Shown here: piece after piece, positions 1 to 64,000 of the stretch | Layout: every line of letters starts with the position of its first letter | Numbering within the stretch: position 1 is the stretch's first letter | Assembly: GCF_002128425.1 (NCBI RefSeq) | Contig: NZ_NESS01000007.1 | Span: 125,555 to 189,554 of the forward strand | Source: Gottfriedia acidiceleris | GTDB lineage: Bacteria; Bacillota; Bacilli; Bacillales; Bacillaceae_G | Length of the DNA stretch: 64,000 nucleotides | Direction of reading: 5' to 3' | Program-made: the position numbers and the translations under genes | Notes under the pieces: generated by a model | Told to the model about the DNA's origin: nothing | Database searches by the model: none | The model's input: only the letters and a program-made list of their open reading frames with translations

Positions 1-52
1 CAGCTCTCTTAAACAGTGAAACAAACATTACTGTATTCCCTTCATTGCATTT
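1..52 (-). promoter_or_regulatory. Start of a second T-box leader, cut by the window edge
   Basis: Downstream of the first T-box terminator on the minus strand, the elements of the first leader's 5' end recur. The 14-mer attcccttcattgc is at 35-48 and at 311-324, and cagctctct is at 1-9 and at 275-283. The spacing between the two elements is almost equal in both copies (34 and 36 nt). This is the 5' half of Stem I of a second T-box whose specifier, antiterminator and terminator lie outside the window. Confidence 0.8.
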
Positions 53-75
53 TCTATATTAAGTTTTAATATAAT

Positions 76-330
76 AAAAAAGTCCCTACTGATAATATCA
101 GTAGGGACGAATTATTCGCGGTACCACCCTAGTTGCAGAACTATTCTGCCTCTTAAAATTTGATAACGATCAAACTTGACCGTTTTTCCCTCAGTAAGAA
201 TTAAACTTTACTTCGAAAAAAATAGCTCCAGGACCGAAATTCATCCTTATCTTTGTACTGATTTCCACCAACCATCAGCTCTCTATTACATTGAGATAAG
301 TACTACTTAAATTCCCTTCATTGCTTAAAA
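76..330 (-). promoter_or_regulatory. T-box leader (first of a tandem pair)
   Basis: On the minus strand this region carries the T-box core AGGGTGGTACCGCG (117-130). A perfect 12-bp terminator hairpin follows it (arms 82-93 and 97-108, with a U tract at 76-81). Upstream is a Stem I-like region with AGAGA, a GGTTGGTGG distal loop and flanking CTTATCT/AGATAAG arms. T-boxes sense uncharged tRNA and control aminoacyl-tRNA synthetase, amino-acid biosynthesis or transport genes. By alignment to the usual 'codon then GAA' layout of the specifier loop, the codon may be GAU (Asp), but I hold this loosely. The regulated gene lies beyond the left edge. Confidence 0.93.
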
Positions 331-380
331 CGATATTAAACTAACTTTAGTAACTTGTTTCTTTTTTTAATATGTTTTGT

Positions 381-410
381 ATTATAGGGCTTTTTTAATA
401 ATTCTGTCAA
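381..410 (-). promoter_or_regulatory. Sigma-A promoter of the T-box leader
   Basis: The minus strand reads TTGACA (405-410), an 18-bp spacer and TATAAT (381-386), placed just ahead of Stem I. Both hexamers match the vegetative consensus perfectly. Confidence 0.8.
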
Positions 411-518
411 CATTTTTTTATCAATTAATTCTACTACTCTATAAAAAAACTGGCTTAAATAGTTTGTTACCTAATAATTTAATATAATATAATTAAGAAA
501 AATGGAGGGAATAAAATC

Positions 519-1004
519 ATGCTAAACATAAGAAATGTAAGGTTGGAAGATTTAACCGAACTTGTAGAAATTGAACATCTTTGCTTTTCAGAAGAAGAGG
601 CAGCAACAAAACAAGCATTCGAAAAACGCATTAAATTAATTCCAGATAGTTTTTTTGTAGCAGAAGAGAATGGTAAATTAGTTGGTTTAGTAAATGGCCC
701 TGTAATCAATCAAGCCTTTATTACTGATGACTTGTTTAGCGAGATTAAAAAAAATCCATCAACTGGTGGTCACCAAAGCATTTTAGGCCTAGCAGTTACT
801 CCGCAAAACCAAAATAAAGGGATCGCATCAAAATTACTTTCTCATATCGAAAAAATTTCAAAAGAAAGTAAACGTGATTCAATTACACTTACATGTAAAG
901 AAAACTTAATTCAATATTACGAAAACCATGGTTTCATCAATAACGGTATTTCAAGCTCAACACATGGTGGAGTAAAATGGTATAACATGATTAAAAAACT
1001 GTAA
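519..1004 (+). CDS. GNAT family N-acetyltransferase (AANAT-like)
   Basis: A 161-residue GCN5-related N-acetyltransferase. The acetyl-CoA binding motif A is seen at about residues 90-105 (LGLAVTPQNQNKGIA). The C-terminal part contains LTCKE, a YYENHGF helix and a THGGVKWYNM end, an arrangement I associate with the arylalkylamine/serotonin acetyltransferase-like branch. The acceptor cannot be told from sequence; a small amine is plausible. The start follows GGAGGG by a normal distance. The gene stands alone, with its own terminator downstream, and faces away from the T-box unit on its left. Confidence 0.85.
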   Translation: MLNIRNVRLEDLTELVEIEHLCFSEEEAATKQAFEKRIKLIPDSFFVAEENGKLVGLVNGPVINQAFITDDLFSEIKKNPSTGGHQSILGLAVTPQNQNKGIASKLLSHIEKISKESKRDSITLTCKENLIQYYENHGFINNGISSSTHGGVKWYNMIKKL

Positions 1005-1045
1005 TGATTTTTTATGACAGACAATTAAAGGCTAAATAATATTAA

Positions 1046-1086
1046 GCTACCAACATTTCTTGTTTGAATGATCGGTAGCCTTTTTT
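1046..1086 (+). terminator. Rho-independent terminator after the acetyltransferase
   Basis: GCTACC (1046-1051) pairs with GGTAGC (1074-1079), followed by a run of T. Confidence 0.75.
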
Positions 1087-1114
1087 GTTATGTCCAATAT
1101 TAAACTAGATCCAA

Positions 1115-1645
1115 TTAAAATTTAGTTAATACCTCATTTACATCTGTCCACTCATAAATTAGTAGATTCAATTCTTCTCCTGAAAATGTGATCTTATCTG
1201 ATTTCTTTAACTCAGCACCATAATATTCATAGAAAAAGCGCGTTTTATTGTCTTCTAATACCTCGACGAATACCCGATTATACCCCCATTTTTGAAACTG
1301 AAGGAATAGTTGTTTCAATAATTGCTTACCGACTCCTTTACCTTGATATTCCTCAAGAAGATAAATAGATGTTAAATCACCAGAGTGATCGACTTGATTT
1401 CTCTCTCTTTTTCCACAATCTGCAAACCCTATAATTTCCCCATCATCATTTTCAGCAACAACCACATAATCCCCCTCTTTTGAAAGATTATGATTCCACA
1501 AATTTTCTCTTTGTTCATAAGATAACTTCTCTAAAAACTCGTTAGGAATTATATTTCGATAAGTAGTTTTCCAACTATCAACATGAACTTTTGCGATGCC
1601 TTTTGCATCTGACGCTGTAGCTTTCCTTATAATCAATTTTTCCAC
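1115..1645 (-). CDS. GNAT family N-acetyltransferase
   Basis: A 176-residue GNAT protein. It begins with the IRKATASDAKGIAKVHVDSW pattern typical of bacterial GNATs that act on small molecules or proteins. Motif A is at about 95-110 (LEEYQGKGVGKQLL) with the Q/R-x-x-G-x-G acetyl-CoA loop, followed by FYEYYGAE. The start is GTG at 1645, preceded by AGGGTG about six bases upstream. The gene is monocistronic. The phased repeat array lies between it and the next gene upstream. The substrate is unknown. Confidence 0.85.
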   Translation of the reverse strand: MEKLIIRKATASDAKGIAKVHVDSWKTTYRNIIPNEFLEKLSYEQRENLWNHNLSKEGDYVVVAENDDGEIIGFADCGKRERNQVDHSGDLTSIYLLEEYQGKGVGKQLLKQLFLQFQKWGYNRVFVEVLEDNKTRFFYEYYGAELKKSDKITFSGEELNLLIYEWTDVNEVLTKF

Positions 1646-1790
1646 CTCGCACCCTGTTTTAAAAAATATATACCTTCTAAGTGGGGAAAAGTCCTTTATT
1701 TTATTCTAAAATTACTCCGTAGTAGCTTAAAAAGTAGGCAATTTCTTTGTTTAATTAATTAAAGTGGCAGTAATTTAGACAGTTTCTAAG

Positions 1791-2030
1791 CTTTAATTGC
1801 GATTTAGCCAATTTTAATTGTGATTCACTGTTTTTAATTGTGATTCTCTATTTTTATTTGCGATTACCAGTTTTTAATTGCGATTCTCTATTTTTATTTG
1901 CGATTACCAGTTTTTAATTGCGATTCTCTATTTTTATTTGCGATTACCCTTTTTTAATTGCGCTCACCAGTTTTTAATTGCAATTACCCTCTTTTATTTG
2001 GGATTCTCTATTTTTATTTGCCATTTACAA
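1791..2030. repeat. Twelve-unit 20-bp tandem repeat with phased T-tracts
   Basis: Twelve consecutive units in strict 20-bp register. The typical unit is TTTTTAATTGCGATTCTCTA, alternating with TTTTTATTTGCGATTACCAG, so a 40-bp higher-order unit is visible from 1851 to 1950. Edge units are degenerate. Each unit holds a T5 tract and a near-palindromic AATTGCGATT core. The length is a multiple of two but not of three per unit and the frames hold stops, so it is not coding. It fills most of the 417-bp gap between a terminator (2032-2059) and the GTG start at 1645. A T-tract every 20 bp, about two helical turns, would be expected to bend DNA. Confidence 0.93.
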
Positions 2031-2031
2031 A

Positions 2032-2059
2032 ACAAAAAAAGCACCACGACATAGGTGCT
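2032..2059 (-). terminator. Terminator of the 2063-2764 gene
   Basis: On the minus strand AGCACC (2054-2059) pairs with GGTGCT (2040-2045), followed by seven T. Confidence 0.85.
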
Positions 2060-2062
2060 CTC

Positions 2063-2764
2063 TTACCTTTTCCGATTATACTTCTCAAAAGAAATTGACT
2101 GAACCTCATATTTCTTTCCATTCCAATCATATAAAAGCTTCAAATTTCCAATCGCTCCTCCGCCATCGGTTGAGATCATTACGACAGCATCGGCAACTAG
2201 TTTTTTCTTATCTACAATGTAATCAACCGGCACGTGAGTATATACACTATCGTCAGAAGACGTATCTTTAAACCCTAACGATTTCAAATTAACTTTATAA
2301 GTTTTTTGTTTAGTAATTATCGTTACTAAATCCCCTTTTTTCTCCATTTCCACAAGACGTTTAACTGCTTCAGGAACCGATTCAATTGGAACTTCCTTAT
2401 ATTCTTCGCTTTGATCATCGTTTTTACTAATTTGCAATAAATGAATTGGATCATTGAAATTATCCAATACGATAATGACTTCATTTTGTTTATCTTTATT
2501 TAAATCCTCACTAAACATTTTAGTACCATACTTCCCACTTTTCCACGTTGGGAAGTGATATAAATATCCTTCATTACCAATTTGAACGTCAAAATTTCGG
2601 TATTCTTTCCAATCTATTCGATCAGCAATTAGATAGATATTTTCTTGCCACACATCACTTGGGATCCCATTCATAACCACTCGTTCCGCTTGTCGTGCAC
2701 TTACGGATGAACAAGTGAAAAATGTAAAAGTACTGATTAAAACAACGATTAAACATCTGTTCAT
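2063..2764 (-). CDS. Secreted protein of unknown function
   Basis: About 233 residues. It has an N-terminal hydrophobic signal peptide that ends near SVSA, suggesting signal peptidase I cleavage. A Cys occurs in TFFTCSS but does not make a good lipobox. The mature part contains a DLNKDKQNEVIIVLDNF stretch, reminiscent of the acidic loop in VCBS/FG-GAP-like repeat proteins, and a C-terminal block DAVVMISTDGGGAIGNLKLL. I do not recognise a named family. The start ATG at 2764 is preferred over the in-frame TTG at 2767 because AGGTGG lies eight bases upstream. It is a single gene with its own terminator. Confidence 0.7.
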   Translation of the reverse strand: MNRCLIVVLISTFTFFTCSSVSARQAERVVMNGIPSDVWQENIYLIADRIDWKEYRNFDVQIGNEGYLYHFPTWKSGKYGTKMFSEDLNKDKQNEVIIVLDNFNDPIHLLQISKNDDQSEEYKEVPIESVPEAVKRLVEMEKKGDLVTIITKQKTYKVNLKSLGFKDTSSDDSVYTHVPVDYIVDKKKLVADAVVMISTDGGGAIGNLKLLYDWNGKKYEVQSISFEKYNRKR

Positions 2765-2857
2765 CAAAACACCACCTTTACTTTTAAGGTGTCCTAATAT
2801 GGAAAATATAACCTCAGGCTTAACTTGAATGATATATCCATATATCTGCTTCTCTAC

Positions 2858-2885
2858 AAAAAAAGAGCCGCAAAAAGCAACTCTT
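2858..2885 (-). terminator. Terminator of the MFS gene
   Basis: On the minus strand AAGAG (2881-2885) and CTCTT (2863-2867) close a GC-rich hairpin that is followed by a T run. Confidence 0.75.
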
Positions 2886-2890
2886 GTAAA

Positions 2891-4168
2891 TTAAGAATTT
2901 ATTCCGGCTGTCTGTCCCTGCTCCTGCAATATTTCACCCTTAATTCTTCTTTCCAAAGCAGGAGTAATTCGTACAAATATAAGAATTCCGATTACACCTA
3001 AACTCGTTAAAAAGAAAGATGTCGCGAAATTCGATAAGTATGCACTTAGTGAAACAGTTATTGAGCAGATAAACATCGCTAAATTAAATGTTAAACCTGC
3101 AACCGCCATATATGAACTTCTTGTTTCTTCTGCTGGTAAGTTAGCCATATAGTTTTGCTGTACTGGTACTCTTAATACTTCTGCAACAGTTGCTATAAAC
3201 ATCGCGATAAATAAAAGCCAAATAGAGTTACTATATGAAATTACTGCATATCCACCAACAAATGCAATACAGCTCCAAATTAACGTTTTTCGATCATCCA
3301 ATTTTCCTACTATTTTAGAAGCAAAAAGTGCCATTACGACTACCAATATCGTATTTTCTGTTCGTAGGAAACCATTCATCTCGATCCCACCAAACGTCCA
3401 GTCAAAAAAATGTTGTGTGTGGAAATCATTCGCTAATCGAATACTTATATAATTTGTTAATTGAAATTCCATTGAAAGCACTAGCAAACCTGCCAATACA
3501 TAAAGAATAAAGAGCTTATCTTTAAAAACGTCACGATAATTTGAAATCATTTTTTGAGCGTGATGACCTATCGTTTTCGTTTCTGTCTTTTCAGTAACTA
3601 AGCTTTCTTCAACAAAGAACGTAATTAAGACCCATGTAACAAGTGAAGCAACTGATAGTGCTAATAATAATTCAAATAAATATGATTTAAATAAAAATCC
3701 TCCAAGCATACCACCAATCGCAATTGATAAATTGTTCGACCAGTACATGATTGAGTACATAAGCTTTCGTTCCTCTGGCTTACTCACATCTATTAACATT
3801 GCCTGATTAGCTGGCCCTGCTAGACCCCAACAAATGCTATTTAAAGTCATCATAAAGAATGTAATAAGAGGTGATGAAAACCAAGGTGAATTACAAAGCA
3901 TCATCGTAATAAACGCGAGTAACCGAATTGTTTCGGCAAACACCATCGTCTTTTTTCGGCCAAACTGATCCGAAAAATATCCACCAAAAAAATTCATAAT
4001 GATTCCTATAAATACATTTACAAGCAAAAGTAATCCTGCTTGTTTTACGCCAAAATGTTTTGATAAGTAAATCGCCATAAATGGAAAAACCATACTTCCA
4101 ATTGACGAACTTAAGAATGATTCGAGTAAACGAATCTTTATATTTTTGTGAAACTTAAGTATCCCCAT
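2891..4168 (-). CDS. MFS drug-type efflux transporter
   Basis: A 425-residue major facilitator with about 12 predicted membrane helices. The signature loop between helices 2 and 3 is GGYFSDQFGRKKTM (residues about 61-74), as in proton antiporters of the multidrug/sugar efflux group. A long cytoplasmic loop follows helix 6 (about residues 190-215, TETKTIGHHAQK). The start ATG is preceded by AGAGAGG. It is transcribed divergently from the ArsR-type regulator at 4597, with a 428-bp shared upstream region holding a palindromic operator candidate, so regulation of the pump by that protein is likely but unproven. Confidence 0.85.
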   Translation of the reverse strand: MGILKFHKNIKIRLLESFLSSSIGSMVFPFMAIYLSKHFGVKQAGLLLLVNVFIGIIMNFFGGYFSDQFGRKKTMVFAETIRLLAFITMMLCNSPWFSSPLITFFMMTLNSICWGLAGPANQAMLIDVSKPEERKLMYSIMYWSNNLSIAIGGMLGGFLFKSYLFELLLALSVASLVTWVLITFFVEESLVTEKTETKTIGHHAQKMISNYRDVFKDKLFILYVLAGLLVLSMEFQLTNYISIRLANDFHTQHFFDWTFGGIEMNGFLRTENTILVVVMALFASKIVGKLDDRKTLIWSCIAFVGGYAVISYSNSIWLLFIAMFIATVAEVLRVPVQQNYMANLPAEETRSSYMAVAGLTFNLAMFICSITVSLSAYLSNFATSFFLTSLGVIGILIFVRITPALERRIKGEILQEQGQTAGINS

Positions 4169-4596
4169 GCTTGTTTCAACCTCTCTTTAACTATTGAATC
4201 CCCTTCGTTTTAAACTAGTGCCGGATAAACCAATTATTTGCATGAAAATTCCCCCTTTTTCAATTTTTCACTTAATTAGCATAGCAGTTATTTTCGATTA
4301 TGCCAACATGCAATCTTCATACCTTTTTCCTATATAAATGAGAAAAATTGGAATGCCTAAAGCAAACCAATTTCGACTTGTTGTAAAAAAACTGTAAGAG
4401 TATTTAGTAAGGCTCCTAATTTCAATAAAATAGCAGCGTTAATGATAACATTCGTTATAAGCTTAACGTTATCCTATTTTACATATAAAATTGTAAAAAA
4501 TAACTAAATTAACGTTCGCTTAAAGCTACTTATTGAAAAATAAACCTAATTAGATTATCATCTAATTAGATAAGTATAAAAGTAGGTGTAAATTAA
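4169..4596. other. Divergent intergenic region, 428 bp
   Basis: Contains the upstream sequences of the MFS pump (minus) and the ArsR-type regulator (plus). It is AT-rich, and the one clear structure is the palindrome at 4546-4569. I see no ORF or RNA gene in it. Confidence 0.6.
4546..4569. promoter_or_regulatory. Palindromic operator candidate for the ArsR-type regulator
   Basis: CTAATTAGA and TCTAATTAG form a perfect 9-bp inverted repeat with a 6-base spacer. Because CTAATTAG is itself a palindrome, the half-sites also read as a direct repeat. It lies 28-51 bp upstream of the regulator's start, where autoregulatory operators of winged-helix repressors usually sit. Confidence 0.65.
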
Positions 4597-5175
4597 GTGC
4601 AATTAAGTAAAATTGTAGATTTCCATAAAGCTTTAGGTGATCTTACTCGTGTACGCATTATTGCTTTACTTCAGCAAGGTCAATTAAGCGGGCAAGAAAT
4701 TGCTAGTAAATTAAGTCTTAGACCCCCAACAATTACCCATCATATGTCAAAGCTTAGAGAAGTTGGTCTGATTAAAGAGCGCCGTGATAAAAATACAATC
4801 TATTTCTCTCTAAATACTAAAATTTTAGAAATGAGTGCTAAGTCAATTTTTACAGTAGGAACAGGAGGAGATTCCAATATGGAGATGTCAGTTACTGAAA
4901 GTGAACGCTCAAGCATTATTAATAATTTCTTTACTAAAGAAGGAAAACTTAAAATTTACCCTGCGCAGCGAAAGAAGAAGCTTGTTGTTCTAGCTCATAT
5001 GGTTAAAGGTCTAGAATTTGGTAGAGTTTATCAAGAGAAAGAAATCAATGAATATTTGAAGGAATTTCATGAGGATTACGCTACGTTGAGACGTGAGCTC
5101 ATTATGTGCCAGTATATGTATCGCGAAAACAATCAGTATGAATTAAATCCAGTTGAATTATGGTGGTTGAAGTAA
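4597..5175 (+). CDS. ArsR-family winged-helix regulator with DUF2087 domain
   Basis: A 192-residue two-domain regulator. Residues 1-85 form an ArsR-type winged helix, with LGDLTRVRIIALLQQGQLSGQEIA and the recognition helix RPPTITHHMSKLREVGLI. No metal-binding ELCVCDL-type motif is seen. Residues about 110-192 match DUF2087 (LKIYPAQRKKKLVVLAHM, then FHEDYATLRRELI and a final ELWWLK). The start is GTG with AGGTG upstream. It is divergent from the MFS pump. The ligand is unknown. Confidence 0.85.
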   Translation: MQLSKIVDFHKALGDLTRVRIIALLQQGQLSGQEIASKLSLRPPTITHHMSKLREVGLIKERRDKNTIYFSLNTKILEMSAKSIFTVGTGGDSNMEMSVTESERSSIINNFFTKEGKLKIYPAQRKKKLVVLAHMVKGLEFGRVYQEKEINEYLKEFHEDYATLRRELIMCQYMYRENNQYELNPVELWWLK

Positions 5176-5217
5176 AAGGTATGTAAATAAATCTACGAGA
5201 ATTTCCTATAAAATAGA

Positions 5218-5266
5218 AAAAAGAGATACTTTAAATTAAATTTAATTTAAAATATCCTTTTTTCTA
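5218..5266. terminator. Shared terminator between convergent genes
   Basis: A long AT-rich hairpin (AAAAAGAGAT..., TTTAAATT core, ...ATCCTTTTTT) sits between the convergent regulator and nucleosidase genes and could act in both directions. Confidence 0.7.
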
Positions 5267-5275
5267 TTTATATTA

Positions 5276-6145
5276 TTATTTACTTGGCTTTGTTGAAATA
5301 TATTTCTTAACTACTTCCATTACATACTCCTGACATGCTTCAGCTGTAGTTGGATCATATTTACCGCCATTTGTTTTATTGTTTGATAATACACGAATTC
5401 CTAAGAAAGGTACATTATAGGCTTGAGAGATTTGAGCTGCAGCAGCGCCTTCCATTTCTTCTACTGAAGTACCATATTTAGTATGGAACCATTTAATGCG
5501 ATCAACTTCATTGTTCCAAACGTCTGCAGATCCGATTGTACCTTCTACAACCTTACCTTTAGTGTATTTGTTTTTTACTGCATTTGCAGCTGCTAATAAA
5601 TCTTTATTACCTTCGTAAAAACGCGGTTTTTCAGCGTTTGGATCTTCACCTGCACTACCTTCTGAAGCCATTAAGTCCATTGGTTTCCACTCCGTTGCAT
5701 CTATTCCTTGGTTTTCGTCTTTCGTTTCTGTTTTTAAAGAACCAATATTAGTTGTATTTTTACCTAATACGATATCAAAAACATTTAAGTTTGCGTCATG
5801 ACCACCAGATGTTCCTTGGTTAATAATTGCGACTGGTTTATATTTTTCAATAGCAATCGCTGTAGCAGCAGCAGTATTTTCCATACCTTTACCTGTTTTT
5901 GCTACGATAACTGGATAATGATCTAAAGTACCTTTATAAAATACGAAACTACCTGATTTTTCAACTTTTACATTTTTTAACTTACTCGCAAATTTTTCAG
6001 CCTCTATTGGCATTGGTCCCTCAATAACGATTGGTCTTAATGGTTTTGATTTTGCTTCTACAGTATTCGTTTTAACGTTATAACCTACAAATGCTGAAAC
6101 TAATAGTGCAGATGCTACTCCTACTAAACCGTACTTTTTTAACAT
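5276..6145 (-). CDS. Secreted nucleoside phosphorylase-superfamily protein (MTA/SAH nucleosidase-like)
   Basis: 289 residues. It has a signal peptide (KKYGLVGVASALLVSAFVGYN, cut near VEAKS) followed by a PNP/UDP fold. Visible landmarks are GPMPIEAE (43-50), the QGTSGG loop (110-115), the ribose-side EEMEG (229-233) and the base-side RVLSNN (251-256). In MTA/SAH nucleosidases the last motif is normally R-x-I-S-D, with Asp as the proton donor to N7; here it is Asn255. Asn at the base-contacting position is what trimeric PNPs use for guanine and hypoxanthine. A guanine-class riboswitch precedes the gene, so I infer a secreted 6-oxopurine nucleoside-cleaving enzyme rather than an MTA nucleosidase. 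The start follows AGGGGG. Confidence 0.82.
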   Translation of the reverse strand: MLKKYGLVGVASALLVSAFVGYNVKTNTVEAKSKPLRPIVIEGPMPIEAEKFASKLKNVKVEKSGSFVFYKGTLDHYPVIVAKTGKGMENTAAATAIAIEKYKPVAIINQGTSGGHDANLNVFDIVLGKNTTNIGSLKTETKDENQGIDATEWKPMDLMASEGSAGEDPNAEKPRFYEGNKDLLAAANAVKNKYTKGKVVEGTIGSADVWNNEVDRIKWFHTKYGTSVEEMEGAAAAQISQAYNVPFLGIRVLSNNKTNGGKYDPTTAEACQEYVMEVVKKYISTKPSK

Positions 6146-6196
6146 GTCTTTTCCCCCTGTTGTTTATCACACTCGATGTTTTAATCAAAAAAAAAT

Positions 6197-6234
6197 GGTC
6201 TAGAAACAGTAGAACAATCTCTACCTTCTAGACC
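6197..6234 (-). terminator. Riboswitch-controlled terminator
   Basis: On the minus strand GGTCTAGA pairs with TCTAGACC around an inner AGTAGA-type stem, followed by nine T. The 5' arm overlaps CGTAGGTCTAG, which can instead pair with the 3' strand of aptamer helix P1 (CTAGACTACG). Confidence 0.9.
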
Positions 6235-6324
6235 TACGAAAGTTAAAGTATAGATTAGCAATAAATAGAATTTAATGCTACACCATCATTATTGGTTACA
6301 AAAACGAAACCAAGTATACTTTAA

Positions 6325-6393
6325 CCCGTAGTCTAGTTCTTTCATTGGGAACCAGGTAGAAACGCTCAGACCATATTACTGAGCATATACGAG
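6325..6393 (-). promoter_or_regulatory. Purine riboswitch aptamer, guanine class
   Basis: The minus strand shows P1 arms CTCGTA (6388-6393) and TACGGG (6325-6330). It also has the conserved TATATG, AATATGG and TTTCTACC junction elements and the final GACTACGG. The C in GACTAC is the specificity base for guanine/hypoxanthine; adenine switches have T. An additional long pairing, GTTAAAGTATA with TATACTTTAAC, bridges the expression platform. The layout predicts OFF with ligand: P1 forms, and the terminator arm is freed. Confidence 0.93.
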
Positions 6394-6419
6394 TAATGTT
6401 TATGAATGATTACACTGCT

Positions 6420-6448
6420 AATATATCAAACTAGAAATATATTTTCAA
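6420..6448 (-). promoter_or_regulatory. Sigma-A promoter of the riboswitch leader
   Basis: The minus strand reads TTGAAA (6443-6448), a 17-bp spacer and TATATT (6420-6425), immediately upstream of the aptamer. Confidence 0.7.
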
Positions 6449-6591
6449 TATAAAATATGAACTTTTTTTATAAAAAATATTAAAAACGTTCGTGTTTTAA
6501 CTAAAATCAAGAGCTAAACAATGAATAATCAGTTAAAAAAACAACAAATTTATTATTTTTTATAGAAATCCGAAATGAAATTTCAAATTTA

Positions 6592-7554
6592 TTAAAACTC
6601 GAATTTTAGTGGTCTTAAAAATAGTTCCTCTAAAGTTTCTTTCGCATTTTTATGTTCAAAAATAATCTCAAACAATGCGTTGCAAATCGGTAATTCAACA
6701 TCATATTGATTAGAAAGTTGTTTTAAAGCCTTGATTGTAGAAACCCCTTCAGCTAATTTATCAAACGGTTTACCTTCAACATATGCCTGTCCAAACTTTC
6801 GATTATGACTATGCATAGAAAATAATGTTGCCTCATAATCTCCTAAATGACTTAAACCATAAATTGTTACATCATTTCCTCCCATCGCTCTAATTAAGCG
6901 GGAGATTTCTCTTGTCCCTCTTGCCATCAGGGAACCTTTTAAACTACTATAGTTTAATCCATCTAGCATACCAGCTGCTATTCCCATGACATTTTTGGTT
7001 GCTGCTCCAATTTCATTACCAATCAAATCTTGACCATAATAAAAACGAATTAATTCACTATTAAATTCTTTCGCAATCTTTTTTGTTACCTCAATATTTT
7101 CAGAACCAATTACCATGCAATTAGGTATATTCATTACAAAATCTTGTACGTGACCAGGCCCTACCCAAACAGCTACATTGCAATTTTTCCCTACTTCTTC
7201 ACTAAAAACTTGTGTGAGTCTTTTACCGGTGGTAGATTCTAACCCTTTCATACAGAGAATAAAGGTTTTACCTTGTATTTCATTATATTGACTTAAACGG
7301 TTTGCAAATTTTCTTAGCTCTTGGGCACTAATTGATATTATAATGACTTCTGCAAATGATAATGCACCTTCTAAAGAGCTCGTTAACTCAATTCCATCTG
7401 GTAGACTTAAATAGTCATTTTTTCTTGTCTGATTTAAGCCAATAAAATTTCTAGAATTTTCTCTTCCCCATAAAACTACATTGTGACCAGATCGATTAGC
7501 GTACCAAGTCAAAAAGGTTCCCCATCTACCGCAGCCCAATACAGATACATTCAT
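6592..7554 (-). CDS. GpsA-like NAD(P)-dependent glycerol-3-phosphate dehydrogenase paralog
   Basis: A 320-residue homologue of GpsA. It has an N-terminal Rossmann motif GCGRWG (8-13), the MKGLE loop and the C-terminal block AATKNVMGIAAGMLDGL that carries the catalytic Lys. It departs from the housekeeping enzyme in several places: VGPGHVQDF where GPSHAEE-like sequence is usual, and GLSHLGDYEATLFSMHSHNRKFG where GLGDLxVTC is usual. It is therefore likely a paralog or a related reductase of a phosphorylated three-carbon substrate, not certainly the phospholipid-precursor enzyme. GGAAGAG precedes the ATG. The next gene upstream is a FabH homologue, so a lipid-related role is possible. Confidence 0.8.
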   Translation of the reverse strand: MNVSVLGCGRWGTFLTWYANRSGHNVVLWGRENSRNFIGLNQTRKNDYLSLPDGIELTSSLEGALSFAEVIIISISAQELRKFANRLSQYNEIQGKTFILCMKGLESTTGKRLTQVFSEEVGKNCNVAVWVGPGHVQDFVMNIPNCMVIGSENIEVTKKIAKEFNSELIRFYYGQDLIGNEIGAATKNVMGIAAGMLDGLNYSSLKGSLMARGTREISRLIRAMGGNDVTIYGLSHLGDYEATLFSMHSHNRKFGQAYVEGKPFDKLAEGVSTIKALKQLSNQYDVELPICNALFEIIFEHKNAKETLEELFLRPLKFEF

Positions 7555-7612
7555 TAAATTCTCTTCCTTCCAAAAAATATTTACAAGTAGTGTACAAACC
7601 TCTACAACCTAA

Positions 7613-7652
7613 AATAAGAAGTCTAATGAAATCACTTATTAGACTTCTTATT
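7613..7652 (-). terminator. Hairpin terminator downstream of fabH homologue
   Basis: AATAAGAAGTCTAAT and ATTAGACTTCTTATT form a perfect 15-bp stem with a 10-base loop. The T tail is short on the minus strand, so termination may be partial. Confidence 0.7.
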
Positions 7653-7692
7653 ATCTTTGATTAAAAGTGTTTCTTGCTTATAGACTTAAATT

Positions 7693-8676
7693 TCATAAAG
7701 TCCAATTAATAAGTAACCCAGCATGCGTCAACCCACCGCCGAACCCATAAAGTAATACCTTATCCCCATATTTAAGTTTTCCTTCCTTCACTCCCTTTGC
7801 TAAAGATAAAGGAATTGTGGCAGATGATGTATTTCCACAATCGACTAAACTATATAAAGTCTTATCAATTGGAAATTCACTTCTTTCACAAATTGATTCA
7901 ATCATTCTTAAATTTGCACTATGAGGGACAAACCAATCCACTTCATTTAACGAAGTTGCCCCGTTAGTTAGTACAGCTTGCATACCTTTTGGAACTGTAG
8001 TAACTGCCCATTTATATACCTCACGACCATTTTGAATAATATTACTGTTACAAATTATTTCTTCTCCAAACATTTGATTTGATAAATTTGAACAATATAA
8101 ATGTTTGCCTTTTTCACCTTCTGAACCTAAATAAGAGGAAATGAAGCTAGGCTGGTCTTCATCATACTCTACTAATGCTGCACCCGCTCCATCACCAAAT
8201 AAGATACAAGTAGTACGGTCTTCGTAGTCAGTTATTTTCGATAAGGTTTCTGCACCAACTACTAAAATTTTTCGATTTAATCTGGCCGTTATTAATCCAT
8301 TTGCCATATACAAACCATAAGTAAATCCTGCACATGCAGCATTTAAATCAATTGCCCCAGCATTTTTTATCCCGAGCTTAGCCTGAATTAGCGAAGCAAC
8401 ACTTGGCGTTTTAAAATCAGGAGTTAAAGTACAAACGATAATCATATCAACATCTTCCACAGACTTATTGTATTTTTCCATTAAGTCTTTTATTGCCTTA
8501 AAGCTTAAGTCACTTGTGTATTCATTTTCTGTTGCAATTCTTCTCTCTTTTATCCCTGTTCGTTTTACAATCCATTCATCATTCGTTTCAACTATTTTTT
8601 CTAAGTCCTTATTCGTTAATACTTTTTCTGGTACATATGAACCTATTGCAGTGATACGAGCTTTCGATTTGTGCAT
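7693..8676 (-). CDS. fabH: Beta-ketoacyl-ACP synthase III (FabH-type)
   Basis: A 327-residue condensing enzyme that starts fatty-acid chains by joining acyl-CoA to malonyl-ACP. The thiolase-fold triad is visible: Cys in DLNAACAGFTYG, His in VPHSANLRMI and Asn in CGNTSSATIPL, with the CoA-tunnel motif TGIKERRIATE near residue 45. The GFGGGLTHAGLLI C-terminus is typical. The ATG at 8676, preceded by GAGGTGA, is preferred over an upstream GTG that overlaps that site. It is not next to fabF or other fab genes, which resembles the second Bacillus copy (FabHB), but a branched-chain or specialised role cannot be excluded. Confidence 0.88.
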   Translation of the reverse strand: MHKSKARITAIGSYVPEKVLTNKDLEKIVETNDEWIVKRTGIKERRIATENEYTSDLSFKAIKDLMEKYNKSVEDVDMIIVCTLTPDFKTPSVASLIQAKLGIKNAGAIDLNAACAGFTYGLYMANGLITARLNRKILVVGAETLSKITDYEDRTTCILFGDGAGAALVEYDEDQPSFISSYLGSEGEKGKHLYCSNLSNQMFGEEIICNSNIIQNGREVYKWAVTTVPKGMQAVLTNGATSLNEVDWFVPHSANLRMIESICERSEFPIDKTLYSLVDCGNTSSATIPLSLAKGVKEGKLKYGDKVLLYGFGGGLTHAGLLINWTL

Positions 8677-8816
8677 TATAGTCACCTCAATCGTATTAAT
8701 TAATTTCTTTTCAATATTATATCACCAGATATTAATACTAGGTACTAATTTTTATTAATTTTTACTTAAAAGAAAAAATTGATTTTATTTGGAAGTGCCA
8801 ATATAGTGTCATAAAC

Positions 8817-8841
8817 AAAAAAAGTTGCTATAGCAGCAACT
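8817..8841 (-). terminator. Terminator of the ysnE-like gene
   Basis: On the minus strand AGTTGCT pairs with AGCAACT, followed by seven T. Confidence 0.85.
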
Positions 8842-8857
8842 CTACTTTCAAAAATAA

Positions 8858-9313
8858 TTACAATTCTAAAGACATAAAAACACTATTAGGATCATCTTTA
8901 TAATCAGCAAAAGGCTTACAATACTTAAAACCAAAGAGTTCATATAGTTTTTTTGCTGGATCGAATGCTCCCATCGAACCTGTTTCCAAACTTATTCTCT
9001 TATAGCCTCTACTTTTAGCCTCTTCGATTATGTGTTGGAGCATGCGTCTTGCCACACCTTTTCTTAAATGTGCTGAAGAAGTTCTCATCGATTTTACTTC
9101 TCCATGTAAAGGGTCAAGTTCTTTTAAAGCTCCACATCCAACTAATTCACGTTGTTCCCATACACTCCAAAACGTAATTTCAGGTTTCTTTAATCCTTCA
9201 AGATTTAGAGCATGTATGCTTTCAATTGGAGAATGCTGTGTCATACCTTGTAGATGCTCACTAATTAGCTTAGCAACTTCAGTTCCAGTTAAATCATCAA
9301 CCTTAATTTCCAC
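8858..9313 (-). CDS. ysnE: YsnE-family GNAT N-acetyltransferase
   Basis: 151 residues, matching YsnE-type acetyltransferases along the whole length. Family landmarks are VDDLTGTEVAKLI at the start, HALNLEGLKKPEITFW, GCGALKELDPLHGEVKSM, the acetyl-CoA loop HLRKGVARRML, SLETGSM and the end DDPNSVFMSLEL. The family is annotated as putative acetyltransferase; links to indole-acetic-acid production in some Bacillus are known from the literature, but the substrate is not clear from sequence. It is a single gene with a strong terminator. The symbol rests on resemblance only. Confidence 0.85.
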   Translation of the reverse strand: MEIKVDDLTGTEVAKLISEHLQGMTQHSPIESIHALNLEGLKKPEITFWSVWEQRELVGCGALKELDPLHGEVKSMRTSSAHLRKGVARRMLQHIIEEAKSRGYKRISLETGSMGAFDPAKKLYELFGFKYCKPFADYKDDPNSVFMSLEL

Positions 9314-9487
9314 GTAAACACCACCTCATTCCTCTTTTTATTGCTATTATTATACTAAATTTTGAAAAACTTCTAACTAGCTTTTTAATCACAAAAAATT
9401 ACTTTATTAACATTTAAATAAAATAGAAGTTTATGGAAAAAATAAGTAATCTAGAAAGTAAATCAAAAGACAAAAGAAGGAATTCAA

Positions 9488-10606
9488 ATGAATCGTAAAT
9501 TAAATATTAGTGGTTTTCAATTCTTTTGTATGATTTTTATGTTTGGGGTCGGTGCTTCTCCACCAGTCGAAATATATACTAGAGCTAAACAAGATGGATG
9601 GATTAGTTTATTAATAGGACTCATTGCAGCTTGTTTAATCTTTGCGGTGTATATTAAGTTATATTCGTTATTTCCTGAACAACCCTTAACAAAATATATT
9701 CAAATCATTTTAGGGAAATATGTCGGGAAAATATTAGCACTAGTATACATCTTATATTTTCTTTATGTTGCTGCACGGGCTTTACGTGATTTTGAGGATT
9801 TATTAACAATCACTCTGTATAATGCTTCTTCTTTAATTTCAATTGGATTAATCATGATGTTATTAATCATGTATGCAATTTCTAAAGGACTAGAAACATT
9901 CGCTCGATCTTGTGAATTTATCTTTATCATGATCATGTTTCTTGTTTTTATATTTATAGGATTTGAAATCATTGCAAATTTAATCAAAATTGATAATTTA
10001 AGACCCGTTTTAGAAAACGGATGGAAACCAATTTTTAAGGCTTTTCCTATTTCTTTAACAGTACCTTTTGGTGAGATCCTGACATTTACAATGATTATGC
10101 CACATTTAAGTAAACAAAATTTAGCAATAAAGGTAGGAATACCGGCCTTATTATTTTCGGGACTTATACTAACCTTATTTGCAGTATTAAATACAGCAAT
10201 ATTAGGCCCATCTGTTATTGAAAGAACAACCTACCCTCTTTTAACAGCAGTTAGTTATATTAATATTGCCGATTTCATTCAAAGATTGGATACTTTCATT
10301 GTTGTAATTGCAGTATGCAATTCCTTTGTAAAAATTACAATTTACTTTTATTGCGCGGTATCTGGAGCTGCAGAGTTATTTAATATAAAGAAAACTGACC
10401 AGCTAGTCTATCCTATTGGCATCATTACCATTGTTACTTCCTTATGGGTAGCTTCTAATTTTCTTGAACATCATAAAGAGGGAATCGATTTAGTACCTTA
10501 TTTGCTTCACATTCCACTTCAAATTATTATTCCGATCAGTTTATTACTAATTCTTCTGTTCCAAGGGAAGCTAAAAAATAATAAAGACGATTTAAATTAC
10601 AATTAA
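9488..10606 (+). CDS. GerAB/YndE family spore germination protein
   Basis: A 372-residue integral membrane protein with about ten predicted helices, of the APC-superfamily germinant-receptor B subunit family. Seen are the N-terminal SGFQFFCMIFMFGVGASPP pattern, the ARALRDFEDLL segment and a C-terminal cytoplasmic tail. In spores, B subunits sit in the inner membrane with A and C subunits and recognise the germinant. No GerA or GerC gene is adjacent, so this is an orphan B subunit, as known for a few Bacillus paralogs. The start follows AAGAAGGA. A terminator follows. Confidence 0.9.
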   Translation: MNRKLNISGFQFFCMIFMFGVGASPPVEIYTRAKQDGWISLLIGLIAACLIFAVYIKLYSLFPEQPLTKYIQIILGKYVGKILALVYILYFLYVAARALRDFEDLLTITLYNASSLISIGLIMMLLIMYAISKGLETFARSCEFIFIMIMFLVFIFIGFEIIANLIKIDNLRPVLENGWKPIFKAFPISLTVPFGEILTFTMIMPHLSKQNLAIKVGIPALLFSGLILTLFAVLNTAILGPSVIERTTYPLLTAVSYINIADFIQRLDTFIVVIAVCNSFVKITIYFYCAVSGAAELFNIKKTDQLVYPIGIITIVTSLWVASNFLEHHKEGIDLVPYLLHIPLQIIIPISLLLILLFQGKLKNNKDDLNYN

Positions 10607-10624
10607 CGGTTAAAAAGGCATAAT

Positions 10625-10655
10625 AAAAAGGCCTCAGTTTCCATTGAGCCTTTTT
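10625..10655 (+). terminator. Terminator of the gerAB homologue
   Basis: AAAAGGC-c-TCA and TGAGCCTTTT pair, with one bulge, and are followed by T. It may also serve the convergent protease gene. Confidence 0.7.
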
Positions 10656-10685
10656 GTTTATTATTTTATATTTTCAAATGTTAGA

Positions 10686-13600
10686 TTACTGAGTAACCGT
10701 TATAGTTTTAGGCGTTGTTGTTACTTTAAAACCGTCTTTTGTAACGCCATCTACAGTAACTGTATATGTGCCATTTGATAGATCTTTATCTGGTGCCCAT
10801 GTTGTCCTAAATGTATGCTCATTTTCGAATGTCGATGAATCGACAAGTTTTCCACTAGCATCTTTAATATTAATCGTCCAGTCCATTCTATTATAACCGA
10901 GAATAGAAATTTTAGCTGGGTTAGATTGGTTTACACCAGTAGATGGAGAAACGCCCCAAGTTACCATTATCATACTTTGTTTATTATAACTTTGATCTCC
11001 CCATGTTGTCCAAGCCATGTTTCCTGCATAATCAATAGATCTAAATACCATACCCTTTGGTTCTGTATTAACTGTCAAAGTCGTTTCGCCAGGTCTTAGT
11101 TCATAAAATGCTCCATTTACATAAATATCGGCAAAGTTAAAGTCGGTTGCATTATCTGTCGCATCAAATGTAATGACATATTTACCGTCTTTTGGAGTTA
11201 CCTTAATATTAGAAATTTTTGGTGCAACTGAATCAACGATCATTGGCATTTTAACGGTTTGTGGTCTAGCGTTTGGATAGGCTAATGTTGTTTTAATTAC
11301 ATAATAGTAAGTACCGTCTGGAACAAAATTACCTGATAAGTCCTTCATATCCCATTGATATAAATTATAACCATAATCTTGATTAAACATCATGTTTTTA
11401 TTAAATTTCCAAGGCTCTCCAGTTCCAGAATACTCACTAAAGTTACCTAGATATCTAAGTTGTTTTCCTTTTGAATTTTCAATAGATATCTCAGCTTTTT
11501 CTAAATTACGTAAAACGGCCATTCCACCAAAAATTCCCTTATCTATATAGTTTGGCGAGAAAGCAATATGGTTTAAATCGAAGTTTACTCCATTGTATCC
11601 TAATGGTGCTCCGCCTTCTGTACTATCATTCCAAAGAGCAGTATAACCTGCGAATGCATCTTTTTCCCAAGCAGGAGCATCGATATTTCTTGGTTCATCC
11701 CATTTACCATTGAAGCCCATATATGGAATTGATAATGGTACTGCTTTCGTTGAGTCCTTTGGTACAAGACGGACAAAGCCCTCAACAAATGCATTTTTTC
11801 TTAACATTCTAGGTAGTCGAATCTCTACATTTAGGTTCTTATCTTGTCCCGATTTTATTTTAAATGTAGCCCCATCTTTATTAGTTACCTTTTCACCATT
11901 TACATAGATTGAAGCACCTTCAATTTTTTTACTACTTAATGTTAAATAATCTTTTGAATCTAAAGTTCCATCACCATCTAGGTCAAATTGCTTCGTTTGA
12001 GTTGCATCTGTTAATAAGTCTACATTAACTGTGTACTCGTACTCTTCTTTCGGTTTCTTTGTTTCAAGTGATTGTACATTTAAGTTAAAGATTGCTCGAT
12101 CGTTCTTAATTTCTTTTAATGCTACTGCCCCAGCTTGTTCAAGTGGCGTATCTTTTCTTGTTACAATAACTGGCGTATTAATTGCATTTTGAATTTGCAT
12201 TAAACCAGAGCCTTGAACTCGTGGTGAATAAGGAACTTCACTATTTGTTTTTGGATCCATTTCGATTTTAGAGGTATTCATTAAAGCAACTTTAGCTTTT
12301 AATACTGTATCTTCTGAATGCATTAATCCTTTTTCATAAAGTGACTGTAATACTAAAGCTGATCCACCTGCAACGTGTGGTGTTGCCATCGATGTACCGC
12401 TCATCACTTGATATTTATTACCTGGAATTGTTGAATAAATATTTCCGCCTGGAGCCGACATCTCAGGTTTAAAATCTAATGTTGGAGTCGTACCCATTGA
12501 TGAAAAATAAGACATCGTATCTTTATCAGGATTATCTACCCAATAATCACCGATATTTTTCATACTTACATATTGACCAGTAGGCATGTTACTCATTTTA
12601 TCTAATAATGCTTGACCGATTGATTTACTTGTTGAAGCAGTCGGTGTTGCAGATCCAGTTACTGGTAAAGTTACATAATCAGGCCAGTTTGATGGCGGTA
12701 TCATAATGATAGCCTTTGCTCCTGCAGCTTTTGCAGTAAATTGAATTGATGAAACAGTACTATAAGAATTTAAAAGCTTTACTACTGCAATGTAATTAGT
12801 TTTACCTTTTGGATAATCAGCAGCCGTTTTACCTTCATTGACATATACCAAATCATAGTTTGTATTTGGTAATAGATTATTAGAGACATTAAAAGCTTGT
12901 CCATATTGACTATGATCTTTGAAAGGTACTTCTAGGCTTCCATCCGAAATTGCATTCATATGAATTTTAGTATTTTCATAGGAAGCAACTGATAATGCGA
13001 ATGGGCTTACACCTGGTGAACCAACCGTTCCAATATCAGGATCATCAGCATATGGTTGTATGGTTGAAGGAACTAATAAAGCCTTCGAACTATATGCTGA
13101 ATTTCCAGCAGCCACTACAACTAGGGTACCTTGTTCTGTCGCCATACGAATTGCTTTTTGAATCGGATCATAATTTTCGTCTACGTAGCCTGCGTCACTA
13201 CCTAAGCTCATGTTTATTACATCTGCGCCCATTTTAACCGCATGTTCGATTCCTGCAATAATATCATCTTCATATGCACCGCCACCATTATCAGAGAATA
13301 CCTTTTCTGCTAATAGCTGTACCCCTGGCGCAATACCAGCAACTCCACCGTTAGAATCGTCACCATTAGCTCCAATTGTTCCCGAAACGTGTGTACCATG
13401 TGAACTACCTTTTGGTCCAGGAATAACATCTGTATCGTTGTCTGCCCAGTCATATCCAGATGGTACTTTGTCTGAATACCACGTTTCGTTTACATCTGTT
13501 GTATCTGCAAACTTTTGAAATTTATCATTTGTCCATTTTTCTTTCGCTTTAGCTACATCTGATAGTGTCATATCTTTATGAGTCCAATCAATACCAGAAT

Positions 13601-14207
13601 CTACAACTCCTACTAATAGGCCTTCTCCTTTATAACCATATTGCTCCCATACCTTTTGAGCTTGTACTAATTCTTTACTTGCTGCCATATTTTCTTGGAA
13701 TGTTCTAGCAACTACTACATGTGTAACCCCTGGAAGCGACTCAATATCTTTCAAATTCTTAAACTTTGTCTCTACACTGAATCCGTTAAATCCTTCAAAA
13801 TAGCGGTGCTTAAGCTTCATCGTTTCATTTGATTTAGAAGCTTTTAATTTTGAGATTTTATCGATTACCTTATCTTGCTTTTGTTTAAATAAGGTTTTTT
13901 TATTTTGTTTTGTTATTTCACTATCATTCGGTTGATCAACTTCTACAATTAAATGAACAAGTTCATCTGGTTTATGGTTATTTAATTGTTCTTTCTTCTT
14001 AGCAGCCTCATAAATTGAATCTTCATTTTGAGCTGGTTCATCTCTTTTAAGTAACATTGGTTTAACTTGTTCAGAAATATCATCTGATGAATTAGTTTGA
14101 GGAAAAAAATGGTTGTTTTCAGCAGAAGCTGTAAAAGATGATAATAGTAACGATGTTAAAGCTGCAGTAGACAACACTTGAAACGCTTTCAATTTTCTGT
14201 TTTTCAT
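10686..14207 (-). CDS. Large secreted subtilisin-like serine protease (S8, PA domain)
   Basis: 1173 residues from ATG 14207 (AGGAGA seven bases upstream). Order of parts: signal peptide 1-29 ending ASA; inhibitor-I9-like propeptide about 75-170; catalytic domain with Asp203 (VVDSGID), His270 (SSHGTHVSG), oxyanion Asn369 (AAGNSA) and Ser606 (SGTSMATPHVAGG); inserted PA domain about 425-555. The long C-terminal region has beta-sandwich domains, including a calcium-type loop DLDGDGTLDSKD near 745 and a FlgD-like VPDGTYYYVIKT segment. This is the Vpr/lactocepin/C5a-peptidase architecture. No sortase or S-layer anchor is seen, so it is probably released or held non-covalently. It likely feeds peptide nutrition. 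Confidence 0.93.
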   Translation of the reverse strand: MKNRKLKAFQVLSTAALTSLLLSSFTASAENNHFFPQTNSSDDISEQVKPMLLKRDEPAQNEDSIYEAAKKKEQLNNHKPDELVHLIVEVDQPNDSEITKQNKKTLFKQKQDKVIDKISKLKASKSNETMKLKHRYFEGFNGFSVETKFKNLKDIESLPGVTHVVVARTFQENMAASKELVQAQKVWEQYGYKGEGLLVGVVDSGIDWTHKDMTLSDVAKAKEKWTNDKFQKFADTTDVNETWYSDKVPSGYDWADNDTDVIPGPKGSSHGTHVSGTIGANGDDSNGGVAGIAPGVQLLAEKVFSDNGGGAYEDDIIAGIEHAVKMGADVINMSLGSDAGYVDENYDPIQKAIRMATEQGTLVVVAAGNSAYSSKALLVPSTIQPYADDPDIGTVGSPGVSPFALSVASYENTKIHMNAISDGSLEVPFKDHSQYGQAFNVSNNLLPNTNYDLVYVNEGKTAADYPKGKTNYIAVVKLLNSYSTVSSIQFTAKAAGAKAIIMIPPSNWPDYVTLPVTGSATPTASTSKSIGQALLDKMSNMPTGQYVSMKNIGDYWVDNPDKDTMSYFSSMGTTPTLDFKPEMSAPGGNIYSTIPGNKYQVMSGTSMATPHVAGGSALVLQSLYEKGLMHSEDTVLKAKVALMNTSKIEMDPKTNSEVPYSPRVQGSGLMQIQNAINTPVIVTRKDTPLEQAGAVALKEIKNDRAIFNLNVQSLETKKPKEEYEYTVNVDLLTDATQTKQFDLDGDGTLDSKDYLTLSSKKIEGASIYVNGEKVTNKDGATFKIKSGQDKNLNVEIRLPRMLRKNAFVEGFVRLVPKDSTKAVPLSIPYMGFNGKWDEPRNIDAPAWEKDAFAGYTALWNDSTEGGAPLGYNGVNFDLNHIAFSPNYIDKGIFGGMAVLRNLEKAEISIENSKGKQLRYLGNFSEYSGTGEPWKFNKNMMFNQDYGYNLYQWDMKDLSGNFVPDGTYYYVIKTTLAYPNARPQTVKMPMIVDSVAPKISNIKVTPKDGKYVITFDATDNATDFNFADIYVNGAFYELRPGETTLTVNTEPKGMVFRSIDYAGNMAWTTWGDQSYNKQSMIMVTWGVSPSTGVNQSNPAKISILGYNRMDWTINIKDASGKLVDSSTFENEHTFRTTWAPDKDLSNGTYTVTVDGVTKDGFKVTTTPKTITVTQ

Positions 14208-14811
14208 TAACAACTCTCCTAAATTATTCTATTAATTATTTAAATCCACTTTGCTCTCAAATAGATTAATAGCTATATAATGTAAAAATATGGATTTACT
14301 CTTCACTCATTTTGTGGCCATTAATAAATACAATTCAAATTTTACATCTCAATTAATTAAACTGGTATTGGGGGAATTCTAACTATTTTTTAAGCATATT
14401 TTTCAATAATTAGTACATAGAATTGCCAAATAAACTTGATAAATATGTTTTTTCTTGGAAAATTTATGATTTTCTTGTCGAATTATATATTTTTAATGTA
14501 AAAATATTGGACTGAAAATTGGGGAAAATTAAATAAAAACCAGATAAAGTTATCAAACTTTTTACTACTTTGAGGATAAAACAGGAAAAAAAGACTATAA
14601 AACACAAAAAAAACATCGGAAAAACAATTCATTTTTTGTAATTTACAATGTGTAAAAAGGTTCCTATTTTTAGATTAGAAGTTATATAGGGATGGAACTT
14701 AGATGATTGTATAAAAAAAAGACATAGGTAACTGTTTAAATCAGTTCCAATGTCTTTTTCATACTAAACCTAAATTGGCTCTAAAGACTTTTGACAGGTA
14801 ACCTATTAAGC
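14208..14811. other. 604-bp AT-rich intergenic region
   Basis: Holds the protease upstream region and, at its right end, the terminator of the nucleotidyltransferase gene. A TTGAGA-16-TAATTA pair close to the protease start is only a weak promoter candidate. I see no ORF, RNA or repeat in 14300-14700. Confidence 0.5.
14713..14759. terminator. Bidirectional terminator
   Basis: AAAAAGACAT...AACTG pairs with CAGTT...ATGTCTTTTT. There are T runs on both strands. Confidence 0.85.
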
Positions 14812-15528
14812 TCATTTCCCCAGTGAAAAACCTTCAAACAGTTGACCCCCGAATGGATGCAAAATATCATTAACTAATTCAATAATAGGATTTTTATCAC
14901 CAACTGTATAAAACAAATCAAAAGCTTCAACAAAGCGGTTTGCAAAATTTTCATTATACATTCTTACTGACCGTACAATCCATTTTGAAGAACCAATCCA
15001 TTTACCATTTGTTCTTAAAACAAATTCGCTTACTTGTTCAGCCAGTGTATTTGCGATAAATATTTCTTCCGCCCTATTAGAGGAACCTATAAAATCATTT
15101 AATGCATCTGTAATAAAATATCGCTTTATTTTGATTGTTTCCTCTGTCCATTTTTCTGGACCTTTATCTAATAAATTATTTGCTTCTTTTTTAATCTCTT
15201 CAATTACTCCTTCATCTTTTAAGATAATTCCTTCTGAAACCATCCTTGGCAATGAAGGTCTAGCCCTTTTATAATCACTTTCAAAAAAATGTTTATAAGA
15301 AGTTAAGTTGTGTACAAAAACTTCTATATCCCAACCAAATTCTTTTAATGACTCTCTATATGAAGTGCTTAGGCTTTTCTCAAAAATAACGATATCAAGA
15401 TCAGATGTTTCTGTTGCCTCGTTGCGGACTACGCTACCAGCTAATAATGCTCCCAGACAGTTTGGAAAATACTTATATAGAAATTGATGTGCTGCTTCAA
15501 TAGGGTTTGACTTATTTAATTGATTCAT
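14812..15528 (-). CDS. Nucleotidyltransferase-fold protein
   Basis: About 238 residues. The N-terminal third holds the polymerase-beta-superfamily signature AGSVVRNEATETSDLDIVIF: the GS loop, then the D-x-D metal ligands about 12 residues later. The rest is helical with no clear second domain. Such proteins include aminoglycoside/lincosamide adenylyltransferases and tRNA-type transferases, but the substrate is not evident. The ATG at 15528 is preferred over the one at 15534, which abuts the AAGGAG site. It is monocistronic. Confidence 0.8.
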   Translation of the reverse strand: MNQLNKSNPIEAAHQFLYKYFPNCLGALLAGSVVRNEATETSDLDIVIFEKSLSTSYRESLKEFGWDIEVFVHNLTSYKHFFESDYKRARPSLPRMVSEGIILKDEGVIEEIKKEANNLLDKGPEKWTEETIKIKRYFITDALNDFIGSSNRAEEIFIANTLAEQVSEFVLRTNGKWIGSSKWIVRSVRMYNENFANRFVEAFDLFYTVGDKNPIIELVNDILHPFGGQLFEGFSLGK

Positions 15529-15705
15529 TGTCATCTCCTTATAATTAAGAACTTTTTATTAATCTATTTTATCAAATTTTCCAGATTGTAAAAAAGAAAG
15601 CAAATAGTTTTTTACACTTTTATTACAATATTCTAATATTTCGACAATAAAGATTTCTTATCCTTAAAAAGTAGTTAAATAGAAAACTAAGAGAGGATGA
15701 GAGTT

Positions 15706-16566
15706 TTGTTTAAAAATTTATTTATTTTTTCTTTTATTGTATTGCTATCAGTAATTCCGATGTTTTCGTACAACAGTAAAACAATTTTTGCAGAAGAAAC
15801 TACTAGTTTTGAAAAAAGTAAACAGTCTCAAATTAAAGTCATGTCTTACAATATTCACCATGGAGAAGGAACAGATACAATTTTAGATTTGAAGAGAATC
15901 GGAAATGTTATTAAGCAATCTAAAGCTGACATTATTGGTTTGCAAGAAGTAGATAACCATTTTTCAGAGCGAAGTAATTTCGAAGATCAAGCGAAGTGGT
16001 TGGCAAAATATTTAGGAATGCATTATACATATGCAGCAAACCTAGACTATGAACCTTTACAGGTAGGTCAACATCGACGTCAATATGGAACGGCTGTATT
16101 AAGCAAATTTCCAATTCTTTTTTCCAAGAATCATCTGCTCACAAATATCCCATATCCAGTAAACCCGACAGAACAGCGTGGTCTTTTAGAAACTGTCATT
16201 AACGTAAAAGGAAATCACATTCATTTTTACAATACTCACCTTGATAATAAAAGAGCAGAACAAAGAGATCTTCAAGTTAGAGAAATACTTGAAATAGCCA
16301 ATCAAAACGAAGGTACAAAAATTCTAGTGGGAGACTTCAATGCGACACCTGAAAGTGCGGAAATGTTGAATATGACTGCGCAATATAATGATGTGTTTAA
16401 CGTACTAGGTCAAAATGAGGATTATACCATTCCAGTAGAAAATCCAGATCGTCGCATTGACTATATTTTTACTTCTGATGACATCAAAATTTCATCTGGG
16501 GAAGTAATAAAAACAATTGCATCTGATCATTTACCAATCGCTGCCGAGCTTGTGCTTTCAAAGTAG
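15706..16566 (+). CDS. Secreted endonuclease/exonuclease/phosphatase (EEP) family protein
   Basis: About 287 residues. It has a signal peptide (FKNLFIFSFIVLLSVIPMFS, cut near IFAEE) and then an EEP domain. Catalytic signatures in order are MSYNIHHGEG, DIIGLQEVD, the NTHLDN block, VGDFNATP and SDHLPI. The family covers secreted nucleases, sphingomyelinases and sugar- or inositol-phosphatases; this one most resembles the short secreted 'metal-dependent hydrolase' type. The GAGAGG site abuts the ATG at 15697, so the TTG at 15706, nine bases further on, is the better start. Convergent with the cupin gene across a 19-bp hairpin. Confidence 0.87.
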   Translation: MFKNLFIFSFIVLLSVIPMFSYNSKTIFAEETTSFEKSKQSQIKVMSYNIHHGEGTDTILDLKRIGNVIKQSKADIIGLQEVDNHFSERSNFEDQAKWLAKYLGMHYTYAANLDYEPLQVGQHRRQYGTAVLSKFPILFSKNHLLTNIPYPVNPTEQRGLLETVINVKGNHIHFYNTHLDNKRAEQRDLQVREILEIANQNEGTKILVGDFNATPESAEMLNMTAQYNDVFNVLGQNEDYTIPVENPDRRIDYIFTSDDIKISSGEVIKTIASDHLPIAAELVLSK

Positions 16567-16613
16567 AAACATTTTTAATAATGACCTAACGAAAAACTAG
16601 AAATATATCAAAA

Positions 16614-16657
16614 TAGCATGTAAAAGACACTCAATAATGAGTGTCTTTTACATGCTA
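16614..16657. terminator. Perfect 19-bp bidirectional hairpin
   Basis: TAGCATGTAAAAGACACTC (16614-16632) and its exact complement (16639-16657) flank a 6-base loop between convergent genes. Confidence 0.8.
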
Positions 16658-16684
16658 TTACTAGTACAAAACCCTTCAATAATT

Positions 16685-17176
16685 TTATAAACTAGGATAC
16701 GTAATTTTATATTTTTTTGACACCTCAATCAACTTCTGAAGTGTCTCAGCAGAAGGAGGTCCTGAAGGCTTTTTGAAATCTTTATGAAATAGTACAGATA
16801 ATTCTTTTACAAATTGGTCAAAACCTGATGGATAAGCAGTAACTATAAATTTAGTTTCTTCCGATTGCACTTTAAATGTATGGGGTATGCCTCTTGGAGC
16901 AAAAACATAATCTCCAGCTTTTGCTAATATAGTTTGATCCCCTACAAAAAAAGTAATTTCCCCTTCTAATACATAAAACGTTTCATCTTCTAATTCATGA
17001 ACATGTAGAGGTGGTCCTCCATCCTTTTTTCCGTTACAATGTAGAACACAAAAAACTCCGTTTGTGTCTTCCCCACTTACCAATATGGAAGTAAAGTCAT
17101 TTAAAAAGAAGTATGTATTCTCTTCTGTAATATTCCGGTGCATAAAACTAGCTATGCTTTTTTGTTCAATGGTCAT
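16685..17176 (-). CDS. Cupin-domain protein (quercetin dioxygenase-like)
   Basis: About 163 residues with one cupin barrel. Motif 1 is GGPPLHVHELEDETFYVLEG (His, His, Glu metal ligands) and motif 2 is APRGIPHTF (second-motif His). A metal ion is therefore expected. It could be a dioxygenase, isomerase or binding protein; sequence does not decide. The ATG at 17176 is chosen because AGAGG lies eight bases upstream; the ATGs further upstream lack a site. Confidence 0.83.
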   Translation of the reverse strand: MTIEQKSIASFMHRNITEENTYFFLNDFTSILVSGEDTNGVFCVLHCNGKKDGGPPLHVHELEDETFYVLEGEITFFVGDQTILAKAGDYVFAPRGIPHTFKVQSEETKFIVTAYPSGFDQFVKELSVLFHKDFKKPSGPPSAETLQKLIEVSKKYKITYPSL

Positions 17177-17331
17177 TTTCTCTACCTCTCTTCTGAACAT
17201 CATTATGTTTAATGTACTAATTAATGATATTCAAAGAAAAATAGCTTATTCGTTGCTTGATAAAGTTAATGCCTCCTTTTTTTGATCATATCAATTTTCC
17301 AATTAAAAATTAGTATTTCAACAAGGATGTG

Positions 17332-17360
17332 AAAAAAGGCTAGCTCTGCTAACCTTTTTC
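17332..17360 (-). terminator. Terminator of the sigma-clpP operon
   Basis: On the minus strand AAGGTTAGC and GCTAGCCTT form a stem followed by six T. Confidence 0.85.
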
Positions 17361-17385
17361 TTTAAAAAACTATCTATTTATTAAA

Positions 17386-17970
17386 TTAATTATTCGGATA
17401 AAGAATCTCATCAATAATCCCGTATTCCTTCGCTTCCTCTGCGCTCATGAAATAGTCACGATCTGTATCTTTAGCAACCTTTTCAACCGGTTGTCCTGTT
17501 CTGTCAGCAATTATTTGGTTAATATGCTCGCGTAATTTTAAAATTCGACGAGCAGAGATTTCGATTTCCGTTGCCTGGCCTCTTGCTCCACCTAATGGTT
17601 GATGGATCATGATTTCACTGTTTGGAAGAGCAAAACGTTTCCCTTTTGTTCCAGCCAACAAAAGCATCGCACCAAAGGACGCTGCCATTCCTGTACAAAT
17701 TGTTCTAACATCAGGCTTTATATATTGCATCGTATCATAAATCGCAAATCCCGCTGAAGTCGATCCACCAGGGCTATTTATATAAAGTGAAATTTCCTTG
17801 TCAGGTGCATCTGCAGCTAAAAATAATAATTGTGCTACTACACTATTTGCTACGTGATCATTAATTTCATCACCGATAATAATAATTCGATCTTTTAACA
17901 AACGGGAATAAATATCATATGAGCGTTCACCACGATTAGATTGTTCAATTACATAAGGAACTGTAGTCAT
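17386..17970 (-). CDS. clpP: ATP-dependent Clp protease proteolytic subunit (ClpP paralog)
   Basis: 194 residues, full length. The catalytic triad is intact: Ser98 (GMAASFGA), His123 (MIHQPLGG) and Asp172 (DTDRDY). The N-terminal axial-loop region [23 protein letters not shown] and the hydrophobic docking surface are conserved, so it should form a tetradecamer and bind AAA+ partners. It differs from the canonical Bacillus ClpP in the [11 protein letters not shown] helix and a short C-terminus. It lies 30 bp downstream of a sigma-factor gene in the same direction, with AAGGAGG before the ATG. That context suggests a second, condition-specific ClpP. Confidence 0.94.
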
Positions 17971-18000
17971 TTAAAAATCCTCCTTGAAAGCGTTAATTGG

Positions 18001-18720
18001 CTATGCAGCCATGCAGAGAGTGCTCAAAGGAGATTGAGTTCGAGTTGACTCAAAATTACGGACTAACATTTTAGGGCTCTCAACAATATTTTCTAAGGAA
18101 GGAATTGCTTGGATCAAGACTGTAGGGTCTTGGACTTCTAAAGCTATATGAAAAAGTTCGTCTAGCTTCTCCCGCTCTTCTTCGCTCCAAAAATATTCAA
18201 CAGAAAGGGAGTCTTCTTCTTTGTTAGTTTTTTCTAGACGTTTTTTAGCACGATACAAACTAGATTTTATGGCTATTTCTGTTGTACCTAATATGTCTGC
18301 AATTTCCTTCGATTTATATTGAAATGCTTCTTTTAGAAAAAAGATGACTGCTTGTTTTGGAGTAAAATGCTTTAGTAAGAGTTCCACACTATTGATTTTA
18401 TGATCAACTGAATGATTAGCTGCAATTTGAGAAAGTTCAAAATCAGGAATTGCTGTTTCTTCTTTTCTTTTTCGTAAAGTATCAATCCAATGATTGTAAG
18501 CTATCTTATTTAATAAAGCTGAATTCATTTTTTCTTTATTATAAAATTTTACTGCTTTAAAAAAGGCTTCCTGAGCGATATCGTCACCGTCCCATTCATT
18601 TTGGGCTAGAAAACGACAATAGCGTTGAAGTTTAGGATAATACTCCTTCCAATAGAATTCATCAGACTTTTCATCCTGATTTTCCTTTTCTATACTATGC
18701 AGACTACGCTTACTATACAT
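18001..18720 (-). CDS. ECF-type RNA polymerase sigma factor with C-terminal extension
   Basis: 239 residues. Region 2 is at about 25-85 (EWDGDDIAQEAFFKAVKFY and NHWIDTLRKRK). Region 4 is at about 115-165 (FTPKQAVIFFLKEAFQYKSKEIADILGTTEIAIKSSLYRAKKRL). About 70 extra residues follow that I cannot assign; such tails are known in sigma factors controlled without a membrane anti-sigma. No anti-sigma gene is next to it; instead clpP follows 30 bp downstream. AAAGGAG precedes the start. A nearer ATG at 18724 is out of frame and stops after three codons. Confidence 0.88.
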   Translation of the reverse strand: MYSKRSLHSIEKENQDEKSDEFYWKEYYPKLQRYCRFLAQNEWDGDDIAQEAFFKAVKFYNKEKMNSALLNKIAYNHWIDTLRKRKEETAIPDFELSQIAANHSVDHKINSVELLLKHFTPKQAVIFFLKEAFQYKSKEIADILGTTEIAIKSSLYRAKKRLEKTNKEEDSLSVEYFWSEEEREKLDELFHIALEVQDPTVLIQAIPSLENIVESPKMLVRNFESTRTQSPLSTLCMAA

Positions 18721-18899
18721 TCATGTTCACTCCTTTATCAACACTCTCTACCTTATAAACGTTCAATAAGTATAAAAAGATACGGGGTCAAAAAGTTTTT
18801 TTATTTAATTTATGTAATATATATAAAAACTCTTCCATAATTATCCTTTGTTTTCTACTTTTAATGCATTTTAACATAATTACGAAAATCTCTAACACA

Positions 18900-18926
18900 A
18901 AAAAGCGTGAATTATTATTCCCCGCT
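18900..18926 (-). terminator. Probable terminator of the repetitive-protein gene
   Basis: On the minus strand AAGCG and CGCTT flank an AT-rich stem (AAT/ATT), followed by six T. The stem is imperfect. Confidence 0.55.
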
Positions 18927-18952
18927 TCTGTCTATGTCATGGCTCTCTTTCC

Positions 18953-19570
18953 TTAATTGGCCCCTTCTACTTCTTTTATTACTCCAATTACTGAAATAAC
19001 AGAACCAATTGCTTGAATCCAGCTTCCTGTTGCTACCAATATTTCGGACTCAGTCGTTTCATTATTTTTTTTAAGATAGTCCTCATAATAACGAATATTT
19101 TTTTGCTTATTTTCTTCTTCTCTAATTTCAAATAACGCTTCTGACCATCCAATTGCCTGTAAGGTATTTCCTATAATTTGTGTTATGCCCCCTACAATGT
19201 TTTCGGATTGACCAGGAAATGGATCAAGCTCAATCACTTCTCCAATATTAACGCCTACTCCTAAAGCTTGTAACAAATTACCTGTAATGAATAATTTATA
19301 AGATGCTTCTTTTCGAATGTCAAAAACCAGTCCTGAAGTAACTGTAATATTCCCACTTGCTGATATTTCTTTTCCTACTGCCCTAATTACAGTCCCCTCT
19401 GCTTCATCATCAATACCATTTCCTGTAGCCTGCAAAACATTGCCTATTAGAGCTAAATCATCACGGACACTATTTTTTATAAAGTTGGACGGCGTAGAAC
19501 CAATTGCAGCTGTAATTGTTCCGATTGATACAATCACAGAGCCCACTATAGCTTTTGATTCGCCTCCCAT
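18953..19570 (-). CDS. Repetitive protein of unknown function (DUF6944-like)
   Basis: About 205 residues, built from imperfect repeats around a GN-x-LQA-x-G core: IGNVLQATGNG, TGNLLQALGVG, IGNTLQAIGWS and TGSWIQAIGSV, plus IGTITAAIGS and VGKEISASGN. I associate this pattern with the DUF6944 repetitive-protein family of Bacillus, function unknown. There is no signal peptide or clear membrane helix despite the Gly/Ile richness. Possible starts are TTG 19582, GTG 19579 and ATG 19570; GGTGG five bases before the last makes it my choice. A truncated HEAT-type gene lies just upstream in the same direction. Confidence 0.7.
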   Translation of the reverse strand: MGGESKAIVGSVIVSIGTITAAIGSTPSNFIKNSVRDDLALIGNVLQATGNGIDDEAEGTVIRAVGKEISASGNITVTSGLVFDIRKEASYKLFITGNLLQALGVGVNIGEVIELDPFPGQSENIVGGITQIIGNTLQAIGWSEALFEIREEENKQKNIRYYEDYLKKNNETTESEILVATGSWIQAIGSVISVIGVIKEVEGAN

Positions 19571-19656
19571 TTCATCCACCAACCTGCTGTATTAGAACCT
19601 TTATCGTAGTATTATGAAAGAAGTTACGATTGTGTGCCTATTTATAAAAAGTAAGT

Positions 19657-19875
19657 TTATTCTTGAATTAAATCGGATATTAAAGATGGACTGCGATCAC
19701 CGATTTCATATAAAACTTTTATGGAATCATTCTGGATGTTTTTATTAGAAAGATTTTCGATAAGTTCTTTTACCGCATTTCCATCTTTGTGATCCACAGT
19801 TTGAATTGCTAGCTCGATATTTGGCTCCTCATCTTTACGATCTAAAGAGCTTGCTAATTTATCTATTACAGTCAT
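19657..19875 (-). pseudogene. N-terminal remnant of a HEAT-repeat-like protein
   Basis: 72 residues from ATG 19875 (GGAAG five bases upstream). The sequence MTVIDKLASSLDRKDEEPN, then ELAIQTVDHKD and NDSIKVLYEIGDRSPSLISD, resembles the start of a longer HEAT-like family, which I recall continuing for another 100 or so residues past the YEIG block. Here it stops after LIQE, and the following bases do not continue the fold in any frame I can read. It may be a broken copy, or a naturally short member; I lean to remnant. Confidence 0.5.
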
Positions 19876-20040
19876 GCATACTTCCATCTTTTAAGTTTAA
19901 ATATCACTTTGATTATTATGTTACACAGTATGTACATTAGCAAAAACAGGTACACACCACTTTGTTATTAAAGACTTATTCAAACATAAATACATAATTT
20001 TTCAAGAAGAAACCATCCTATTGTCAGGAGGTGTGTTAAT

Positions 20041-20247
20041 ATGTCTGAACCATTACAACCAGGGAATAAAAAACTTCCAGATTTTAATGAATTAAATGAT
20101 CGGATTATTGCTGAGCATGGTACAACAGGACCGACTTTAGTTATAAAAACAAATTTGGATCCTAAAGATTCTACTGTAGATAATCCGTATTATCGCAACG
20201 AAACGCATACACCTAAAAAACCATTTAAAAATTACTTTGAAGAATAA
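20041..20247 (+). CDS. Small acidic/hydrophilic protein, unknown
   Basis: A 68-residue soluble protein with a strong AGGAGGTG site and its own terminator, so it is very likely expressed. The composition is Pro/Asn/Lys-rich (LQPGNKKLPDFNELNDRII, then NPYYRNETHTPKKP). No domain, signal peptide or membrane segment is seen. I do not recognise it. It lies alone upstream of the RNase J paralog. Confidence 0.7.
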   Translation: MSEPLQPGNKKLPDFNELNDRIIAEHGTTGPTLVIKTNLDPKDSTVDNPYYRNETHTPKKPFKNYFEE

Positions 20248-20250
20248 TTT

Positions 20251-20286
20251 AAAAATGAGCTCGGTTTACACCGGCTCATTTTTTTT
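20251..20286 (+). terminator. Terminator of the small protein gene
   Basis: ATGAGC-t-CGGT and ACCG-GCTCAT pair, followed by eight T. Confidence 0.9.
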
Positions 20287-20398
20287 ATAAAATCTGTCGA
20301 TTGAATGATTTTACTGCTTACGTACATACTAAGAAATATATGGAAATTTCTAAAAGGAAAATGTTTATACTTTTCAATGTACTAGGAGGTATATGATT

Positions 20399-22072
20399 TT
20401 GAGTCCAACAAAAAGTATGTTATCGGTCTTTGCCTTAGGTGGAATTAATGAAATTGGAAAAAATATGTATGCTATTCAATATTTAAAAGAGATCATTCTA
20501 ATTGACTGTGGTTCGAAATTTCCGGACGAGAGTTTATTAGGGGTTGACTTGATCATTCCAGATATTACTTATCTCCAGGAAAATCAAGAAAAGATTAAAG
20601 GCTTATTTGTTACGCACGGTCATGAAGACCATATTGGTGGAATCCCGTATCTTTTGAAGCAATTGAATATTCCGGTCTATGCAACTAGATTAACGCTTGG
20701 ATTAATTGAGCTTAAATTAAAAGAGCATGGTCTATTAGGAGAAACTGAACTAATTTTAATAGACTCTGATTCGAATATTAAATTTGAACATTTTTCGATT
20801 TCATTTTTTAAAACAAATCATAGTATTCCTGATTGTTTAGGAATCGTATTTGAAACACCTGAAGGCACTGTTGTGCATACAGGGGATTTTAAATTCGATT
20901 TAACTCCTGTTAACAACCAATACCCAGATATTCATAAAATGGCTGAAATCGGTAGTAAAGGTGTTTTATTACTTTTATCAGAGAGCACGAACGCTGAACG
21001 GCCAGGTTCAACACCATCAGAACGGATTGTTGGAGAGCATATAGTAGATGCTTTTATGAAGGCAAAACAGAGAGTTATTATTTCAACATTTGCCTCTAAT
21101 GTTCACCGTGTCCAACAAATTGTTGATGCATCGATTATCACAAATCGGAAGTTAGCACTACTAGGTAGAAGCATGGTAAATGTTGTACAAGTTGCGATGG
21201 AGCAAGGATACTTATCAATCCCAGAAGGTATGTTGATTGATGCAGATGAAATTAATAGTTTCGCACCAGAATCAATTACAATTTTATGCACAGGTAGTCA
21301 AGGAGAACCGCTTGCAGCTCTTGCTCGTCTAGCTAGCTCTAGCTTTAGAGGCGTTGATGTTTATCCTGGAGATACTGTGATTTTAGCTGCTTCACCAATC
21401 CCTGGAAATGAGCGAGGCGTTTCTAAAATTATCGATAATTTTTACAATCTCGGAGCAAATGTTATTTATGGTTCAGGAAGCTCAACAGGAATGCATGTTT
21501 CTGGTCATGCTTATCAAGAAGAGCTTAAGCTCATGCTTACATTAATGAAGCCAAAATATTTTATTCCAATTCATGGTGAGAACAGAATGTTACATCATCA
21601 TCGTTCTCTTGCTGAATCTGTTGGTGTAGAACGAAAAAATATCTTTATTATTAAAAATGGAGATGTAGTCGATATTCTTCAATCAGAAGCAATACAAAGC
21701 CGAAGAATCCCGGCTGGAAATATTTATGTAGATGGCATGGGCATTGGTGATGTCGGCAACATTGTACTTAGAGATCGGAAACAGCTTGCTGAAGATGGCA
21801 TGCTTGTAATCGTTATTACTATTAATAAAATGGAAAGAAAAATTATCTCTGGACCTGATACAATTTCAAGAGGATTTGTCTATGCTCGTGACTCTGAAAG
21901 TTTACTGAAGGAAGTAAACCAAATCGTTACATCTTCAGTAAATGAATTACTTGATGAAAACAAGCTCCAATGGGGAGTTATGAAGCAAAATATTAAAAAG
22001 TCTCTTGGACAATTTTTATTTACGAAAACGAGGAGAAAACCGATGATTTTACCAATAATCATTGAAATATAG
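20399..22072 (+). CDS. Ribonuclease J family protein (paralog)
   Basis: About 557 residues. It has the metallo-beta-lactamase/beta-CASP architecture: FALGGINEIGKNMY at the start, zinc motif HGHEDHIGG (about 75-83), HTGDFKFD, the beta-CASP region from about 210 to 370, PIHGENRMLHHH and the C-terminal RNase J domain. These enzymes are 5'-3' exo- and endoribonucleases in mRNA decay and rRNA maturation. Its divergence and its solitary setting, away from an rnjA-like context, suggest an extra copy beside the housekeeping J1/J2. An AGGAGG site lies three bases before the ATG at 20393 and nine before the TTG at 20399; I favour the TTG. Confidence 0.9.
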   Translation: MSPTKSMLSVFALGGINEIGKNMYAIQYLKEIILIDCGSKFPDESLLGVDLIIPDITYLQENQEKIKGLFVTHGHEDHIGGIPYLLKQLNIPVYATRLTLGLIELKLKEHGLLGETELILIDSDSNIKFEHFSISFFKTNHSIPDCLGIVFETPEGTVVHTGDFKFDLTPVNNQYPDIHKMAEIGSKGVLLLLSESTNAERPGSTPSERIVGEHIVDAFMKAKQRVIISTFASNVHRVQQIVDASIITNRKLALLGRSMVNVVQVAMEQGYLSIPEGMLIDADEINSFAPESITILCTGSQGEPLAALARLASSSFRGVDVYPGDTVILAASPIPGNERGVSKIIDNFYNLGANVIYGSGSSTGMHVSGHAYQEELKLMLTLMKPKYFIPIHGENRMLHHHRSLAESVGVERKNIFIIKNGDVVDILQSEAIQSRRIPAGNIYVDGMGIGDVGNIVLRDRKQLAEDGMLVIVITINKMERKIISGPDTISRGFVYARDSESLLKEVNQIVTSSVNELLDENKLQWGVMKQNIKKSLGQFLFTKTRRKPMILPIIIEI

Positions 22073-22075
22073 AAA

Positions 22076-22116
22076 CAAAAAAACTCCCTATTCAATATCA
22101 ATAAGGGAGTTTTATT
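22076..22116. terminator. Bidirectional terminator between convergent genes
   Basis: AACTCCCTA and TAAGGGAGTT pair, with A/T runs on both sides. Confidence 0.85.
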
Positions 22117-23353
22117 TTGATTGTTGTTTAATTTTAGAAATTAAATCGATTAAAGAACTATTTTCTTGATCAAAATAGTCCTGCATTGGACAACTACTAT
22201 TTTCTAACCGATTTAGTACGAACGGGATCGTAAATGTTTCCATTTTTAATTCATCATTTACTTCATCCCAAAAAAGTGGAGTTGCAACTGTAGGTTTTCC
22301 CTTTCCCCTTGTAGAATATGGGCAAATAATCGTTTTACCTTTTGCATGCTGTACATAATCGATATAAAGGCGATTACCTCGATTTTTCTTTAATCTTTCG
22401 ATCGTAAAATCATCTGGAAACTTCTCAATTAAATAATGTGCAATAAAAGATGTAAATACTCTTGTATCATCATAGGTGAGCGAGTTTTCTTTTATTGGAA
22501 TATGAATTTGAATCCCTTTACTTCCAGACACTTTTGGGTAGCTTTTTATTTGAAATGATTCAAAGATTAACTTCATTTCCAATGCGGCTTTTATAGCTAA
22601 AGGAAATGCATCTGTATTAGGTGGATCCAAATCAAATACGATTTCAACCGGATTTTGGGCTTCATATGTTTGAAAAGGAATATGGTATTCAATAGCCAAT
22701 TGATTTCCTAACCATAGCAATGTTGATACATCATTACAAATAACAAAATTATTTCCCTCTTGTTCTTCAGTTTTAATAAAGCTTGGAGCATAATCTGGAC
22801 GATTTTTTTGAAAAAACGACTCACCATCTATCCCATTTGGAAAACGGATCGTTGTTAATAAACGATTTTTCAAAAACGGAAGGATATATGAAGATACTTG
22901 TGCCAAATATGATAGAAATCTTTCCTTGTTAATATAAGGTTCGTTCCAAATAACTTTATCAAGACTAGTAAGTGTTAATTCTTCCTCCAAATTAAGATTA
23001 GCCAAAAGTAAACCATCCCAAGTGCATTCATTCCATGCATGCTGTAATTGAAAAGATATAAATTTGGCATTTGTTAATTGATTGTTTTCTATACTTTGAA
23101 ACTCAAGTTCAATACAGATCCCAGGCTCAACAAATTCTATATTACCTTTTTTGCTTTTTTTATTTGCTGCGATTGCTTTAATCAAAATCCCCTTCTCTTC
23201 CACGCTAAGACCACTAGAGAAAGACCCCATTTGTAAAATATCATTTTCTATTTTTAGTCCTACTAAAAAAGTTTCCTCTTTTAAATTGAAACCTAAAATA
23301 AAGAAATAGCCTGCATAAGTTTTATTACGTTTTTGAAAAAAGTAATTATTCAT
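22112..23353 (-). CDS. LigD-type NHEJ polymerase with extra N-terminal OB-like domain
   Basis: 413 residues. Residues about 115-400 are the LigD primase-polymerase domain. It contains the FQKNRPDYAPSF segment, CNDVSTLLWLGNQLAIEYH, the catalytic EIVFDLDPP (D-x-D), KVSGSKGIQIHIPI and a final RLYIDYVQHAKGKTIICPYS block. It fills gaps at broken DNA ends. Residues 1-110 are unusual: ILGFNLKEETFLVGL..., then FVEPGICIELEFQSIENNQLTNAKF, which parallel the OB-fold of the neighbouring ligase. It is 12 bp downstream of the ligase gene, so the usual single LigD of Bacillus (YkoU) is here two proteins. Confidence 0.88.
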   Translation of the reverse strand: MNNYFFQKRNKTYAGYFFILGFNLKEETFLVGLKIENDILQMGSFSSGLSVEEKGILIKAIAANKKSKKGNIEFVEPGICIELEFQSIENNQLTNAKFISFQLQHAWNECTWDGLLLANLNLEEELTLTSLDKVIWNEPYINKERFLSYLAQVSSYILPFLKNRLLTTIRFPNGIDGESFFQKNRPDYAPSFIKTEEQEGNNFVICNDVSTLLWLGNQLAIEYHIPFQTYEAQNPVEIVFDLDPPNTDAFPLAIKAALEMKLIFESFQIKSYPKVSGSKGIQIHIPIKENSLTYDDTRVFTSFIAHYLIEKFPDDFTIERLKKNRGNRLYIDYVQHAKGKTIICPYSTRGKGKPTVATPLFWDEVNDELKMETFTIPFVLNRLENSSCPMQDYFDQENSSLIDLISKIKQQSK

Positions 23354-23365
23354 ATCTTACATCCC

Positions 23366-24310
23366 CTAATCTGTAAGAGTACATTCTTTAGGATCTTTTT
23401 CGACAAACGCTTGGATACTTGGTTGTCTTAATGAATGACCTTCAGTCCATTCAATGAATTGAACTTTAACAGTTAACAACGGTTGAATCCATTGAATTTC
23501 CTTTATTCTTTTTGGTTGGCTACTGAATGGATTCTTTTCTATTTTTATCGTATTAATGACTGTAGTAAGGTCTTTCCATTCTGATTTCGTTAATTTCCCT
23601 GTTCCCACATGTCCTATAAACTCGAGCTGATTCTTTTCGTCATACAGTCCTACCAAAATAGAATTAACAATTCCAGAACGATACGTTACCCCACCGATTA
23701 CAGCAATAATGTCCTTATAATTTTTTACTTTTTGCCACGCATTGTGCTTTCCATTGATCAAATATTTACTATTTAAATTTTTACATACGATTCCTTCTAA
23801 ATTATGTTGTTTCGCCACCTCAAATAAAGCAACTCCATCAGTATTATTTGGAACTAATTGAATTTGCTCATTAGGTTGAATTGCTTCGAATAATAAATTT
23901 TGTCTCTTTTCAAGTGGTAATTGAGTAACCCATTCTCCATTGTAAAAAAGAATATCAAAAATCATATAGAAAATAGGTACAGCTTCTATTGCTGAATCAA
24001 TCCGATCCATGCGCCTAATTCCATCTCTACGCATTACCTCATGAAATGAAGGATTACCATTTTGATCGAGAGCGATGACCTCCCCATCTAAAATGATTGA
24101 CCTAGCATTCGTATAGGATTTTATATTTGTTAGTTCTGGAAAAATCTTTGTGCGATCATTTAATTTGCGGTTAAATAATTTAACTACTTTCCCATCAAAA
24201 TAGGTTAGGATTCTTACACCGTCCCATTTAATTTGCGAAATCCACTCTGGACCAATTGGTACAATATCTGAAGAAATGGGCTCAAAAGGAAAAATTGGAT
24301 TTAGCTCCAT
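23366..24310 (-). CDS. ligD: ATP-dependent DNA ligase LigD (ligase domain only)
   Basis: A 314-residue stand-alone ligase of the NHEJ type. The adenylation Lys28 sits in IKWDGVR. Other nucleotidyltransferase motifs are LDGEVIAL, FYMIFDIL, EGIVCKN and WQKVK. The OB-fold with ILVGLYDEKNQLEFIGHVGTG follows from about 210. It seals ends held by Ku. It is the middle gene of ku-ligase-polymerase, with gaps of 13 and 12 bp, so co-transcription is nearly certain. In B. subtilis, ligase and polymerase are fused. Confidence 0.92.
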   Translation of the reverse strand: MELNPIFPFEPISSDIVPIGPEWISQIKWDGVRILTYFDGKVVKLFNRKLNDRTKIFPELTNIKSYTNARSIILDGEVIALDQNGNPSFHEVMRRDGIRRMDRIDSAIEAVPIFYMIFDILFYNGEWVTQLPLEKRQNLLFEAIQPNEQIQLVPNNTDGVALFEVAKQHNLEGIVCKNLNSKYLINGKHNAWQKVKNYKDIIAVIGGVTYRSGIVNSILVGLYDEKNQLEFIGHVGTGKLTKSEWKDLTTVINTIKIEKNPFSSQPKRIKEIQWIQPLLTVKVQFIEWTEGHSLRQPSIQAFVEKDPKECTLTD

Positions 24311-24323
24311 TACTGCCTCCTAT

Positions 24324-25160
24324 TTAACTCGTTGCTTTTTTAGGTGCTTTTGTCTTAGGCTTTTTCGGAGGTGTTGCTTGTCCTTTTGTTCGATCAATAC
24401 TTGCTTGTAATGCAGACATTAAATCAACAACATTTTTTTGCTCTGCCGGCTTCTCCTGCCCTGTCGCGATATAATCATTTTTATTAACTTTTTCTGAAAT
24501 TAATAGTTCTAAGGCTGTGCGATATGTATCAGTATAGTTTTCTGGATTAAACGTTGTCGTTAGTTGTTCAACTAGCATCATACCTGCTTGTAATTCTCGC
24601 TCCGCCAATCCAGCTTTTTCAGGCACACCGCCAGGAAGATTTTCGATTGCTCTTATCTCATCTGGAAAATGTAATGTTTCGAGAATAATCGCGTTTTTAT
24701 ATGGTCGAATCGCAGCTAATCGTTGTTTGCTACGAATTGTAATTTTAGCAAGACCGATTTTCTTACTTTTCTTCAATATTTCTGAAAGTAAAGCATATGC
24801 TTTTGTTCCACCAGAATCCGGACCAATATAATATGTTCGATCAAAATACACTGGATCAATTTCTGAAAGTTTCACAAAATCAATGATTGATACAGTTTTC
24901 AGTTCAAATTCTTCTTTTAATTTATTCATTTCCTCTTCTGTTATTTCCACAACCCTACCATTTGGTGTTTCAAAAACTTTAATAATTTCTTCTGGAGTAA
25001 CTTCATCGTCACAACTAGCAACTTTTTTATAAGAAATTGGTGTTTTACAATCCTTATGATATTGACGAAACTTTATATCCTTATCCTCAACTGCTGAAAA
25101 TAACTTTACAGGGATTGTAACTAATCCCATACTAATTGTACCTTTCCATACTGTATGCAT
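24324..25160 (-). CDS. ku: DNA end-binding protein Ku
   Basis: 278 residues. Bacterial Ku binds double-strand ends as a homodimeric ring and recruits LigD. The Ku core starts at once (MHTVWKGTISMGLVTIPVKLF) and runs to about 250, with KVASCDDEVTPEEIIK, YYIGPDSGGTKAY and ELQAGMMLVEQLTTTF. The C-terminal tail is Lys/Pro-rich (PPKKPKTKAPKK), as in Ku proteins that use a basic extension for DNA binding. It is first in the NHEJ operon. In sporulating bacilli this operon typically protects dormant spores; no forespore promoter could be assigned with confidence. Confidence 0.96.
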   Translation of the reverse strand: MHTVWKGTISMGLVTIPVKLFSAVEDKDIKFRQYHKDCKTPISYKKVASCDDEVTPEEIIKVFETPNGRVVEITEEEMNKLKEEFELKTVSIIDFVKLSEIDPVYFDRTYYIGPDSGGTKAYALLSEILKKSKKIGLAKITIRSKQRLAAIRPYKNAIILETLHFPDEIRAIENLPGGVPEKAGLAERELQAGMMLVEQLTTTFNPENYTDTYRTALELLISEKVNKNDYIATGQEKPAEQKNVVDLMSALQASIDRTKGQATPPKKPKTKAPKKATS

Positions 25161-25262
25161 ATATTCACTACCTTTATTATTTTTACGAATAGCTTTTGTT
25201 AAAAGAAAAGGTTTAATTCAATTTGCTTTTCTAGAATGTCTAAACATGAATTTCTAAAATAG

Positions 25263-25292
25263 AAAAGTTCACTCTCAATTAAGTGAACTTTT
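25263..25292 (-). terminator. Terminator overlapping the end of the MFS gene
   Basis: AAAAGTTCACT pairs with AAGTGAACTTTT. The stop codon of the MFS gene lies inside the hairpin. Confidence 0.7.
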
Positions 25293-26523
25293 TCTTTACT
25301 TTTGGCATAGGTTCTTGTTTAGGCTTAATATACTTTATGGATAAAAAAAGACCAATTACAGCTAATAAGATGGAAAAATACATCATATAATTATCTGGTT
25401 TATTCATTAAATAGGCAAAAGCAGGTGGTCCTGCAGCTACCCCTACAAAGCGTAAAGAACTATAAAGAGAAGTAATCGTTCCTCTTTGTTCTTTTTCAAT
25501 CCCTTCTGTTATTAATGCATCTAAGCTTGGTAACGACATTCCGATTCCAATCCCACTGATCAATAAACTTGTGATGATTATATAAATATCTTTATTGATG
25601 ATCGGCATTACAAACGAAAGACTTATCAAGACAAATCCAATGACAATACATTTTTTCATAGCACCTTTTTGATTTCCAATTTTTTTACCTGTTTTATAAG
25701 ATGTGTAGGATAAAGCAGCAAGCGGGATTGCTAACACGCAACCTTTCCATATTCCAACAATTTGATAACGTTTTTCTAATATTTTCGACAAATAAAAAAG
25801 CATTCCAAATAAAATGAACATTATAATGGCACCTAATATAAATATCGTATAAAGCCATTTGCCATTATTTCGAAATATTTTCCGAATTGATCTGATAAAC
25901 ATTTTAAATTTTTTCTTTCTTTTATCTGCTCTTTTTGATCTCATAGGTTGTTTTGGAGGATTTACAAATATTAAAATTAAAATAATGGATATCAAGCAAA
26001 GAAACGGTATTGATAAAAATGGTAAATACCAAATAACTGCTGCTAAAGCAGATCCAAGTATTGGACTTAGTACTTTTCCAAACGTATTCGAAGTCTCAAC
26101 TAAGCCTAATCCTTTGCTTACTTCATTTTCATCCTTAAACATGTCTCCCACACATGGAATAACAACTGGCATAGCTCCTGCAGAACCGATACCCTGAATG
26201 ATTCTTCCAACAATTAACCACGCATATGGATTTTCTAACTTCCAACAAACAATGCCGGCTAAAGCCCCTCCAATTCCCGCAATAATTAAACTTGGAATAA
26301 TCACTTTTTTTCTCCCAAATAAATCCGATAAATAACCAGCTATAGGGATAAGAATGATTGCAATAACTGAATAAACAGTTATAATCATTGAAACTTTAAG
26401 ACCAGATATATTTAATTGTTGTTCTAATTTTGGTAGTACGGGAATCAACATTGAATTACCTAAAGTCATTACTAGAGGTACTGTAGATAGAGCCCATAAA
26501 CTCCGCATTTGTTTTTTATCCAT
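25279..26523 (-). CDS. MFS multidrug/tetracycline-type efflux transporter
   Basis: About 414 residues and 12 predicted helices. Motif A is GYLSDLFGRKKVI (about 62-74). The antiporter motif C region is around KVLSPILGSALA, with GRIIQGIGSAGAMPVV in helix 4. This is the drug:H+ antiporter-1 pattern shared by Bmr/NorA- and TetA-like pumps. A basic central loop (RSKRADKRKKKFKM) separates the halves. The start at 26523 follows GGAGG; an upstream in-frame ATG lacks a site. The substrate is unknown. Confidence 0.86.
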   Translation of the reverse strand: MDKKQMRSLWALSTVPLVMTLGNSMLIPVLPKLEQQLNISGLKVSMIITVYSVIAIILIPIAGYLSDLFGRKKVIIPSLIIAGIGGALAGIVCWKLENPYAWLIVGRIIQGIGSAGAMPVVIPCVGDMFKDENEVSKGLGLVETSNTFGKVLSPILGSALAAVIWYLPFLSIPFLCLISIILILIFVNPPKQPMRSKRADKRKKKFKMFIRSIRKIFRNNGKWLYTIFILGAIIMFILFGMLFYLSKILEKRYQIVGIWKGCVLAIPLAALSYTSYKTGKKIGNQKGAMKKCIVIGFVLISLSFVMPIINKDIYIIITSLLISGIGIGMSLPSLDALITEGIEKEQRGTITSLYSSLRFVGVAAGPPAFAYLMNKPDNYMMYFSILLAVIGLFLSIKYIKPKQEPMPKVKKKFT

Positions 26524-26678
26524 ATAACCTCCGCGTTTTGTGTAACTAAAAACAATCACAATCTTTATATTTCCCAAGTATCGTTTTTGGTCGAATTGTA
26601 ATTTTTACTAATTACGATTTGATAGGTAAAATTGGGGGCAAAATGAAAAATATACCATTTGCAAACGGGGGATTATTT

Positions 26679-27149
26679 ATGACTACTCTACAGAATTCAA
26701 CTAATTATTTTCAATTAAATTTGTGGTCTGGAATTTTATTTGGACTTGGATTGGTGGCGTTTTTTGACGAAGCAGTTTTTCATCAACTACTTCATTGGCA
26801 TCATTTTTACGATAAGTCTACAACAAGTATTGGGCTTATCTCTGATGGTCTTTTTCATGCATTTAGTTGGTTCGCAACGATTGGATCTTTATTTATGTTT
26901 GCGAATTTAAGAAGAAAAAAATCACTTTATATTAAAAGATGGATAGGCGGTGTATTACTCGGAGCAGGTTTGTTTCAACTTTATGATGGAACAGTTCAGC
27001 ATAAATGGATGAAGCTTCATCAAATTAGATATAACGTCGATATAATGCCCTATGATTTAACTTGGAACATTACTGCTACAATTATGACTTTAATAGGTTG
27101 TTTTCTAATTCTTAAAACTCGAAATAAAGGTGGTCATTTTGAGAAATAA
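26679..27149 (+). CDS. DUF2243 membrane protein
   Basis: About 156 residues with four predicted membrane helices. Family landmarks are LWSGILFGLGLVAFFDEAVFHQLLHWHHFYD, SDGLFHAFSW, GAGLFQLYDGTVQHKWMKLHQIR and PYDLTWN. It is rich in His within or near membrane helices, hinting at metal or haem contact. The function of DUF2243 is not established; it is often beside CtaG-like genes, as here, where the next gene overlaps its end. GGGGG sites precede both this ATG and the one at 26643, so the start is uncertain. Confidence 0.85.
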   Translation: MTTLQNSTNYFQLNLWSGILFGLGLVAFFDEAVFHQLLHWHHFYDKSTTSIGLISDGLFHAFSWFATIGSLFMFANLRRKKSLYIKRWIGGVLLGAGLFQLYDGTVQHKWMKLHQIRYNVDIMPYDLTWNITATIMTLIGCFLILKTRNKGGHFEK

Positions 27150-27912
27150 TTTTACAACATACTTCACTTCATTTGATCTAATCATTATATTATTAATTTC
27201 ACTTTTTATTGGTGGTTATTTAGTTGCTGCAATGAAATATAAAAAAATGGCATGGCCTAAATCACGTACTATATTATGGGTATCTGGTTTGCTTTGTTTA
27301 TTAGTTTCTGTTATTGGACCAATTGCAAAACTAAGTCACCATCTTTTTGTTTTCCACATGATTATGCATTTGTTACTAGGAATGCTCGCTCCCTTTTTAA
27401 TAGCATTATCTAGACCGATTACATTATTATTAACTTCAATAAAAACACACCATGCAAGGCGTGTTACACGTCTTTTAAGAAGTGCTCCTATTCGAATATT
27501 AACTCATCCTATTAGTACATTGCTTTTAAATATTGGAGGACTTTGGATACTGTATACCTCCACAGTGTTTAATTTAATTCATGAGAGCATCTTCTTGTTA
27601 ATTTTTGTACATATCCATTTATTTTTTGCAGGATATTTGTTTACGATCTCAATTGTTGCCATTGAACCGATTTCTTATAAATACAGTTATTTCTTCCGAT
27701 CATCAATTTTGCTTCTTGCATTAGCAGGTCATGCTATTTTATCGAAGTTGCTTTTTGCAAATCCGATAGACAATTTTGCCTTAAATGATGCTCAACAAGG
27801 TGCAGTCTTAATGTATTATGGAGGGGACTTTGTTGATTTGTTAATGATTACTGCACTTTGTTATTTCTGGTACAATTCATCAAATTCAAATAATACTAGA
27901 GCTTATATTTAA
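27139..27912 (+). CDS. CtaG-like cytochrome c oxidase assembly membrane protein
   Basis: About 258 residues with seven or so helices. It belongs to the caa3-CtaG family, seen in KLSHHLFVFHMIMHLLLGMLAPFLIALSRP, FVHIHLFFAGYLF and LLALAGHAILSK with a GGDFVDLLMI end. CtaG helps insert copper into caa3 oxidase. The gene overlaps the DUF2243 gene by 11 bases, and its best start is TTG 27139 with AAAGGTGG five bases upstream, so translational coupling is likely. No oxidase subunit gene is adjacent, so this is probably a paralog of the ctaCDEFG-linked copy. Confidence 0.83.
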   Translation: MRNNFTTYFTSFDLIIILLISLFIGGYLVAAMKYKKMAWPKSRTILWVSGLLCLLVSVIGPIAKLSHHLFVFHMIMHLLLGMLAPFLIALSRPITLLLTSIKTHHARRVTRLLRSAPIRILTHPISTLLLNIGGLWILYTSTVFNLIHESIFLLIFVHIHLFFAGYLFTISIVAIEPISYKYSYFFRSSILLLALAGHAILSKLLFANPIDNFALNDAQQGAVLMYYGGDFVDLLMITALCYFWYNSSNSNNTRAYI

Positions 27913-27984
27913 TGGACTTTTTTGCCACATATAATCCTTCAAAAGATGCACAAATTATTAATGCATAAGGAAGGAGGGTTAAAG

Positions 27985-28440
27985 ATGAATAAAATTTGTC
28001 TTACATTATGCACTGTATCATTATCATTTATAATTTCAGCTAATGTTCATGCTGCTTCAACTGGACCTGACGCTACCCAGTTAGAACCAAGCTATGATCA
28101 TAATGGTAAACATATAAAAAGAGATTTTGACAATGATTTTAATGATCCAAACCACGTTGTAAATAATACGAAAAACACGGTTAAAGAAGGGTATTATAAT
28201 ACAAAAAATAATATCAAAAATACAACAAATGACATGTTAAATAACAATAATGGAGTAAATAATCCAGTCAATAATGACGGAAATTATTATCGACGAAATG
28301 TAAGTACTACTCCTACACCTGTTACTAACACTTTAAATACTACAGACAATACCGATAATAATCATTTCAATTATGGCTGGCTTGGGCTTCTTGGACTTTT
28401 AGGGTTTGCGGGTTTAAGAAAAAAAGAAAGAGTTGAATAA
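27985..28440 (+). CDS. WGxxGxxG-type secreted or envelope protein
   Basis: About 151 residues from ATG 27985 (AAGGAGG seven bases upstream). A signal peptide (KICLTLCTVSLSFIISANVHA) is followed by a low-complexity Asn/Thr-rich domain with many NN and NT pairs. It ends with YGWLGLLGLLGFAGLRKKE: a glycine-spaced hydrophobic helix followed by basic residues. That tripartite C-terminus looks like a membrane sorting signal of the WGxxGxxG/CTERM style. It is probably co-transcribed with the DUF2243-CtaG pair, 72 bp upstream. The function is unknown. Confidence 0.75.
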   Translation: MNKICLTLCTVSLSFIISANVHAASTGPDATQLEPSYDHNGKHIKRDFDNDFNDPNHVVNNTKNTVKEGYYNTKNNIKNTTNDMLNNNNGVNNPVNNDGNYYRRNVSTTPTPVTNTLNTTDNTDNNHFNYGWLGLLGLLGFAGLRKKERVE

Positions 28441-28445
28441 AATAA

Positions 28446-28492
28446 AAAATAAAAACCTTATTGGGGATTTCTCCAATAAGGTTTTATTTTTT
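28446..28492. terminator. Strong bidirectional terminator
   Basis: AAACCTTATTGG and CCAATAAGGTTT pair, with A and T runs on either side. It ends both the WGxxGxxG gene and the convergent merR gene. Confidence 0.9.
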
Positions 28493-28855
28493 GATTATGT
28501 TCTTTTGAATTACCTCTTTATAAGAATTAATTTTATGCTCCAACATTTTATTTGTTTCTTCTAATGTTTTTAGTTGATGTTCAATAGACTGTTTATGCTC
28601 AACTAATAGATCCAACCTAGCAAAAGATGTATGCTCACCTTCTGTATATAAATGTGCATACTCTTTAATCTTATTAATTGGCATTTGTGTTTCTTTTAGC
28701 TTTAGGACAAATCTTAACCACTGAATGTGTGATTCAGAATACAGCCTTTCACCATTTGCACTTCGATCAGGAAGAATGATCTGTTCTTTTTCATAATAAC
28801 GTAATGTATGTGTGCTTATCCCTAACATCTTTGCGACTTCACCAATTGTATACAT
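28484..28855 (-). CDS. MerR-family transcriptional regulator
   Basis: 123 residues. The N-terminal winged helix is MYTIGEVAKMLGISTHTLRYYEKEQII, with the standard R-Y-Y-E, followed by a dimerising coiled coil (about 80-115). There is no Cys-rich metal-binding loop, so it is of the AdhR/BmrR/TipA-like general type, responding to an unknown, perhaps electrophilic, signal. It is divergent from the SDR gene, whose promoter carries the typical 19-bp spacer with a dyad, so it very probably activates that gene. Confidence 0.9.
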   Translation of the reverse strand: MYTIGEVAKMLGISTHTLRYYEKEQIILPDRSANGERLYSESHIQWLRFVLKLKETQMPINKIKEYAHLYTEGEHTSFARLDLLVEHKQSIEHQLKTLEETNKMLEHKINSYKEVIQKNIIKK

Positions 28856-28899
28856 AAGTACCTCCAGTTTAAGTCAAAAATATTCAAGTAAAAAACAGT

Positions 28900-28930
28900 T
28901 TGACTTAGAGTTTACTCTAACCAGTATAAT
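28900..28930 (+). promoter_or_regulatory. MerR-type promoter with 19-bp spacer
   Basis: TTGACT (28900-28905) and TATAAT (28925-28930) are separated by 19 bp. The spacer area holds the dyad TTAGAGT-TT-ACTCTAA (28905-28920). The overlong spacer is the hallmark of promoters that MerR proteins activate by untwisting DNA. Confidence 0.88.
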
Positions 28931-28995
28931 GAATCCGTAACTGATACACAATTAATTTAAATATAGTACAAACCATATTATTGGGAGGAATTTAG

Positions 28996-29769
28996 TTGAA
29001 AAAATATACTGTCATTACAGGTGCTAGTTCAGGAATTGGTTATGAATCAGCTCTTGCGTTTGCCGCACGTGGAAAAAATCTAATCATCGTTGCTCGTAGA
29101 ACGGAAGAACTTGAAAAATTAAAGTCAGAAATTGCTAAATTGAATGCAGATCTTGATGTAGTAATAAAAACTGCAGATTTATCTGTTGTTAAAAATGCTT
29201 TTACTTTATATGAAGGCCTGAAAGAATATGATATTGAAACTTGGATTAATAATGCAGGTTTTGGTAATTTCGCTTCAGTTGGAGAACAAAATTTAGAAAA
29301 GATCGAGAGTATGCTTAATTTGAATATTGAAGCTTTAACGATTTTAACTTCTCTATATGTACGTGATTATTCAACAGTCGAAGGTACACAAGTTATCAAT
29401 GTTTCATCAGGTGGAGGATATACAATCATTGGTAATGCCATCACATATTGTGCGACTAAATTCTATGTAAGTGCCTTTACAGAAGGGCTTGCTCATGAAT
29501 TAAAGGAGAAAGGTTCGAAAATGCAAGCAAAAGTATTAGCACCAGCTGCAACCGAAACGGAATTTGCAAAAGTATCGTATGATTTAAAAGAAAATGTTAA
29601 ATTTGAAGGCGTGCTGCCAAAATATCATACTGCAAAAGAAATGGCAGGTTTCATGCTAGACCTTTATGATAGTGAAAAGGTGGTAGGAAAAGTTGATGGA
29701 ATTACTTACGAATTCCAATTATTAGATCCACTTTACCCTTATGCAACAAGATTAGAAAGACAGGAATAA
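28996..29769 (+). CDS. Short-chain dehydrogenase/reductase
   Basis: 257 residues, classical SDR. The NAD(P) motif is TGASSGIG (8-15), and the RR at 36-37 suggests NADPH preference. Further motifs are NNAGFG, the catalytic Ser in VSSGGG and Y-x-x-x-K in YCATK. It is translated from TTG 28996 with GGGAGG upstream. It is the target of the divergent MerR regulator, suggesting a role in reducing a toxic aldehyde or ketone; this is inference. Confidence 0.9.
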   Translation: MKKYTVITGASSGIGYESALAFAARGKNLIIVARRTEELEKLKSEIAKLNADLDVVIKTADLSVVKNAFTLYEGLKEYDIETWINNAGFGNFASVGEQNLEKIESMLNLNIEALTILTSLYVRDYSTVEGTQVINVSSGGGYTIIGNAITYCATKFYVSAFTEGLAHELKEKGSKMQAKVLAPAATETEFAKVSYDLKENVKFEGVLPKYHTAKEMAGFMLDLYDSEKVVGKVDGITYEFQLLDPLYPYATRLERQE

Positions 29770-29810
29770 GGGTAAAGCTTTTCCTTACCCCTAAACTCTG
29801 CATCCTAATT

Positions 29811-31022
29811 TTAATTTTCTAACACTAAATTTAAGTGTGGATATTTAGTAGCCCTATATTCTGAAGGGCTACTTTTTATGTATTTTTTAAATATACGACT
29901 AAAGTAATTCGAATCTTGAAAACCAATTCGTGTAGCAATTTCTTGCATAGTTAAATCAGTCATTTCTAAATAAAACATTGATTTTTCAATCCTTATTCTA
30001 TTTAAAAAGTCAATTACACTAGTGCCAATTTCTTTTTTGAATAAGTGACTGAAATGATACTTACTTATGCAGCAATATTGAGCAATTTCTTCCAGTGTTA
30101 TACTAGTTTGATGATTTTCTCTAATATACTTAGTTGCTTTACGAATAATAGGGGTCATCTGATTATTAAATGAATTGGCTATTTGAATCGTTAGCCAGTA
30201 AGCATATTCACAAACCTTTTTTACAAATTTATCATAGCGAATAATATGATATAATTCCTGGATTATTTGAGCGTTTTTTGACATGATGAGTGTTGCATTC
30301 ACACCTGACTCTACAACAACTCTAGAGATTAACATAATTAAATCGACTACCTCAGTCTTAAATACGTCTTCATTTAATCGACATGCATTTGCTACCTTTT
30401 CAAGGAAACTTTTTAATTGATTGACTACCCCTTCTTCATCACCAATTCGTACAAGTGCTAATAATTCAATACGATCCTCGGTTGATCGTGCTCTTAGTGT
30501 ATTTTCTTCCACTGGTTTAATACCACTATGGAATATCAGTTTGTTCCCTTGAAAGAAACGACCTGACATTGACTTTCTAGCCTCTTCAAAAGAGTGGTAT
30601 AACAAATAAGGATCATTATATTTTTTACCTATTCCAATTGAAACTGTAATCTGAACCTTGTCTAATGAATTTTGAATTTCTTCTGCCATTCTATAAATCT
30701 TTTTATTGAACTCGATTTCACTATCTATATCATCTAGCTCAATTAGAAGTGCAAGCACACCTTCTTCTACCCAGTTCCATAAATAAGAAACTCCGATCGT
30801 CTGATCAATTTGATTTATTAGTTTATGGCCAATTTCTTGTTTCCACTGTATTGGGTTTTCTGCTGCTAAATCAGGATAGCGATCAATTGATATGACCATT
30901 ACAACATTTGGATTAGTATTAATGCCACATCTTTCCTGAACTTCATCAAAAGTTCCTATATGGACGAGTGTACCAGAGAGTAACAAATTTGAAAAAGCTG
31001 ATTGAGTAGCATTTCGATTCAT
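29811..31022 (-). CDS. AraC-family regulator with GGDEF-like sensor domain
   Basis: 403 residues. The C-terminal 100 residues are an AraC/XylS double helix-turn-helix (ITLEEIAQYCCISKYHFSHLFKKEIG and LTMQEIATRIGFQDSNYFSRIFKKY). The N-terminal part includes VMVISIDRYPD and QITVSIGIGKKYNDPYLLYHSFEEARKSM, a degenerate GGDEF-like fold seen in YesN-type regulators. No phospho-receiver domain is evident. It lies just downstream of the MFS-lyase operon, separated by a terminator, and likely controls it. AAGGAG precedes the ATG. Confidence 0.88.
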   Translation of the reverse strand: MNRNATQSAFSNLLLSGTLVHIGTFDEVQERCGINTNPNVVMVISIDRYPDLAAENPIQWKQEIGHKLINQIDQTIGVSYLWNWVEEGVLALLIELDDIDSEIEFNKKIYRMAEEIQNSLDKVQITVSIGIGKKYNDPYLLYHSFEEARKSMSGRFFQGNKLIFHSGIKPVEENTLRARSTEDRIELLALVRIGDEEGVVNQLKSFLEKVANACRLNEDVFKTEVVDLIMLISRVVVESGVNATLIMSKNAQIIQELYHIIRYDKFVKKVCEYAYWLTIQIANSFNNQMTPIIRKATKYIRENHQTSITLEEIAQYCCISKYHFSHLFKKEIGTSVIDFLNRIRIEKSMFYLEMTDLTMQEIATRIGFQDSNYFSRIFKKYIKSSPSEYRATKYPHLNLVLEN

Positions 31023-31097
31023 CTTAATTTCTCCTTTTTAGCCTATGATTTTTCTTAGTTGAACATTTGGTAGTAAGTATCAAAATGATTGAGCATA

Positions 31098-31135
31098 AAA
31101 AAAGAAGCTGTCATACTCTTAGAGTATAACTGCTC
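31098..31135 (-). terminator. Terminator of the MFS-lyase operon
   Basis: On the minus strand a GTTATACTC/GAGTATGAC stem with an outer AGC/GCT is followed by seven T. Confidence 0.8.
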
Positions 31136-31146
31136 CATTAAAAATT

Positions 31147-32706
31147 TCATAATTCCATGACCCCTATTTTCTCTTCAACAAGTTCAACAATATCTCCATC
31201 ATGAATTTGATTACGAATTGTTTCTATATCATGATAAAAATAGCGATCCTCTTCAACTGCTGGAACTTGATTTCTAATTAACTGATATACACTTGCCGTT
31301 ACCGGTGACGGTTTTAGTGAATCATGGAATTCTAGTGCTTGAGTGGAAACCATTAGTTCGATTGCTAAAATATGTTCAAGTTTTTTTGAAATCTGATAAG
31401 CTTTCCTAGCTGCGAAATAAGCAAAGCTAACAACATCCTCTTGATTTGCACATGTAGATGTATTATCAATCGTTGCGGGATGGGATAGTACTCTTATTTC
31501 ATTAAGCAATCCAGCTGCAGTATATTGTGGAATCATATATCCATTGTTTAATCCAGGATTTACAACTAAGAAATTAGGAAGTTCACTTACATGGAAATTC
31601 ACTAATCGATCGATACGACGCTCTGCAATCTTAGCTAAATTCGCCATACCAATACAAATAGTATCCGCATAAATTCCAACAAATGAAGCATCAAAATTTC
31701 CACCCATTAATGCGGTGCCATCTTCTTCCCCTGGCCAAATAATCGGATTATCACTTGAAGACTTCATTTCATTCTTAACATTTTCCAATGCATTTTTAAA
31801 TACTTTTTTTACTGCACCATGTACTTGTGGTATACATCTTAAGCTAAGTGCATCTTGTAAGCGATAGTTTTTATACTTCTCTGCTATCTCACTTCCATCT
31901 AAAATCTTGGAAACAATTCTAGCTGTATTCATTTGTTCTTCATGTTTTTTTACTGAGTGTAGACGAGGATCTAAAGCTTTTATCGTGCCTTTAAGCGCTT
32001 CTAATGACATGGCACCACTGATATCTGCCGTTTTTACAGCTTGAATAGCATTATATATCGAGAGTATAGCGAATGCTGTTACTGAAGTAGTACCATTTAA
32101 TAGTGCTAATCCTTCTTTACATTCAAATGTTACTGATTTTAAGCCTGCACGCTCCAATGCTTCATGCCCATTTAGAAGCTCGTCTTTGTACCAAGCTTTT
32201 CCCTCACCCATTAAAACCAGGGCCATATGCGCTTCGGGAGATAAATATGCTACCGATCCCTCACCAGGAACAAATGGTAAAATATCGTTGTTAAGAAGAG
32301 CAGCAATTAGCTCTAACACTTCAAATCTAACTCCTGAATAGCCTTGCCCTATATTATTTAGGATCATTAATTGGATTGCTCTTACTACTTCTTTTTCAAG
32401 AGGCTCTCCTACAGAAACAGCATGAGATCGGACAATATTTCTCTGAAGAGCCTGAGCATCTTCCTTTGAAATAATTTCTGTTACATTGCTTCCAAACCCT
32501 GTAGTTACGCCATACACTGCTCTTTCTTCTTCAAGAAATTTTTCAACTAGATTTCGAGAAGTATTTATTCTTAGAAAGTAGTTTTCTGAAAACGATACTT
32601 TTGCACCATAACATGCAACAGCAATCACTTCATTAACTGATAACTCATGATCTCCAAGAATAACCTCATTTATATTTTTTGGATGAATTAAATCGTTTTT
32701 GGTCAT
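31147..32706 (-). CDS. Histidine/aromatic ammonia-lyase homologue lacking the MIO triad
   Basis: 519 residues from ATG 32706 (AGAGGTG upstream). The fold of HutH/PAL is clear: Tyr65 in VYGVTTGFGS, Asn204 in EGLALLNGTT, SSSDNPI, GGNFD and ANQED. But in the electrophile loop, where HutH reads GSVGASGDLAP, this protein reads GSVAYLSPEAH (150-160): three residues shorter, with no Ala-Ser-Gly to cyclise into MIO. The motif QDPYSLRC is QDALSLRC (284-291), losing the catalytic Tyr. Both were read directly from the DNA. It cannot use the standard mechanism; it may be a repurposed lyase, mutase or isomerase. It is co-transcribed with the upstream MFS gene (32-bp gap). Confidence 0.9.
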   Translation of the reverse strand: MTKNDLIHPKNINEVILGDHELSVNEVIAVACYGAKVSFSENYFLRINTSRNLVEKFLEEERAVYGVTTGFGSNVTEIISKEDAQALQRNIVRSHAVSVGEPLEKEVVRAIQLMILNNIGQGYSGVRFEVLELIAALLNNDILPFVPGEGSVAYLSPEAHMALVLMGEGKAWYKDELLNGHEALERAGLKSVTFECKEGLALLNGTTSVTAFAILSIYNAIQAVKTADISGAMSLEALKGTIKALDPRLHSVKKHEEQMNTARIVSKILDGSEIAEKYKNYRLQDALSLRCIPQVHGAVKKVFKNALENVKNEMKSSSDNPIIWPGEEDGTALMGGNFDASFVGIYADTICIGMANLAKIAERRIDRLVNFHVSELPNFLVVNPGLNNGYMIPQYTAAGLLNEIRVLSHPATIDNTSTCANQEDVVSFAYFAARKAYQISKKLEHILAIELMVSTQALEFHDSLKPSPVTASVYQLIRNQVPAVEEDRYFYHDIETIRNQIHDGDIVELVEEKIGVMEL

Positions 32707-32738
32707 CAAAAACACCTCTTTACTATGAATGTATCAGC

Positions 32739-34103
32739 TTAACTCGTAACTGATTGTTTATTTGTCTCAACTAGATCATCTTCAAGTAATGGATTACTAG
32801 CTTCGTTTAATGAAAGTGATTTTGTCTCTGGAGCCCAAGCAATCGAAACAATTGTACCAATAAATAGAATAATCGACATTCCAATCATAGAAGGTGCCAT
32901 CCCCATTGAGCTAACGCTTATCGGTAAAAGGAATGTCCCAATAGCTGAGCCTATTCGACTAACTGCTGTCGTCAAGCCAACCCCAGTACCACGAACCTCG
33001 GTAGGAAATAGTTCAGCAGGATACACTAATGTTAAATTGGAAGCTGCCGACATTACAAATGTAAAGATTGCAAACACAATAATTGCGATTGTATGTAGAC
33101 CTTGTGGTAAAACTGTTAATGCGAATAATGAAATTGTTAAAATAATAAATGTATTAATTGTAAACCCTCTACGAGTTAACTTTTCAGTACACCAAACACC
33201 AGCTAACGCCCCTACTAGAAGGAACAAGTTTAGAACCATGTCTACACCAAACGTTTCTTCAAATCCCATTTTACTTAAAATAGTTGGTAGGAATGTATAG
33301 ATTGCGAAATACGGAACTACCTGACACATATAAAAAAGTGATCCGAATGTTGTACGTTTCCAAAGCTGCTTATTGAATAAGTCTGTCATTTTGTATGCAT
33401 GTTTAGAATGAGCGTCAACTGTTTCATCCATTACAGCATTTTCACCAATATACTTTCTTACAATAGCACGTGCTTCTTCAACACGCCCCATCTTTAATAA
33501 CCAACGTGGAGACTCCGGCGTACCAAAACGTAAAAGTAAGACAATTAAACCAGGAAGTGCAGCACTCACTAACATCCAACGCCATGCATCTGGCCCTGTT
33601 TTTTCCAAGTAATAACCAACTAAATTAGAAGCTACATATCCAACTGTCCATAAAACGTTTAATGAAGATAATAACATTCCTCTATACTTTCTAGGTGCAA
33701 ACTCAGCTAGTAAAGTAGAACCTACGGCATAATCTCCTCCGAGTGCAACACCGATTAAAATCCTTAAGGCAAAAAGTGTATATGGATCGTGAACAAAAAA
33801 CTGCAGGGCAGATGCGATTGTAATAATAACAAAGTTTGCTAAATAGATTTTCTGCCTACCAATACGATCTGATAATCCGCCAAGAAACAAACTACCGAAA
33901 AAAAGTCCGATTAATGCGGAACTACCGATTAATCCTTCCCATACAGAATTTAATTTCATCTGTGGACCTAGGAGTGAAAGTGCCATGCCTATAATTCCTA
34001 AAGCATAACCATCCGAAAAATTCGATCCAAAAGTAAGTGCCGTAATCCGAATATGGAATTTATTAAGCGGTGCATCGTCCATCATAAATTTTTTATCCTT
34101 CAA
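32739..34103 (-). CDS. MFS metabolite:H+ symporter (sugar-porter/AAHS-like)
   Basis: 454 residues with 12 helices. Motifs are GGLSDRIGRQKIY between helices 2 and 3, ALGGDYAVGSTLLAEFAPRKYRG between helices 4 and 5, PESPRWLLKMGR after helix 6, and PAELFPTEVRGTGVG in the second half. This is the pattern of NiaP/AAHS importers of carboxylated aromatic compounds and vitamins. The start is TTG with GGGGG upstream. As first gene of the operon it probably imports the substrate, or a precursor, of the unusual lyase. Confidence 0.87.
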   Translation of the reverse strand: MKDKKFMMDDAPLNKFHIRITALTFGSNFSDGYALGIIGMALSLLGPQMKLNSVWEGLIGSSALIGLFFGSLFLGGLSDRIGRQKIYLANFVIITIASALQFFVHDPYTLFALRILIGVALGGDYAVGSTLLAEFAPRKYRGMLLSSLNVLWTVGYVASNLVGYYLEKTGPDAWRWMLVSAALPGLIVLLLRFGTPESPRWLLKMGRVEEARAIVRKYIGENAVMDETVDAHSKHAYKMTDLFNKQLWKRTTFGSLFYMCQVVPYFAIYTFLPTILSKMGFEETFGVDMVLNLFLLVGALAGVWCTEKLTRRGFTINTFIILTISLFALTVLPQGLHTIAIIVFAIFTFVMSAASNLTLVYPAELFPTEVRGTGVGLTTAVSRIGSAIGTFLLPISVSSMGMAPSMIGMSIILFIGTIVSIAWAPETKSLSLNEASNPLLEDDLVETNKQSVTS

Positions 34104-34462
34104 AAGAATTCCCCCTTTTTTGACTTTTCAGATAAATTAAATTATAAAAAATAGTAAGTAATAAAATAACTACTTACTTAAACGTACCTAAAGCGCTTCC
34201 AAAAATTTTCATCATTTTTAATAAATTATAATTATTACTCACCAAATTATCTCTAGATAAAGTTTCGGATTACTAGCACAATCTTGCTGAAATGTTAAGT
34301 CCAGGGGATTAGGGAATCATGAGCATAATGAAGGTAAGAGGAAAAAAATTCAAAAGAATAAGAGATAGTTTTTTGGCTATCTCTCAGAACATAACGTATA
34401 TATTGGTTTATTTGCAGTTTTCCTGATTTTTATTGCAGATTTGACTTATGTAATCCTCAAAT
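34104..34462. other. 359-bp intergenic region
   Basis: Holds the promoter region above on the left. On the right is a hairpin AGAGATAG/CTATCTCT (34361-34384), which probably ends the upstream oxidase transcript. I see nothing coding. Confidence 0.55.
34141..34202 (-). promoter_or_regulatory. Activator-type promoter with inverted repeat and cre-like element
   Basis: The minus strand has a perfect TATAAT (34141-34146) but a poor -35 (TTATTT, 17 bp upstream). The -35 lies inside an inverted repeat, AGTAAGTA/TACTTACT (34153-34178). Just upstream is TTGGAAGCGCTTTAGG (about 34187-34202), which matches 11 of 14 cre positions. A strong -10 with a weak -35 and a dyad suggests dependence on an activator, plausibly the AraC-type protein. 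Confidence 0.55.
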
Positions 34463-35611
34463 TTACAATCTCTTGCTTAAAAAACGATTTAATGAAAACA
34501 TACTCAAATCAAAAGCAGTTTTCTGTTTTGTTACTAGATCAGCAATAATCTCACCTACAACACTTGCAAACTTAAAGCCATGGCCAGAGAAACCTGTGGC
34601 AATAATTAAATTTTCGTATTCTGGATGCTGATCAATAATGAAGTGCTCATCCGGTGTCATTGTATATAAACATGTTTTACCTTTTACTAATCTACCATTT
34701 GCAAGCGGCATATACTCACTTAAGAAATTTCTCAGATCTGTTTCATCTTCAATGAACTCTCCAAATTCTCTGTTAAATTGATCTGGATCTATAATTTGTC
34801 CTCCATCATGTCGTCCAATTTTCAATCCGCTATTATGAAGAGTTGGAAAACCGTAATAATGTCGATCAATTAGATCAATTGTAAATGCTGGTAGCGAACT
34901 AGAATCGTATAGCTCCTTATCACATTCAAACCAACCAACTGTTTTACGAGTAGGTTTTAGAGGAATATGTAACCCAGCCTTTTCAAGTATTTTCCCTGAC
35001 CAAGCGCCTGCACAAACTACAATTTTATCTGCTGAATAAATAGAATCTTTTGTACGCACTTGTGTCTTATTAGAGTCTACTTCAATATCCACAACAGGCG
35101 ATTTTGTTTTAAGAGTACTACCTTCCTTAACATATAGTTCTCTATATGCTCGAATACACTCTTCACTGAAAAGAATTCCGGAAGATGTTTCTAAACAACC
35201 AATAAATCCTTCCGGTAAACATAAGCCGGGCCATCTTGCATTGATCTCATTATAATCCATTATTTCAAGCGGCAATGAAAATTCCTTTGCACTATTTATT
35301 ACCTCATTTGTAAAAGTCGATCCAGATGCACCAGCACATAAAACGCCTGTTCTCGAGAATAATTGTTTTCCAGACAATTGTTCTAACTCTTCCCATAATG
35401 TTTGTGCCCGTAATGCTAAAGGTACGTATTCTCTACTTTCTCCATATGCATGACGAATGATTCTAGTATCGCCGTGATGGCTACCAAAGCTATGTGGTGG
35501 ATCAAAAGAATCTATTAATAATATTTTCTGATTTCCTTTTGATAAATAGTATCCTGCTGCCATTCCCATAGAGCCCGCTCCAACAATAATTACATCATAG
35601 TGATTATTCAA
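34463..35611 (-). CDS. Monomeric sarcosine / N-methyl-amino-acid oxidase family flavoenzyme
   Basis: 382 residues. The FAD-binding DAO fold shows VIIVGAGSMGMAAGYYL at the N-terminus and then SHHGDTRIIRHAYGE, the flavin-loop signature of MSOX/MTOX. The Cys in GKTCLYTMTPDEHFIID is the residue that binds FAD covalently. The C-terminal ATGFSGHGFKFA is conserved. These enzymes oxidise N-methyl amino acids (sarcosine, N-methyltryptophan) or pipecolate, giving imine and H2O2. The start is TTG 35611 with AAGGAG nine bases upstream. It lies upstream of the MFS-lyase operon, with a separate hairpin, and may belong to the same pathway. Confidence 0.9.
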   Translation of the reverse strand: MNNHYDVIIVGAGSMGMAAGYYLSKGNQKILLIDSFDPPHSFGSHHGDTRIIRHAYGESREYVPLALRAQTLWEELEQLSGKQLFSRTGVLCAGASGSTFTNEVINSAKEFSLPLEIMDYNEINARWPGLCLPEGFIGCLETSSGILFSEECIRAYRELYVKEGSTLKTKSPVVDIEVDSNKTQVRTKDSIYSADKIVVCAGAWSGKILEKAGLHIPLKPTRKTVGWFECDKELYDSSSLPAFTIDLIDRHYYGFPTLHNSGLKIGRHDGGQIIDPDQFNREFGEFIEDETDLRNFLSEYMPLANGRLVKGKTCLYTMTPDEHFIIDQHPEYENLIIATGFSGHGFKFASVVGEIIADLVTKQKTAFDLSMFSLNRFLSKRL

Positions 35612-35710
35612 TCAACTCACTCCTTAGCTTCTTCATTCGTATGACATATTCTTTTTGTTTTTACAATATACCTTCTTATATCAGCGTTTTTAGTAAATCA
35701 AGTTTATTCT

Positions 35711-35753
35711 AAAAAACAAAAAACCCGTCTATGAATATTCATAAACGGGTTTT
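35711..35753 (-). terminator. Terminator of murC
   Basis: On the minus strand AAACCCGT and ACGGGTTT close a stem with an inner ATGAATATTCAT palindrome, followed by a T-rich tail. Confidence 0.85.
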
Positions 35754-35760
35754 ACAGTTT

Positions 35761-37053
35761 TTATAGTTTTTCGTATGCTGCTTGATATTTTTGGATATCT
35801 CCAGCACCCATAAAAATTAATACGCTATTTTTATGATTTTGTAAATTGCTGATATTGTCATCAGTTAATAGTTCAGCACCTGCGATTTTACAAGAAAGGT
35901 CTTCAATTGTTAAAGTACCTTTATCTTCTCTTGCAGAACCAAAAATATCACATAAGTAAACTTTATCTGCTTTTTCTAATGTACCAGCAAATTCATCTAA
36001 AAATTTACTTGTGCGTGTAAATGTATGCGGTTGGAACACTGCTACGATTTCACGATCAGGATATTTTTGACGTGCTGCTTGAATCGTCGCTTGGATTTCA
36101 GTTGGATGATGAGCATAATCATCGATTAACATTTGATCTCCGAAGCGTTTTTCACTGAAACGACGTTTTACGCCACCATATGTTAATAATCTTGCTTTAA
36201 TAATATCAACATCGATTTCTTCATAATGGCAAAGCGCAATTACTGCTAAAGCGTTTAAAATACTATGATCACCATATCCTGTAATATCAAAAGTAGCGTA
36301 ATACGTATTACGGACGAATACATCAAATGTTGTACCATTTGTATGCTTTTCGATATTACGAGCTTGGAAATCATTGTCCTCGTTAAATCCATAATACATT
36401 ACAGGTACTTTGGCATAAATTCGTTGAAGATGTTCGTCATCTCCACATGCAATAATACCTTTCTTTACTTGATCAGCCATTTGTTGGAAAGCATCGAATA
36501 CATCATCTACACTTTTATAATAATCCGGATGATCAAAATCAATATTAGTCATGATGCAATAGTCTGGAAAGTAAGAAAGAAAATGACGACGGTATTCACA
36601 AGCTTCAAATACGAAATACTCGCTGTCTTTTTCACCTTTACCAGTACCATCTCCAATTAGAAAAGAAGTTGGACGCGCACCAGAAACTACATGGGCTAAT
36701 AAACCTGTCGTAGAGGTTTTACCATGTGCTCCAGTAATTGCAACGCTAGTAAATTTATTCATATATTCCCCTAGGAATTTATGATAGCGTGCCATCGGAA
36801 TTCCCTTTTCAATAGCAGTTGCAATTTCTTCATGAGTATCAGGAAATGCATTACCTGCTATTACAAATTGGCCTTCTTTAATATTTGCTTTATCAAATGG
36901 TAAAATCGTAATATTTTTTTTTCGCAATTCATTTTCAGTGAAAAAGTGCTTTTCATAATCTGATCCCTGTACAGTCAAACCAGAATCATGTAATATTTGT
37001 GCCAAAGCACTCATTCCAGTACCTTTAATTCCTACAAAATGGTAAACTGTCAT
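35761..37053 (-). CDS. murC: UDP-N-acetylmuramate-L-alanine ligase
   Basis: 431 residues. It adds L-alanine to UDP-MurNAc in the cytoplasm, the first step of the peptidoglycan stem peptide. The N-terminal Rossmann-like [14 protein letters not shown] binds the UDP sugar; the ATP loop is [12 protein letters not shown] (about 108-119); [10 protein letters not shown] and [10 protein letters not shown] form the central domain; [11 protein letters not shown] and FQPHTFTRT the C-terminal domain. The ATG at 37053 with GGAGG upstream is preferred to a longer form. It heads the section syntenic with the B. subtilis yt region. Confidence 0.96.
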
Positions 37054-37358
37054 ATTAAAAGAACCTCCAAAATCGATCACTAATACAACGGCCTATCTCT
37101 TAGACAGTATATGTGTGAATAAAAGAAATGGCATCAATATTTTATAAATTTGATGCATTGTTACTTTGCCGAGTCTAGTTATTTTTTTAATGATAACTAA
37201 CTTAAATTTTTACGCAATTAGTATTATATCACTTTAACTCCCATAGGACTATTTATTTTAAGTCGCACTATGAGGAAATAGATGGAAACATAAATTTTTT
37301 AAGCCATCAACTTATATTAAAATACTATGAATCTTATATTGATTTTTTTGTCCCATTA
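37054..37358. other. 305-bp intergenic region with the murC promoter
   Basis: Apart from the extended -10 at 37223-37231 it is AT-rich, with no ORF and no clear RNA. Confidence 0.5.
37223..37231 (-). promoter_or_regulatory. Extended -10 promoter candidate for murC
   Basis: The minus strand reads TGATATAAT, a TGn-extended -10. No convincing -35 is present, which extended -10 promoters tolerate. Confidence 0.5.
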
Positions 37359-38471
37359 TTATCTGGGACTCATTTCTACCCTTTCTAATCGAGGGTTTTC
37401 ACGAAGCTTTCTTCCAGCTTTCGCTTGTTGCACACCATTTAACTCGACATTATCACCTGTAAATCCTACATTAACTTTTAATAAACTTCCGCCTACACCA
37501 TATAAATCTACTGGTACACCTTGTTTCTCGAAAGCTAAGATTCTTTCTACAGTAAATCCTCCACTTACTACAATTTGCACATGGTTATACCCTTCTTGAT
37601 CTAGTGCATTTCGTAAAGCAAAAATTAATGGAGGATTTACACCTCTAGGGTCAAAACTTCCTAACAATTCTGGATTACCAATAAAATACTGATCAATCAT
37701 TGTTTTCGATGTATCTACACGTACAGCCTTTAATTTACTACCAAATTCTCGCGCAACCTTTAATGCATCATTTATGACATCATTATTATAGTCTACTAAG
37801 ACAATTAAATCATCTTGTGGATAAACCTCTGTGTATGCACGCGCAGCTTCAACAACATCACCATTATACATTTGTATCAGAGCATGAGGCATTGTGCCCA
37901 TACCTTCATTGCCCCACCACTCATTCATTGCATGAGTTGCTTGTGCAGTTGCACCACCAATAAATGCAGCATAACCGTCTCCTGCTTGTGTCGTAAAATG
38001 ATCATCACGATCTCCCATGAAAATAACAGGCTTTTTAATGCCTGCGGATTTTGCAGAATGTTTTACATTGTATACGTTGGTAGCAACAGAAGTACGTCTA
38101 GCCAAAATACCATCAATAATTCCCTCTAAATAGCCAAAATCAGCATATTTTCCTTTAATTGTTAAAACAGTTTCAAATGGTTCAATCATATCCCCATCCT
38201 TTAAAGAATGAACAATAAGATTTTCTGGATGATCAGCAAAAGTTTGTAAAATAGCAATTGCTTCATCCGTGCCACATAATACTGCATTATCTCTTTGGAA
38301 AAATTGCATTGTTACTTCAGTATCTGGCTTCTTTTTTCGAATGATCTCTCTAGTTTTTAAAAAGTATACAGCTGAAAACCAGCCTTCACCGATTCTATCG
38401 TCAAATTTAAATGTTTGGTTCGTTAATCGGCTAATTTTACCTTGTAATTTTAAATCTAATTCTTTTTCCAT
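37359..38471 (-). CDS. Nicotinate phosphoribosyltransferase family protein
   Basis: 370 residues, a type II phosphoribosyltransferase barrel. Landmarks are TNQTFKFDDRIGEGWFSAVYFLKT at the N-terminus, the MGDRDDHFTTQAGDGYAAFIGGATAQATHAMNEW block, VDYNNDVIND, and VSGGF plus GVGGSLL that bind the phosphate of PRPP. The family converts nicotinate to its mononucleotide in NAD salvage. This shorter form, about 370 rather than 490 residues, resembles the second bacterial type rather than PncB of B. subtilis. Start ATG with AGGTGA upstream. Confidence 0.88.
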   Translation of the reverse strand: MEKELDLKLQGKISRLTNQTFKFDDRIGEGWFSAVYFLKTREIIRKKKPDTEVTMQFFQRDNAVLCGTDEAIAILQTFADHPENLIVHSLKDGDMIEPFETVLTIKGKYADFGYLEGIIDGILARRTSVATNVYNVKHSAKSAGIKKPVIFMGDRDDHFTTQAGDGYAAFIGGATAQATHAMNEWWGNEGMGTMPHALIQMYNGDVVEAARAYTEVYPQDDLIVLVDYNNDVINDALKVAREFGSKLKAVRVDTSKTMIDQYFIGNPELLGSFDPRGVNPPLIFALRNALDQEGYNHVQIVVSGGFTVERILAFEKQGVPVDLYGVGGSLLKVNVGFTGDNVELNGVQQAKAGRKLRENPRLERVEMSPR

Positions 38472-38569
38472 GAATCTTCACCTGCTGAAAAGTATCGTTC
38501 TTTTTTTTCTAGTATGGGTTAAAAAAACTTTAACATTCGTTACTTAATTTTTATCGATTTTCTAATTTA

Positions 38570-41500
38570 TCACTCAGAACGAAACTCCTCTAATGTAATC
38601 AGTACATCACGAGGTTTACTTCCATTTTGATTCGATACAATCCCGTGATCAAACATTAGGTCAATTAATCTAGCTGCACGGTTGTATCCAATTCGAAAAC
38701 GTCTTTGTAACATTGATACAGAAGCACCTTTTTGAACAATGACAAACTCCACTGCTTCTTCAAAAAGTTCATCATCAACATCCTGTGCGTCCGCTTTTGC
38801 TACAAGTTCCTCTTGATTAAATAAGTAATTCGGTTTTTGTTGGTCTTTAACAATCTCTACAACATGTTCGATTTCATCATCTGATACATAAACTCCTTGT
38901 AATCGAATTGCTTGAGATTTTCCATTATCTAAGAATAACATATCTCCTCGTCCAAGTAACTTCTCAGCTCCACCAATATCAATTATTGTTCTAGAATCTA
39001 CTTGTGAAGATACTGTAAACGCAATACGTGTCGGTATATTTGATTTAATAATACCTGTAATGACATCAACTGAAGGTCTTTGAGTTGCTACTAATAAATG
39101 GATTCCGCATGCTCTCGCTTTTTGAGCAATTCGACAAATATAAGTCTCTACATCCCCAGGAGATACCATCATTAAATCCGCTAATTCATCAATAATAATG
39201 ACTAAGTAAGGTAATTCATCATTATAAGCACCTTTTTTCTTCGCTAAATCATTGAATCGTTTTATATCTCTTGCCCCGGCATGAGCAAATAAATCATAAC
39301 GTCGATCCATTTCATCACATGCCCACTTTAAAGCTGCAGTCGCGGCTCTAGCGTCAGTAATGACTGGCGAAATAAGATGTGGAATATGATTGTACGGTGC
39401 AAGCTCAACCATCTTAGGATCTATTAAAATTAATTTCACTTCATGAGGTTTCGCTTTATATAAAATGCTAACTAAAATTGAATTAATACAAACACTCTTT
39501 CCAGATCCCGTTGCCCCAGCAATCAAACCGTGTGGCATTTTTGAAATATCTGCATAAACAGGATCTCCACCTATATCAAGTCCAAGAGCAACAGTTAAAG
39601 GTGACTCGCTTTGCAAAAATTTATCCTGACTAACTAATTCTCTTAAGTAAACAGGCTTACTTTCTTTATTTGGTACTTCTATACCAATAGCACTTCGACC
39701 AGGAATCGGCGCTTCAATTCGAATATCTCTAGCTGCTAAGCTCAATTTAATATCGTCTTGTAAGTTCGTTATTTTATTTACTTTCACCCCAGGATCAGGC
39801 TGAACTTCGAAACGAGTTACTGTTGGACCCTGAGTTGCAGCAATTACTTTAGCTCCGACATTAAAATTCTGTAATGTTTCTTGAAGTAGCTGTTTTTGAT
39901 CTTCAACCCAATCCCCATCATTAAATTGTTCAATTGGAGGCTCAACTAATAACTCTAATTCTGGTAATTCATAAAGTACTGGTGGCAATTCCTCTAAACC
40001 TTGACGTTCATCAGTCTGATTAATTTCTTCAGTTAAGTTCGTTTCTGGTTTGCTTTCTACATTTTCAAGAACTGACTGATTTTGAATTTCTTCAGGAGTA
40101 TTTTCATTGATGATTACTTCATCATTTATTGCACTTGGTTGAACTTTCTCTGAAGATAAAATTCCACTTTGTTCAGGTAAACTAGCTTTCTCAATCATCT
40201 GCTCATTTTGATTTGCCTCAACTTCTTCATTTACCTTTTCTACTGTTGCAGCAGACTCATTTTGTAATTCACGAAGCTGCCTCATTATATTTGCTTTTCT
40301 AGAAGCCTCAACATCACTTCGAAGCATCATAACATTAAAAGGAAAATGGCGTTTTTTCTGACGTTTCTCAATTGGTTTAGGTTCAGTTTCCTCTTTATTA
40401 GCTTCTATTTCAGTCTTTATCTGTTCGTTAGAATTTGCAACGGAATGTTGATTAATTTCAACGGATCCCTCTACTTTAGAGTCAACAGTTGAACTTTCAT
40501 GCTGAACCACTTCTTCTTTAATCTCTTTTATAACAACATCTGACTCGTCTGTTAATTCGGATTCTACTTTATACTCTTCATTATTTTGAATGAGTTCAGT
40601 ACCTTTGTCTTCGTTTTCATCAAATTGGACCAAAGTCTCAACTTTGTGCTCATTCGACTCATTTTGTTCAATGACATCTTCCACATCTAGTTTAACAAGG
40701 GCATCTGCTTCATGTTGTACTTCTTCAATCTCAACTTCATTTTCAGCTTTAATTTTAATGGTTTCAAGCTGTACTTCTTCATCTCTCACTTCAACTTCTG
40801 GTTCAATTTGATAAGCCTCAAACTGTTCAACTTCATTTTTCTCTTCATTTTCGACTTCTACATGATGAATTTCAGGTTCTATATCCTCATTCTTCTCTTC
40901 AGCTTCAATTTCATGAGTTTCTAGTTGAACATCTTCAACTATCAACGCATGTTCTATTTCATTTTGATGAACTACATCACCTAGTTCTTCATTCTCAACT
41001 TGATTAGCTTCAGGTTGAATTTCTTCTTCTACTAGATTTAATACTTCAATTATTTCTTGATTTTGATTGACGAAACTCTCTTTTTCGAAAGTGTCGATTT
41101 CAACATTTTCAAGTACATTATTAACTTGAGAAGCTTCAACTCTAATTTCTTCGTTAGTTGAAGAAAGGTCAGAATCGGTAAAATTGTCTTCTTTTATCGG
41201 AGACTTTTGATAACCATAAATTGGTGAAATATATTCACTTGGTCGAAATGGTGTTTTTCTTTTTGGACGAAATACAATATCGACCTTTTCTTCTTTTTCT
41301 ACTTTTGATGGTTCTTGCTCACTTTTTGAAATTTGATTTTTTTCAAGTCGACTAGATAAATTACTTTTATCATAGTGATTACTTTGAAAAGTATTTTTTA
41401 CAAAATTATTACTCTGATTATATGTAGGTTTATATTCTTCTTTATTTAAACTGTTTGGTGACTTTTGCCAAATATCATCATTTTTTTGTTGTTTAAAAAC

Positions 41501-41728
41501 TGGTTCAACTTTTGTTTCCTTTATCGGCTTTGGTGTCGATAATTCTTCATCTAATTCAATTGGAAATCTAAATTTTGGACGCTCATGTAAAGCGTTTCTC
41601 TTTTTTTCGATAGAGTGTGATTGATATAATTTCTCCTCAACAGGCTTTTCTTCAAACCTTTCTTCAAACTCTTCTTCAATCTCATTAAGGCTATTCGCCT
41701 TAAAAAGGCTTTTTAACCATTTCTTCAT
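38570..41728 (-). CDS. sftA: Soluble FtsK/SpoIIIE-type DNA translocase SftA
   Basis: About 1052 residues and no membrane helices, which distinguishes SftA from SpoIIIE. Residues 1-200 are charged and likely septum-targeting. About 210-575 is a very acidic Glu/Val/Gln-rich linker of degenerate repeats. The motor runs from about 610 with Walker A GATGSGKS near 736 and Walker B VIIIDELADLMM. The C-terminal 60 residues are the DNA-reading gamma winged helix (SMLQRRFRIGYNRAARLIDLM). SftA clears DNA from the closing septum. B. subtilis SftA is about 100 residues shorter; the linker accounts for the extra length. Confidence 0.94.
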   Translation of the reverse strand: MKKWLKSLFKANSLNEIEEEFEERFEEKPVEEKLYQSHSIEKKRNALHERPKFRFPIELDEELSTPKPIKETKVEPVFKQQKNDDIWQKSPNSLNKEEYKPTYNQSNNFVKNTFQSNHYDKSNLSSRLEKNQISKSEQEPSKVEKEEKVDIVFRPKRKTPFRPSEYISPIYGYQKSPIKEDNFTDSDLSSTNEEIRVEASQVNNVLENVEIDTFEKESFVNQNQEIIEVLNLVEEEIQPEANQVENEELGDVVHQNEIEHALIVEDVQLETHEIEAEEKNEDIEPEIHHVEVENEEKNEVEQFEAYQIEPEVEVRDEEVQLETIKIKAENEVEIEEVQHEADALVKLDVEDVIEQNESNEHKVETLVQFDENEDKGTELIQNNEEYKVESELTDESDVVIKEIKEEVVQHESSTVDSKVEGSVEINQHSVANSNEQIKTEIEANKEETEPKPIEKRQKKRHFPFNVMMLRSDVEASRKANIMRQLRELQNESAATVEKVNEEVEANQNEQMIEKASLPEQSGILSSEKVQPSAINDEVIINENTPEEIQNQSVLENVESKPETNLTEEINQTDERQGLEELPPVLYELPELELLVEPPIEQFNDGDWVEDQKQLLQETLQNFNVGAKVIAATQGPTVTRFEVQPDPGVKVNKITNLQDDIKLSLAARDIRIEAPIPGRSAIGIEVPNKESKPVYLRELVSQDKFLQSESPLTVALGLDIGGDPVYADISKMPHGLIAGATGSGKSVCINSILVSILYKAKPHEVKLILIDPKMVELAPYNHIPHLISPVITDARAATAALKWACDEMDRRYDLFAHAGARDIKRFNDLAKKKGAYNDELPYLVIIIDELADLMMVSPGDVETYICRIAQKARACGIHLLVATQRPSVDVITGIIKSNIPTRIAFTVSSQVDSRTIIDIGGAEKLLGRGDMLFLDNGKSQAIRLQGVYVSDDEIEHVVEIVKDQQKPNYLFNQEELVAKADAQDVDDELFEEAVEFVIVQKGASVSMLQRRFRIGYNRAARLIDLMFDHGIVSNQNGSKPRDVLITLEEFRSE

Positions 41729-41895
41729 TTTTCTCACTCTCTCTATTTCTTTTCATACCTTTTATTTTACCATGTGACATAATGACAAAAAACACATTAT
41801 TATTACAAATTGCGCTAGTTCAATCATATTTCGTTATCAATTATAAAATTTAAGCAAATTATTATTAAGATCTTAAAACTTTTATGATAAACATA

Positions 41896-41929
41896 AAAAA
41901 TGCTAGTACCAATTAATGGCCTAGCATTT
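41896..41929 (-). terminator. Terminator of the ytpPQR operon
   Basis: On the minus strand AAATGCTAG and CTAGCATTT pair, followed by T. It separates ytpR from sftA. Confidence 0.85.
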
Positions 41930-41942
41930 ATTCATATATTAT

Positions 41943-42548
41943 TTAGTTAAAAAAAGCTTTTCCAACTTCAGCATCAGCTTCTAGAACTAAGATTCCTTTT
42001 TCTTGTGGAGCGTCAGGTAGGTCAAGTTCACGTGCAGAACAAATCATTCCGAAAGAATCAACTCCGCGTAAATTAGCATCTTTAATGACTAATCCTGATG
42101 GCATTACAGCACCAACTTTTGCAACAACAACCTTTTGTCCTTGTTCAACATTCGGAGCTCCACAAACAATTTGTAATGTATCTGTTCCAACATCTACTTT
42201 GCAAATATTTAATTTATCAGCATTTGGATGTTTTTCTTTTTCAATCACATATCCAATAACGAATTTAGGTGAAAGGTCTAATACTAATGAATCGTTAAAT
42301 CCTTCTTTTGCTAGTAATTCATTAACCGTATTAACAATGTGTTCAGTAATTGTAACGACACCGTTTTCTTGAACATCTACATAATTAGATGCCTCAAACA
42401 CATTAATAGCAACCGTTTCATTCGTAACTGCACTATATACGCGTGCAATATTCCCTTTTCGTTCAACTTGACGATCTTCTGATGGAATTTGTTTTAATGT
42501 AATTAATAGCGTATCGCCAATTCCTTCTTTGTTATAAAAAATATTCAC
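41943..42548 (-). CDS. ytpR: YtpR-type tRNA-binding-domain protein
   Basis: 201 residues. The C-terminal half (about 95-200) is an EMAP/PheT-like tRNA-binding OB fold, seen as [48 protein letters not shown] and the end of domain [12 protein letters not shown]. The N-terminal half is specific to YtpR. It may bind tRNA or act as a chaperone for aminoacylation; the role is not settled. GTG start with GAGAGGA upstream. Third gene of ytpP-ytpQ-ytpR (14-bp gap). Confidence 0.93.
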
Positions 42549-42562
42549 TGACTTCTTCCTCT

Positions 42563-43360
42563 CTATTGCTTCTTTTGTTTCCCTAAAATAAATACTGGCA
42601 TTAGCTTTTCATTTTCGTAAGCAAATGACAATGATGTAATTGGTATTTTTCCACTTGCAAAGAAACTCATATTCATTTGCGCCATTATATCATAACCTAT
42701 GTTATTTCGAATGTCAGCAAGGATTAGTACATCTCCATGAGGAATTCCTACTAATAATTCACCTTTTACTTTTGACTGAATTTCTTTTATAAAAGTATTG
42801 TTCAATACTCTACTTGCATCATATCCATCATTTGTACGGACAAAATAAAAAGTATTATCTGCAACAATATCTTCCTTTATTTGAACAGGCATTTTTCTTA
42901 AATTAAATAAAGCAATAGAATGAAGCTGCTCTTTTGTATAACCTGACTTTACTAATAAATTTTCATCAATTAGTTGATACGTTTTTTCTGAATCAATAGC
43001 ATAATAGATTCTAGTTTCTGCGGTATGTTCATTCGTTACAAATAAATTTCCTTCTTCCTTTTCAGTTGGAAACGATGTAGCTCGAATAACTGGTCGAATT
43101 TGTTCTTCAAGAAATACAGTTTCGGAGTGCATAGCAGAAAGTGCTTCTTTTATATAATAAATTAATTCATTAAATGCCTCTTCACCATCTGCTTCATACT
43201 TTGCTACTGCACTATTTAAAGAAACACTCATCCCTTTACTACTTTCAATCCCTTCAATTCGAAGGTCTTCTTTTTCACGATCATAGATAAAACGCCAATC
43301 TTCATTTCCAAGGCGGTTTTCTATCATTTTTTTTAAGTCTAGTGTTGTTTTTTTAGCCAA
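42563..43360 (-). CDS. ytpQ: DUF1444 protein YtpQ
   Basis: 265 residues, full-length match to the YtpQ family: [52 protein letters not shown] and the C-terminal LPVFILGK-like end (here MPVFILGK). It is cytoplasmic with no signal peptide. The function is unknown. The start is TTG with AGGTAGG eight bases upstream. It lies 17 bp after ytpP and is almost certainly in one transcript with ytpP and ytpR. Confidence 0.93.
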
Positions 43361-43377
43361 TTGTTTTACCTACCTTA

Positions 43378-43695
43378 TTAGCCTCTTAATCCTTCAAGAA
43401 ACTCTTCTACTTGTTCTTTTGTTTTACGATCCTTATTTACATAACGACCAATTTCTTCACCTTTATTAAACGCTATAAAACTTGGAATACCAAAAATATC
43501 GAGATTTTGGCATAGCTCAATAAATTGATCACGGTCTACATAATAAAACGTAAAGTCTTTATTTTCATCAATTATTTCTTGGAAGAACATATCTAAAAAT
43601 CTGCAATCCGGACACCAATCTGCTGAAAATTGGAAAACCACTTTTTCTCCTTGTTTCACTTGTTCAAATTGTTCAACTGATGTAATTTTTTCCAT
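43378..43695 (-). CDS. ytpP: Thioredoxin-like protein YtpP
   Basis: 105 residues with a thioredoxin fold. The redox motif is WCPDC, in FSADWCPDCRFLDMFF (about 25-40), followed by a cis-Pro region FGIPSFIAF. The CPDC variant differs from the CGPC of TrxA and fits the YtpP thiol-disulfide family. First gene of ytpP-ytpQ-ytpR. Confidence 0.93.
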   Translation of the reverse strand: MEKITSVEQFEQVKQGEKVVFQFSADWCPDCRFLDMFFQEIIDENKDFTFYYVDRDQFIELCQNLDIFGIPSFIAFNKGEEIGRYVNKDRKTKEQVEEFLEGLRG

Positions 43696-43766
43696 TCTTT
43701 TTCCCTCGCTTAATTCGTTTTCTTTTATTTTATCTTATTTTTATCGATATGCAAAAAGGATGCCTC

Positions 43767-44282
43767 TCAATTGTTTTCTTCTTTTCGTTTCTTGAATTCA
43801 TATTGTCCAAATAGTAATTCACAAATATGTTCAAAGATTTCTGTCCTAGTAATTCGGCCATTTGTAAATACTCCTACTGCCCCTTCTTTACTACGTATAT
43901 CTTTTTCATTCGTATATCGTTCCATTAATACTGAAAGCTCAGTTCCATTTCTTAACTCATTAATAAATTCGCTAGGTAATAAAATTTTTGCACCGCTTGC
44001 TAGTATGACCTCATTTTCATATACAAGTGCTCCCCAGTTACAGAGGAAGAGTCGATCACCCTCAATAATTACACCGCCTTCCAAGCCAATGCCTATATCA
44101 GATTTTCCCTCCCGTTTGGCATTATGTGCTCGATTAATCGCACCTTCCATCGTTTCGCAGTCAGTCATTGGTTGGTTTGAAACATTGGATGGAACATTTA
44201 ATCCCTCAACTTTAAACTGATTAAAGACTTTTTGTACCGCTCCTACTTTTGTCGGATTTAAAGAACCTATTATTATTTTCAT
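43767..44282 (-). CDS. DUF84 inosine/xanthosine triphosphatase-like protein
   Basis: About 171 residues from ATG 44282 (GGGAG eight bases upstream). A YjjX/DUF84 NTPase: GSLNPTKVGAVQKVF at the start, the DIGIGLEGGVI block that shapes the base pocket, and WGALVYE. It hydrolyses non-canonical purine triphosphates such as ITP and XTP, cleaning the nucleotide pool. It lies 72 bp upstream of ytpP and may join that operon. Confidence 0.88.
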   Translation of the reverse strand: MKIIIGSLNPTKVGAVQKVFNQFKVEGLNVPSNVSNQPMTDCETMEGAINRAHNAKREGKSDIGIGLEGGVIIEGDRLFLCNWGALVYENEVILASGAKILLPSEFINELRNGTELSVLMERYTNEKDIRSKEGAVGVFTNGRITRTEIFEHICELLFGQYEFKKRKEENN

Positions 44283-44349
44283 TGTTGTAACTCCCATTCG
44301 CTGGTCTAATGTTTTATTAAGTTATTTAAATATATTTTTAATATACAAT

Positions 44350-44380
44350 AAAAAAGACACTTTCAAAATGAAAGCATCTT
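44350..44380 (-). terminator. Terminator of the HAD phosphatase gene
   Basis: AGAtgCTTTCA and TGAAAGtgTCT pair on the minus strand, followed by six T. Confidence 0.8.
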
Positions 44381-44444
44381 AAAGTGACAACCTACTCTTT
44401 AAAAGAATGACATTATTCTATTTACTCGAGAGCTTTCAAACCAT

Positions 44445-45317
44445 TTATCTTTGAACTACAAAAGTATCAATGTAATGATATATAGCGTGGGCAACACCAT
44501 TTTCATTATTATTTAAAGTTGTTTGTATACAAATTGCTTTGATATCTTCTTTTGCATTTCCCATTGCAACACTATATCTGACTTTTTCGAACATCGAAAT
44601 ATCATTATTACTGTCTCCAATAGCCATTGCCTGATCTAATGAACCATTCAGTAAAAAAACTAATTTTTCTAATGCCAATCCTTTGGATGCAAAACGACTC
44701 GTAATTTCGATATTATGCTCTGCAGAAGACACAACCGTTAGCTCATTACTTTTATTAAACCGATTTCTAGCCTCCGCCAATTTTTCCTTATCAAACGTAC
44801 AAACTAAAATATTATTAACTTCTTCATTTCGTTGTAATATTTCATGATATTGATCAACTAAAACATACCCAAACTGATCGAATTGTCTTTCAGCAACATT
44901 AACTAGTTCTTTCATTTCTTGATTTAAATCATTTCTTTTAAGGCTATTAATCTCATTTTGAAAACTCGCTCTTCTATCTTTAAGAGAATAAATGCTTTTA
45001 TCTGTAAAAACTTCAAAATAATAATTTCTGTCATCAAGCCACTTTAATATCTGTTCAACATTCATTTCTGAGATTGTAATTGATGAAATACATTCTCCGC
45101 TTTTTGAATGGATTGTTGCCCCATTTGTTCCGATCACATATGGAGATAGCTTAGATCCTTCACAAATTTTTTGAACATCAAAATACGCTCGCCCCGTTGA
45201 AATAACGATTTCAATTCCATTTTCTCCGGCAAATTTAATTGCATTAATATTTTCTTCACTAATTTCATTCTCATTATTTAATAATGTGCCATCTAAATCT
45301 ATTGCAATGAAGCTCAT
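44445..45317 (-). CDS. Cof-type HAD phosphatase
   Basis: About 290 residues from ATG 45317 (AAAGGGG upstream). Class IIB HAD hydrolase: motif 1 DLDGTLL, motif 2 STGR, motif 3 Lys in ASKGLALEKL and motif 4 GDSNNDISMF. It acts on small phosphorylated metabolites such as sugar phosphates. It is part of the inserted set with the DeoR regulator and Pho-boxed ABC importer, so a role in processing an imported phosphate ester is plausible. A 162-bp gap separates it from deoR. Confidence 0.9.
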   Translation of the reverse strand: MSFIAIDLDGTLLNNENEISEENINAIKFAGENGIEIVISTGRAYFDVQKICEGSKLSPYVIGTNGATIHSKSGECISSITISEMNVEQILKWLDDRNYYFEVFTDKSIYSLKDRRASFQNEINSLKRNDLNQEMKELVNVAERQFDQFGYVLVDQYHEILQRNEEVNNILVCTFDKEKLAEARNRFNKSNELTVVSSAEHNIEITSRFASKGLALEKLVFLLNGSLDQAMAIGDSNNDISMFEKVRYSVAMGNAKEDIKAICIQTTLNNNENGVAHAIYHYIDTFVVQR

Positions 45318-45479
45318 TGATTCTATCCCCTTTAATCCATTATGCTTTTCATTTAGTTTAATAGTGTTCAAAAATCGGATATTACCTAAAATTGCATGCT
45401 TAAGAAGGACAATAACGGTTCATTAATTGCGTTGTTGTCCATTTAACATAAAGAATAATGATTGTATAGACCTTTGTAT

Positions 45480-46265
45480 TTAATTTGCTTGAATCCATTT
45501 AATTTCTTCTAATTTTGCATGCTCATTCCATTCTTCGGGAAATGAATGATCACACACGATTACATCAACTTTTTCAAGAGAACAAACTTTACAAAATGTA
45601 TCTACACCAATTTTCGAGTAATCTGTTAATAAAATCACTTGCTTGGATACTTCCACCATTTTTCGAGATACTAGAGTTTCATGTAAATGATAATTGCTTA
45701 CTCCATTGTGAGTTGAAACGCCGCCGGCTGAAATAAATGCCTTATCAATATTAAATTGACTTAATAATTGTTCAGTAATACTACCGCTAATTGATTGTTG
45801 CATTGGATCAACAATCCCACCAAGTAATAATATTTGTCCAGTAAACTTGTTTTGATTTAAAGACTCTGTTAACAGAGAAGAAACTGGTAATGAATTAGTT
45901 AATATTGTAATGTCTTTTTTATTTTCAATACACTGAGCAAATTCAAGCATTGTTGTGCCAACATCAATTGCGATTACATCTCCATTTGAAATTAGATCTA
46001 TCGCTTTTTTTCCAATTTTTACTTTTGCTTCCTGATTCACCGTCGTTCGTTGTGTAAAAGGTGGTTCTTCATTTTGATAAACTGTTTTTATTGCTCCACC
46101 ATACACCTTTTTTAACAAACCTTTTTCCTCTAATATCATTAAGTCTCGACGAATCGTCTCTTCTGACACATTAAATTGTTCCACTAATTCGACAACTTTA
46201 ACTTTTCCTTTTTTATTAAGTTCTTTTAAAATCTCGTTTTTTCTTTCCTCAGGTAAAACAGACAT
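45480..46265 (-). CDS. DeoR-family transcriptional repressor
   Basis: 261 residues. The N-terminal winged helix is PEERKNEILKELNKKGKVKVVELVEQFNVSEETIRRDLMILEEKGL. The C-terminal DeoRC effector domain has IAIDVGTTMLEFA, ILTNSLPV and SAGGVSTHNGVSNYH. These bind phosphorylated sugars or polyols. It is 26 bp downstream of the ABC ATPase gene and therefore probably encoded in the same transcript, giving a second, substrate-level control besides PhoP. Confidence 0.92.
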   Translation of the reverse strand: MSVLPEERKNEILKELNKKGKVKVVELVEQFNVSEETIRRDLMILEEKGLLKKVYGGAIKTVYQNEEPPFTQRTTVNQEAKVKIGKKAIDLISNGDVIAIDVGTTMLEFAQCIENKKDITILTNSLPVSSLLTESLNQNKFTGQILLLGGIVDPMQQSISGSITEQLLSQFNIDKAFISAGGVSTHNGVSNYHLHETLVSRKMVEVSKQVILLTDYSKIGVDTFCKVCSLEKVDVIVCDHSFPEEWNEHAKLEEIKWIQAN

Positions 46266-46291
46266 TTTAATCCTCCAGAAACTTTAATAAT

Positions 46292-47305
46292 TTATAAAAT
46301 AACGCATTCTTCCTTTGGCACGATAATGTTAACATGCGCTCCTTGCTGGAACATTTCTCCTCGGTGGTTAAGATTATCTACAAGAAAAGAAGATTCTTCG
46401 GTTTTAACTTCGTATCTTAATACATTACCAGTCATAGTAACATCTGTAATAATTCCCTTAATTCCCCAGTTTCGTTGTAAATCCATGCAATCATCCCCTA
46501 CTGCCACTATCTTTAATACTTCAGGTCTTATAGCTACATCATTTCCAATAAATTCATTACTACGAACAAGCTTATTGAAAACGTCCAACTCATAAACATT
46601 ATAATTTCCGATGAATTTTGCTACGAACTTATTCACAGGAGTTGTATATATTTCCGAAGGCGTACCTGCTTGTACTACATTCCCATTATTCATCACAAAA
46701 ATTCGATCGGACATTGTCATTGCTTCTTCTTGATCATGAGTAACAAAAATAGTTGTAATATCTAGTTCTTGCTGTATTTTTTTTAGTTCTTTTTGTAAGT
46801 TTTTTCGAATTTTTGCATCTAATGCGCTTAAAGGTTCATCCAACAATAGTACTTTTGGTTCCATGACAAGTGCTCGTGCTAGAGCAACTCTTTGTTGCTG
46901 TCCTCCTGATAATTGGTGAGGGTATGATTCTTCTTTACCTATTAGATCAACTAATTCAATCATCTTTTTTACTTTTACATGAATGTTTTTAGCTTTCTTC
47001 ATTTTTATCCCATACGCTATATTTTCAAATACTGTCATATTTGGAAAAAGTGCGTAAGACTGAAATACCATTCCTACTTCACGTTGGCGTGGAGGTAAAT
47101 TAGTTATGTTTTTCCCATCAATTAATATATTTCCTACCTCGACGTCTTCAAGTCCGGCAATAGAACGTAATAAAGTACTTTTTCCACATCCGCTTTGGCC
47201 TAGAAGCGTCACGAATTCACCTTTATTAAACGTTAAGGAAATATTATTTAAAACGACTTGATTTTGATATTTTTTAGTCACTTGATCAATATTTACGTAG
47301 CTCAT
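46292..47305 (-). CDS. ABC transporter ATP-binding protein (Pot/Fbp/Ugp type)
   Basis: 337 residues. Walker A GQSGCGKST (about 36-44), Q-loop MVFQSYALFPNMTVFENI, signature LSGGQQQRVALARAL, Walker B VLLLDEPLSALDA and the switch His in THDQEEAMT. The C-terminal TOBE-type domain (about 235-337) is a regulatory fold found in importers for spermidine, iron, sulfate, phosphonate and glycerol-phosphate. The start overlaps the permease stop by four bases (ATGA). Confidence 0.94.
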   Translation of the reverse strand: MSYVNIDQVTKKYQNQVVLNNISLTFNKGEFVTLLGQSGCGKSTLLRSIAGLEDVEVGNILIDGKNITNLPPRQREVGMVFQSYALFPNMTVFENIAYGIKMKKAKNIHVKVKKMIELVDLIGKEESYPHQLSGGQQQRVALARALVMEPKVLLLDEPLSALDAKIRKNLQKELKKIQQELDITTIFVTHDQEEAMTMSDRIFVMNNGNVVQAGTPSEIYTTPVNKFVAKFIGNYNVYELDVFNKLVRSNEFIGNDVAIRPEVLKIVAVGDDCMDLQRNWGIKGIITDVTMTGNVLRYEVKTEESSFLVDNLNHRGEMFQQGAHVNIIVPKEECVIL

Positions 47306-48171
47306 TTAATTTCACCTTCAATTGCAGTATTTTTTAAATGACTTTGTCTTTTTAAAATAGACCACTTTTTCTTTAACACAACAGGCGTTTTTTTAGTTCT
47401 AAACGAGAGTTTTAACACAGTTCCCGTTAAGAGCATAATCACCAAATAATAAGTAATAACGATGGCACTTGTTATATGTCCGCTACTATTTAATTTATCA
47501 ACAAGATATATTTGTAGAGTTTCAAATCTTCCTCCTACTAGTAAATTAGCAAATGCAAATTCACTGAATAAAAGTGCTACTGATAATAAACTTGAAACTA
47601 ATATTCCAGATAAAATATTCGGAATTACAACAGTTCGAAAAGCTTGAAATTTAGTTGCACCAAGCAATTCTGCTGCATCTACAAGTTGAATGGCATTTAA
47701 TGTTCTAAGACTATTACGAATACCTTGGTACATAAACGGTAGAATCGTTATAAAGTAAGCTCCAATTAATATCCAAGGCGTACCTGCAATTTGCAATGGA
47801 CCATCAGAATATAACTTAATTAAACCAACTGCTCCTACTATAGGAGGAATTCCATACGGAAGCATCGAAATTGCTTGAAGAATTCCTTCGAATTTACTGA
47901 AATATACCGTTATGATAAAGATTGTTGGGAGCATGATTGAAACACTTAGAAAAACGGTTATGACAATTAAGATTAATGTTCGTTGAAAAGCACCAATAAA
48001 TCGTCCATCCTGAAATAATTCAATATACCAATTTAATGTATAGCTCTCAGGTAAGATTGTATGGTCCCATTTATGTGCAATTGAAAATAAGAATGTACCG
48101 ACTAACGGAATTAATAAATAGATTACAAGTAATCCGACGATCACTTTAAAAAACATCGATGATAATTTCAT
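47302..48171 (-). CDS. ABC transporter permease
   Basis: 289 residues with about six helices, of the binding-protein-dependent permease family. The cytoplasmic EAA coupling loop is DAAELLGATKFQAFRTVVIPNILSG (about 175-200). It pairs with the other permease; both overlap their neighbours by four bases, so stoichiometric, coupled synthesis is expected. Confidence 0.92.
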   Translation of the reverse strand: MKLSSMFFKVIVGLLVIYLLIPLVGTFLFSIAHKWDHTILPESYTLNWYIELFQDGRFIGAFQRTLILIVITVFLSVSIMLPTIFIITVYFSKFEGILQAISMLPYGIPPIVGAVGLIKLYSDGPLQIAGTPWILIGAYFITILPFMYQGIRNSLRTLNAIQLVDAAELLGATKFQAFRTVVIPNILSGILVSSLLSVALLFSEFAFANLLVGGRFETLQIYLVDKLNSSGHITSAIVITYYLVIMLLTGTVLKLSFRTKKTPVVLKKKWSILKRQSHLKNTAIEGEIK

Positions 48172-49022
48172 CGTAAATCCCTCCTAATGCGACGCATCAT
48201 TCTTTCGTTAATCCACATCGCTCCAATCATAGTTGTTGCTAGAAGGACTCCTAGTGCGCTACCTAATTGAGGTTTTAATGCAACATCACTTGCGACAAGT
48301 GAGGCAATTTGCAATGACAATAAATTATAATTGCTACCAACTAATGCGTAGGCCGTTGCATAAGCCCCCATAGCGTTAGCAAATAAAATACTAAAAGTAC
48401 CTACTATACTTGGTAAAAGTACTGGAATTCCGATTCTAAGCCAAAATGATATTGTTGATCCTCCTAATAATGCAGACGCTTCTTTCCATTGTTGTTTTAT
48501 TCCTCGGAAGGAAGGATAAATCAACAAAATTGCTAGAGGAATTTGGAAATAAATATAGACAAGTATTAGCCCGGTCCATGAATATAAATTAAAATTAGAA
48601 AATAGATCCCAGCCAAGTTTTGCAAAAAGCAAAGTAAACAATCCGTTGTTTCCAAGTAAAATAATATATGAGAAAGAAAGAGGAATTCCTTCAAAATTTG
48701 AAGTCATATTAGCAATCATTAATAGACGATTTTGTATTTTACGTGAAAACTTTGTAAAAGAATAAGCCATGACAACAGCTATTAGAATCGAAATTACTGC
48801 CGAAATAATAGAAATGACGATACTATTTTTAATAGCTTGTAAGTAAAACTTACTTTTAAATATCGTTATATATTGATCTATAGTAAGATGCTTTCCATCA
48901 TCAGCATAAAAACCATTCTTAATCATTGCCATCAATGGTCCTAATTCAAATCCTATTACAAACAATACAAATGGCAATAAAAGAGCTAATAAGTAAATCT
49001 TATGTTTTTTTATTTTTTGCAA
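48168..49022 (-). CDS. ABC transporter permease
   Basis: 284 residues with about six helices. The EAA loop EASALLGGSTISFWLRIGIPVLLPS (about 190-215) matches that of its partner. It is the first permease gene after the broken phosphatase gene, 78 bp downstream of its end. Confidence 0.92.
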   Translation of the reverse strand: MQKIKKHKIYLLALLLPFVLFVIGFELGPLMAMIKNGFYADDGKHLTIDQYITIFKSKFYLQAIKNSIVISIISAVISILIAVVMAYSFTKFSRKIQNRLLMIANMTSNFEGIPLSFSYIILLGNNGLFTLLFAKLGWDLFSNFNLYSWTGLILVYIYFQIPLAILLIYPSFRGIKQQWKEASALLGGSTISFWLRIGIPVLLPSIVGTFSILFANAMGAYATAYALVGSNYNLLSLQIASLVASDVALKPQLGSALGVLLATTMIGAMWINERMMRRIRRDLR

Positions 49023-49100
49023 AAATTCTCGCTCCCTTAAATTCTTTAAACATTAGAGAATTGGTTCTAACCAATTCTCCTTCCATTAAAAATCTTCATT

Positions 49101-49937
49101 TCAATAAACTTCATTTTTTTCCTTATATCCGGGTAATCGATAAGAAATCATCTTATTTGATGGCTCGATATTTAATAGTTCACAAACAAGTGGTGCAAAA
49201 GCCAACTGAGGAATTACTTCATCATAAACACCAGGCTCAACTTTCGGACTGATGATAAACAATGGTACATCTCGTTCGCCTGCTGTTATCCCACCATGAT
49301 TTCCAGTTTCACTCATTCCATGATCAGATGTTATTAATACGTGATAACCTTCTCACATCCAAATCGGAAGAAGTTGGGCTAACAAACTTCCTATTTTTAA
49401 AATTTGTTCACGATATTCTTTCGATTCCGAACCATAAAGTTCTCCTTTAACATCTACACCTAATGGGTGTATGTACAAAAAGTTGGGGTCATATTTTCTA
49501 CGTAAAGTTTCAGCATCCGCAAAAACATGACTGTCGGGATAATCATCATCCCAATAGAATTTTCCATATTGAATCGCATTAGAGAGATCATCTTGTTCTC
49601 GGTCTTCTATAAAATTAAATGGTGCACGATTATATAATTCACTTACCCAGTAATAAGATACCGCTCCGTTACTTAATCCATTTTCCTTTGTAAGATGAAA
49701 GATACTTTTTTCATTAGATAAACGCACTGCTTGATTCGATGTAATTCCATTTACAGATGATGCTGTTCCGGTCAATAACACTTCATATAATGGGCGTGAA
49801 AGGCTAGGAAGCTCCGATTTCATTTTATAAAGTGCTGCTTGATTTAATTCAACTAAATGTTGAAGGTACCCAAGAGCTTCACAAGCTTTGTCATATCTCA
49901 TACCATCAACAACGATAGCTATAACTTTATTTGACAT
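49101..49937 (-). pseudogene. Alkaline phosphatase/phosphodiesterase family gene split by one in-frame TGA
   Basis: One frame runs through this span: residues 1-194 (AIVVDGMRYDKACEALGYL, ..., LLPIWM), then TGA at 49353-49355, then EGYHVLITSDHGMSETGNHGG in the same frame to the stop at 49101. The C-terminal piece carries the metal ligands (D-H-G and H-G-G) that the family (type I phosphodiesterase/nucleotide pyrophosphatase) needs. No frameshift is involved. Either a nonsense mutation, a sequencing error or readthrough explains it. The start overlaps the binding-protein gene by 11 bases. Confidence 0.88.
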
Positions 49938-51045
49938 TTACTAACACCTCTTCTTGCCAGATTTGTGGTAAAGTTTTTGCGGTTTCTTCCCAAGTTTTAA
50001 AATCTCTAATTGGTTTTGCATTTTTGTACTGCTCTTTTGGAATCATTTTTGCAGCTACATCTTTTGGAAGTACTACGTCACGAATAGGACGTGCAAATCC
50101 TTTTGCTAAGTTGATTTGTCCTTCATCGCTTAAAATATATTCTCTTGTAGCCATAGCCGCATAAGGATGTTTAGCATATTTATTGATAATAGTTGAGTAT
50201 CCACTAACCACTGATCCATCACTAGGTATAGATACATCAAATTGATTGCGATTAATAGCTTCTGCATATCCAAGCCCATTAAAGTCCCAAACAAGGGCTA
50301 CTTCAACCTCTCCTTTTTCGATGTTTGCTGGTTTAGCATCTGTTAAGCTTAAACGACCTTGCTTTGCTAGCTTTTTAAAGAAGTCGATTCCTGGTTTGAT
50401 ATTTTTTTCATCTCCACCGTAAGCAATAGCAGCAGCAAGTACGGCCATTTGGTTTTGAGTACCACGTTGTACATCTCCAACTGTTACTTTATATTTTCCC
50501 TTTAAAATATCGTCCCAAGATTTAGGAGGTGTTTTTACTAATTCTTTATTTGTCAGAAAAGAAATTGTTCCTTGGTATCCAACTACCCAGTCGCCATTAT
50601 CATCCTTTGCCCAATCAGGAATCTCGTCCCAGTAAGATGTTTTGTAAGGAATCGTTAATTTCTTTTGTTCTGCGATTGGGCCAAAAGACATTCCAACATC
50701 CCCAATATCTGCAGTAGCATTTTCTTTTTCAGATTCCATTTTTGCAATCTCTTCTGCACTAGACAAATCCGTATCAATATGTTTTAAATTATAATTTTCA
50801 TTAACTTCTTTCCAAGTTTCACCCCAGTTAGCCCATGAATCAGGCATACCAACACTATTAATTTCACCTTCTTTTTTTGCTTTAGCTTCAATTTCATTAA
50901 GAGTTAATGAATTCGGATTTATTACAGATTCACTTTTCGTTTCCACAGCTTTTCCGCATGCTGTTAATCCTAGAACTGTCATACCTATAACAACACCTTG
51001 AATCACCTTAACCTTGTAACTTTTCTTCTTAAATTCAGTTTTCAT
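49927..51045 (-). CDS. ABC transporter substrate-binding lipoprotein
   Basis: 372 residues. The lipobox is LGLTAC, followed by Gly, so the mature lipoprotein starts at Cys30. The rest is a type II periplasmic-binding fold of the spermidine/iron/phosphonate group (ATADIGDVGMSFGPIAEQ, NMAVLAAAIAYGG-like segment, VALVWDFNGLGYAEA, YILSDEGQ). First gene of the transporter operon, with a PhoP box upstream and GAGGAGA before the ATG. The substrate is probably a phosphate ester or phosphonate. Confidence 0.92.
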   Translation of the reverse strand: MKTEFKKKSYKVKVIQGVVIGMTVLGLTACGKAVETKSESVINPNSLTLNEIEAKAKKEGEINSVGMPDSWANWGETWKEVNENYNLKHIDTDLSSAEEIAKMESEKENATADIGDVGMSFGPIAEQKKLTIPYKTSYWDEIPDWAKDDNGDWVVGYQGTISFLTNKELVKTPPKSWDDILKGKYKVTVGDVQRGTQNQMAVLAAAIAYGGDEKNIKPGIDFFKKLAKQGRLSLTDAKPANIEKGEVEVALVWDFNGLGYAEAINRNQFDVSIPSDGSVVSGYSTIINKYAKHPYAAMATREYILSDEGQINLAKGFARPIRDVVLPKDVAAKMIPKEQYKNAKPIRDFKTWEETAKTLPQIWQEEVLVNVK

Positions 51046-51465
51046 TGTTTATCTCCTCTTAATAATGTGGTTTGTTTAATGTTTGTTACTGGTTATTACC
51101 GTTTAATCATAAGATACCATCGTAAAACCCACATTAACTGGATGTTAAGAATTTGTTAATAACATTTATATAAAACAGGGTTAAGCGTTATCGATTAATC
51201 GTTTAGGAAAAGATTTTATAAAACATAAAGGGGTTATTCTAAATAGACTTCTAAAACGAGGTAAATAATTTGCTGGTGAGGCTTTTTTTTGTATTGTGGT
51301 CATATTTTTTTTCGTTTCAAGTAATTGTGTACTATTGTTCCTTGTTTGGATAGGACTCGATATCAACAAAGTTCGCAATATGTTCTCTGCAATTAATTTA
51401 ATGAAGTAATTTTTCACAAAAAAAAGAGAGTCTCAAAAGTCATTCGACTTATGAGACAGCTCTTT
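51046..51465. other. 420-bp intergenic region with PhoP box
   Basis: The left third holds the transporter promoter and PhoP box, and the right end holds the ytoP terminator. A 78-codon minus-strand frame at 51181-51417 has no ribosome site or recognisable product, and I treat it as chance. Confidence 0.6.
51121..51159 (-). promoter_or_regulatory. PhoP box: four TTAACA-like repeats at 11-bp spacing
   Basis: On the minus strand TTAACA (51154-51159), TTAACA (51143-51148), TTAATG (51132-51137) and TTTACG (51121-51126) follow one another, each separated by exactly 5 bp. Four direct TT(A/C/T)ACA-type hexamers with 5-bp spacers is the known PhoP-P binding site of Bacillus. TATCTT/TATGAT -10 candidates lie just downstream. 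Confidence 0.88.
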
Positions 51466-51467
51466 TT
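51418..51467 (-). terminator. Terminator of ytoP
   Basis: On the minus strand GTCTCA-t-AAGTC and GACTT-t-TGAGAC pair, with outer AAAGAG/CTCTTT and a T run. Confidence 0.88.
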
Positions 51468-52536
51468 AATAATTACGTAATGTTTCAACAGTAGTTTTAT
51501 CAGTCGCTTTAACAAGCTTTACAAGTAATTCCTTAGCAGCTAAATAATCATCAACATGAATAATTGATGCTGCAGTGTGGATATAGCGAGAGCAAATACC
51601 AATTACAGCAGATGGTACACCATCGTTTGAAACATGTACTCGTCCAGCATCTGTTCCACCTTGTGAAACAAAATATTGGTAAGGAATTTTATTCGTTTCT
51701 GCAGTATCTAAAATAAATTCACGGATTCCTTTATGCGTAACCATCGTGCGGTCTAAAATACGTAATAATACACCTTTACCTAATTGACCGAACTCTGATT
51801 TAGATCCTGACATATCATTAGCTGGACTTGCATCAAGTGCGTAAAAGATATCAGGTTTAATCATATTTGCAGCTGTTTGTGCTCCTCTAAGTCCAACTTC
51901 TTCTTGAACAGTAGCACCTGAATATAAAATATTTGGTAATGTCTCGTTTTGAACTTCTTTTAATAATTCAATCGCAAGTCCACATCCATAACGGTTATCC
52001 CATGCTTTTGCCATAATTTTTTTCTCATTAGCCATAGGTGTGAAAGGACATACTGGTACAATTTGTTGACCTGGACGAATGCCAATATTTTGTGCATCTT
52101 CTTTGTTATCTGCACCAATGTCGATTAGCATATTTTTCATATCCATTGGTCTAGCTCTTAACTCATCGCTTAATAAATGCGGTGGAATTGAACCAATCAC
52201 TCCAATAACTGGTCCTTGTTCTGTCATAACTTGAACTCTTTGAGCAAGCAATACTTGGTTCCACCAGCCTCCTAGTGGTTGAAATCTTAGCATCCCGTTT
52301 TCTGTAATTTGAGTAACCATGAAACCAACTTCATCCATATGACCTGCCACCATTACAGTAGGTCCATCTTCTGTTCCACGTTTAACTCCAAAAATACTTC
52401 CTAAACGATCTTGCACAATCTCATTCGTATATTTCTCAAGTTCTTTTCTCATGAAGTGACGAACTTCATGCTCAAATCCTGGTGCACCTTGTAATTCTGT
52501 TAAAAATTTAAAAAGCTGTAGAGTGTCTTGATTCAT
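51466..52536 (-). CDS. ytoP: M42 family glutamyl aminopeptidase YtoP
   Basis: 356 residues, a cytoplasmic M42 metallo-aminopeptidase. Metal and catalytic motifs in order are [11 protein letters not shown] (about 68-78), [21 protein letters not shown] and the C-terminal [13 protein letters not shown]42 enzymes form large tetrahedral dodecamers that trim peptides. In B. subtilis, ytoP directly follows ytpP; here about 7 kb separates them. Confidence 0.94.
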
Positions 52537-52698
52537 AATTAAAGTTCCTCTCTGTACAAAACATAACTTCTTTTTTTTATTTTATCTAAAAATAACACAT
52601 AATACCAATGCTAACCGTTGAAATGTTGCCCCGGTTTGACTAAGATAAGTAGTAGAATGTTTTTTCAAGCGCATAATACATAAATAGAGGTGGTATAA

Positions 52699-53010
52699 AT
52701 GAAACTTAAACGCGTCTTAATTGGCTTAGGTTTAGGTGTTGCTGGTGGACTATATTTACAAAAAAAATTATCTTCACAATATATTCCAGCAGAAAAAGCA
52801 TTAAAAACAATTAAACCAGTATTTCTTTCATATGGTAATGTAACTGGAACTTGGATTCATTCAGAACCAAAGTGGGCAGATTTACCTGATTATGAAGGTG
52901 ATGTTTATGAAGGTGGTTTTACAGTAGTAGAATCTGATAATGATACTACAAACTATTCATTCATCATTAATGCTGTAAATGGTGAGCTAATTTCTGCTCA
53001 AATTGTTTAA
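52699..53010 (+). CDS. ytzB: YtzB-like small protein, PepSY-type
   Basis: 103 residues. The N-terminal hydrophobic segment (RVLIGLGLGVAGGLYL) may anchor it in the membrane or act as a signal. It is followed by PAEKALKTIKPVF and YSFIINAVNGELISAQIV, a PepSY-like beta-hairpin end. It stands divergent from ytoP and convergent with ytnP, as ytzB does in B. subtilis. AGAGGTGG precedes the ATG. Confidence 0.82.
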   Translation: MKLKRVLIGLGLGVAGGLYLQKKLSSQYIPAEKALKTIKPVFLSYGNVTGTWIHSEPKWADLPDYEGDVYEGGFTVVESDNDTTNYSFIINAVNGELISAQIV

Positions 53011-53024
53011 CCACAATAGCCAAA

Positions 53025-53867
53025 TTATTTGGAGCGTTCGATCGACTGTAATACTTGTCCTTTGGCGCTCCATTTTATTGCTCTATATACATCGTCATGA
53101 TAGAACGTAAACCAAGATTTTTTTTGCATACCAAAATTAACCCATTTTTCTTTTGCGTAAATAGATGTCATTGGGTAATCATCATATGCCATAACCCATA
53201 ATGGTGACTGATGTGCATGCGTAGGCATTAAATCCCCCATATGCAATAATAGCTCATCTTCAGTTTCAATTTTTATAATACTGTGCCCATCGCTATGTCC
53301 ACCTGTGTGAATAATTGTTATTTCATCTGTTAAAGAATACTCTTTTTCAAATGCAATTACTTGGTGCTGGGTTGCTTCCCAATTTTCTTTCCAATATGTA
53401 TTACTTGAACGAATATTCGGATTTCTCATTTCATCCCATTCAATTTGAGATGTAATAATTTTTGCATTCGAAAATACAGGTTGGAATTCACCATTTTCAA
53501 ATTTAGTTAATCCACTTGCATGATCAAAATGCAAATGTGTCATAATGACATAATCAATATCGTCTAGTTTTAATCCGTGCCTCGCTAATGATTCTTCTAA
53601 CGCTGAATCCTCAGTAACGCCAAAATTTCTTTTTTGTTTCTCATTTAATTTATTAACACCGATGCCGCTATCAATGATAATGTTTAAACCATTTGTTTGA
53701 ATAAATACCGGGTCAGTACGTAAAGGAATTTGGTTTTTCTCATTAACAATATATTTTTTTGACCAAAGCGCCTTTGGAACAACTCCAAACATTGCTCCAC
53801 CATCTAAATGTGTATTTCCTCCAGTAAGCCACTGAATTGTACAAGTTCCAATTTTTAACTGTTCCAT
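53025..53867 (-). CDS. ytnP: YtnP-type metallo-beta-lactamase (quorum-quenching lactonase family)
   Basis: 280 residues. The zinc motif is [11 protein letters not shown] (about 110-120), with further ligands in [11 protein letters not shown] and HMGDLMP and the end [11 protein letters not shown]. YtnP of B. subtilis hydrolyses acyl-lactone-type signals, including a Streptomyces one. The sequence keeps all metal ligands, so it should be active; its actual substrate is not proven here. AGGGGG precedes the start. Confidence 0.9.
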
Positions 53868-54044
53868 ACGTATCCCCCTTCTTTTTTACTAGACTTAAAT
53901 ATTATACCACTTTTACGAATTTACTGAATATTTTAAGAGCAGGAATAGGTAAAAGAAGGGAACAATAGTGAATATGAAATGAAAATTCGTTTTTAGTTCG
54001 CGTAAATATAAATATTCATATTAAAGTTCGTGTGTTCTAGCAAA

Positions 54045-54086
54045 ATAAAAAAGACTATCATGATAAATAGCTCACGATAGTCTTTT
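54045..54086 (-). terminator. Terminator of trmB
   Basis: On the minus strand AAAAGACTATC and GATAGTCTTTT pair, followed by T. Confidence 0.9.
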
Positions 54087-54093
54087 GATTAGA

Positions 54094-54735
54094 TTAGTTT
54101 CTATAAGCTGCCTCTACTCGGTAAATACGATTACCTTTTGAAGAAAACTTTTCTTCGTATTCAGTCATAATATTTCCTTCAAAATCACTGTTATGAAGGT
54201 CTAAGCTTAAGAAATGCATTGTCATTCCATAGTTCGCCATACTCATGATTGAAAACTCGAATAAATCTTGATTATCTGTTTTAAAATGAATTTCGCCATC
54301 ATTTTTTAAGATTTGTTGATACATATTTAAAAATGTTTTATATGTTAATCGACGTTTTTCATGACGAACCTTTGGCCATGGATCAGAAAAGTTTAAATAA
54401 ACTCGATCTATTTCTCCGTCCTCAAAGAAATCCGTTAATTTTTGTGCATCTACATTTAACAGCTTTAAGTTTGGAACTTCAGCTTCAATTAATTTATCTA
54501 ATGCATCAGAAATTACACTTGTATATTTCTCAATACCAATATAGTTAATATGAGGATTGGCCTTAGCCATACCGACCATAAAACGACCTCTACCCGTACC
54601 AACCTCGATATGAATTGGTTGATCATTTTGGAAAATTTCTTTCCATTTTCCTTTTTGTTCAGACGGATTTGGAATTACATAATGAGCATTTTGTTTAACT
54701 TGATCTGCCGCACCTGGCTTATGTCTTAATCTCAT
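54094..54735 (-). CDS. trmB: tRNA (guanine-N7-)-methyltransferase
   Basis: 213 residues. It methylates G46 of tRNA using SAM. Class I methyltransferase motifs are [28 protein letters not shown] and the TrmB hallmark [17 protein letters not shown], followed by a C-terminal GNRIYRVEA. Length and order fit the family exactly. In the yt region it lies between ytnP and ytzH, as here. Confidence 0.97.
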
Positions 54736-54889
54736 AAGATTTTACTCCCTCTCGATTTTGCAATTTATATTTTTTAAAAAGAAAAAACCAAGCACTATGG
54801 CACTCGGTTATTCCGGTATAGTATAAAATCATTTCTTGTAACACAAACTATTTCAAGTGTACTTAATAAAAAAAGGATGTGTATTTATG

Positions 54890-55165
54890 CCTTTAAATCA
54901 TGAGCATCAATTAACAATTTTACGTGATATTTTAATGAATCACCAATCTGATTGCTGTGGAACCGTATCAGAATGTGAACAGTTAGAAAGACTTGTTCAA
55001 TCCTTATTAACGAACGACCAAATAACAGATGATGTAAAAAGCATGTTAAATGATGTGTATTATTACAGTCAGTCTGGAAAGTATTCTTCCGATTTAGATC
55101 AGCACATTACAAATCACCAAAATCAACTCTCTCAATGGGTGACTGATTTTAATACTTATTCTTAA
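54890..55165 (+). CDS. ytzH: YtzH-like protein
   Basis: 92 residues from ATG 54890 (AAAGGA nine bases upstream). The length equals that of YtzH in B. subtilis. MPLNHEHQLTILRDILMNHQSDCCGTVSECEQLERL holds two adjacent Cys plus one more, then helices and an NHQNQLSQWV end. It is soluble. The function is unknown. It is convergent with ytmP. Confidence 0.88.
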   Translation, partial: PLNHEHQLTILRDILMNHQSDCCGTVSECEQLERLVQSLLTNDQITDDVKSMLNDVYYYSQSGKYSSDLDQHITNHQNQLSQWVTDFNTYS

Positions 55166-55196
55166 TCTATATGACAATTTCCGAGGAAATTTTTAT

Positions 55197-55985
55197 TTAA
55201 TCTAATATTTTCTCAAGCAGGCTCTCCATTTTTTGAGTCTGCTTTTCATTTTCACGAAGAGTATACCATTTAATCCAAATGATTGTTTGAGCGACTACAT
55301 ACCAAGTCATTCGATTTAACAGGTCTTCGGTAAATTTTATTCCATAACTTCGAAGCCATTTTTCCCAATCGTTCTGTTCTACATAAGTGAATAAAAACAT
55401 GCCCAAATCAAATGCTTTATCAGCAATGATTGCCTCATCCCAATCGATTAAATATAAATTATTAGTCGCCGTAAGTAACCAATTATGATGATTTAAATCA
55501 CTATGACAAACGACTAAATCCTCTGGATCAAATGATGGCATATTTTCCTCTAAATATTCGATGCCTTTTACAATAATCTGACTTTGTGTAAACTCTTCAG
55601 TAAGATTACCTACGATTGTTTGCAGTAAATCCTGAGGTTCTAATGGATTAATCCCTAGCTTCGTTAACATATATAACAATTCTTTGGAAGAATGGATACG
55701 ATATAAAAATTGCGCAACCCCTTTCGCAGAGAGCTCAAAAGGTTCTAGACTTCGTGCAATTACCCACTCTTGAGCAGTAAGTACATCACCATTTTCTAGT
55801 CTTCTAGTCCAAACTAATTTTGGTACAAAACCAGCTGCTGATAGAACTGCTAAAAAAGGAGAAGAATTTCGTTTTAGAAATAATCTCTTATCATTATTTT
55901 CAGCTATATACGCTTCACCAGTAAAACCACCGGCTGGCGAGATTGTCCATTCTTTTCCGAGTATTTCTTGTATAAGATTATCCAT
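55197..55985 (-). CDS. ytmP: YtmP-type aminoglycoside/choline-kinase-fold phosphotransferase
   Basis: 262 residues, APH-fold kinase. The catalytic loop is VVCHSDLNHHNWLL (H-x-D-x-x-x-x-N), the metal-binding YLIDWDEA follows, and an N-terminal LFLKRNSSPF contains the ATP-contacting Lys. The physiological substrate is not known. Its place between ytzH and amyX matches B. subtilis ytmP. Confidence 0.9.
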   Translation of the reverse strand: MDNLIQEILGKEWTISPAGGFTGEAYIAENNDKRLFLKRNSSPFLAVLSAAGFVPKLVWTRRLENGDVLTAQEWVIARSLEPFELSAKGVAQFLYRIHSSKELLYMLTKLGINPLEPQDLLQTIVGNLTEEFTQSQIIVKGIEYLEENMPSFDPEDLVVCHSDLNHHNWLLTATNNLYLIDWDEAIIADKAFDLGMFLFTYVEQNDWEKWLRSYGIKFTEDLLNRMTWYVVAQTIIWIKWYTLRENEKQTQKMESLLEKILD

Positions 55986-56040
55986 TGTTCTTCCGTTCCT
56001 TGTTGTTATATATGTTTGTATTTAAAATTATTTTATTACA

Positions 56041-56088
56041 AAAAAAGAAAGATAGCCTATTACAATTAGCTGTAATAAGCCATCTTTT
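56041..56088 (-). terminator. Terminator of amyX
   Basis: On the minus strand AAAGATgGC..ATTACA and TGTAAT..GCtATCTTT pair, followed by seven T. Confidence 0.85.
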
Positions 56089-56127
56089 ACAAGTTTACAT
56101 TGTTTAATTAGAATCTGCAAGTAGTTG

Positions 56128-58290
56128 CTAGTATTTTACTAATACAACAGTCGAAAGGGATGGCATTGGTAATTTATTACATTCCACTTTCATCCCTTTA
56201 TTAACATAATGATTACTACCATCCCATACGTACTCCCAATGGTCCTCATTTCCGAGATCAATCGTAATGTCATTTAGACCATTATGAAATAACACCATTA
56301 CTTCTTTAACACGATCTATCTCTTCTAAACCACTAATTCGGTAACCAATTATATCACGATGAATATTGACTGGCGTTACATACCTTTCTATTTCTTCTTT
56401 AAAAGAAAATCGGAAACATTTAAAGCGCTTTCGAATTGCGATAAACTCTTTAACAATCTCGATTGAAGATGCTTCACGTTCTGCTCTTGCCCAATCAATA
56501 CTATTAATTGTGTCGCCTGAATTATAACTGTTTTCTATACCTTTTTTTGTTCGAAAAAACTCTTGGCCGCTATGAAGAAACGGTACACCAAACGAAAATA
56601 TTACAATACTTGTTCCAAGTAAATGTCTTTTCTTTAGTATTTCTTCACATTCTTTCTGATTGGAAAGCTTTAATCTGTCCCACATAGTGTGATTATCATG
56701 TGATTCTACATAATTGATTGATTGATACGGCTCTTTAAATAAATTTATTTGATTATTAATCCCAACACTTCCTAAAAGTAAATCGGACAAATATTCATTA
56801 TGAATATTATTACCTTGTATAAAGCCTATTTCTTGAAATGAAAAAGTACTTCCTTTTATACCATCTCGGAATTTATCATTAAAAAACCCAACCATTGGTA
56901 GTTGATGACTTTGGTTTATTGTTGCTTTTCGAGAAGATGGACTTAAAGATGTATTTAAATCCCAACCTTCTCCAAAAATGATTATTTCTGGTTTTAAGAT
57001 TGTCAGTTCAGTTACAATTTGATTCATTGTATCCGTATCCAAAATTCCCATTAAATCAAACCTAAACCCATCGATGTCATATTCTTCAGTCCAATATTTT
57101 ATAGATTGCAAAATAAAACGTCTAGCCATCAATCTTTCAGATGCAAAGTCATTCCCTACACCTGTTCCATTCGATGGTAAACCACGTTCATCTTGTCTAA
57201 AATAATATCCTGGTACAATTTTTTCGAATTGGCTAGTTTGTAATTCATAAACATGATTGTAAACAACATCCATAATAATCCGTAAACCATGTTCATGATA
57301 CACCGAAATAAGGTTCTTTAATTCATTTATTCTTTCGATCGGTTCATCCGGTTTTAAACTATAACTACCTTCTGGTGCATTGAAGTTCAATGGATTGTAG
57401 CCCCAATTATAGCTTTGGAAAGGATTATTTTCATCTATTCCTTCAAAATCAAAAAATGGTAATAATTCAATATGTGTAACTCCTAGATTACAAATATAAT
57501 CCAAACCTGTTGAAAAACCATTGTACTTAGTATCTTTTTCATGAAATCCTTCAAAAGACCCCTTCTTTTGAATCCCACTTAGTGGATGTGAAGTAAAATC
57601 TCGAATACTGGCTTCGTAAATAATACAATCAGTATACTTACTAGGCGGTGCACTATTTACTTTACTAACTTTGCTACTCTTTGATAAATCAATCACTACA
57701 CTATGTTTACCATTTAAAGTAACTGCTTTTGCATATGGATCAACAGCTTCTCGCCAAATCAGATTCACACATACTAAAAAATTATAAACTAAACCGTCAC
57801 AATCACGATTGACTACTGTTTTCCAAGTCCCTTTTCCATCTCGTTCCATTAACTTTTCAGTAAACTTCTCTTTTTCACCGTATGCTTGATAAATTCTTAA
57901 CTTAACCTTTGATGCAGTAGGTGCCCATAATTTAAATTGTGTAGATTTATGCGTATAAATCGCACCTAAATCCTCTCCATCATAGGCATATTTTTCATCA
58001 AAGTCTCTCGAACGAATAACTCCACCTACTTGTAAATCTGTGCGAATACCAAATTCATCCTCAATCTCATACTTTTTTTCTAACAAAAGAACTTCAGTAG
58101 TCAAAACAGTATATTTAAAAAATCTATCAAACTCTATTCGAGATATGACAGGAAGCCTTGTTCTTTGGCCATCCTCTTCAATTAGTTCAAAATATGACTG
58201 CACTGTATGTTTGTTCGATTTGGGAATAATCATTGTTATTTCTTGAAATCCATCTATATAAGCTTCAAAAGCCCTTTTAATATGAAACAA
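56128..58290 (-). CDS. amyX: Type I pullulanase
   Basis: 720 residues, a GH13 debranching enzyme cutting alpha-1,6 bonds in pullulan and limit dextrins. A CBM48-like domain (FKLWAPTASKVKLRIY, near 130) precedes the barrel. Barrel motifs are the pullulanase signature YNWGYNPLNF, DVVYNHVYE, the nucleophile Asp in DGFRFDLMG, the acid Glu in IIFGEGWD and VESHDNHTMWDRL. No signal peptide is seen, so it is cytoplasmic, like AmyX of B. subtilis. TTG start with GATGGTGA upstream. A good cre site lies just ahead. Confidence 0.95.
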   Translation of the reverse strand: MFHIKRAFEAYIDGFQEITMIIPKSNKHTVQSYFELIEEDGQRTRLPVISRIEFDRFFKYTVLTTEVLLLEKKYEIEDEFGIRTDLQVGGVIRSRDFDEKYAYDGEDLGAIYTHKSTQFKLWAPTASKVKLRIYQAYGEKEKFTEKLMERDGKGTWKTVVNRDCDGLVYNFLVCVNLIWREAVDPYAKAVTLNGKHSVVIDLSKSSKVSKVNSAPPSKYTDCIIYEASIRDFTSHPLSGIQKKGSFEGFHEKDTKYNGFSTGLDYICNLGVTHIELLPFFDFEGIDENNPFQSYNWGYNPLNFNAPEGSYSLKPDEPIERINELKNLISVYHEHGLRIIMDVVYNHVYELQTSQFEKIVPGYYFRQDERGLPSNGTGVGNDFASERLMARRFILQSIKYWTEEYDIDGFRFDLMGILDTDTMNQIVTELTILKPEIIIFGEGWDLNTSLSPSSRKATINQSHQLPMVGFFNDKFRDGIKGSTFSFQEIGFIQGNNIHNEYLSDLLLGSVGINNQINLFKEPYQSINYVESHDNHTMWDRLKLSNQKECEEILKKRHLLGTSIVIFSFGVPFLHSGQEFFRTKKGIENSYNSGDTINSIDWARAEREASSIEIVKEFIAIRKRFKCFRFSFKEEIERYVTPVNIHRDIIGYRISGLEEIDRVKEVMVLFHNGLNDITIDLGNEDHWEYVWDGSNHYVNKGMKVECNKLPMPSLSTVVLVKY

Positions 58291-58316
58291 CGCTATTCAC
58301 CATCCAGACTATAAAT

Positions 58317-58330
58317 TTAAAACGTTTACA
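58317..58330 (-). promoter_or_regulatory. cre site upstream of amyX
   Basis: The minus strand TGTAAACGTTTTAA matches 13 of 14 positions of the CcpA consensus TGWAANCGNTNWCA. It lies 27-40 bp upstream of the amyX start, where bound CcpA would block transcription when glucose is present. Confidence 0.8.
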
Positions 58331-58526
58331 TAAAAACGACGTATTTTCGTTATTTATTAAATCGATATGATTAGTCTATTCACAAAGAGTTAAAATGGAT
58401 TCTAAACAAACACTTAATGAAATTACCCTTTTATTTTAAATGTCAATTCATTCTGTTTAAAGCTTCTTCAGAAAAGTATTCGTTAGTTTCTTGAAATATT
58501 TCTTATATTCGGCTCAACTCATCAAT

Positions 58527-59078
58527 TTACTTTAATTTAATTGATTCAGCAATGTAGTAACTTGGTTTTTTAGAAGGTTGAATCTTATATAAAACGACTT
58601 CATTCACTTTGAATTTTAAAGGTTTCTCTTCCCAACTAAGTGGGATCTCAAATTTTTTATCAAACCTATCATTATATTTCTTTGCGATTGTAATATGCGG
58701 ATTATATGGACGTTTATCAATTGAAAAACCGATTTTTTCACATATCTTACGAATTCTATTTTGCAACTCCATTAATTCAACGCTTTTCTTTAAACCAAAC
58801 CACCATACACGTGGCTGTACAGTACTCCCAAAAATTCCTAACTGCTGAATTGACAAGTCAAAACTTTTATAATCGTTAAGTTCTTTTTGTAATTGATCCA
58901 TAAGCTCTACACTTTTTGTATATGTAACTGGACCTAAAAATGATAAAGTAATATGAAAATCATCTTTAAAAGTCCATTTCTTTAAAGGTAATTTTGTATA
59001 CCATTTTTTTGAATATTCATCTAAAATTTCTTTTATTTCTAATGGCAAAGGAACAGCAAGGAAATAATGTTCACTCAA
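58527..59078 (-). CDS. thpR: RNA 2',3'-cyclic phosphodiesterase (ThpR/YtlP)
   Basis: About 184 residues from TTG 59078, with AAGGAG ten bases upstream inside the end of the preceding gene. 2H phosphoesterase family with its two His-x-Thr motifs, FHITLSFLG and NPHITIAKK. The family hydrolyses 2',3'-cyclic phosphates of RNA ends and ligates tRNA halves in vitro. The upstream MFS gene ends two bases before this start, so the pair is translationally coupled. Confidence 0.9.
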   Translation of the reverse strand: MSEHYFLAVPLPLEIKEILDEYSKKWYTKLPLKKWTFKDDFHITLSFLGPVTYTKSVELMDQLQKELNDYKSFDLSIQQLGIFGSTVQPRVWWFGLKKSVELMELQNRIRKICEKIGFSIDKRPYNPHITIAKKYNDRFDKKFEIPLSWEEKPLKFKVNEVVLYKIQPSKKPSYYIAESIKLK

Positions 59079-59079
59079 C

Positions 59080-60267
59080 TTACGCAATCTCCTTTTTATC
59101 AATCAAATTAGAGTCCTTTTTTAAGTATTGCATAATTCCAACTGCAACTATACTAAGCGATCCAAATAAAATATAAATTGCTTTAATTGAAAATAACTCT
59201 GATATAAATCCACTTATAAAAGTACAAAACCATTCTCCCAACCCTAAGCCTAAACCGGAATAAATTGTAACAGCCGTTGCTTTTAAAGAATCCGGTGCTT
59301 GATCTCTTACAAACTGGAGAGCTGCAGGAATAAATAATCCAACCGATAGTCCTTGTGTAAGGCAGGATAAGAAAAGAATCGGCATAGGAGGATTTGTAAA
59401 ATAAAAATACCATCTTAATGCTGATACTAAAGCGGTTGCAATTAATATATTATATATCCCAAATCGATTAATTAATCGCTTGGCTACTTGTAAAAATGGT
59501 GCTTCACTACCTGCAGAAATTAGAAATGCAATACCAACACCTGTTAATGTTCCACCTAAAGATTGAATATATAAACCGAAGTAAGTATTATTTGCACTAA
59601 TTGGTCCAAAAACTAAAAAGGCACAAATTAAAAATAGTAAAAATCTTTTATTAGATAGCAAAATCGGGACTCCTTTTAAGATGGGCTCCCTTTTACTAAT
59701 TGTCGTAGCATTTGGAATAAAGATTGAAATACCTAACCCGACTAAAATACAAAATGCAAATACGAAAAATATAATGACTAAACCGAAAACTTCAGCTAAT
59801 CTTCCCGAAACTAATACAGCAAAAGCAAAACCAATTGAGCCATATAATCGAATAGCTCCGTAATTCCCACCAATTTTTTGGACATAATTCAGTGCAATAC
59901 TATCTGAAAGAGGAATTAAAGCACTTTGCGTCATTGATAACATGATAACAACAAATAAAAGCATGCCATAGGAAGTGATTGTAGAATAGAAAAGTGCGAT
60001 TACGATTGTGGAGATTTGTGCTATAAGCAACATTTTTTTAGGATTAAGCGTCATGTCACTAACCATTCCCCATAGAGGCTGCGAAAAAATTGCAACGATA
60101 GGTGTTAAAGACATTAAAATTCCAATTTGTGAAGTTGACAAATCCAACACATTTTTAAAGTAAGAAGAAAGTAAAGGTCCTAGTGATCCTATTGCAAAAA
60201 ATAAACAAAAATAATAGCCCTTAAAAATTAGTAAGATGCTATTTTTACGTGCTGGTAATTTGTTCAA
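59080..60267 (-). CDS. MFS_1-like transporter (YwbF/nucleoside-symporter type)
   Basis: About 396 residues and 12 helices of the MFS_1_like/PPP group: GPLLSSYFKNVLDLSTSQIGILMSL, QPLWGMVSD in place of the classic motif A, and GAIRLYGSIGFAFAV. Substrates in this group include aromatic acids, nucleosides and sugars. TTG starts occur at 60279 and 60267; AGGAG abuts the first, so the second is favoured. A leader with mutually exclusive hairpins and a strong terminator lies upstream, after pepV. Confidence 0.84.
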   Translation of the reverse strand: MNKLPARKNSILLIFKGYYFCLFFAIGSLGPLLSSYFKNVLDLSTSQIGILMSLTPIVAIFSQPLWGMVSDMTLNPKKMLLIAQISTIVIALFYSTITSYGMLLFVVIMLSMTQSALIPLSDSIALNYVQKIGGNYGAIRLYGSIGFAFAVLVSGRLAEVFGLVIIFFVFAFCILVGLGISIFIPNATTISKREPILKGVPILLSNKRFLLFLICAFLVFGPISANNTYFGLYIQSLGGTLTGVGIAFLISAGSEAPFLQVAKRLINRFGIYNILIATALVSALRWYFYFTNPPMPILFLSCLTQGLSVGLFIPAALQFVRDQAPDSLKATAVTIYSGLGLGLGEWFCTFISGFISELFSIKAIYILFGSLSIVAVGIMQYLKKDSNLIDKKEIA

Positions 60268-60299
60268 AATAATTCTCAACTCCTAAAAGACATACTTAA

Positions 60300-60325
60300 A
60301 AAGGGGAGGAAATTTTCTCCCCTTT
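60300..60325 (-). terminator. Strong terminator between pepV and the MFS gene
   Basis: AAAGGGGAG and CTCCCCTTT form a 9-bp GC-rich stem followed by T on the minus strand. Confidence 0.9.
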
Positions 60326-60382
60326 CAGACTGTTGGCAAACGATTTCAATCAGTCTGAAATTCAAATTTAATATTCAGACTG
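60324..60382 (-). promoter_or_regulatory. Competing hairpins in the pepV-MFS spacer
   Basis: Three 9-base elements alternate on the minus strand: CAGTCTGAA (60374-60382), TTCAGACTG (60351-60359) and CAGTCTGAA (60324-60332). The middle one can pair perfectly with either neighbour but not both. The last element touches the terminator stem. The layout resembles an attenuator. Confidence 0.6.
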
Positions 60383-60395
60383 ATGATAACGTATT

Positions 60396-61799
60396 TTACT
60401 TAACTAATTCAGCAATCGACTGTGCATAAATTGCAATTGCTTTTAATAAATCATCAATTTCAGCATATTCGTCTTTTTGATGAGCTACTTCTGGTTTCCC
60501 TAAGAATAATGGTCCAAAAGCTACACCTGCACTTAACGAACGTGCGTATGTGCCACCACCGATTGTTAATAATGTTGCTTCTTCACCTGTTTGCTCTTCA
60601 TATACTTTTTGTAAAGTTTGAATTAATGGGTGGTCCTGTGGAACATGGTGAGGTTTCGAATTTTTAATTTCATTATACTCAAAGTTATATTTACTTCCAC
60701 GTTCAGTAAGTGTTGAAATAACAAAGTCAATATCAGTTGTCACTGGATAACGTAAAGTTAAGCCAAATGAACCACCATTATTTTCTTCGTATTGCATAAT
60801 TCCTAAATTAATCGTTAAATCTCCAGTAATATCATCATTAAACGCAACGCCCATGTTTTTACCGCGTGAGTCACCTTTAAAGTTTTCAACGATAAATTTT
60901 AAGAATCGATCAGCATTAACATTAAATTCAAATTGGTTTAAGAAGCTTGCTAATGCAATACCCGCATTCTTACCTTTATCAGGTTCCATTCCATGTACTG
61001 AAACGCCTTCTACTTCTAAAACTTGGTGTCCATTTTCATTTGAAAATTGAGCTTTACAGCCTAATTCACTAATGTGTTTTGTAAATGCTTCATGATCAAA
61101 ATTTGATCCTGAAACAACCGCTTTTGCATAATCGGGTACCATATTTACTCTTCTACCTGAAGAGAATGATACTAATTTATATTCACTCTCTTTGTCTTCA
61201 CTTAATTGCACTTGTTTGAAATTAATATCTAATATTCCCTTTTCAGCGTAAATAATCGGGAAATCTGCATCAGGAGCAAAGCCCATTGTTGGCATTTCTT
61301 CTTTTTCAAAGTAGTGATCAACACAACGCCATTGGCTTTCTTCATCTGTTCCAAGAATCATACGTACACGTTTATTAATAGGCAATCCTAATTCTTTAAC
61401 AATTTTCATTGCATAATAAGCAGCCATAGTAGGACCCTTATCATCAATTGCGCCTCGTGCATAAATATTTCCATCTTTAATAATTGCATCAAATGGATCA
61501 TGAGACCAGCCATCGCCAGCAGGTACCACATCTAAATGACAAAGAATTCCTACTAGTTCTTCGCCGCTTCCCATTTCTAAGTGGCCAGCATATCCATCAA
61601 CATTTTTTGGAATAAAACCGTCTTTTTCACCTAAATTTAACATGTATGTAAGTGCTTCATTAATACCTTTACCCATAGGTGCTTCTTTTGATATTGTCGC
61701 TTCATCATAAACGCTTTCAATATTAAGAAGTTCAATCGTGTGCTTTAAATAGTCTTCTTTACGTTTTAAAACTTCTTCCATCCAATTAATTTGTGTCAT
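60396..61799 (-). CDS. pepV: Dipeptidase PepV
   Basis: 467 residues, M20 family zinc dipeptidase (YtjP). Metal ligands lie in LCHLDVVPAGDGWSHDPF (about 85-102), RGAIDDKGP and GTDEESQW, with the lid-domain residues in GRRVNMVPD and VSVHGMEPDKGKNAG. It completes the breakdown of imported or recycled dipeptides in the cytoplasm. AAAGGAGG precedes the ATG. Confidence 0.95.
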   Translation of the reverse strand: MTQINWMEEVLKRKEDYLKHTIELLNIESVYDEATISKEAPMGKGINEALTYMLNLGEKDGFIPKNVDGYAGHLEMGSGEELVGILCHLDVVPAGDGWSHDPFDAIIKDGNIYARGAIDDKGPTMAAYYAMKIVKELGLPINKRVRMILGTDEESQWRCVDHYFEKEEMPTMGFAPDADFPIIYAEKGILDINFKQVQLSEDKESEYKLVSFSSGRRVNMVPDYAKAVVSGSNFDHEAFTKHISELGCKAQFSNENGHQVLEVEGVSVHGMEPDKGKNAGIALASFLNQFEFNVNADRFLKFIVENFKGDSRGKNMGVAFNDDITGDLTINLGIMQYEENNGGSFGLTLRYPVTTDIDFVISTLTERGSKYNFEYNEIKNSKPHHVPQDHPLIQTLQKVYEEQTGEEATLLTIGGGTYARSLSAGVAFGPLFLGKPEVAHQKDEYAEIDDLLKAIAIYAQSIAELVK

Positions 61800-62080
61800 A
61801 GAAATACCTCCTTTAATATAAATAGTTTATCATCTTTTAAAATTTAAACATAATTTATTCATAAATGGAACGAAAAAAGAAGGAATATGACACTCTTTGT
61901 AGAATATATTACCTTAAACTTGCAAAATGATTACGTTTGCGCAAATTTTCATTAAATTTTTGTATTATTTTCATAAATTTCGTTATGAAACTACTGAAAA
62001 AGAGTAAAATGAAAATATAAGCTAGTAAAATACTTAACTAACCTGTTATGAAACAATGCGGTAGGTAAAGGAGTGGTTTT

Positions 62081-62302
62081 TTGAATTCTGGAACTTCTCG
62101 AATGCTGACTCGAATTAAAGCCATTTACATGTATATTAGTGAAAATGGTACCGTTTCTACAAAAGACCTAGTGGAGGAGTTTGGTATTACACCTAGAACA
62201 ATCCAACGAGATTTAAACATTTTAGAGTTTAATAATCTAGTTTATAGTCCAAGTAGGGGAAAATGGGCCGTAACAGGGAAAAAAGTAAAAGCTTCTTCGT
62301 AA
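62081..62302 (+). CDS. ytzE: DeoR-type helix-turn-helix protein YtzE
   Basis: 73 residues, only a DeoR-type winged helix: RIKAIYMYISENGTVSTKDLVEEFGITPRTIQRDLNILEFNNLV. There is no effector domain. The length equals YtzE of B. subtilis. TTG start with AAAGGAG upstream. It is divergent from pepV. Confidence 0.9.
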   Translation: MNSGTSRMLTRIKAIYMYISENGTVSTKDLVEEFGITPRTIQRDLNILEFNNLVYSPSRGKWAVTGKKVKASS

Positions 62303-62366
62303 AAAGAAAAACAAAAACCTATGATTGTCTTGTCTGACGTCTAATCAAGGGTTTTTGTTTTTCTTT
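62302..62366 (+). terminator. Long terminator of ytzE
   Basis: AAAAGAAAAACAAAAACC and GGTTTTTGTTTTTCTTTT form an 18-bp stem around an inner GATT/AATC pair. Confidence 0.85.
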
Positions 62367-62529
62367 TGACTCTCTATCTGAATTAAGAATTATATTAGTT
62401 GATATTTGTGTTTTAAGTTGCTCGCTATCCGTGGGAGCTGACCTGACCAGCACAAACACACAAAATGCTCTATTAAAAACTTATATATGTTTACATTTTG
62501 ATTTACCTAAACTCATCTAAAAGTAACTC

Positions 62530-63252
62530 TTATTTCTCTTCATTAACCGACTTTAATAAATCAATCTCTTCATCAGTCAGTTCACGATATTCACCTAACT
62601 CTAAATCTTCGTCTAACTTTAAAGGACCCATTTCTAGTCTTTTTAAGTAAGTAACTTTCTTTCCTACTGCTTCAAACATTCTCTTAACTTGATGGAATTT
62701 ACCTTCCATAATAACTAATTCGATCTCAGATTCTTCTCCGGATTTAAGAATTGTTAAATAGCCAGGTTTTGTTAAATAACCATCTTCTAGTGTTACACCT
62801 TTTTCAAATGCTTTAATGTCATCTTCAGTTACAACTCCATCAATCGTTGCATAATACTTCTTTGGCACGTGTTTTTTAGGAGAAAGTAATTGATGTGCCA
62901 AATGACCATCATTCGTTATTAATAATAAACCTTCTGTATCTTTATCTAAACGTCCAACTGGAAATGGCTCGAAAATGATATCTTCATATTCTAATAAACC
63001 AATTACTGTTTCATGCTCAGAATCTTCTGTAGCAGATATAACACCTGGTGGCTTGTTCATCATTAAATAAACAAACTCTTTATACTCTACTACTTCACCA
63101 TTTACCGTTACAACCTGCTGATCAATATCAACATGCTCTTTTGGGCTTTTTACAATATTATCTCCGACTTTTACAACTCCTTGTTTTAGTAGAGACTTTA
63201 CTTCTTTCCTACTGCCATATCCCATATTGGCTAAAATTTTATCAATTCTCAT
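62530..63252 (-). CDS. RsuA-family rRNA pseudouridine synthase (YtzG)
   Basis: 240 residues. The N-terminal S4 domain MRIDKILANMGYGSRKEVKSLLKQGVV binds RNA. The catalytic Asp lies in PVGRLDKDTEGLLLITNDG (about 98-116), with the LMMNKPPGVISA and EGKFHQVKRMFEAVGK motifs of the RsuA branch. Small-subunit position 516 is the usual target of close homologues. AAGGTG precedes the ATG. Confidence 0.93.
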   Translation of the reverse strand: MRIDKILANMGYGSRKEVKSLLKQGVVKVGDNIVKSPKEHVDIDQQVVTVNGEVVEYKEFVYLMMNKPPGVISATEDSEHETVIGLLEYEDIIFEPFPVGRLDKDTEGLLLITNDGHLAHQLLSPKKHVPKKYYATIDGVVTEDDIKAFEKGVTLEDGYLTKPGYLTILKSGEESEIELVIMEGKFHQVKRMFEAVGKKVTYLKRLEMGPLKLDEDLELGEYRELTDEEIDLLKSVNEEK

Positions 63253-63360
63253 TAATTAACACCTTTTCTTTCTAAATAAAAGTTTAAGAAAACCCGCCGT
63301 TTGGCGAGCTTTTTGGCGAAGTCATTTTTCTTCGCTATCAATTTATACATCCTTAATGTG

Positions 63361-63395
63361 AAAAAAAGGTGAACCACTACAAAAGAAGGTTCACC
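63361..63395 (-). terminator. Terminator of ytgP
   Basis: On the minus strand GGTGAACC and GGTTCACC pair, followed by seven T. Confidence 0.9.
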
Positions 63396-63403
63396 ATATA
63401 TTT

Positions 63404-64000
63404 TTATCCTCTTTTTCCAAACTTAAAACGATTCTGTAAACGAGCTCCTAAAATAATTTCAAATAAGTTTAATTTGTATGCAACACCTAAATAAACTATA
63501 GCCCCTACAATTGCTCCAATGATGACAAGGAACATTGAAATCAATCGACCATCTTTATAAGTCCACCAGAATCCTAATAAGTATTCTACAGCATAAACCG
63601 CTCCGGCCATTAAGCCAGATAAGATAATCATAAAGAATATCCTTCTAAACACTTTATTGAAAGAGAACTGCGCATTTTTACGAATATAATAGAAATTGTA
63701 TACGATTGAAAATAAATAGCCTAATGCGGTTGCTAATACTGCGCCATATGTTTTAAATAAATAAATTAATGGTACATTTAATACTATTTTTAAAATTACT
63801 CCGCCTATTAAACCAATAATCGCATATTTTTGTTTATCTAAACCTTGTAAAATGGCTACATTTACTGTGAATAATGAATACAATAAAGCGACTGGTGCAT
63901 AGAAACCTAGTATACTTCCACCTAGTGTACTTTTTTGATAAAAAGCACTATAAATTGGTTCAGCCAAAACTGATATACCTACTACAGCAGGAAGGGTTAG
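63404..64000 (-). CDS. ytgP: YtgP-like polysaccharide/lipid II flippase family protein, C-terminal part
   Basis: The open frame continues past the right edge (LTLPAVVGISVLAEPIYSAFYQ reads through 64000), so only the last 198 or so codons are present. It shows about five membrane helices of the MurJ/Wzx (MOP) superfamily with GLDKQKYAIIGLIGGVILKIVLNVPLIY and TALGYLFSIVYNFYYI. YtgP-type proteins of Bacillus function in cell-wall precursor flipping. The basic tail GARLQNRFKFGKRG is cytoplasmic. The place next to ytzG supports the identity. Confidence 0.88.
   Translation of the reverse strand, partial: LTLPAVVGISVLAEPIYSAFYQKSTLGGSILGFYAPVALLYSLFTVNVAILQGLDKQKYAIIGLIGGVILKIVLNVPLIYLFKTYGAVLATALGYLFSIVYNFYYIRKNAQFSFNKVFRRIFFMIILSGLMAGAVYAVEYLLGFWWTYKDGRLISMFLVIIGAIVGAIVYLGVAYKLNLFEIILGARLQNRFKFGKRG

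Follow-up and report, generated by a model that had tools for sequence, protein, structure and literature searches.

The window analyzed here, a stretch of 64,000 nt from Gottfriedia acidiceleris (GCF_002128425.1, NZ_NESS01000007.1, 125,555 to 189,554, forward strand), contains a gene for a HAL-fold lyase that lacks the MIO electrophile, together with genes for an AraC-family regulator, an MFS transporter and a FAD oxidase (Table 1). The coordinates that a preliminary description of this DNA had given for the ORF and for the MFS and FAD-oxidase genes were reproduced. We note that the GTG start of the lyase may be too early and that the ATG may be used instead, as the sequence AGAGGTG resembles a ribosome site.

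Table 1 Features of the lyase locus, in window positions.
Feature	Position	Strand	Details
AraC-family regulator with GGDEF-like domain	29811..31022	(-)	Pfam HTH_18, HTH_AraC, GGDEF_2
MIO-less HAL-fold lyase	31147..32715	(-)	522 aa from GTG 32715; 519 aa from ATG 32706
Electrophile-loop region of the lyase	~32236..32271	(-)	residues 149-160, with GEGSVAYLSPEA around; coordinates hand-computed from residue numbers
MFS transporter, probable substrate importer	32739..34103	(-)	Pfam Sugar_tr (215 bits), MFS_1
FAD oxidase, monomeric sarcosine oxidase / N-methyltryptophan oxidase family	34463..35611	(-)	structure-entry and NCBIfam scores

The four genes occur together in 7 of the 13 genomes of the genus, the AraC-family regulator being found in all seven, and all four are missing at that place in the other six. 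This co-occurrence bears out the earlier proposal, which placed a repurposed scaffold with an importer, an N-methyl-amino-acid-oxidase-type flavoenzyme and an AraC regulator. The FAD oxidase scored 469 bits against the monomeric sarcosine oxidase 1ZOV, with which it shares the SHHGDTRIIRHAYGE, CxYT and GFSGHGFKF motifs, and 324 bits against N-methyl-L-tryptophan oxidase 2UZZ; on the NCBIfam models it exceeded the cut-off for N-methyl-L-tryptophan oxidase (460 bits; cut-off 257) and missed that for soxA_mon (425 bits; cut-off 480). It differs from the known sarcosine and N-methyl-L-tryptophan oxidases in co-occurring with a MIO-less lyase. The best NCBIfam rows for the MFS protein, both far under cut-off, were the aromatic acid/H+ symport and cation transport subfamilies. 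No hut, urocanase, BCCT or OpuAC gene was found at the window locus, where the importer is of the MFS type; the hut operon of this genome sits on another contig with its own MIO-type HutH. A promoter and terminator scan gave counts equal to chance (26 found versus 26.1 expected; 4 versus 3.2) and was therefore not used as evidence, and the two matches of an Rfam scan both lie distant from the module.

The lyase has ~37-38% identity to HutH (TIGR01225; 1B8F, 7TQR), most pocket residues in common with it and the same fold (Z 44.5 to 1B8F, other MIO enzymes being tied within 1). Its score on the NCBIfam hutH model (542.8 bits) passes the cut-off of 539.15, as do two tested relatives, a third being below it. 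Unlike HutH, it has no Ala-Ser-Gly and so no MIO: alignment agrees with the preliminary description that the electrophile loop, GEGSVAYLSPEAHM, has exactly three residues fewer than the HAL loop, the triad having been removed by a clean deletion (GSVAY---L). Two further differences from HutH are a new Tyr157 directly before the deletion and the loss of Tyr280, the second active-site motif reading QDALSLR, with Leu at that position, as had been described.

Across 17 aligned MIO-less proteins the deletion and Tyr157 are invariant, as are Met382 and the residues Tyr53 (P. putida HAL numbering), His83, Gln277, Arg283 and Glu414, all five kept in the window lyase; position 386 is Tyr in all 17. Position 280 is Leu in 13, Ile in one and Tyr in three, and the LLNG Asn position (N195) is Asn in nine, Ser in seven and Gly in one. 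The earlier claim that the pocket residues are kept stands for the first-motif Tyr, the Arg and the Glu throughout; for the LLNG Asn it stands in the window lyase and fails in four of the six genus orthologues (3/7 Asn and 4/7 Ser within the genus). In HutH, Y53, H83, N195, Q277, Y280, R283 and E414 are pocket residues. The motif GS[VL][GA]YL, which replaces the Ala-Ser-Gly loop, tells the MIO-less lyases from ordinary HutH.

The lyase gene is present in 7 of the 13 genus genomes and is intact in every one. The preliminary description had named a resequenced triad as grounds for refutation; the deletion is identical in all seven genomes, which makes a sequencing error very unlikely. The mean dN/dS of these copies is 0.094 and, with the seven intact copies, rules out a decaying pseudogene, in line with the earlier remark that the pocket is not simply decaying. 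These sequence comparisons support the view that purifying selection maintains the lyase as a HAL scaffold put to a new use.

The search for the loop variant and its neighbors, suggested earlier, returned 30 proteins with the same 3-residue deletion, which form one clade in the tree and come from Bacillota, Actinomycetota and proteobacteria, and it allowed 25 related loci to be examined. Our first tree had 103 rows, with eleven near-copies of ordinary HutH (of the window's family) excluded; MIO-less L035 falls within the MIO-less clade there, though labeled Ala-Ser-Gly. The second tree, of 88 rows, was made from the first by removing L035 and 27 other rows (25 Ala-Ser-Gly, 2 PAL-like) and adding 13 MIO-less ones. 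We note that the L035 lyase has an in-frame stop and that L035 is still counted among the 25 loci.

To place the neighborhoods in context, we compared the 25 MIO-less loci with 72 MIO-type HAL loci. A hut neighborhood is common to many clade relatives and HutH: hutU and hutI lie within 10 kb of the lyase gene in 16 of the 25, and hutU linkage is equally common at the MIO-type loci (38/72; Fisher p 0.36). Because of this similar frequency we dropped hutU linkage as substrate evidence and take it to support only the product. Of the 16 hut-linked loci, 15 lack a second hutH within the searched stretch, although one of the 15, G069, has an extra HAL-family match just beyond it, ~10 kb off; in another cluster, L179, the lyase gene lies with an ordinary Ala-Ser-Gly HutH, hutU, hutI and hutG. 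All 14 Bacilli genomes with a MIO-less lyase hold at least one further HAL-family match each, so that a second enzyme for plain histidine would not be needed. In the Agrobacterium and Rhizobium clusters, genes for a CoA transferase, a 3-hydroxyacyl-CoA dehydrogenase and an enoyl-CoA hydratase stand in place of hutU.

The transporters set the two groups of loci apart. Eleven of the 25 MIO-less loci have a betaine-type transporter gene near the lyase (BCCT in 5, OpuAC in 6), as against 0 of the 72 MIO-type loci, a contrast drawn from 25 non-independent loci with transporter profiles derived from the MIO-less loci themselves. In ten-row Pfam and NCBIfam scans of chosen neighbors, Pfam bore out the BCCT assignment for L187-L189 and the OpuAC assignment for L029, L037, L112 and L184; the proteins beside several clade members belong to the same Pfam families as the ProX/OpuC/EgtUC binding proteins and the BCCT carriers. 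OpuAC-type systems can carry histidine. An MFS protein 64-70% identical to that of the window is encoded near the lyase in 11 of the 25 loci, and one of 52% in a twelfth. On an Agrobacterium plasmid (H91), a betaine/proline-type ABC gene adjoins a gene called hutH by annotation alone.

We propose, with somewhat more confidence than doubt, that the window lyase is a cofactor-less lyase of hercynine (histidine betaine, N-alpha-trimethyl-L-histidine) that converts it to urocanate and trimethylamine. Hercynine would be taken up, the lyase would eliminate trimethylamine, and the urocanate would join the ordinary Hut pathway, encoded in the window genome by the hut operon on the other contig. The MIO electrophile serves to make the amino group of histidine a leaving group; hercynine already has a trimethylammonium, which is permanently cationic, so that the MIO loop could be deleted. 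Tyr157 may form the center of a putative cation pocket, and the flavin oxidase would perhaps remove methyl groups from mono- or dimethyl-histidine, or from some other N-methyl amino acid imported alongside. The betaine-type uptake genes beside clade members speak for hercynine, and the ordinary urocanate hydratases there for urocanate as product; the CoA-type genes found for hutU in Agrobacterium and Rhizobium, the Tyr280 kept in 3 of 17 proteins, the absence of hut, BCCT and OpuAC genes from the window locus, the H91 arrangement and the ability of OpuAC-type systems to carry histidine speak against it. Both the substrate and the release of trimethylamine are deduced by analogy, the substrate in the window genus from relatives at ~65-73% identity. 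A literature search of titles and abstract openings returned no hercynine lyase.

HAL-fold enzymes without MIO are not new, and the preliminary description was right that such a branch might already be known: ergothionase of Treponema denticola (6S7J) has the HAL fold without Ala-Ser-Gly and, like the window lyase, Leu at position 280, and shares Y53, H83, Q277, R283 and E414 with it. Ergothionase eliminates trimethylamine without MIO, a precedent. Since such enzymes exist, the "new chemistry" suggested earlier is most likely ergothionase-type trimethylamine elimination on another substrate, the MIO-less part of that suggestion standing and its novelty not. We consider it improbable that the lyase is itself an ergothionase, taking ergothioneine, its S-methyl form or its sulfonate as substrate and giving thiourocanate-type products. 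The EgtUC-like binding proteins related to the SBP of the L184 cluster (166 bits) would suit that function, but the window lyase is 26-27% identical to 6S7J and scores 171 bits against it versus 344-349 bits against HALs; its loop has a 3-residue gap rather than the 1-residue gap of SSIGE-GDI; and the Lys of ergothionase at HAL position 386 (its K384) is Tyr throughout the aligned MIO-less proteins. For an ergothionase, a thiourocanate hydratase would be expected as partner, whereas urocanate hydratases are encoded beside the window lyase's relatives. On the hutU model, whose cut-off is 375, HutUs from the Peribacillus, Paenibacillus, Klebsiella and Microbacteriaceae clusters score 908-1020 bits; their highest scores are 713 on the thiourocanate hydratase model (cut-off 930) and 736 on that for S-methyl-thiourocanate hydratase (cut-off 880), and all five cluster urocanases scanned are hutU, none reaching the NF058530 or NF058531 cut-off. 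Neither the window lyase nor the ergothionase-like L111 matched an ergothionase or hercynine-lyase model in NCBIfam. Loop, sequence score and urocanase partners thus contradict a plain ergothionase. A shared origin is possible: the two groups are separate in the trees, and a joint clade is not rejected (AU p 0.54), with only two ergothionase-type rows, both on long branches.

Another alpha-N-substituted histidine (such as N-methyl- or N,N-dimethyl-histidine) is an equally improbable substrate; in that case the flavin oxidase would act on the same compounds. The oxidase of the window-genus module, and a sarcosine-oxidase-like gene near the lyase in 5 of the 25 related loci versus 1 of 72 controls, would fit; yet the oxidase is missing from the other 20, the BCCT and OpuAC transporters of the relatives belong to families named after quaternary ammonium compounds, and mono- and dimethylamine leaving groups lack a permanent positive charge. 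Less probable still are other aromatic betaines, such as tryptophan or tyrosine betaine, as substrates of the clade, with the hut linkage of some members being secondary: the CoA-type genes of Agrobacterium and Rhizobium suit an arylacrylate, but hutU and hutI adjoin the lyase in 16 of the 25 loci, and the conserved HAL-type His83, Met382 and Glu414 are linked to imidazole. That this HAL relative has lost catalysis or serves in regulation, as loss of MIO and of Tyr280 (14/17) might suggest, seems very improbable given the invariant Tyr53, Arg283 and Glu414, the low dN/dS and the hut-linked loci with no other hutH in the searched stretch.

Taken together, we give even chances to a broader reading of the hercynine lyases: that they are a second MIO-free kind of HAL-fold enzyme with its own loop, whose loss of MIO was maybe independent of ergothionase, and that they serve a dedicated, unnamed hercynine pathway (BCCT, OpuAC or MFS uptake, trimethylamine elimination, then HutU, HutI and HutG) found in several phyla and on plasmids under the database name histidine ammonia-lyase, the annotation that the plasmid copies carry. 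Records of proteins named or modeled as HutH though incapable of forming MIO would be corrected. Should the hercynine reading be correct, bacteria would have a route that brings histidine betaine, from which ergothioneine is directly made, into central metabolism; this route would also be an additional source of trimethylamine, and the MIO cofactor would be dispensable where the substrate supplies its own leaving group.

The lyase of the window is a full-length HAL-fold protein (table below) with a mean pLDDT of 91.3 in its AlphaFold model. HAL was the first-ranked match of this model in Foldseek, and structure comparison gave Z 44.5 to P. putida HAL (1B8F) and Z 42.3 to ergothionase (6S7J), the best matches, HALs and tyrosine aminomutases among them, being tied at Z 45.4-44. 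Alignment to HAL indicated that the Ala-Ser-Gly region reads SVAY---L, a deletion of three residues as a result of which MIO cannot form, and that Leu replaces Tyr at position 280 (P. putida HAL numbering). The HAL pocket residues Tyr53, His83, Asn195, Gln277, Arg283, Met382, and Glu414 are retained. The alignment thus bears out what the preliminary description had claimed, namely a loop three residues short and without MIO, a lost second-motif Tyr, and a retained Tyr, Asn, Arg, and Glu (Tyr53, Asn195, Arg283, and Glu414). The ordinary HutH of the same genome, which is 38% identical to the lyase, has Ala-Ser-Gly; it adjoins relatives of HutU, HutI, and HutG on another contig.

Coordinates of features in the window and in loci of relatives (L-numbers)
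Sequence	Coordinates	Strand	Feature
Window	31147-32715	-	Full-length HAL-fold lyase (ORF)
Window	100-330	-	T-box leader, above Rfam gathering score
Window	6309-6412	-	Purine riboswitch, above Rfam gathering score
L033 (Oscillospiraceae)	6180-9290		Two MIO-less lyases close together, Leu vs Tyr at 280
L043 (Faecalimicrobium)	9977-15287		Two MIO-less lyases close together, Ile vs Leu at 280
L035 (Bacillus sp. SD075)	10001-11557		Lyase with a single in-frame stop, leaving 455 aa open
L112 (Klebsiella quasipneumoniae plasmid)	1-12328		MIO-less lyase inside hut cluster
L029 (Agrobacterium plasmid)	9553-12442		Lyase, then CoA transferase, 3-hydroxyacyl-CoA dehydrogenase, enoyl-CoA hydratase
L030 (Rhizobium plasmid)	9505-12439		As L029
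L184	10500-12263		Second HutU-like gene directly adjoining lyase, 53% to Priestia HutU
L185	6821-8584		As L184
L111 (Sinorhizobium meliloti pSYMA)	5992-7566		Ergothionase-like HAL-fold protein
L141 (genome G006)	2585-3395		Module scar

The MIO-less lyase is a real, conserved family. It is present in 7 of the 13 genomes of the window genus, the six other copies being 86-95% identical to that of the window, with a mean dN/dS of 0.094 (range 0.065-0.184; 21 pairs). Among the 79 loci of a contig scan limited to its best 80 matches, the exact deletion is present in seven (all of L031-L035, L037, and L043) and an Ala-Ser-Gly-type loop in the other 72 (62 ASG, 8 SSG, 1 SCG, 1 CSG); the deletion is also present in five inspected plasmid loci (L027, L028, L029, L030, and L112). 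Among 398 sampled Bacilli genomes, 221 have some match to the lyase; in 14 (its own included) the match reaches at least 716 bits, and all 14 carry the deletion. Below them the next match has 636 bits; from this score downward, all of the 16 loci checked have Ala-Ser-Gly. The 14 genomes all contain at least one other HAL-family match, in one case (G069) ~10 kb from the lyase. The stop in the Bacillus sp. SD075 copy is either decay or a sequencing error. Plasmids with a MIO-less lyase include those of Agrobacterium (L029), Rhizobium (L030), and Priestia (L028). At least 11 of the 60 matches in a listing are Klebsiella plasmid hits at ~60% identity to the Agrobacterium copy, L112 being the one whose loop was checked.

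In a tree computed without the loop and Tyr280 columns, a single branch separates the 30 MIO-less rows from 56 MIO-type rows (SH-aLRT 95; 96 in the first tree, which included these columns). Ergothionase, described as lacking MIO (PMC13405746) and as yielding thiolurocanic acid and trimethylamine (PMC7653990), is placed apart on a very long branch, and differs from the MIO-less clade in its loop and partner genes. A joint clade of the two is, however, not rejected (AU p 0.54), so that one loss of MIO and two are both compatible with the data. The ergothionase-like protein on pSYMA (299 bits to 6S7J) has the loop GSVGQADM and the motif QDPLSFR, and came near no cut-off in an NCBIfam scan.

On the minus strand of the window the lyase belongs to a module in the order FAD oxidase, MFS, lyase, AraC, flanked by murC and an SDR gene. 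The oxidase is of the sarcosine-oxidase family (469 bits to 1ZOV). The company of an importer, an AraC regulator, and an amine-oxidase-type flavoenzyme claimed previously recurs in all seven lyase-bearing genomes, in identical order and location. All four genes are missing from that location in the six genomes without the lyase. In G006, oxidase residues 1-75 adjoin the last 192 of AraC, MFS and lyase being gone, which indicates that the module was lost there by one deletion; in G015 a short piece of AraC, split over two frames, is left, and the site in the other four holds no trace of the module (in G007 its SDR side also differs). A genome-wide search of the six for the oxidase only found no other close copy.

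Outside the window genus, hutU and hutI lie within 10 kb of the lyase in 16 of 25 MIO-less loci, and in 15 of these 16 the stretch searched yielded no additional hutH of the MIO type. The clusters comprise AraC-type regulator, hutU, hutI, MFS, lyase, and FAD oxidase in Peribacillus; AraC, one other gene, OpuAC-type ABC genes, lyase, hutU, hutI, and hutG in Paenibacillus eucommiae; hutU, hutI, an agmatinase-family (hutG-like) gene, two MFS genes, and lyase on the Priestia plasmid; hutI, permease, hutU, ABC genes, lyase, hutD, hutC, and hutF on the Klebsiella plasmid (L112); and hutI-, hutF-, and hutU-like genes, lyase, and MFS on a Microbacteriaceae contig. Window-like MFS (12 loci), BCCT (5), and OpuAC (6) are mutually exclusive and together cover 23 of the 25, the remaining two (L027 and L043) having an SSF symporter, which was counted among MIO-less loci only; FAD oxidase occurs in 5. 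The 72 MIO-type loci among the best matches listed have hutU in 38, FAD oxidase in 1, and no MFS, BCCT, or OpuAC, the last two being absent again in a more sensitive profile search. The comparison for BCCT or OpuAC (11/25 vs 0/72 listed loci) gives a Fisher p of 4e-8, a figure that exaggerates the difference, since the loci are not independent and the profiles derive from MIO-less loci. Beyond these controls, a gene classed as hutH by annotation alone (H91) adjoins a betaine/proline-type ABC gene on an Agrobacterium plasmid. The CoA-type genes of L029 and L030 suggest a CoA route for an acrylate product, and the Agrobacterium/Rhizobium branch may have another substrate or route.

NCBIfam has separate models for urocanate (hutU), thiourocanate, and S-methyl-thiourocanate hydratases, with cut-offs of 375, 930, and 880. 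Against hutU, the Peribacillus, Paenibacillus, Klebsiella, and Microbacteriaceae cluster urocanases score 908-1020 bits, compared with 752 for an extra copy in L184; all five reach 635-736 bits with the thiourocanate-type models, under both cut-offs. Identity to the HutU of the hut operon in the window's genome is 75-78% for the cluster HutUs of Bacillota and 64% for the Klebsiella one, which shares 76% with the HutU that adjoins a Vibrio HutH. L184 and L185 also hold a HutU at 84%; their divergent second HutU-like gene, which passes the hutU model, may act on a modified urocanate. Since the cluster urocanases are ordinary HutU, the lyase most probably yields urocanate and acts on a histidine that loses its alpha-nitrogen independently of MIO. 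Neither hut genes nor BCCT or OpuAC occur at the locus in the window, and the substrate of its lyase is therefore assigned from relatives at ~65-73% identity. The L179 cluster combines a MIO-less lyase with an ordinary Ala-Ser-Gly HutH, hutU, hutI, and hutG, an arrangement that would let histidine and a derivative of it enter one pathway. A literature search, with most subscription journals lying outside its coverage, found no report of a hercynine lyase. The betaine-type transporters near the relatives make hercynine, the trimethylated form, the natural candidate substrate.
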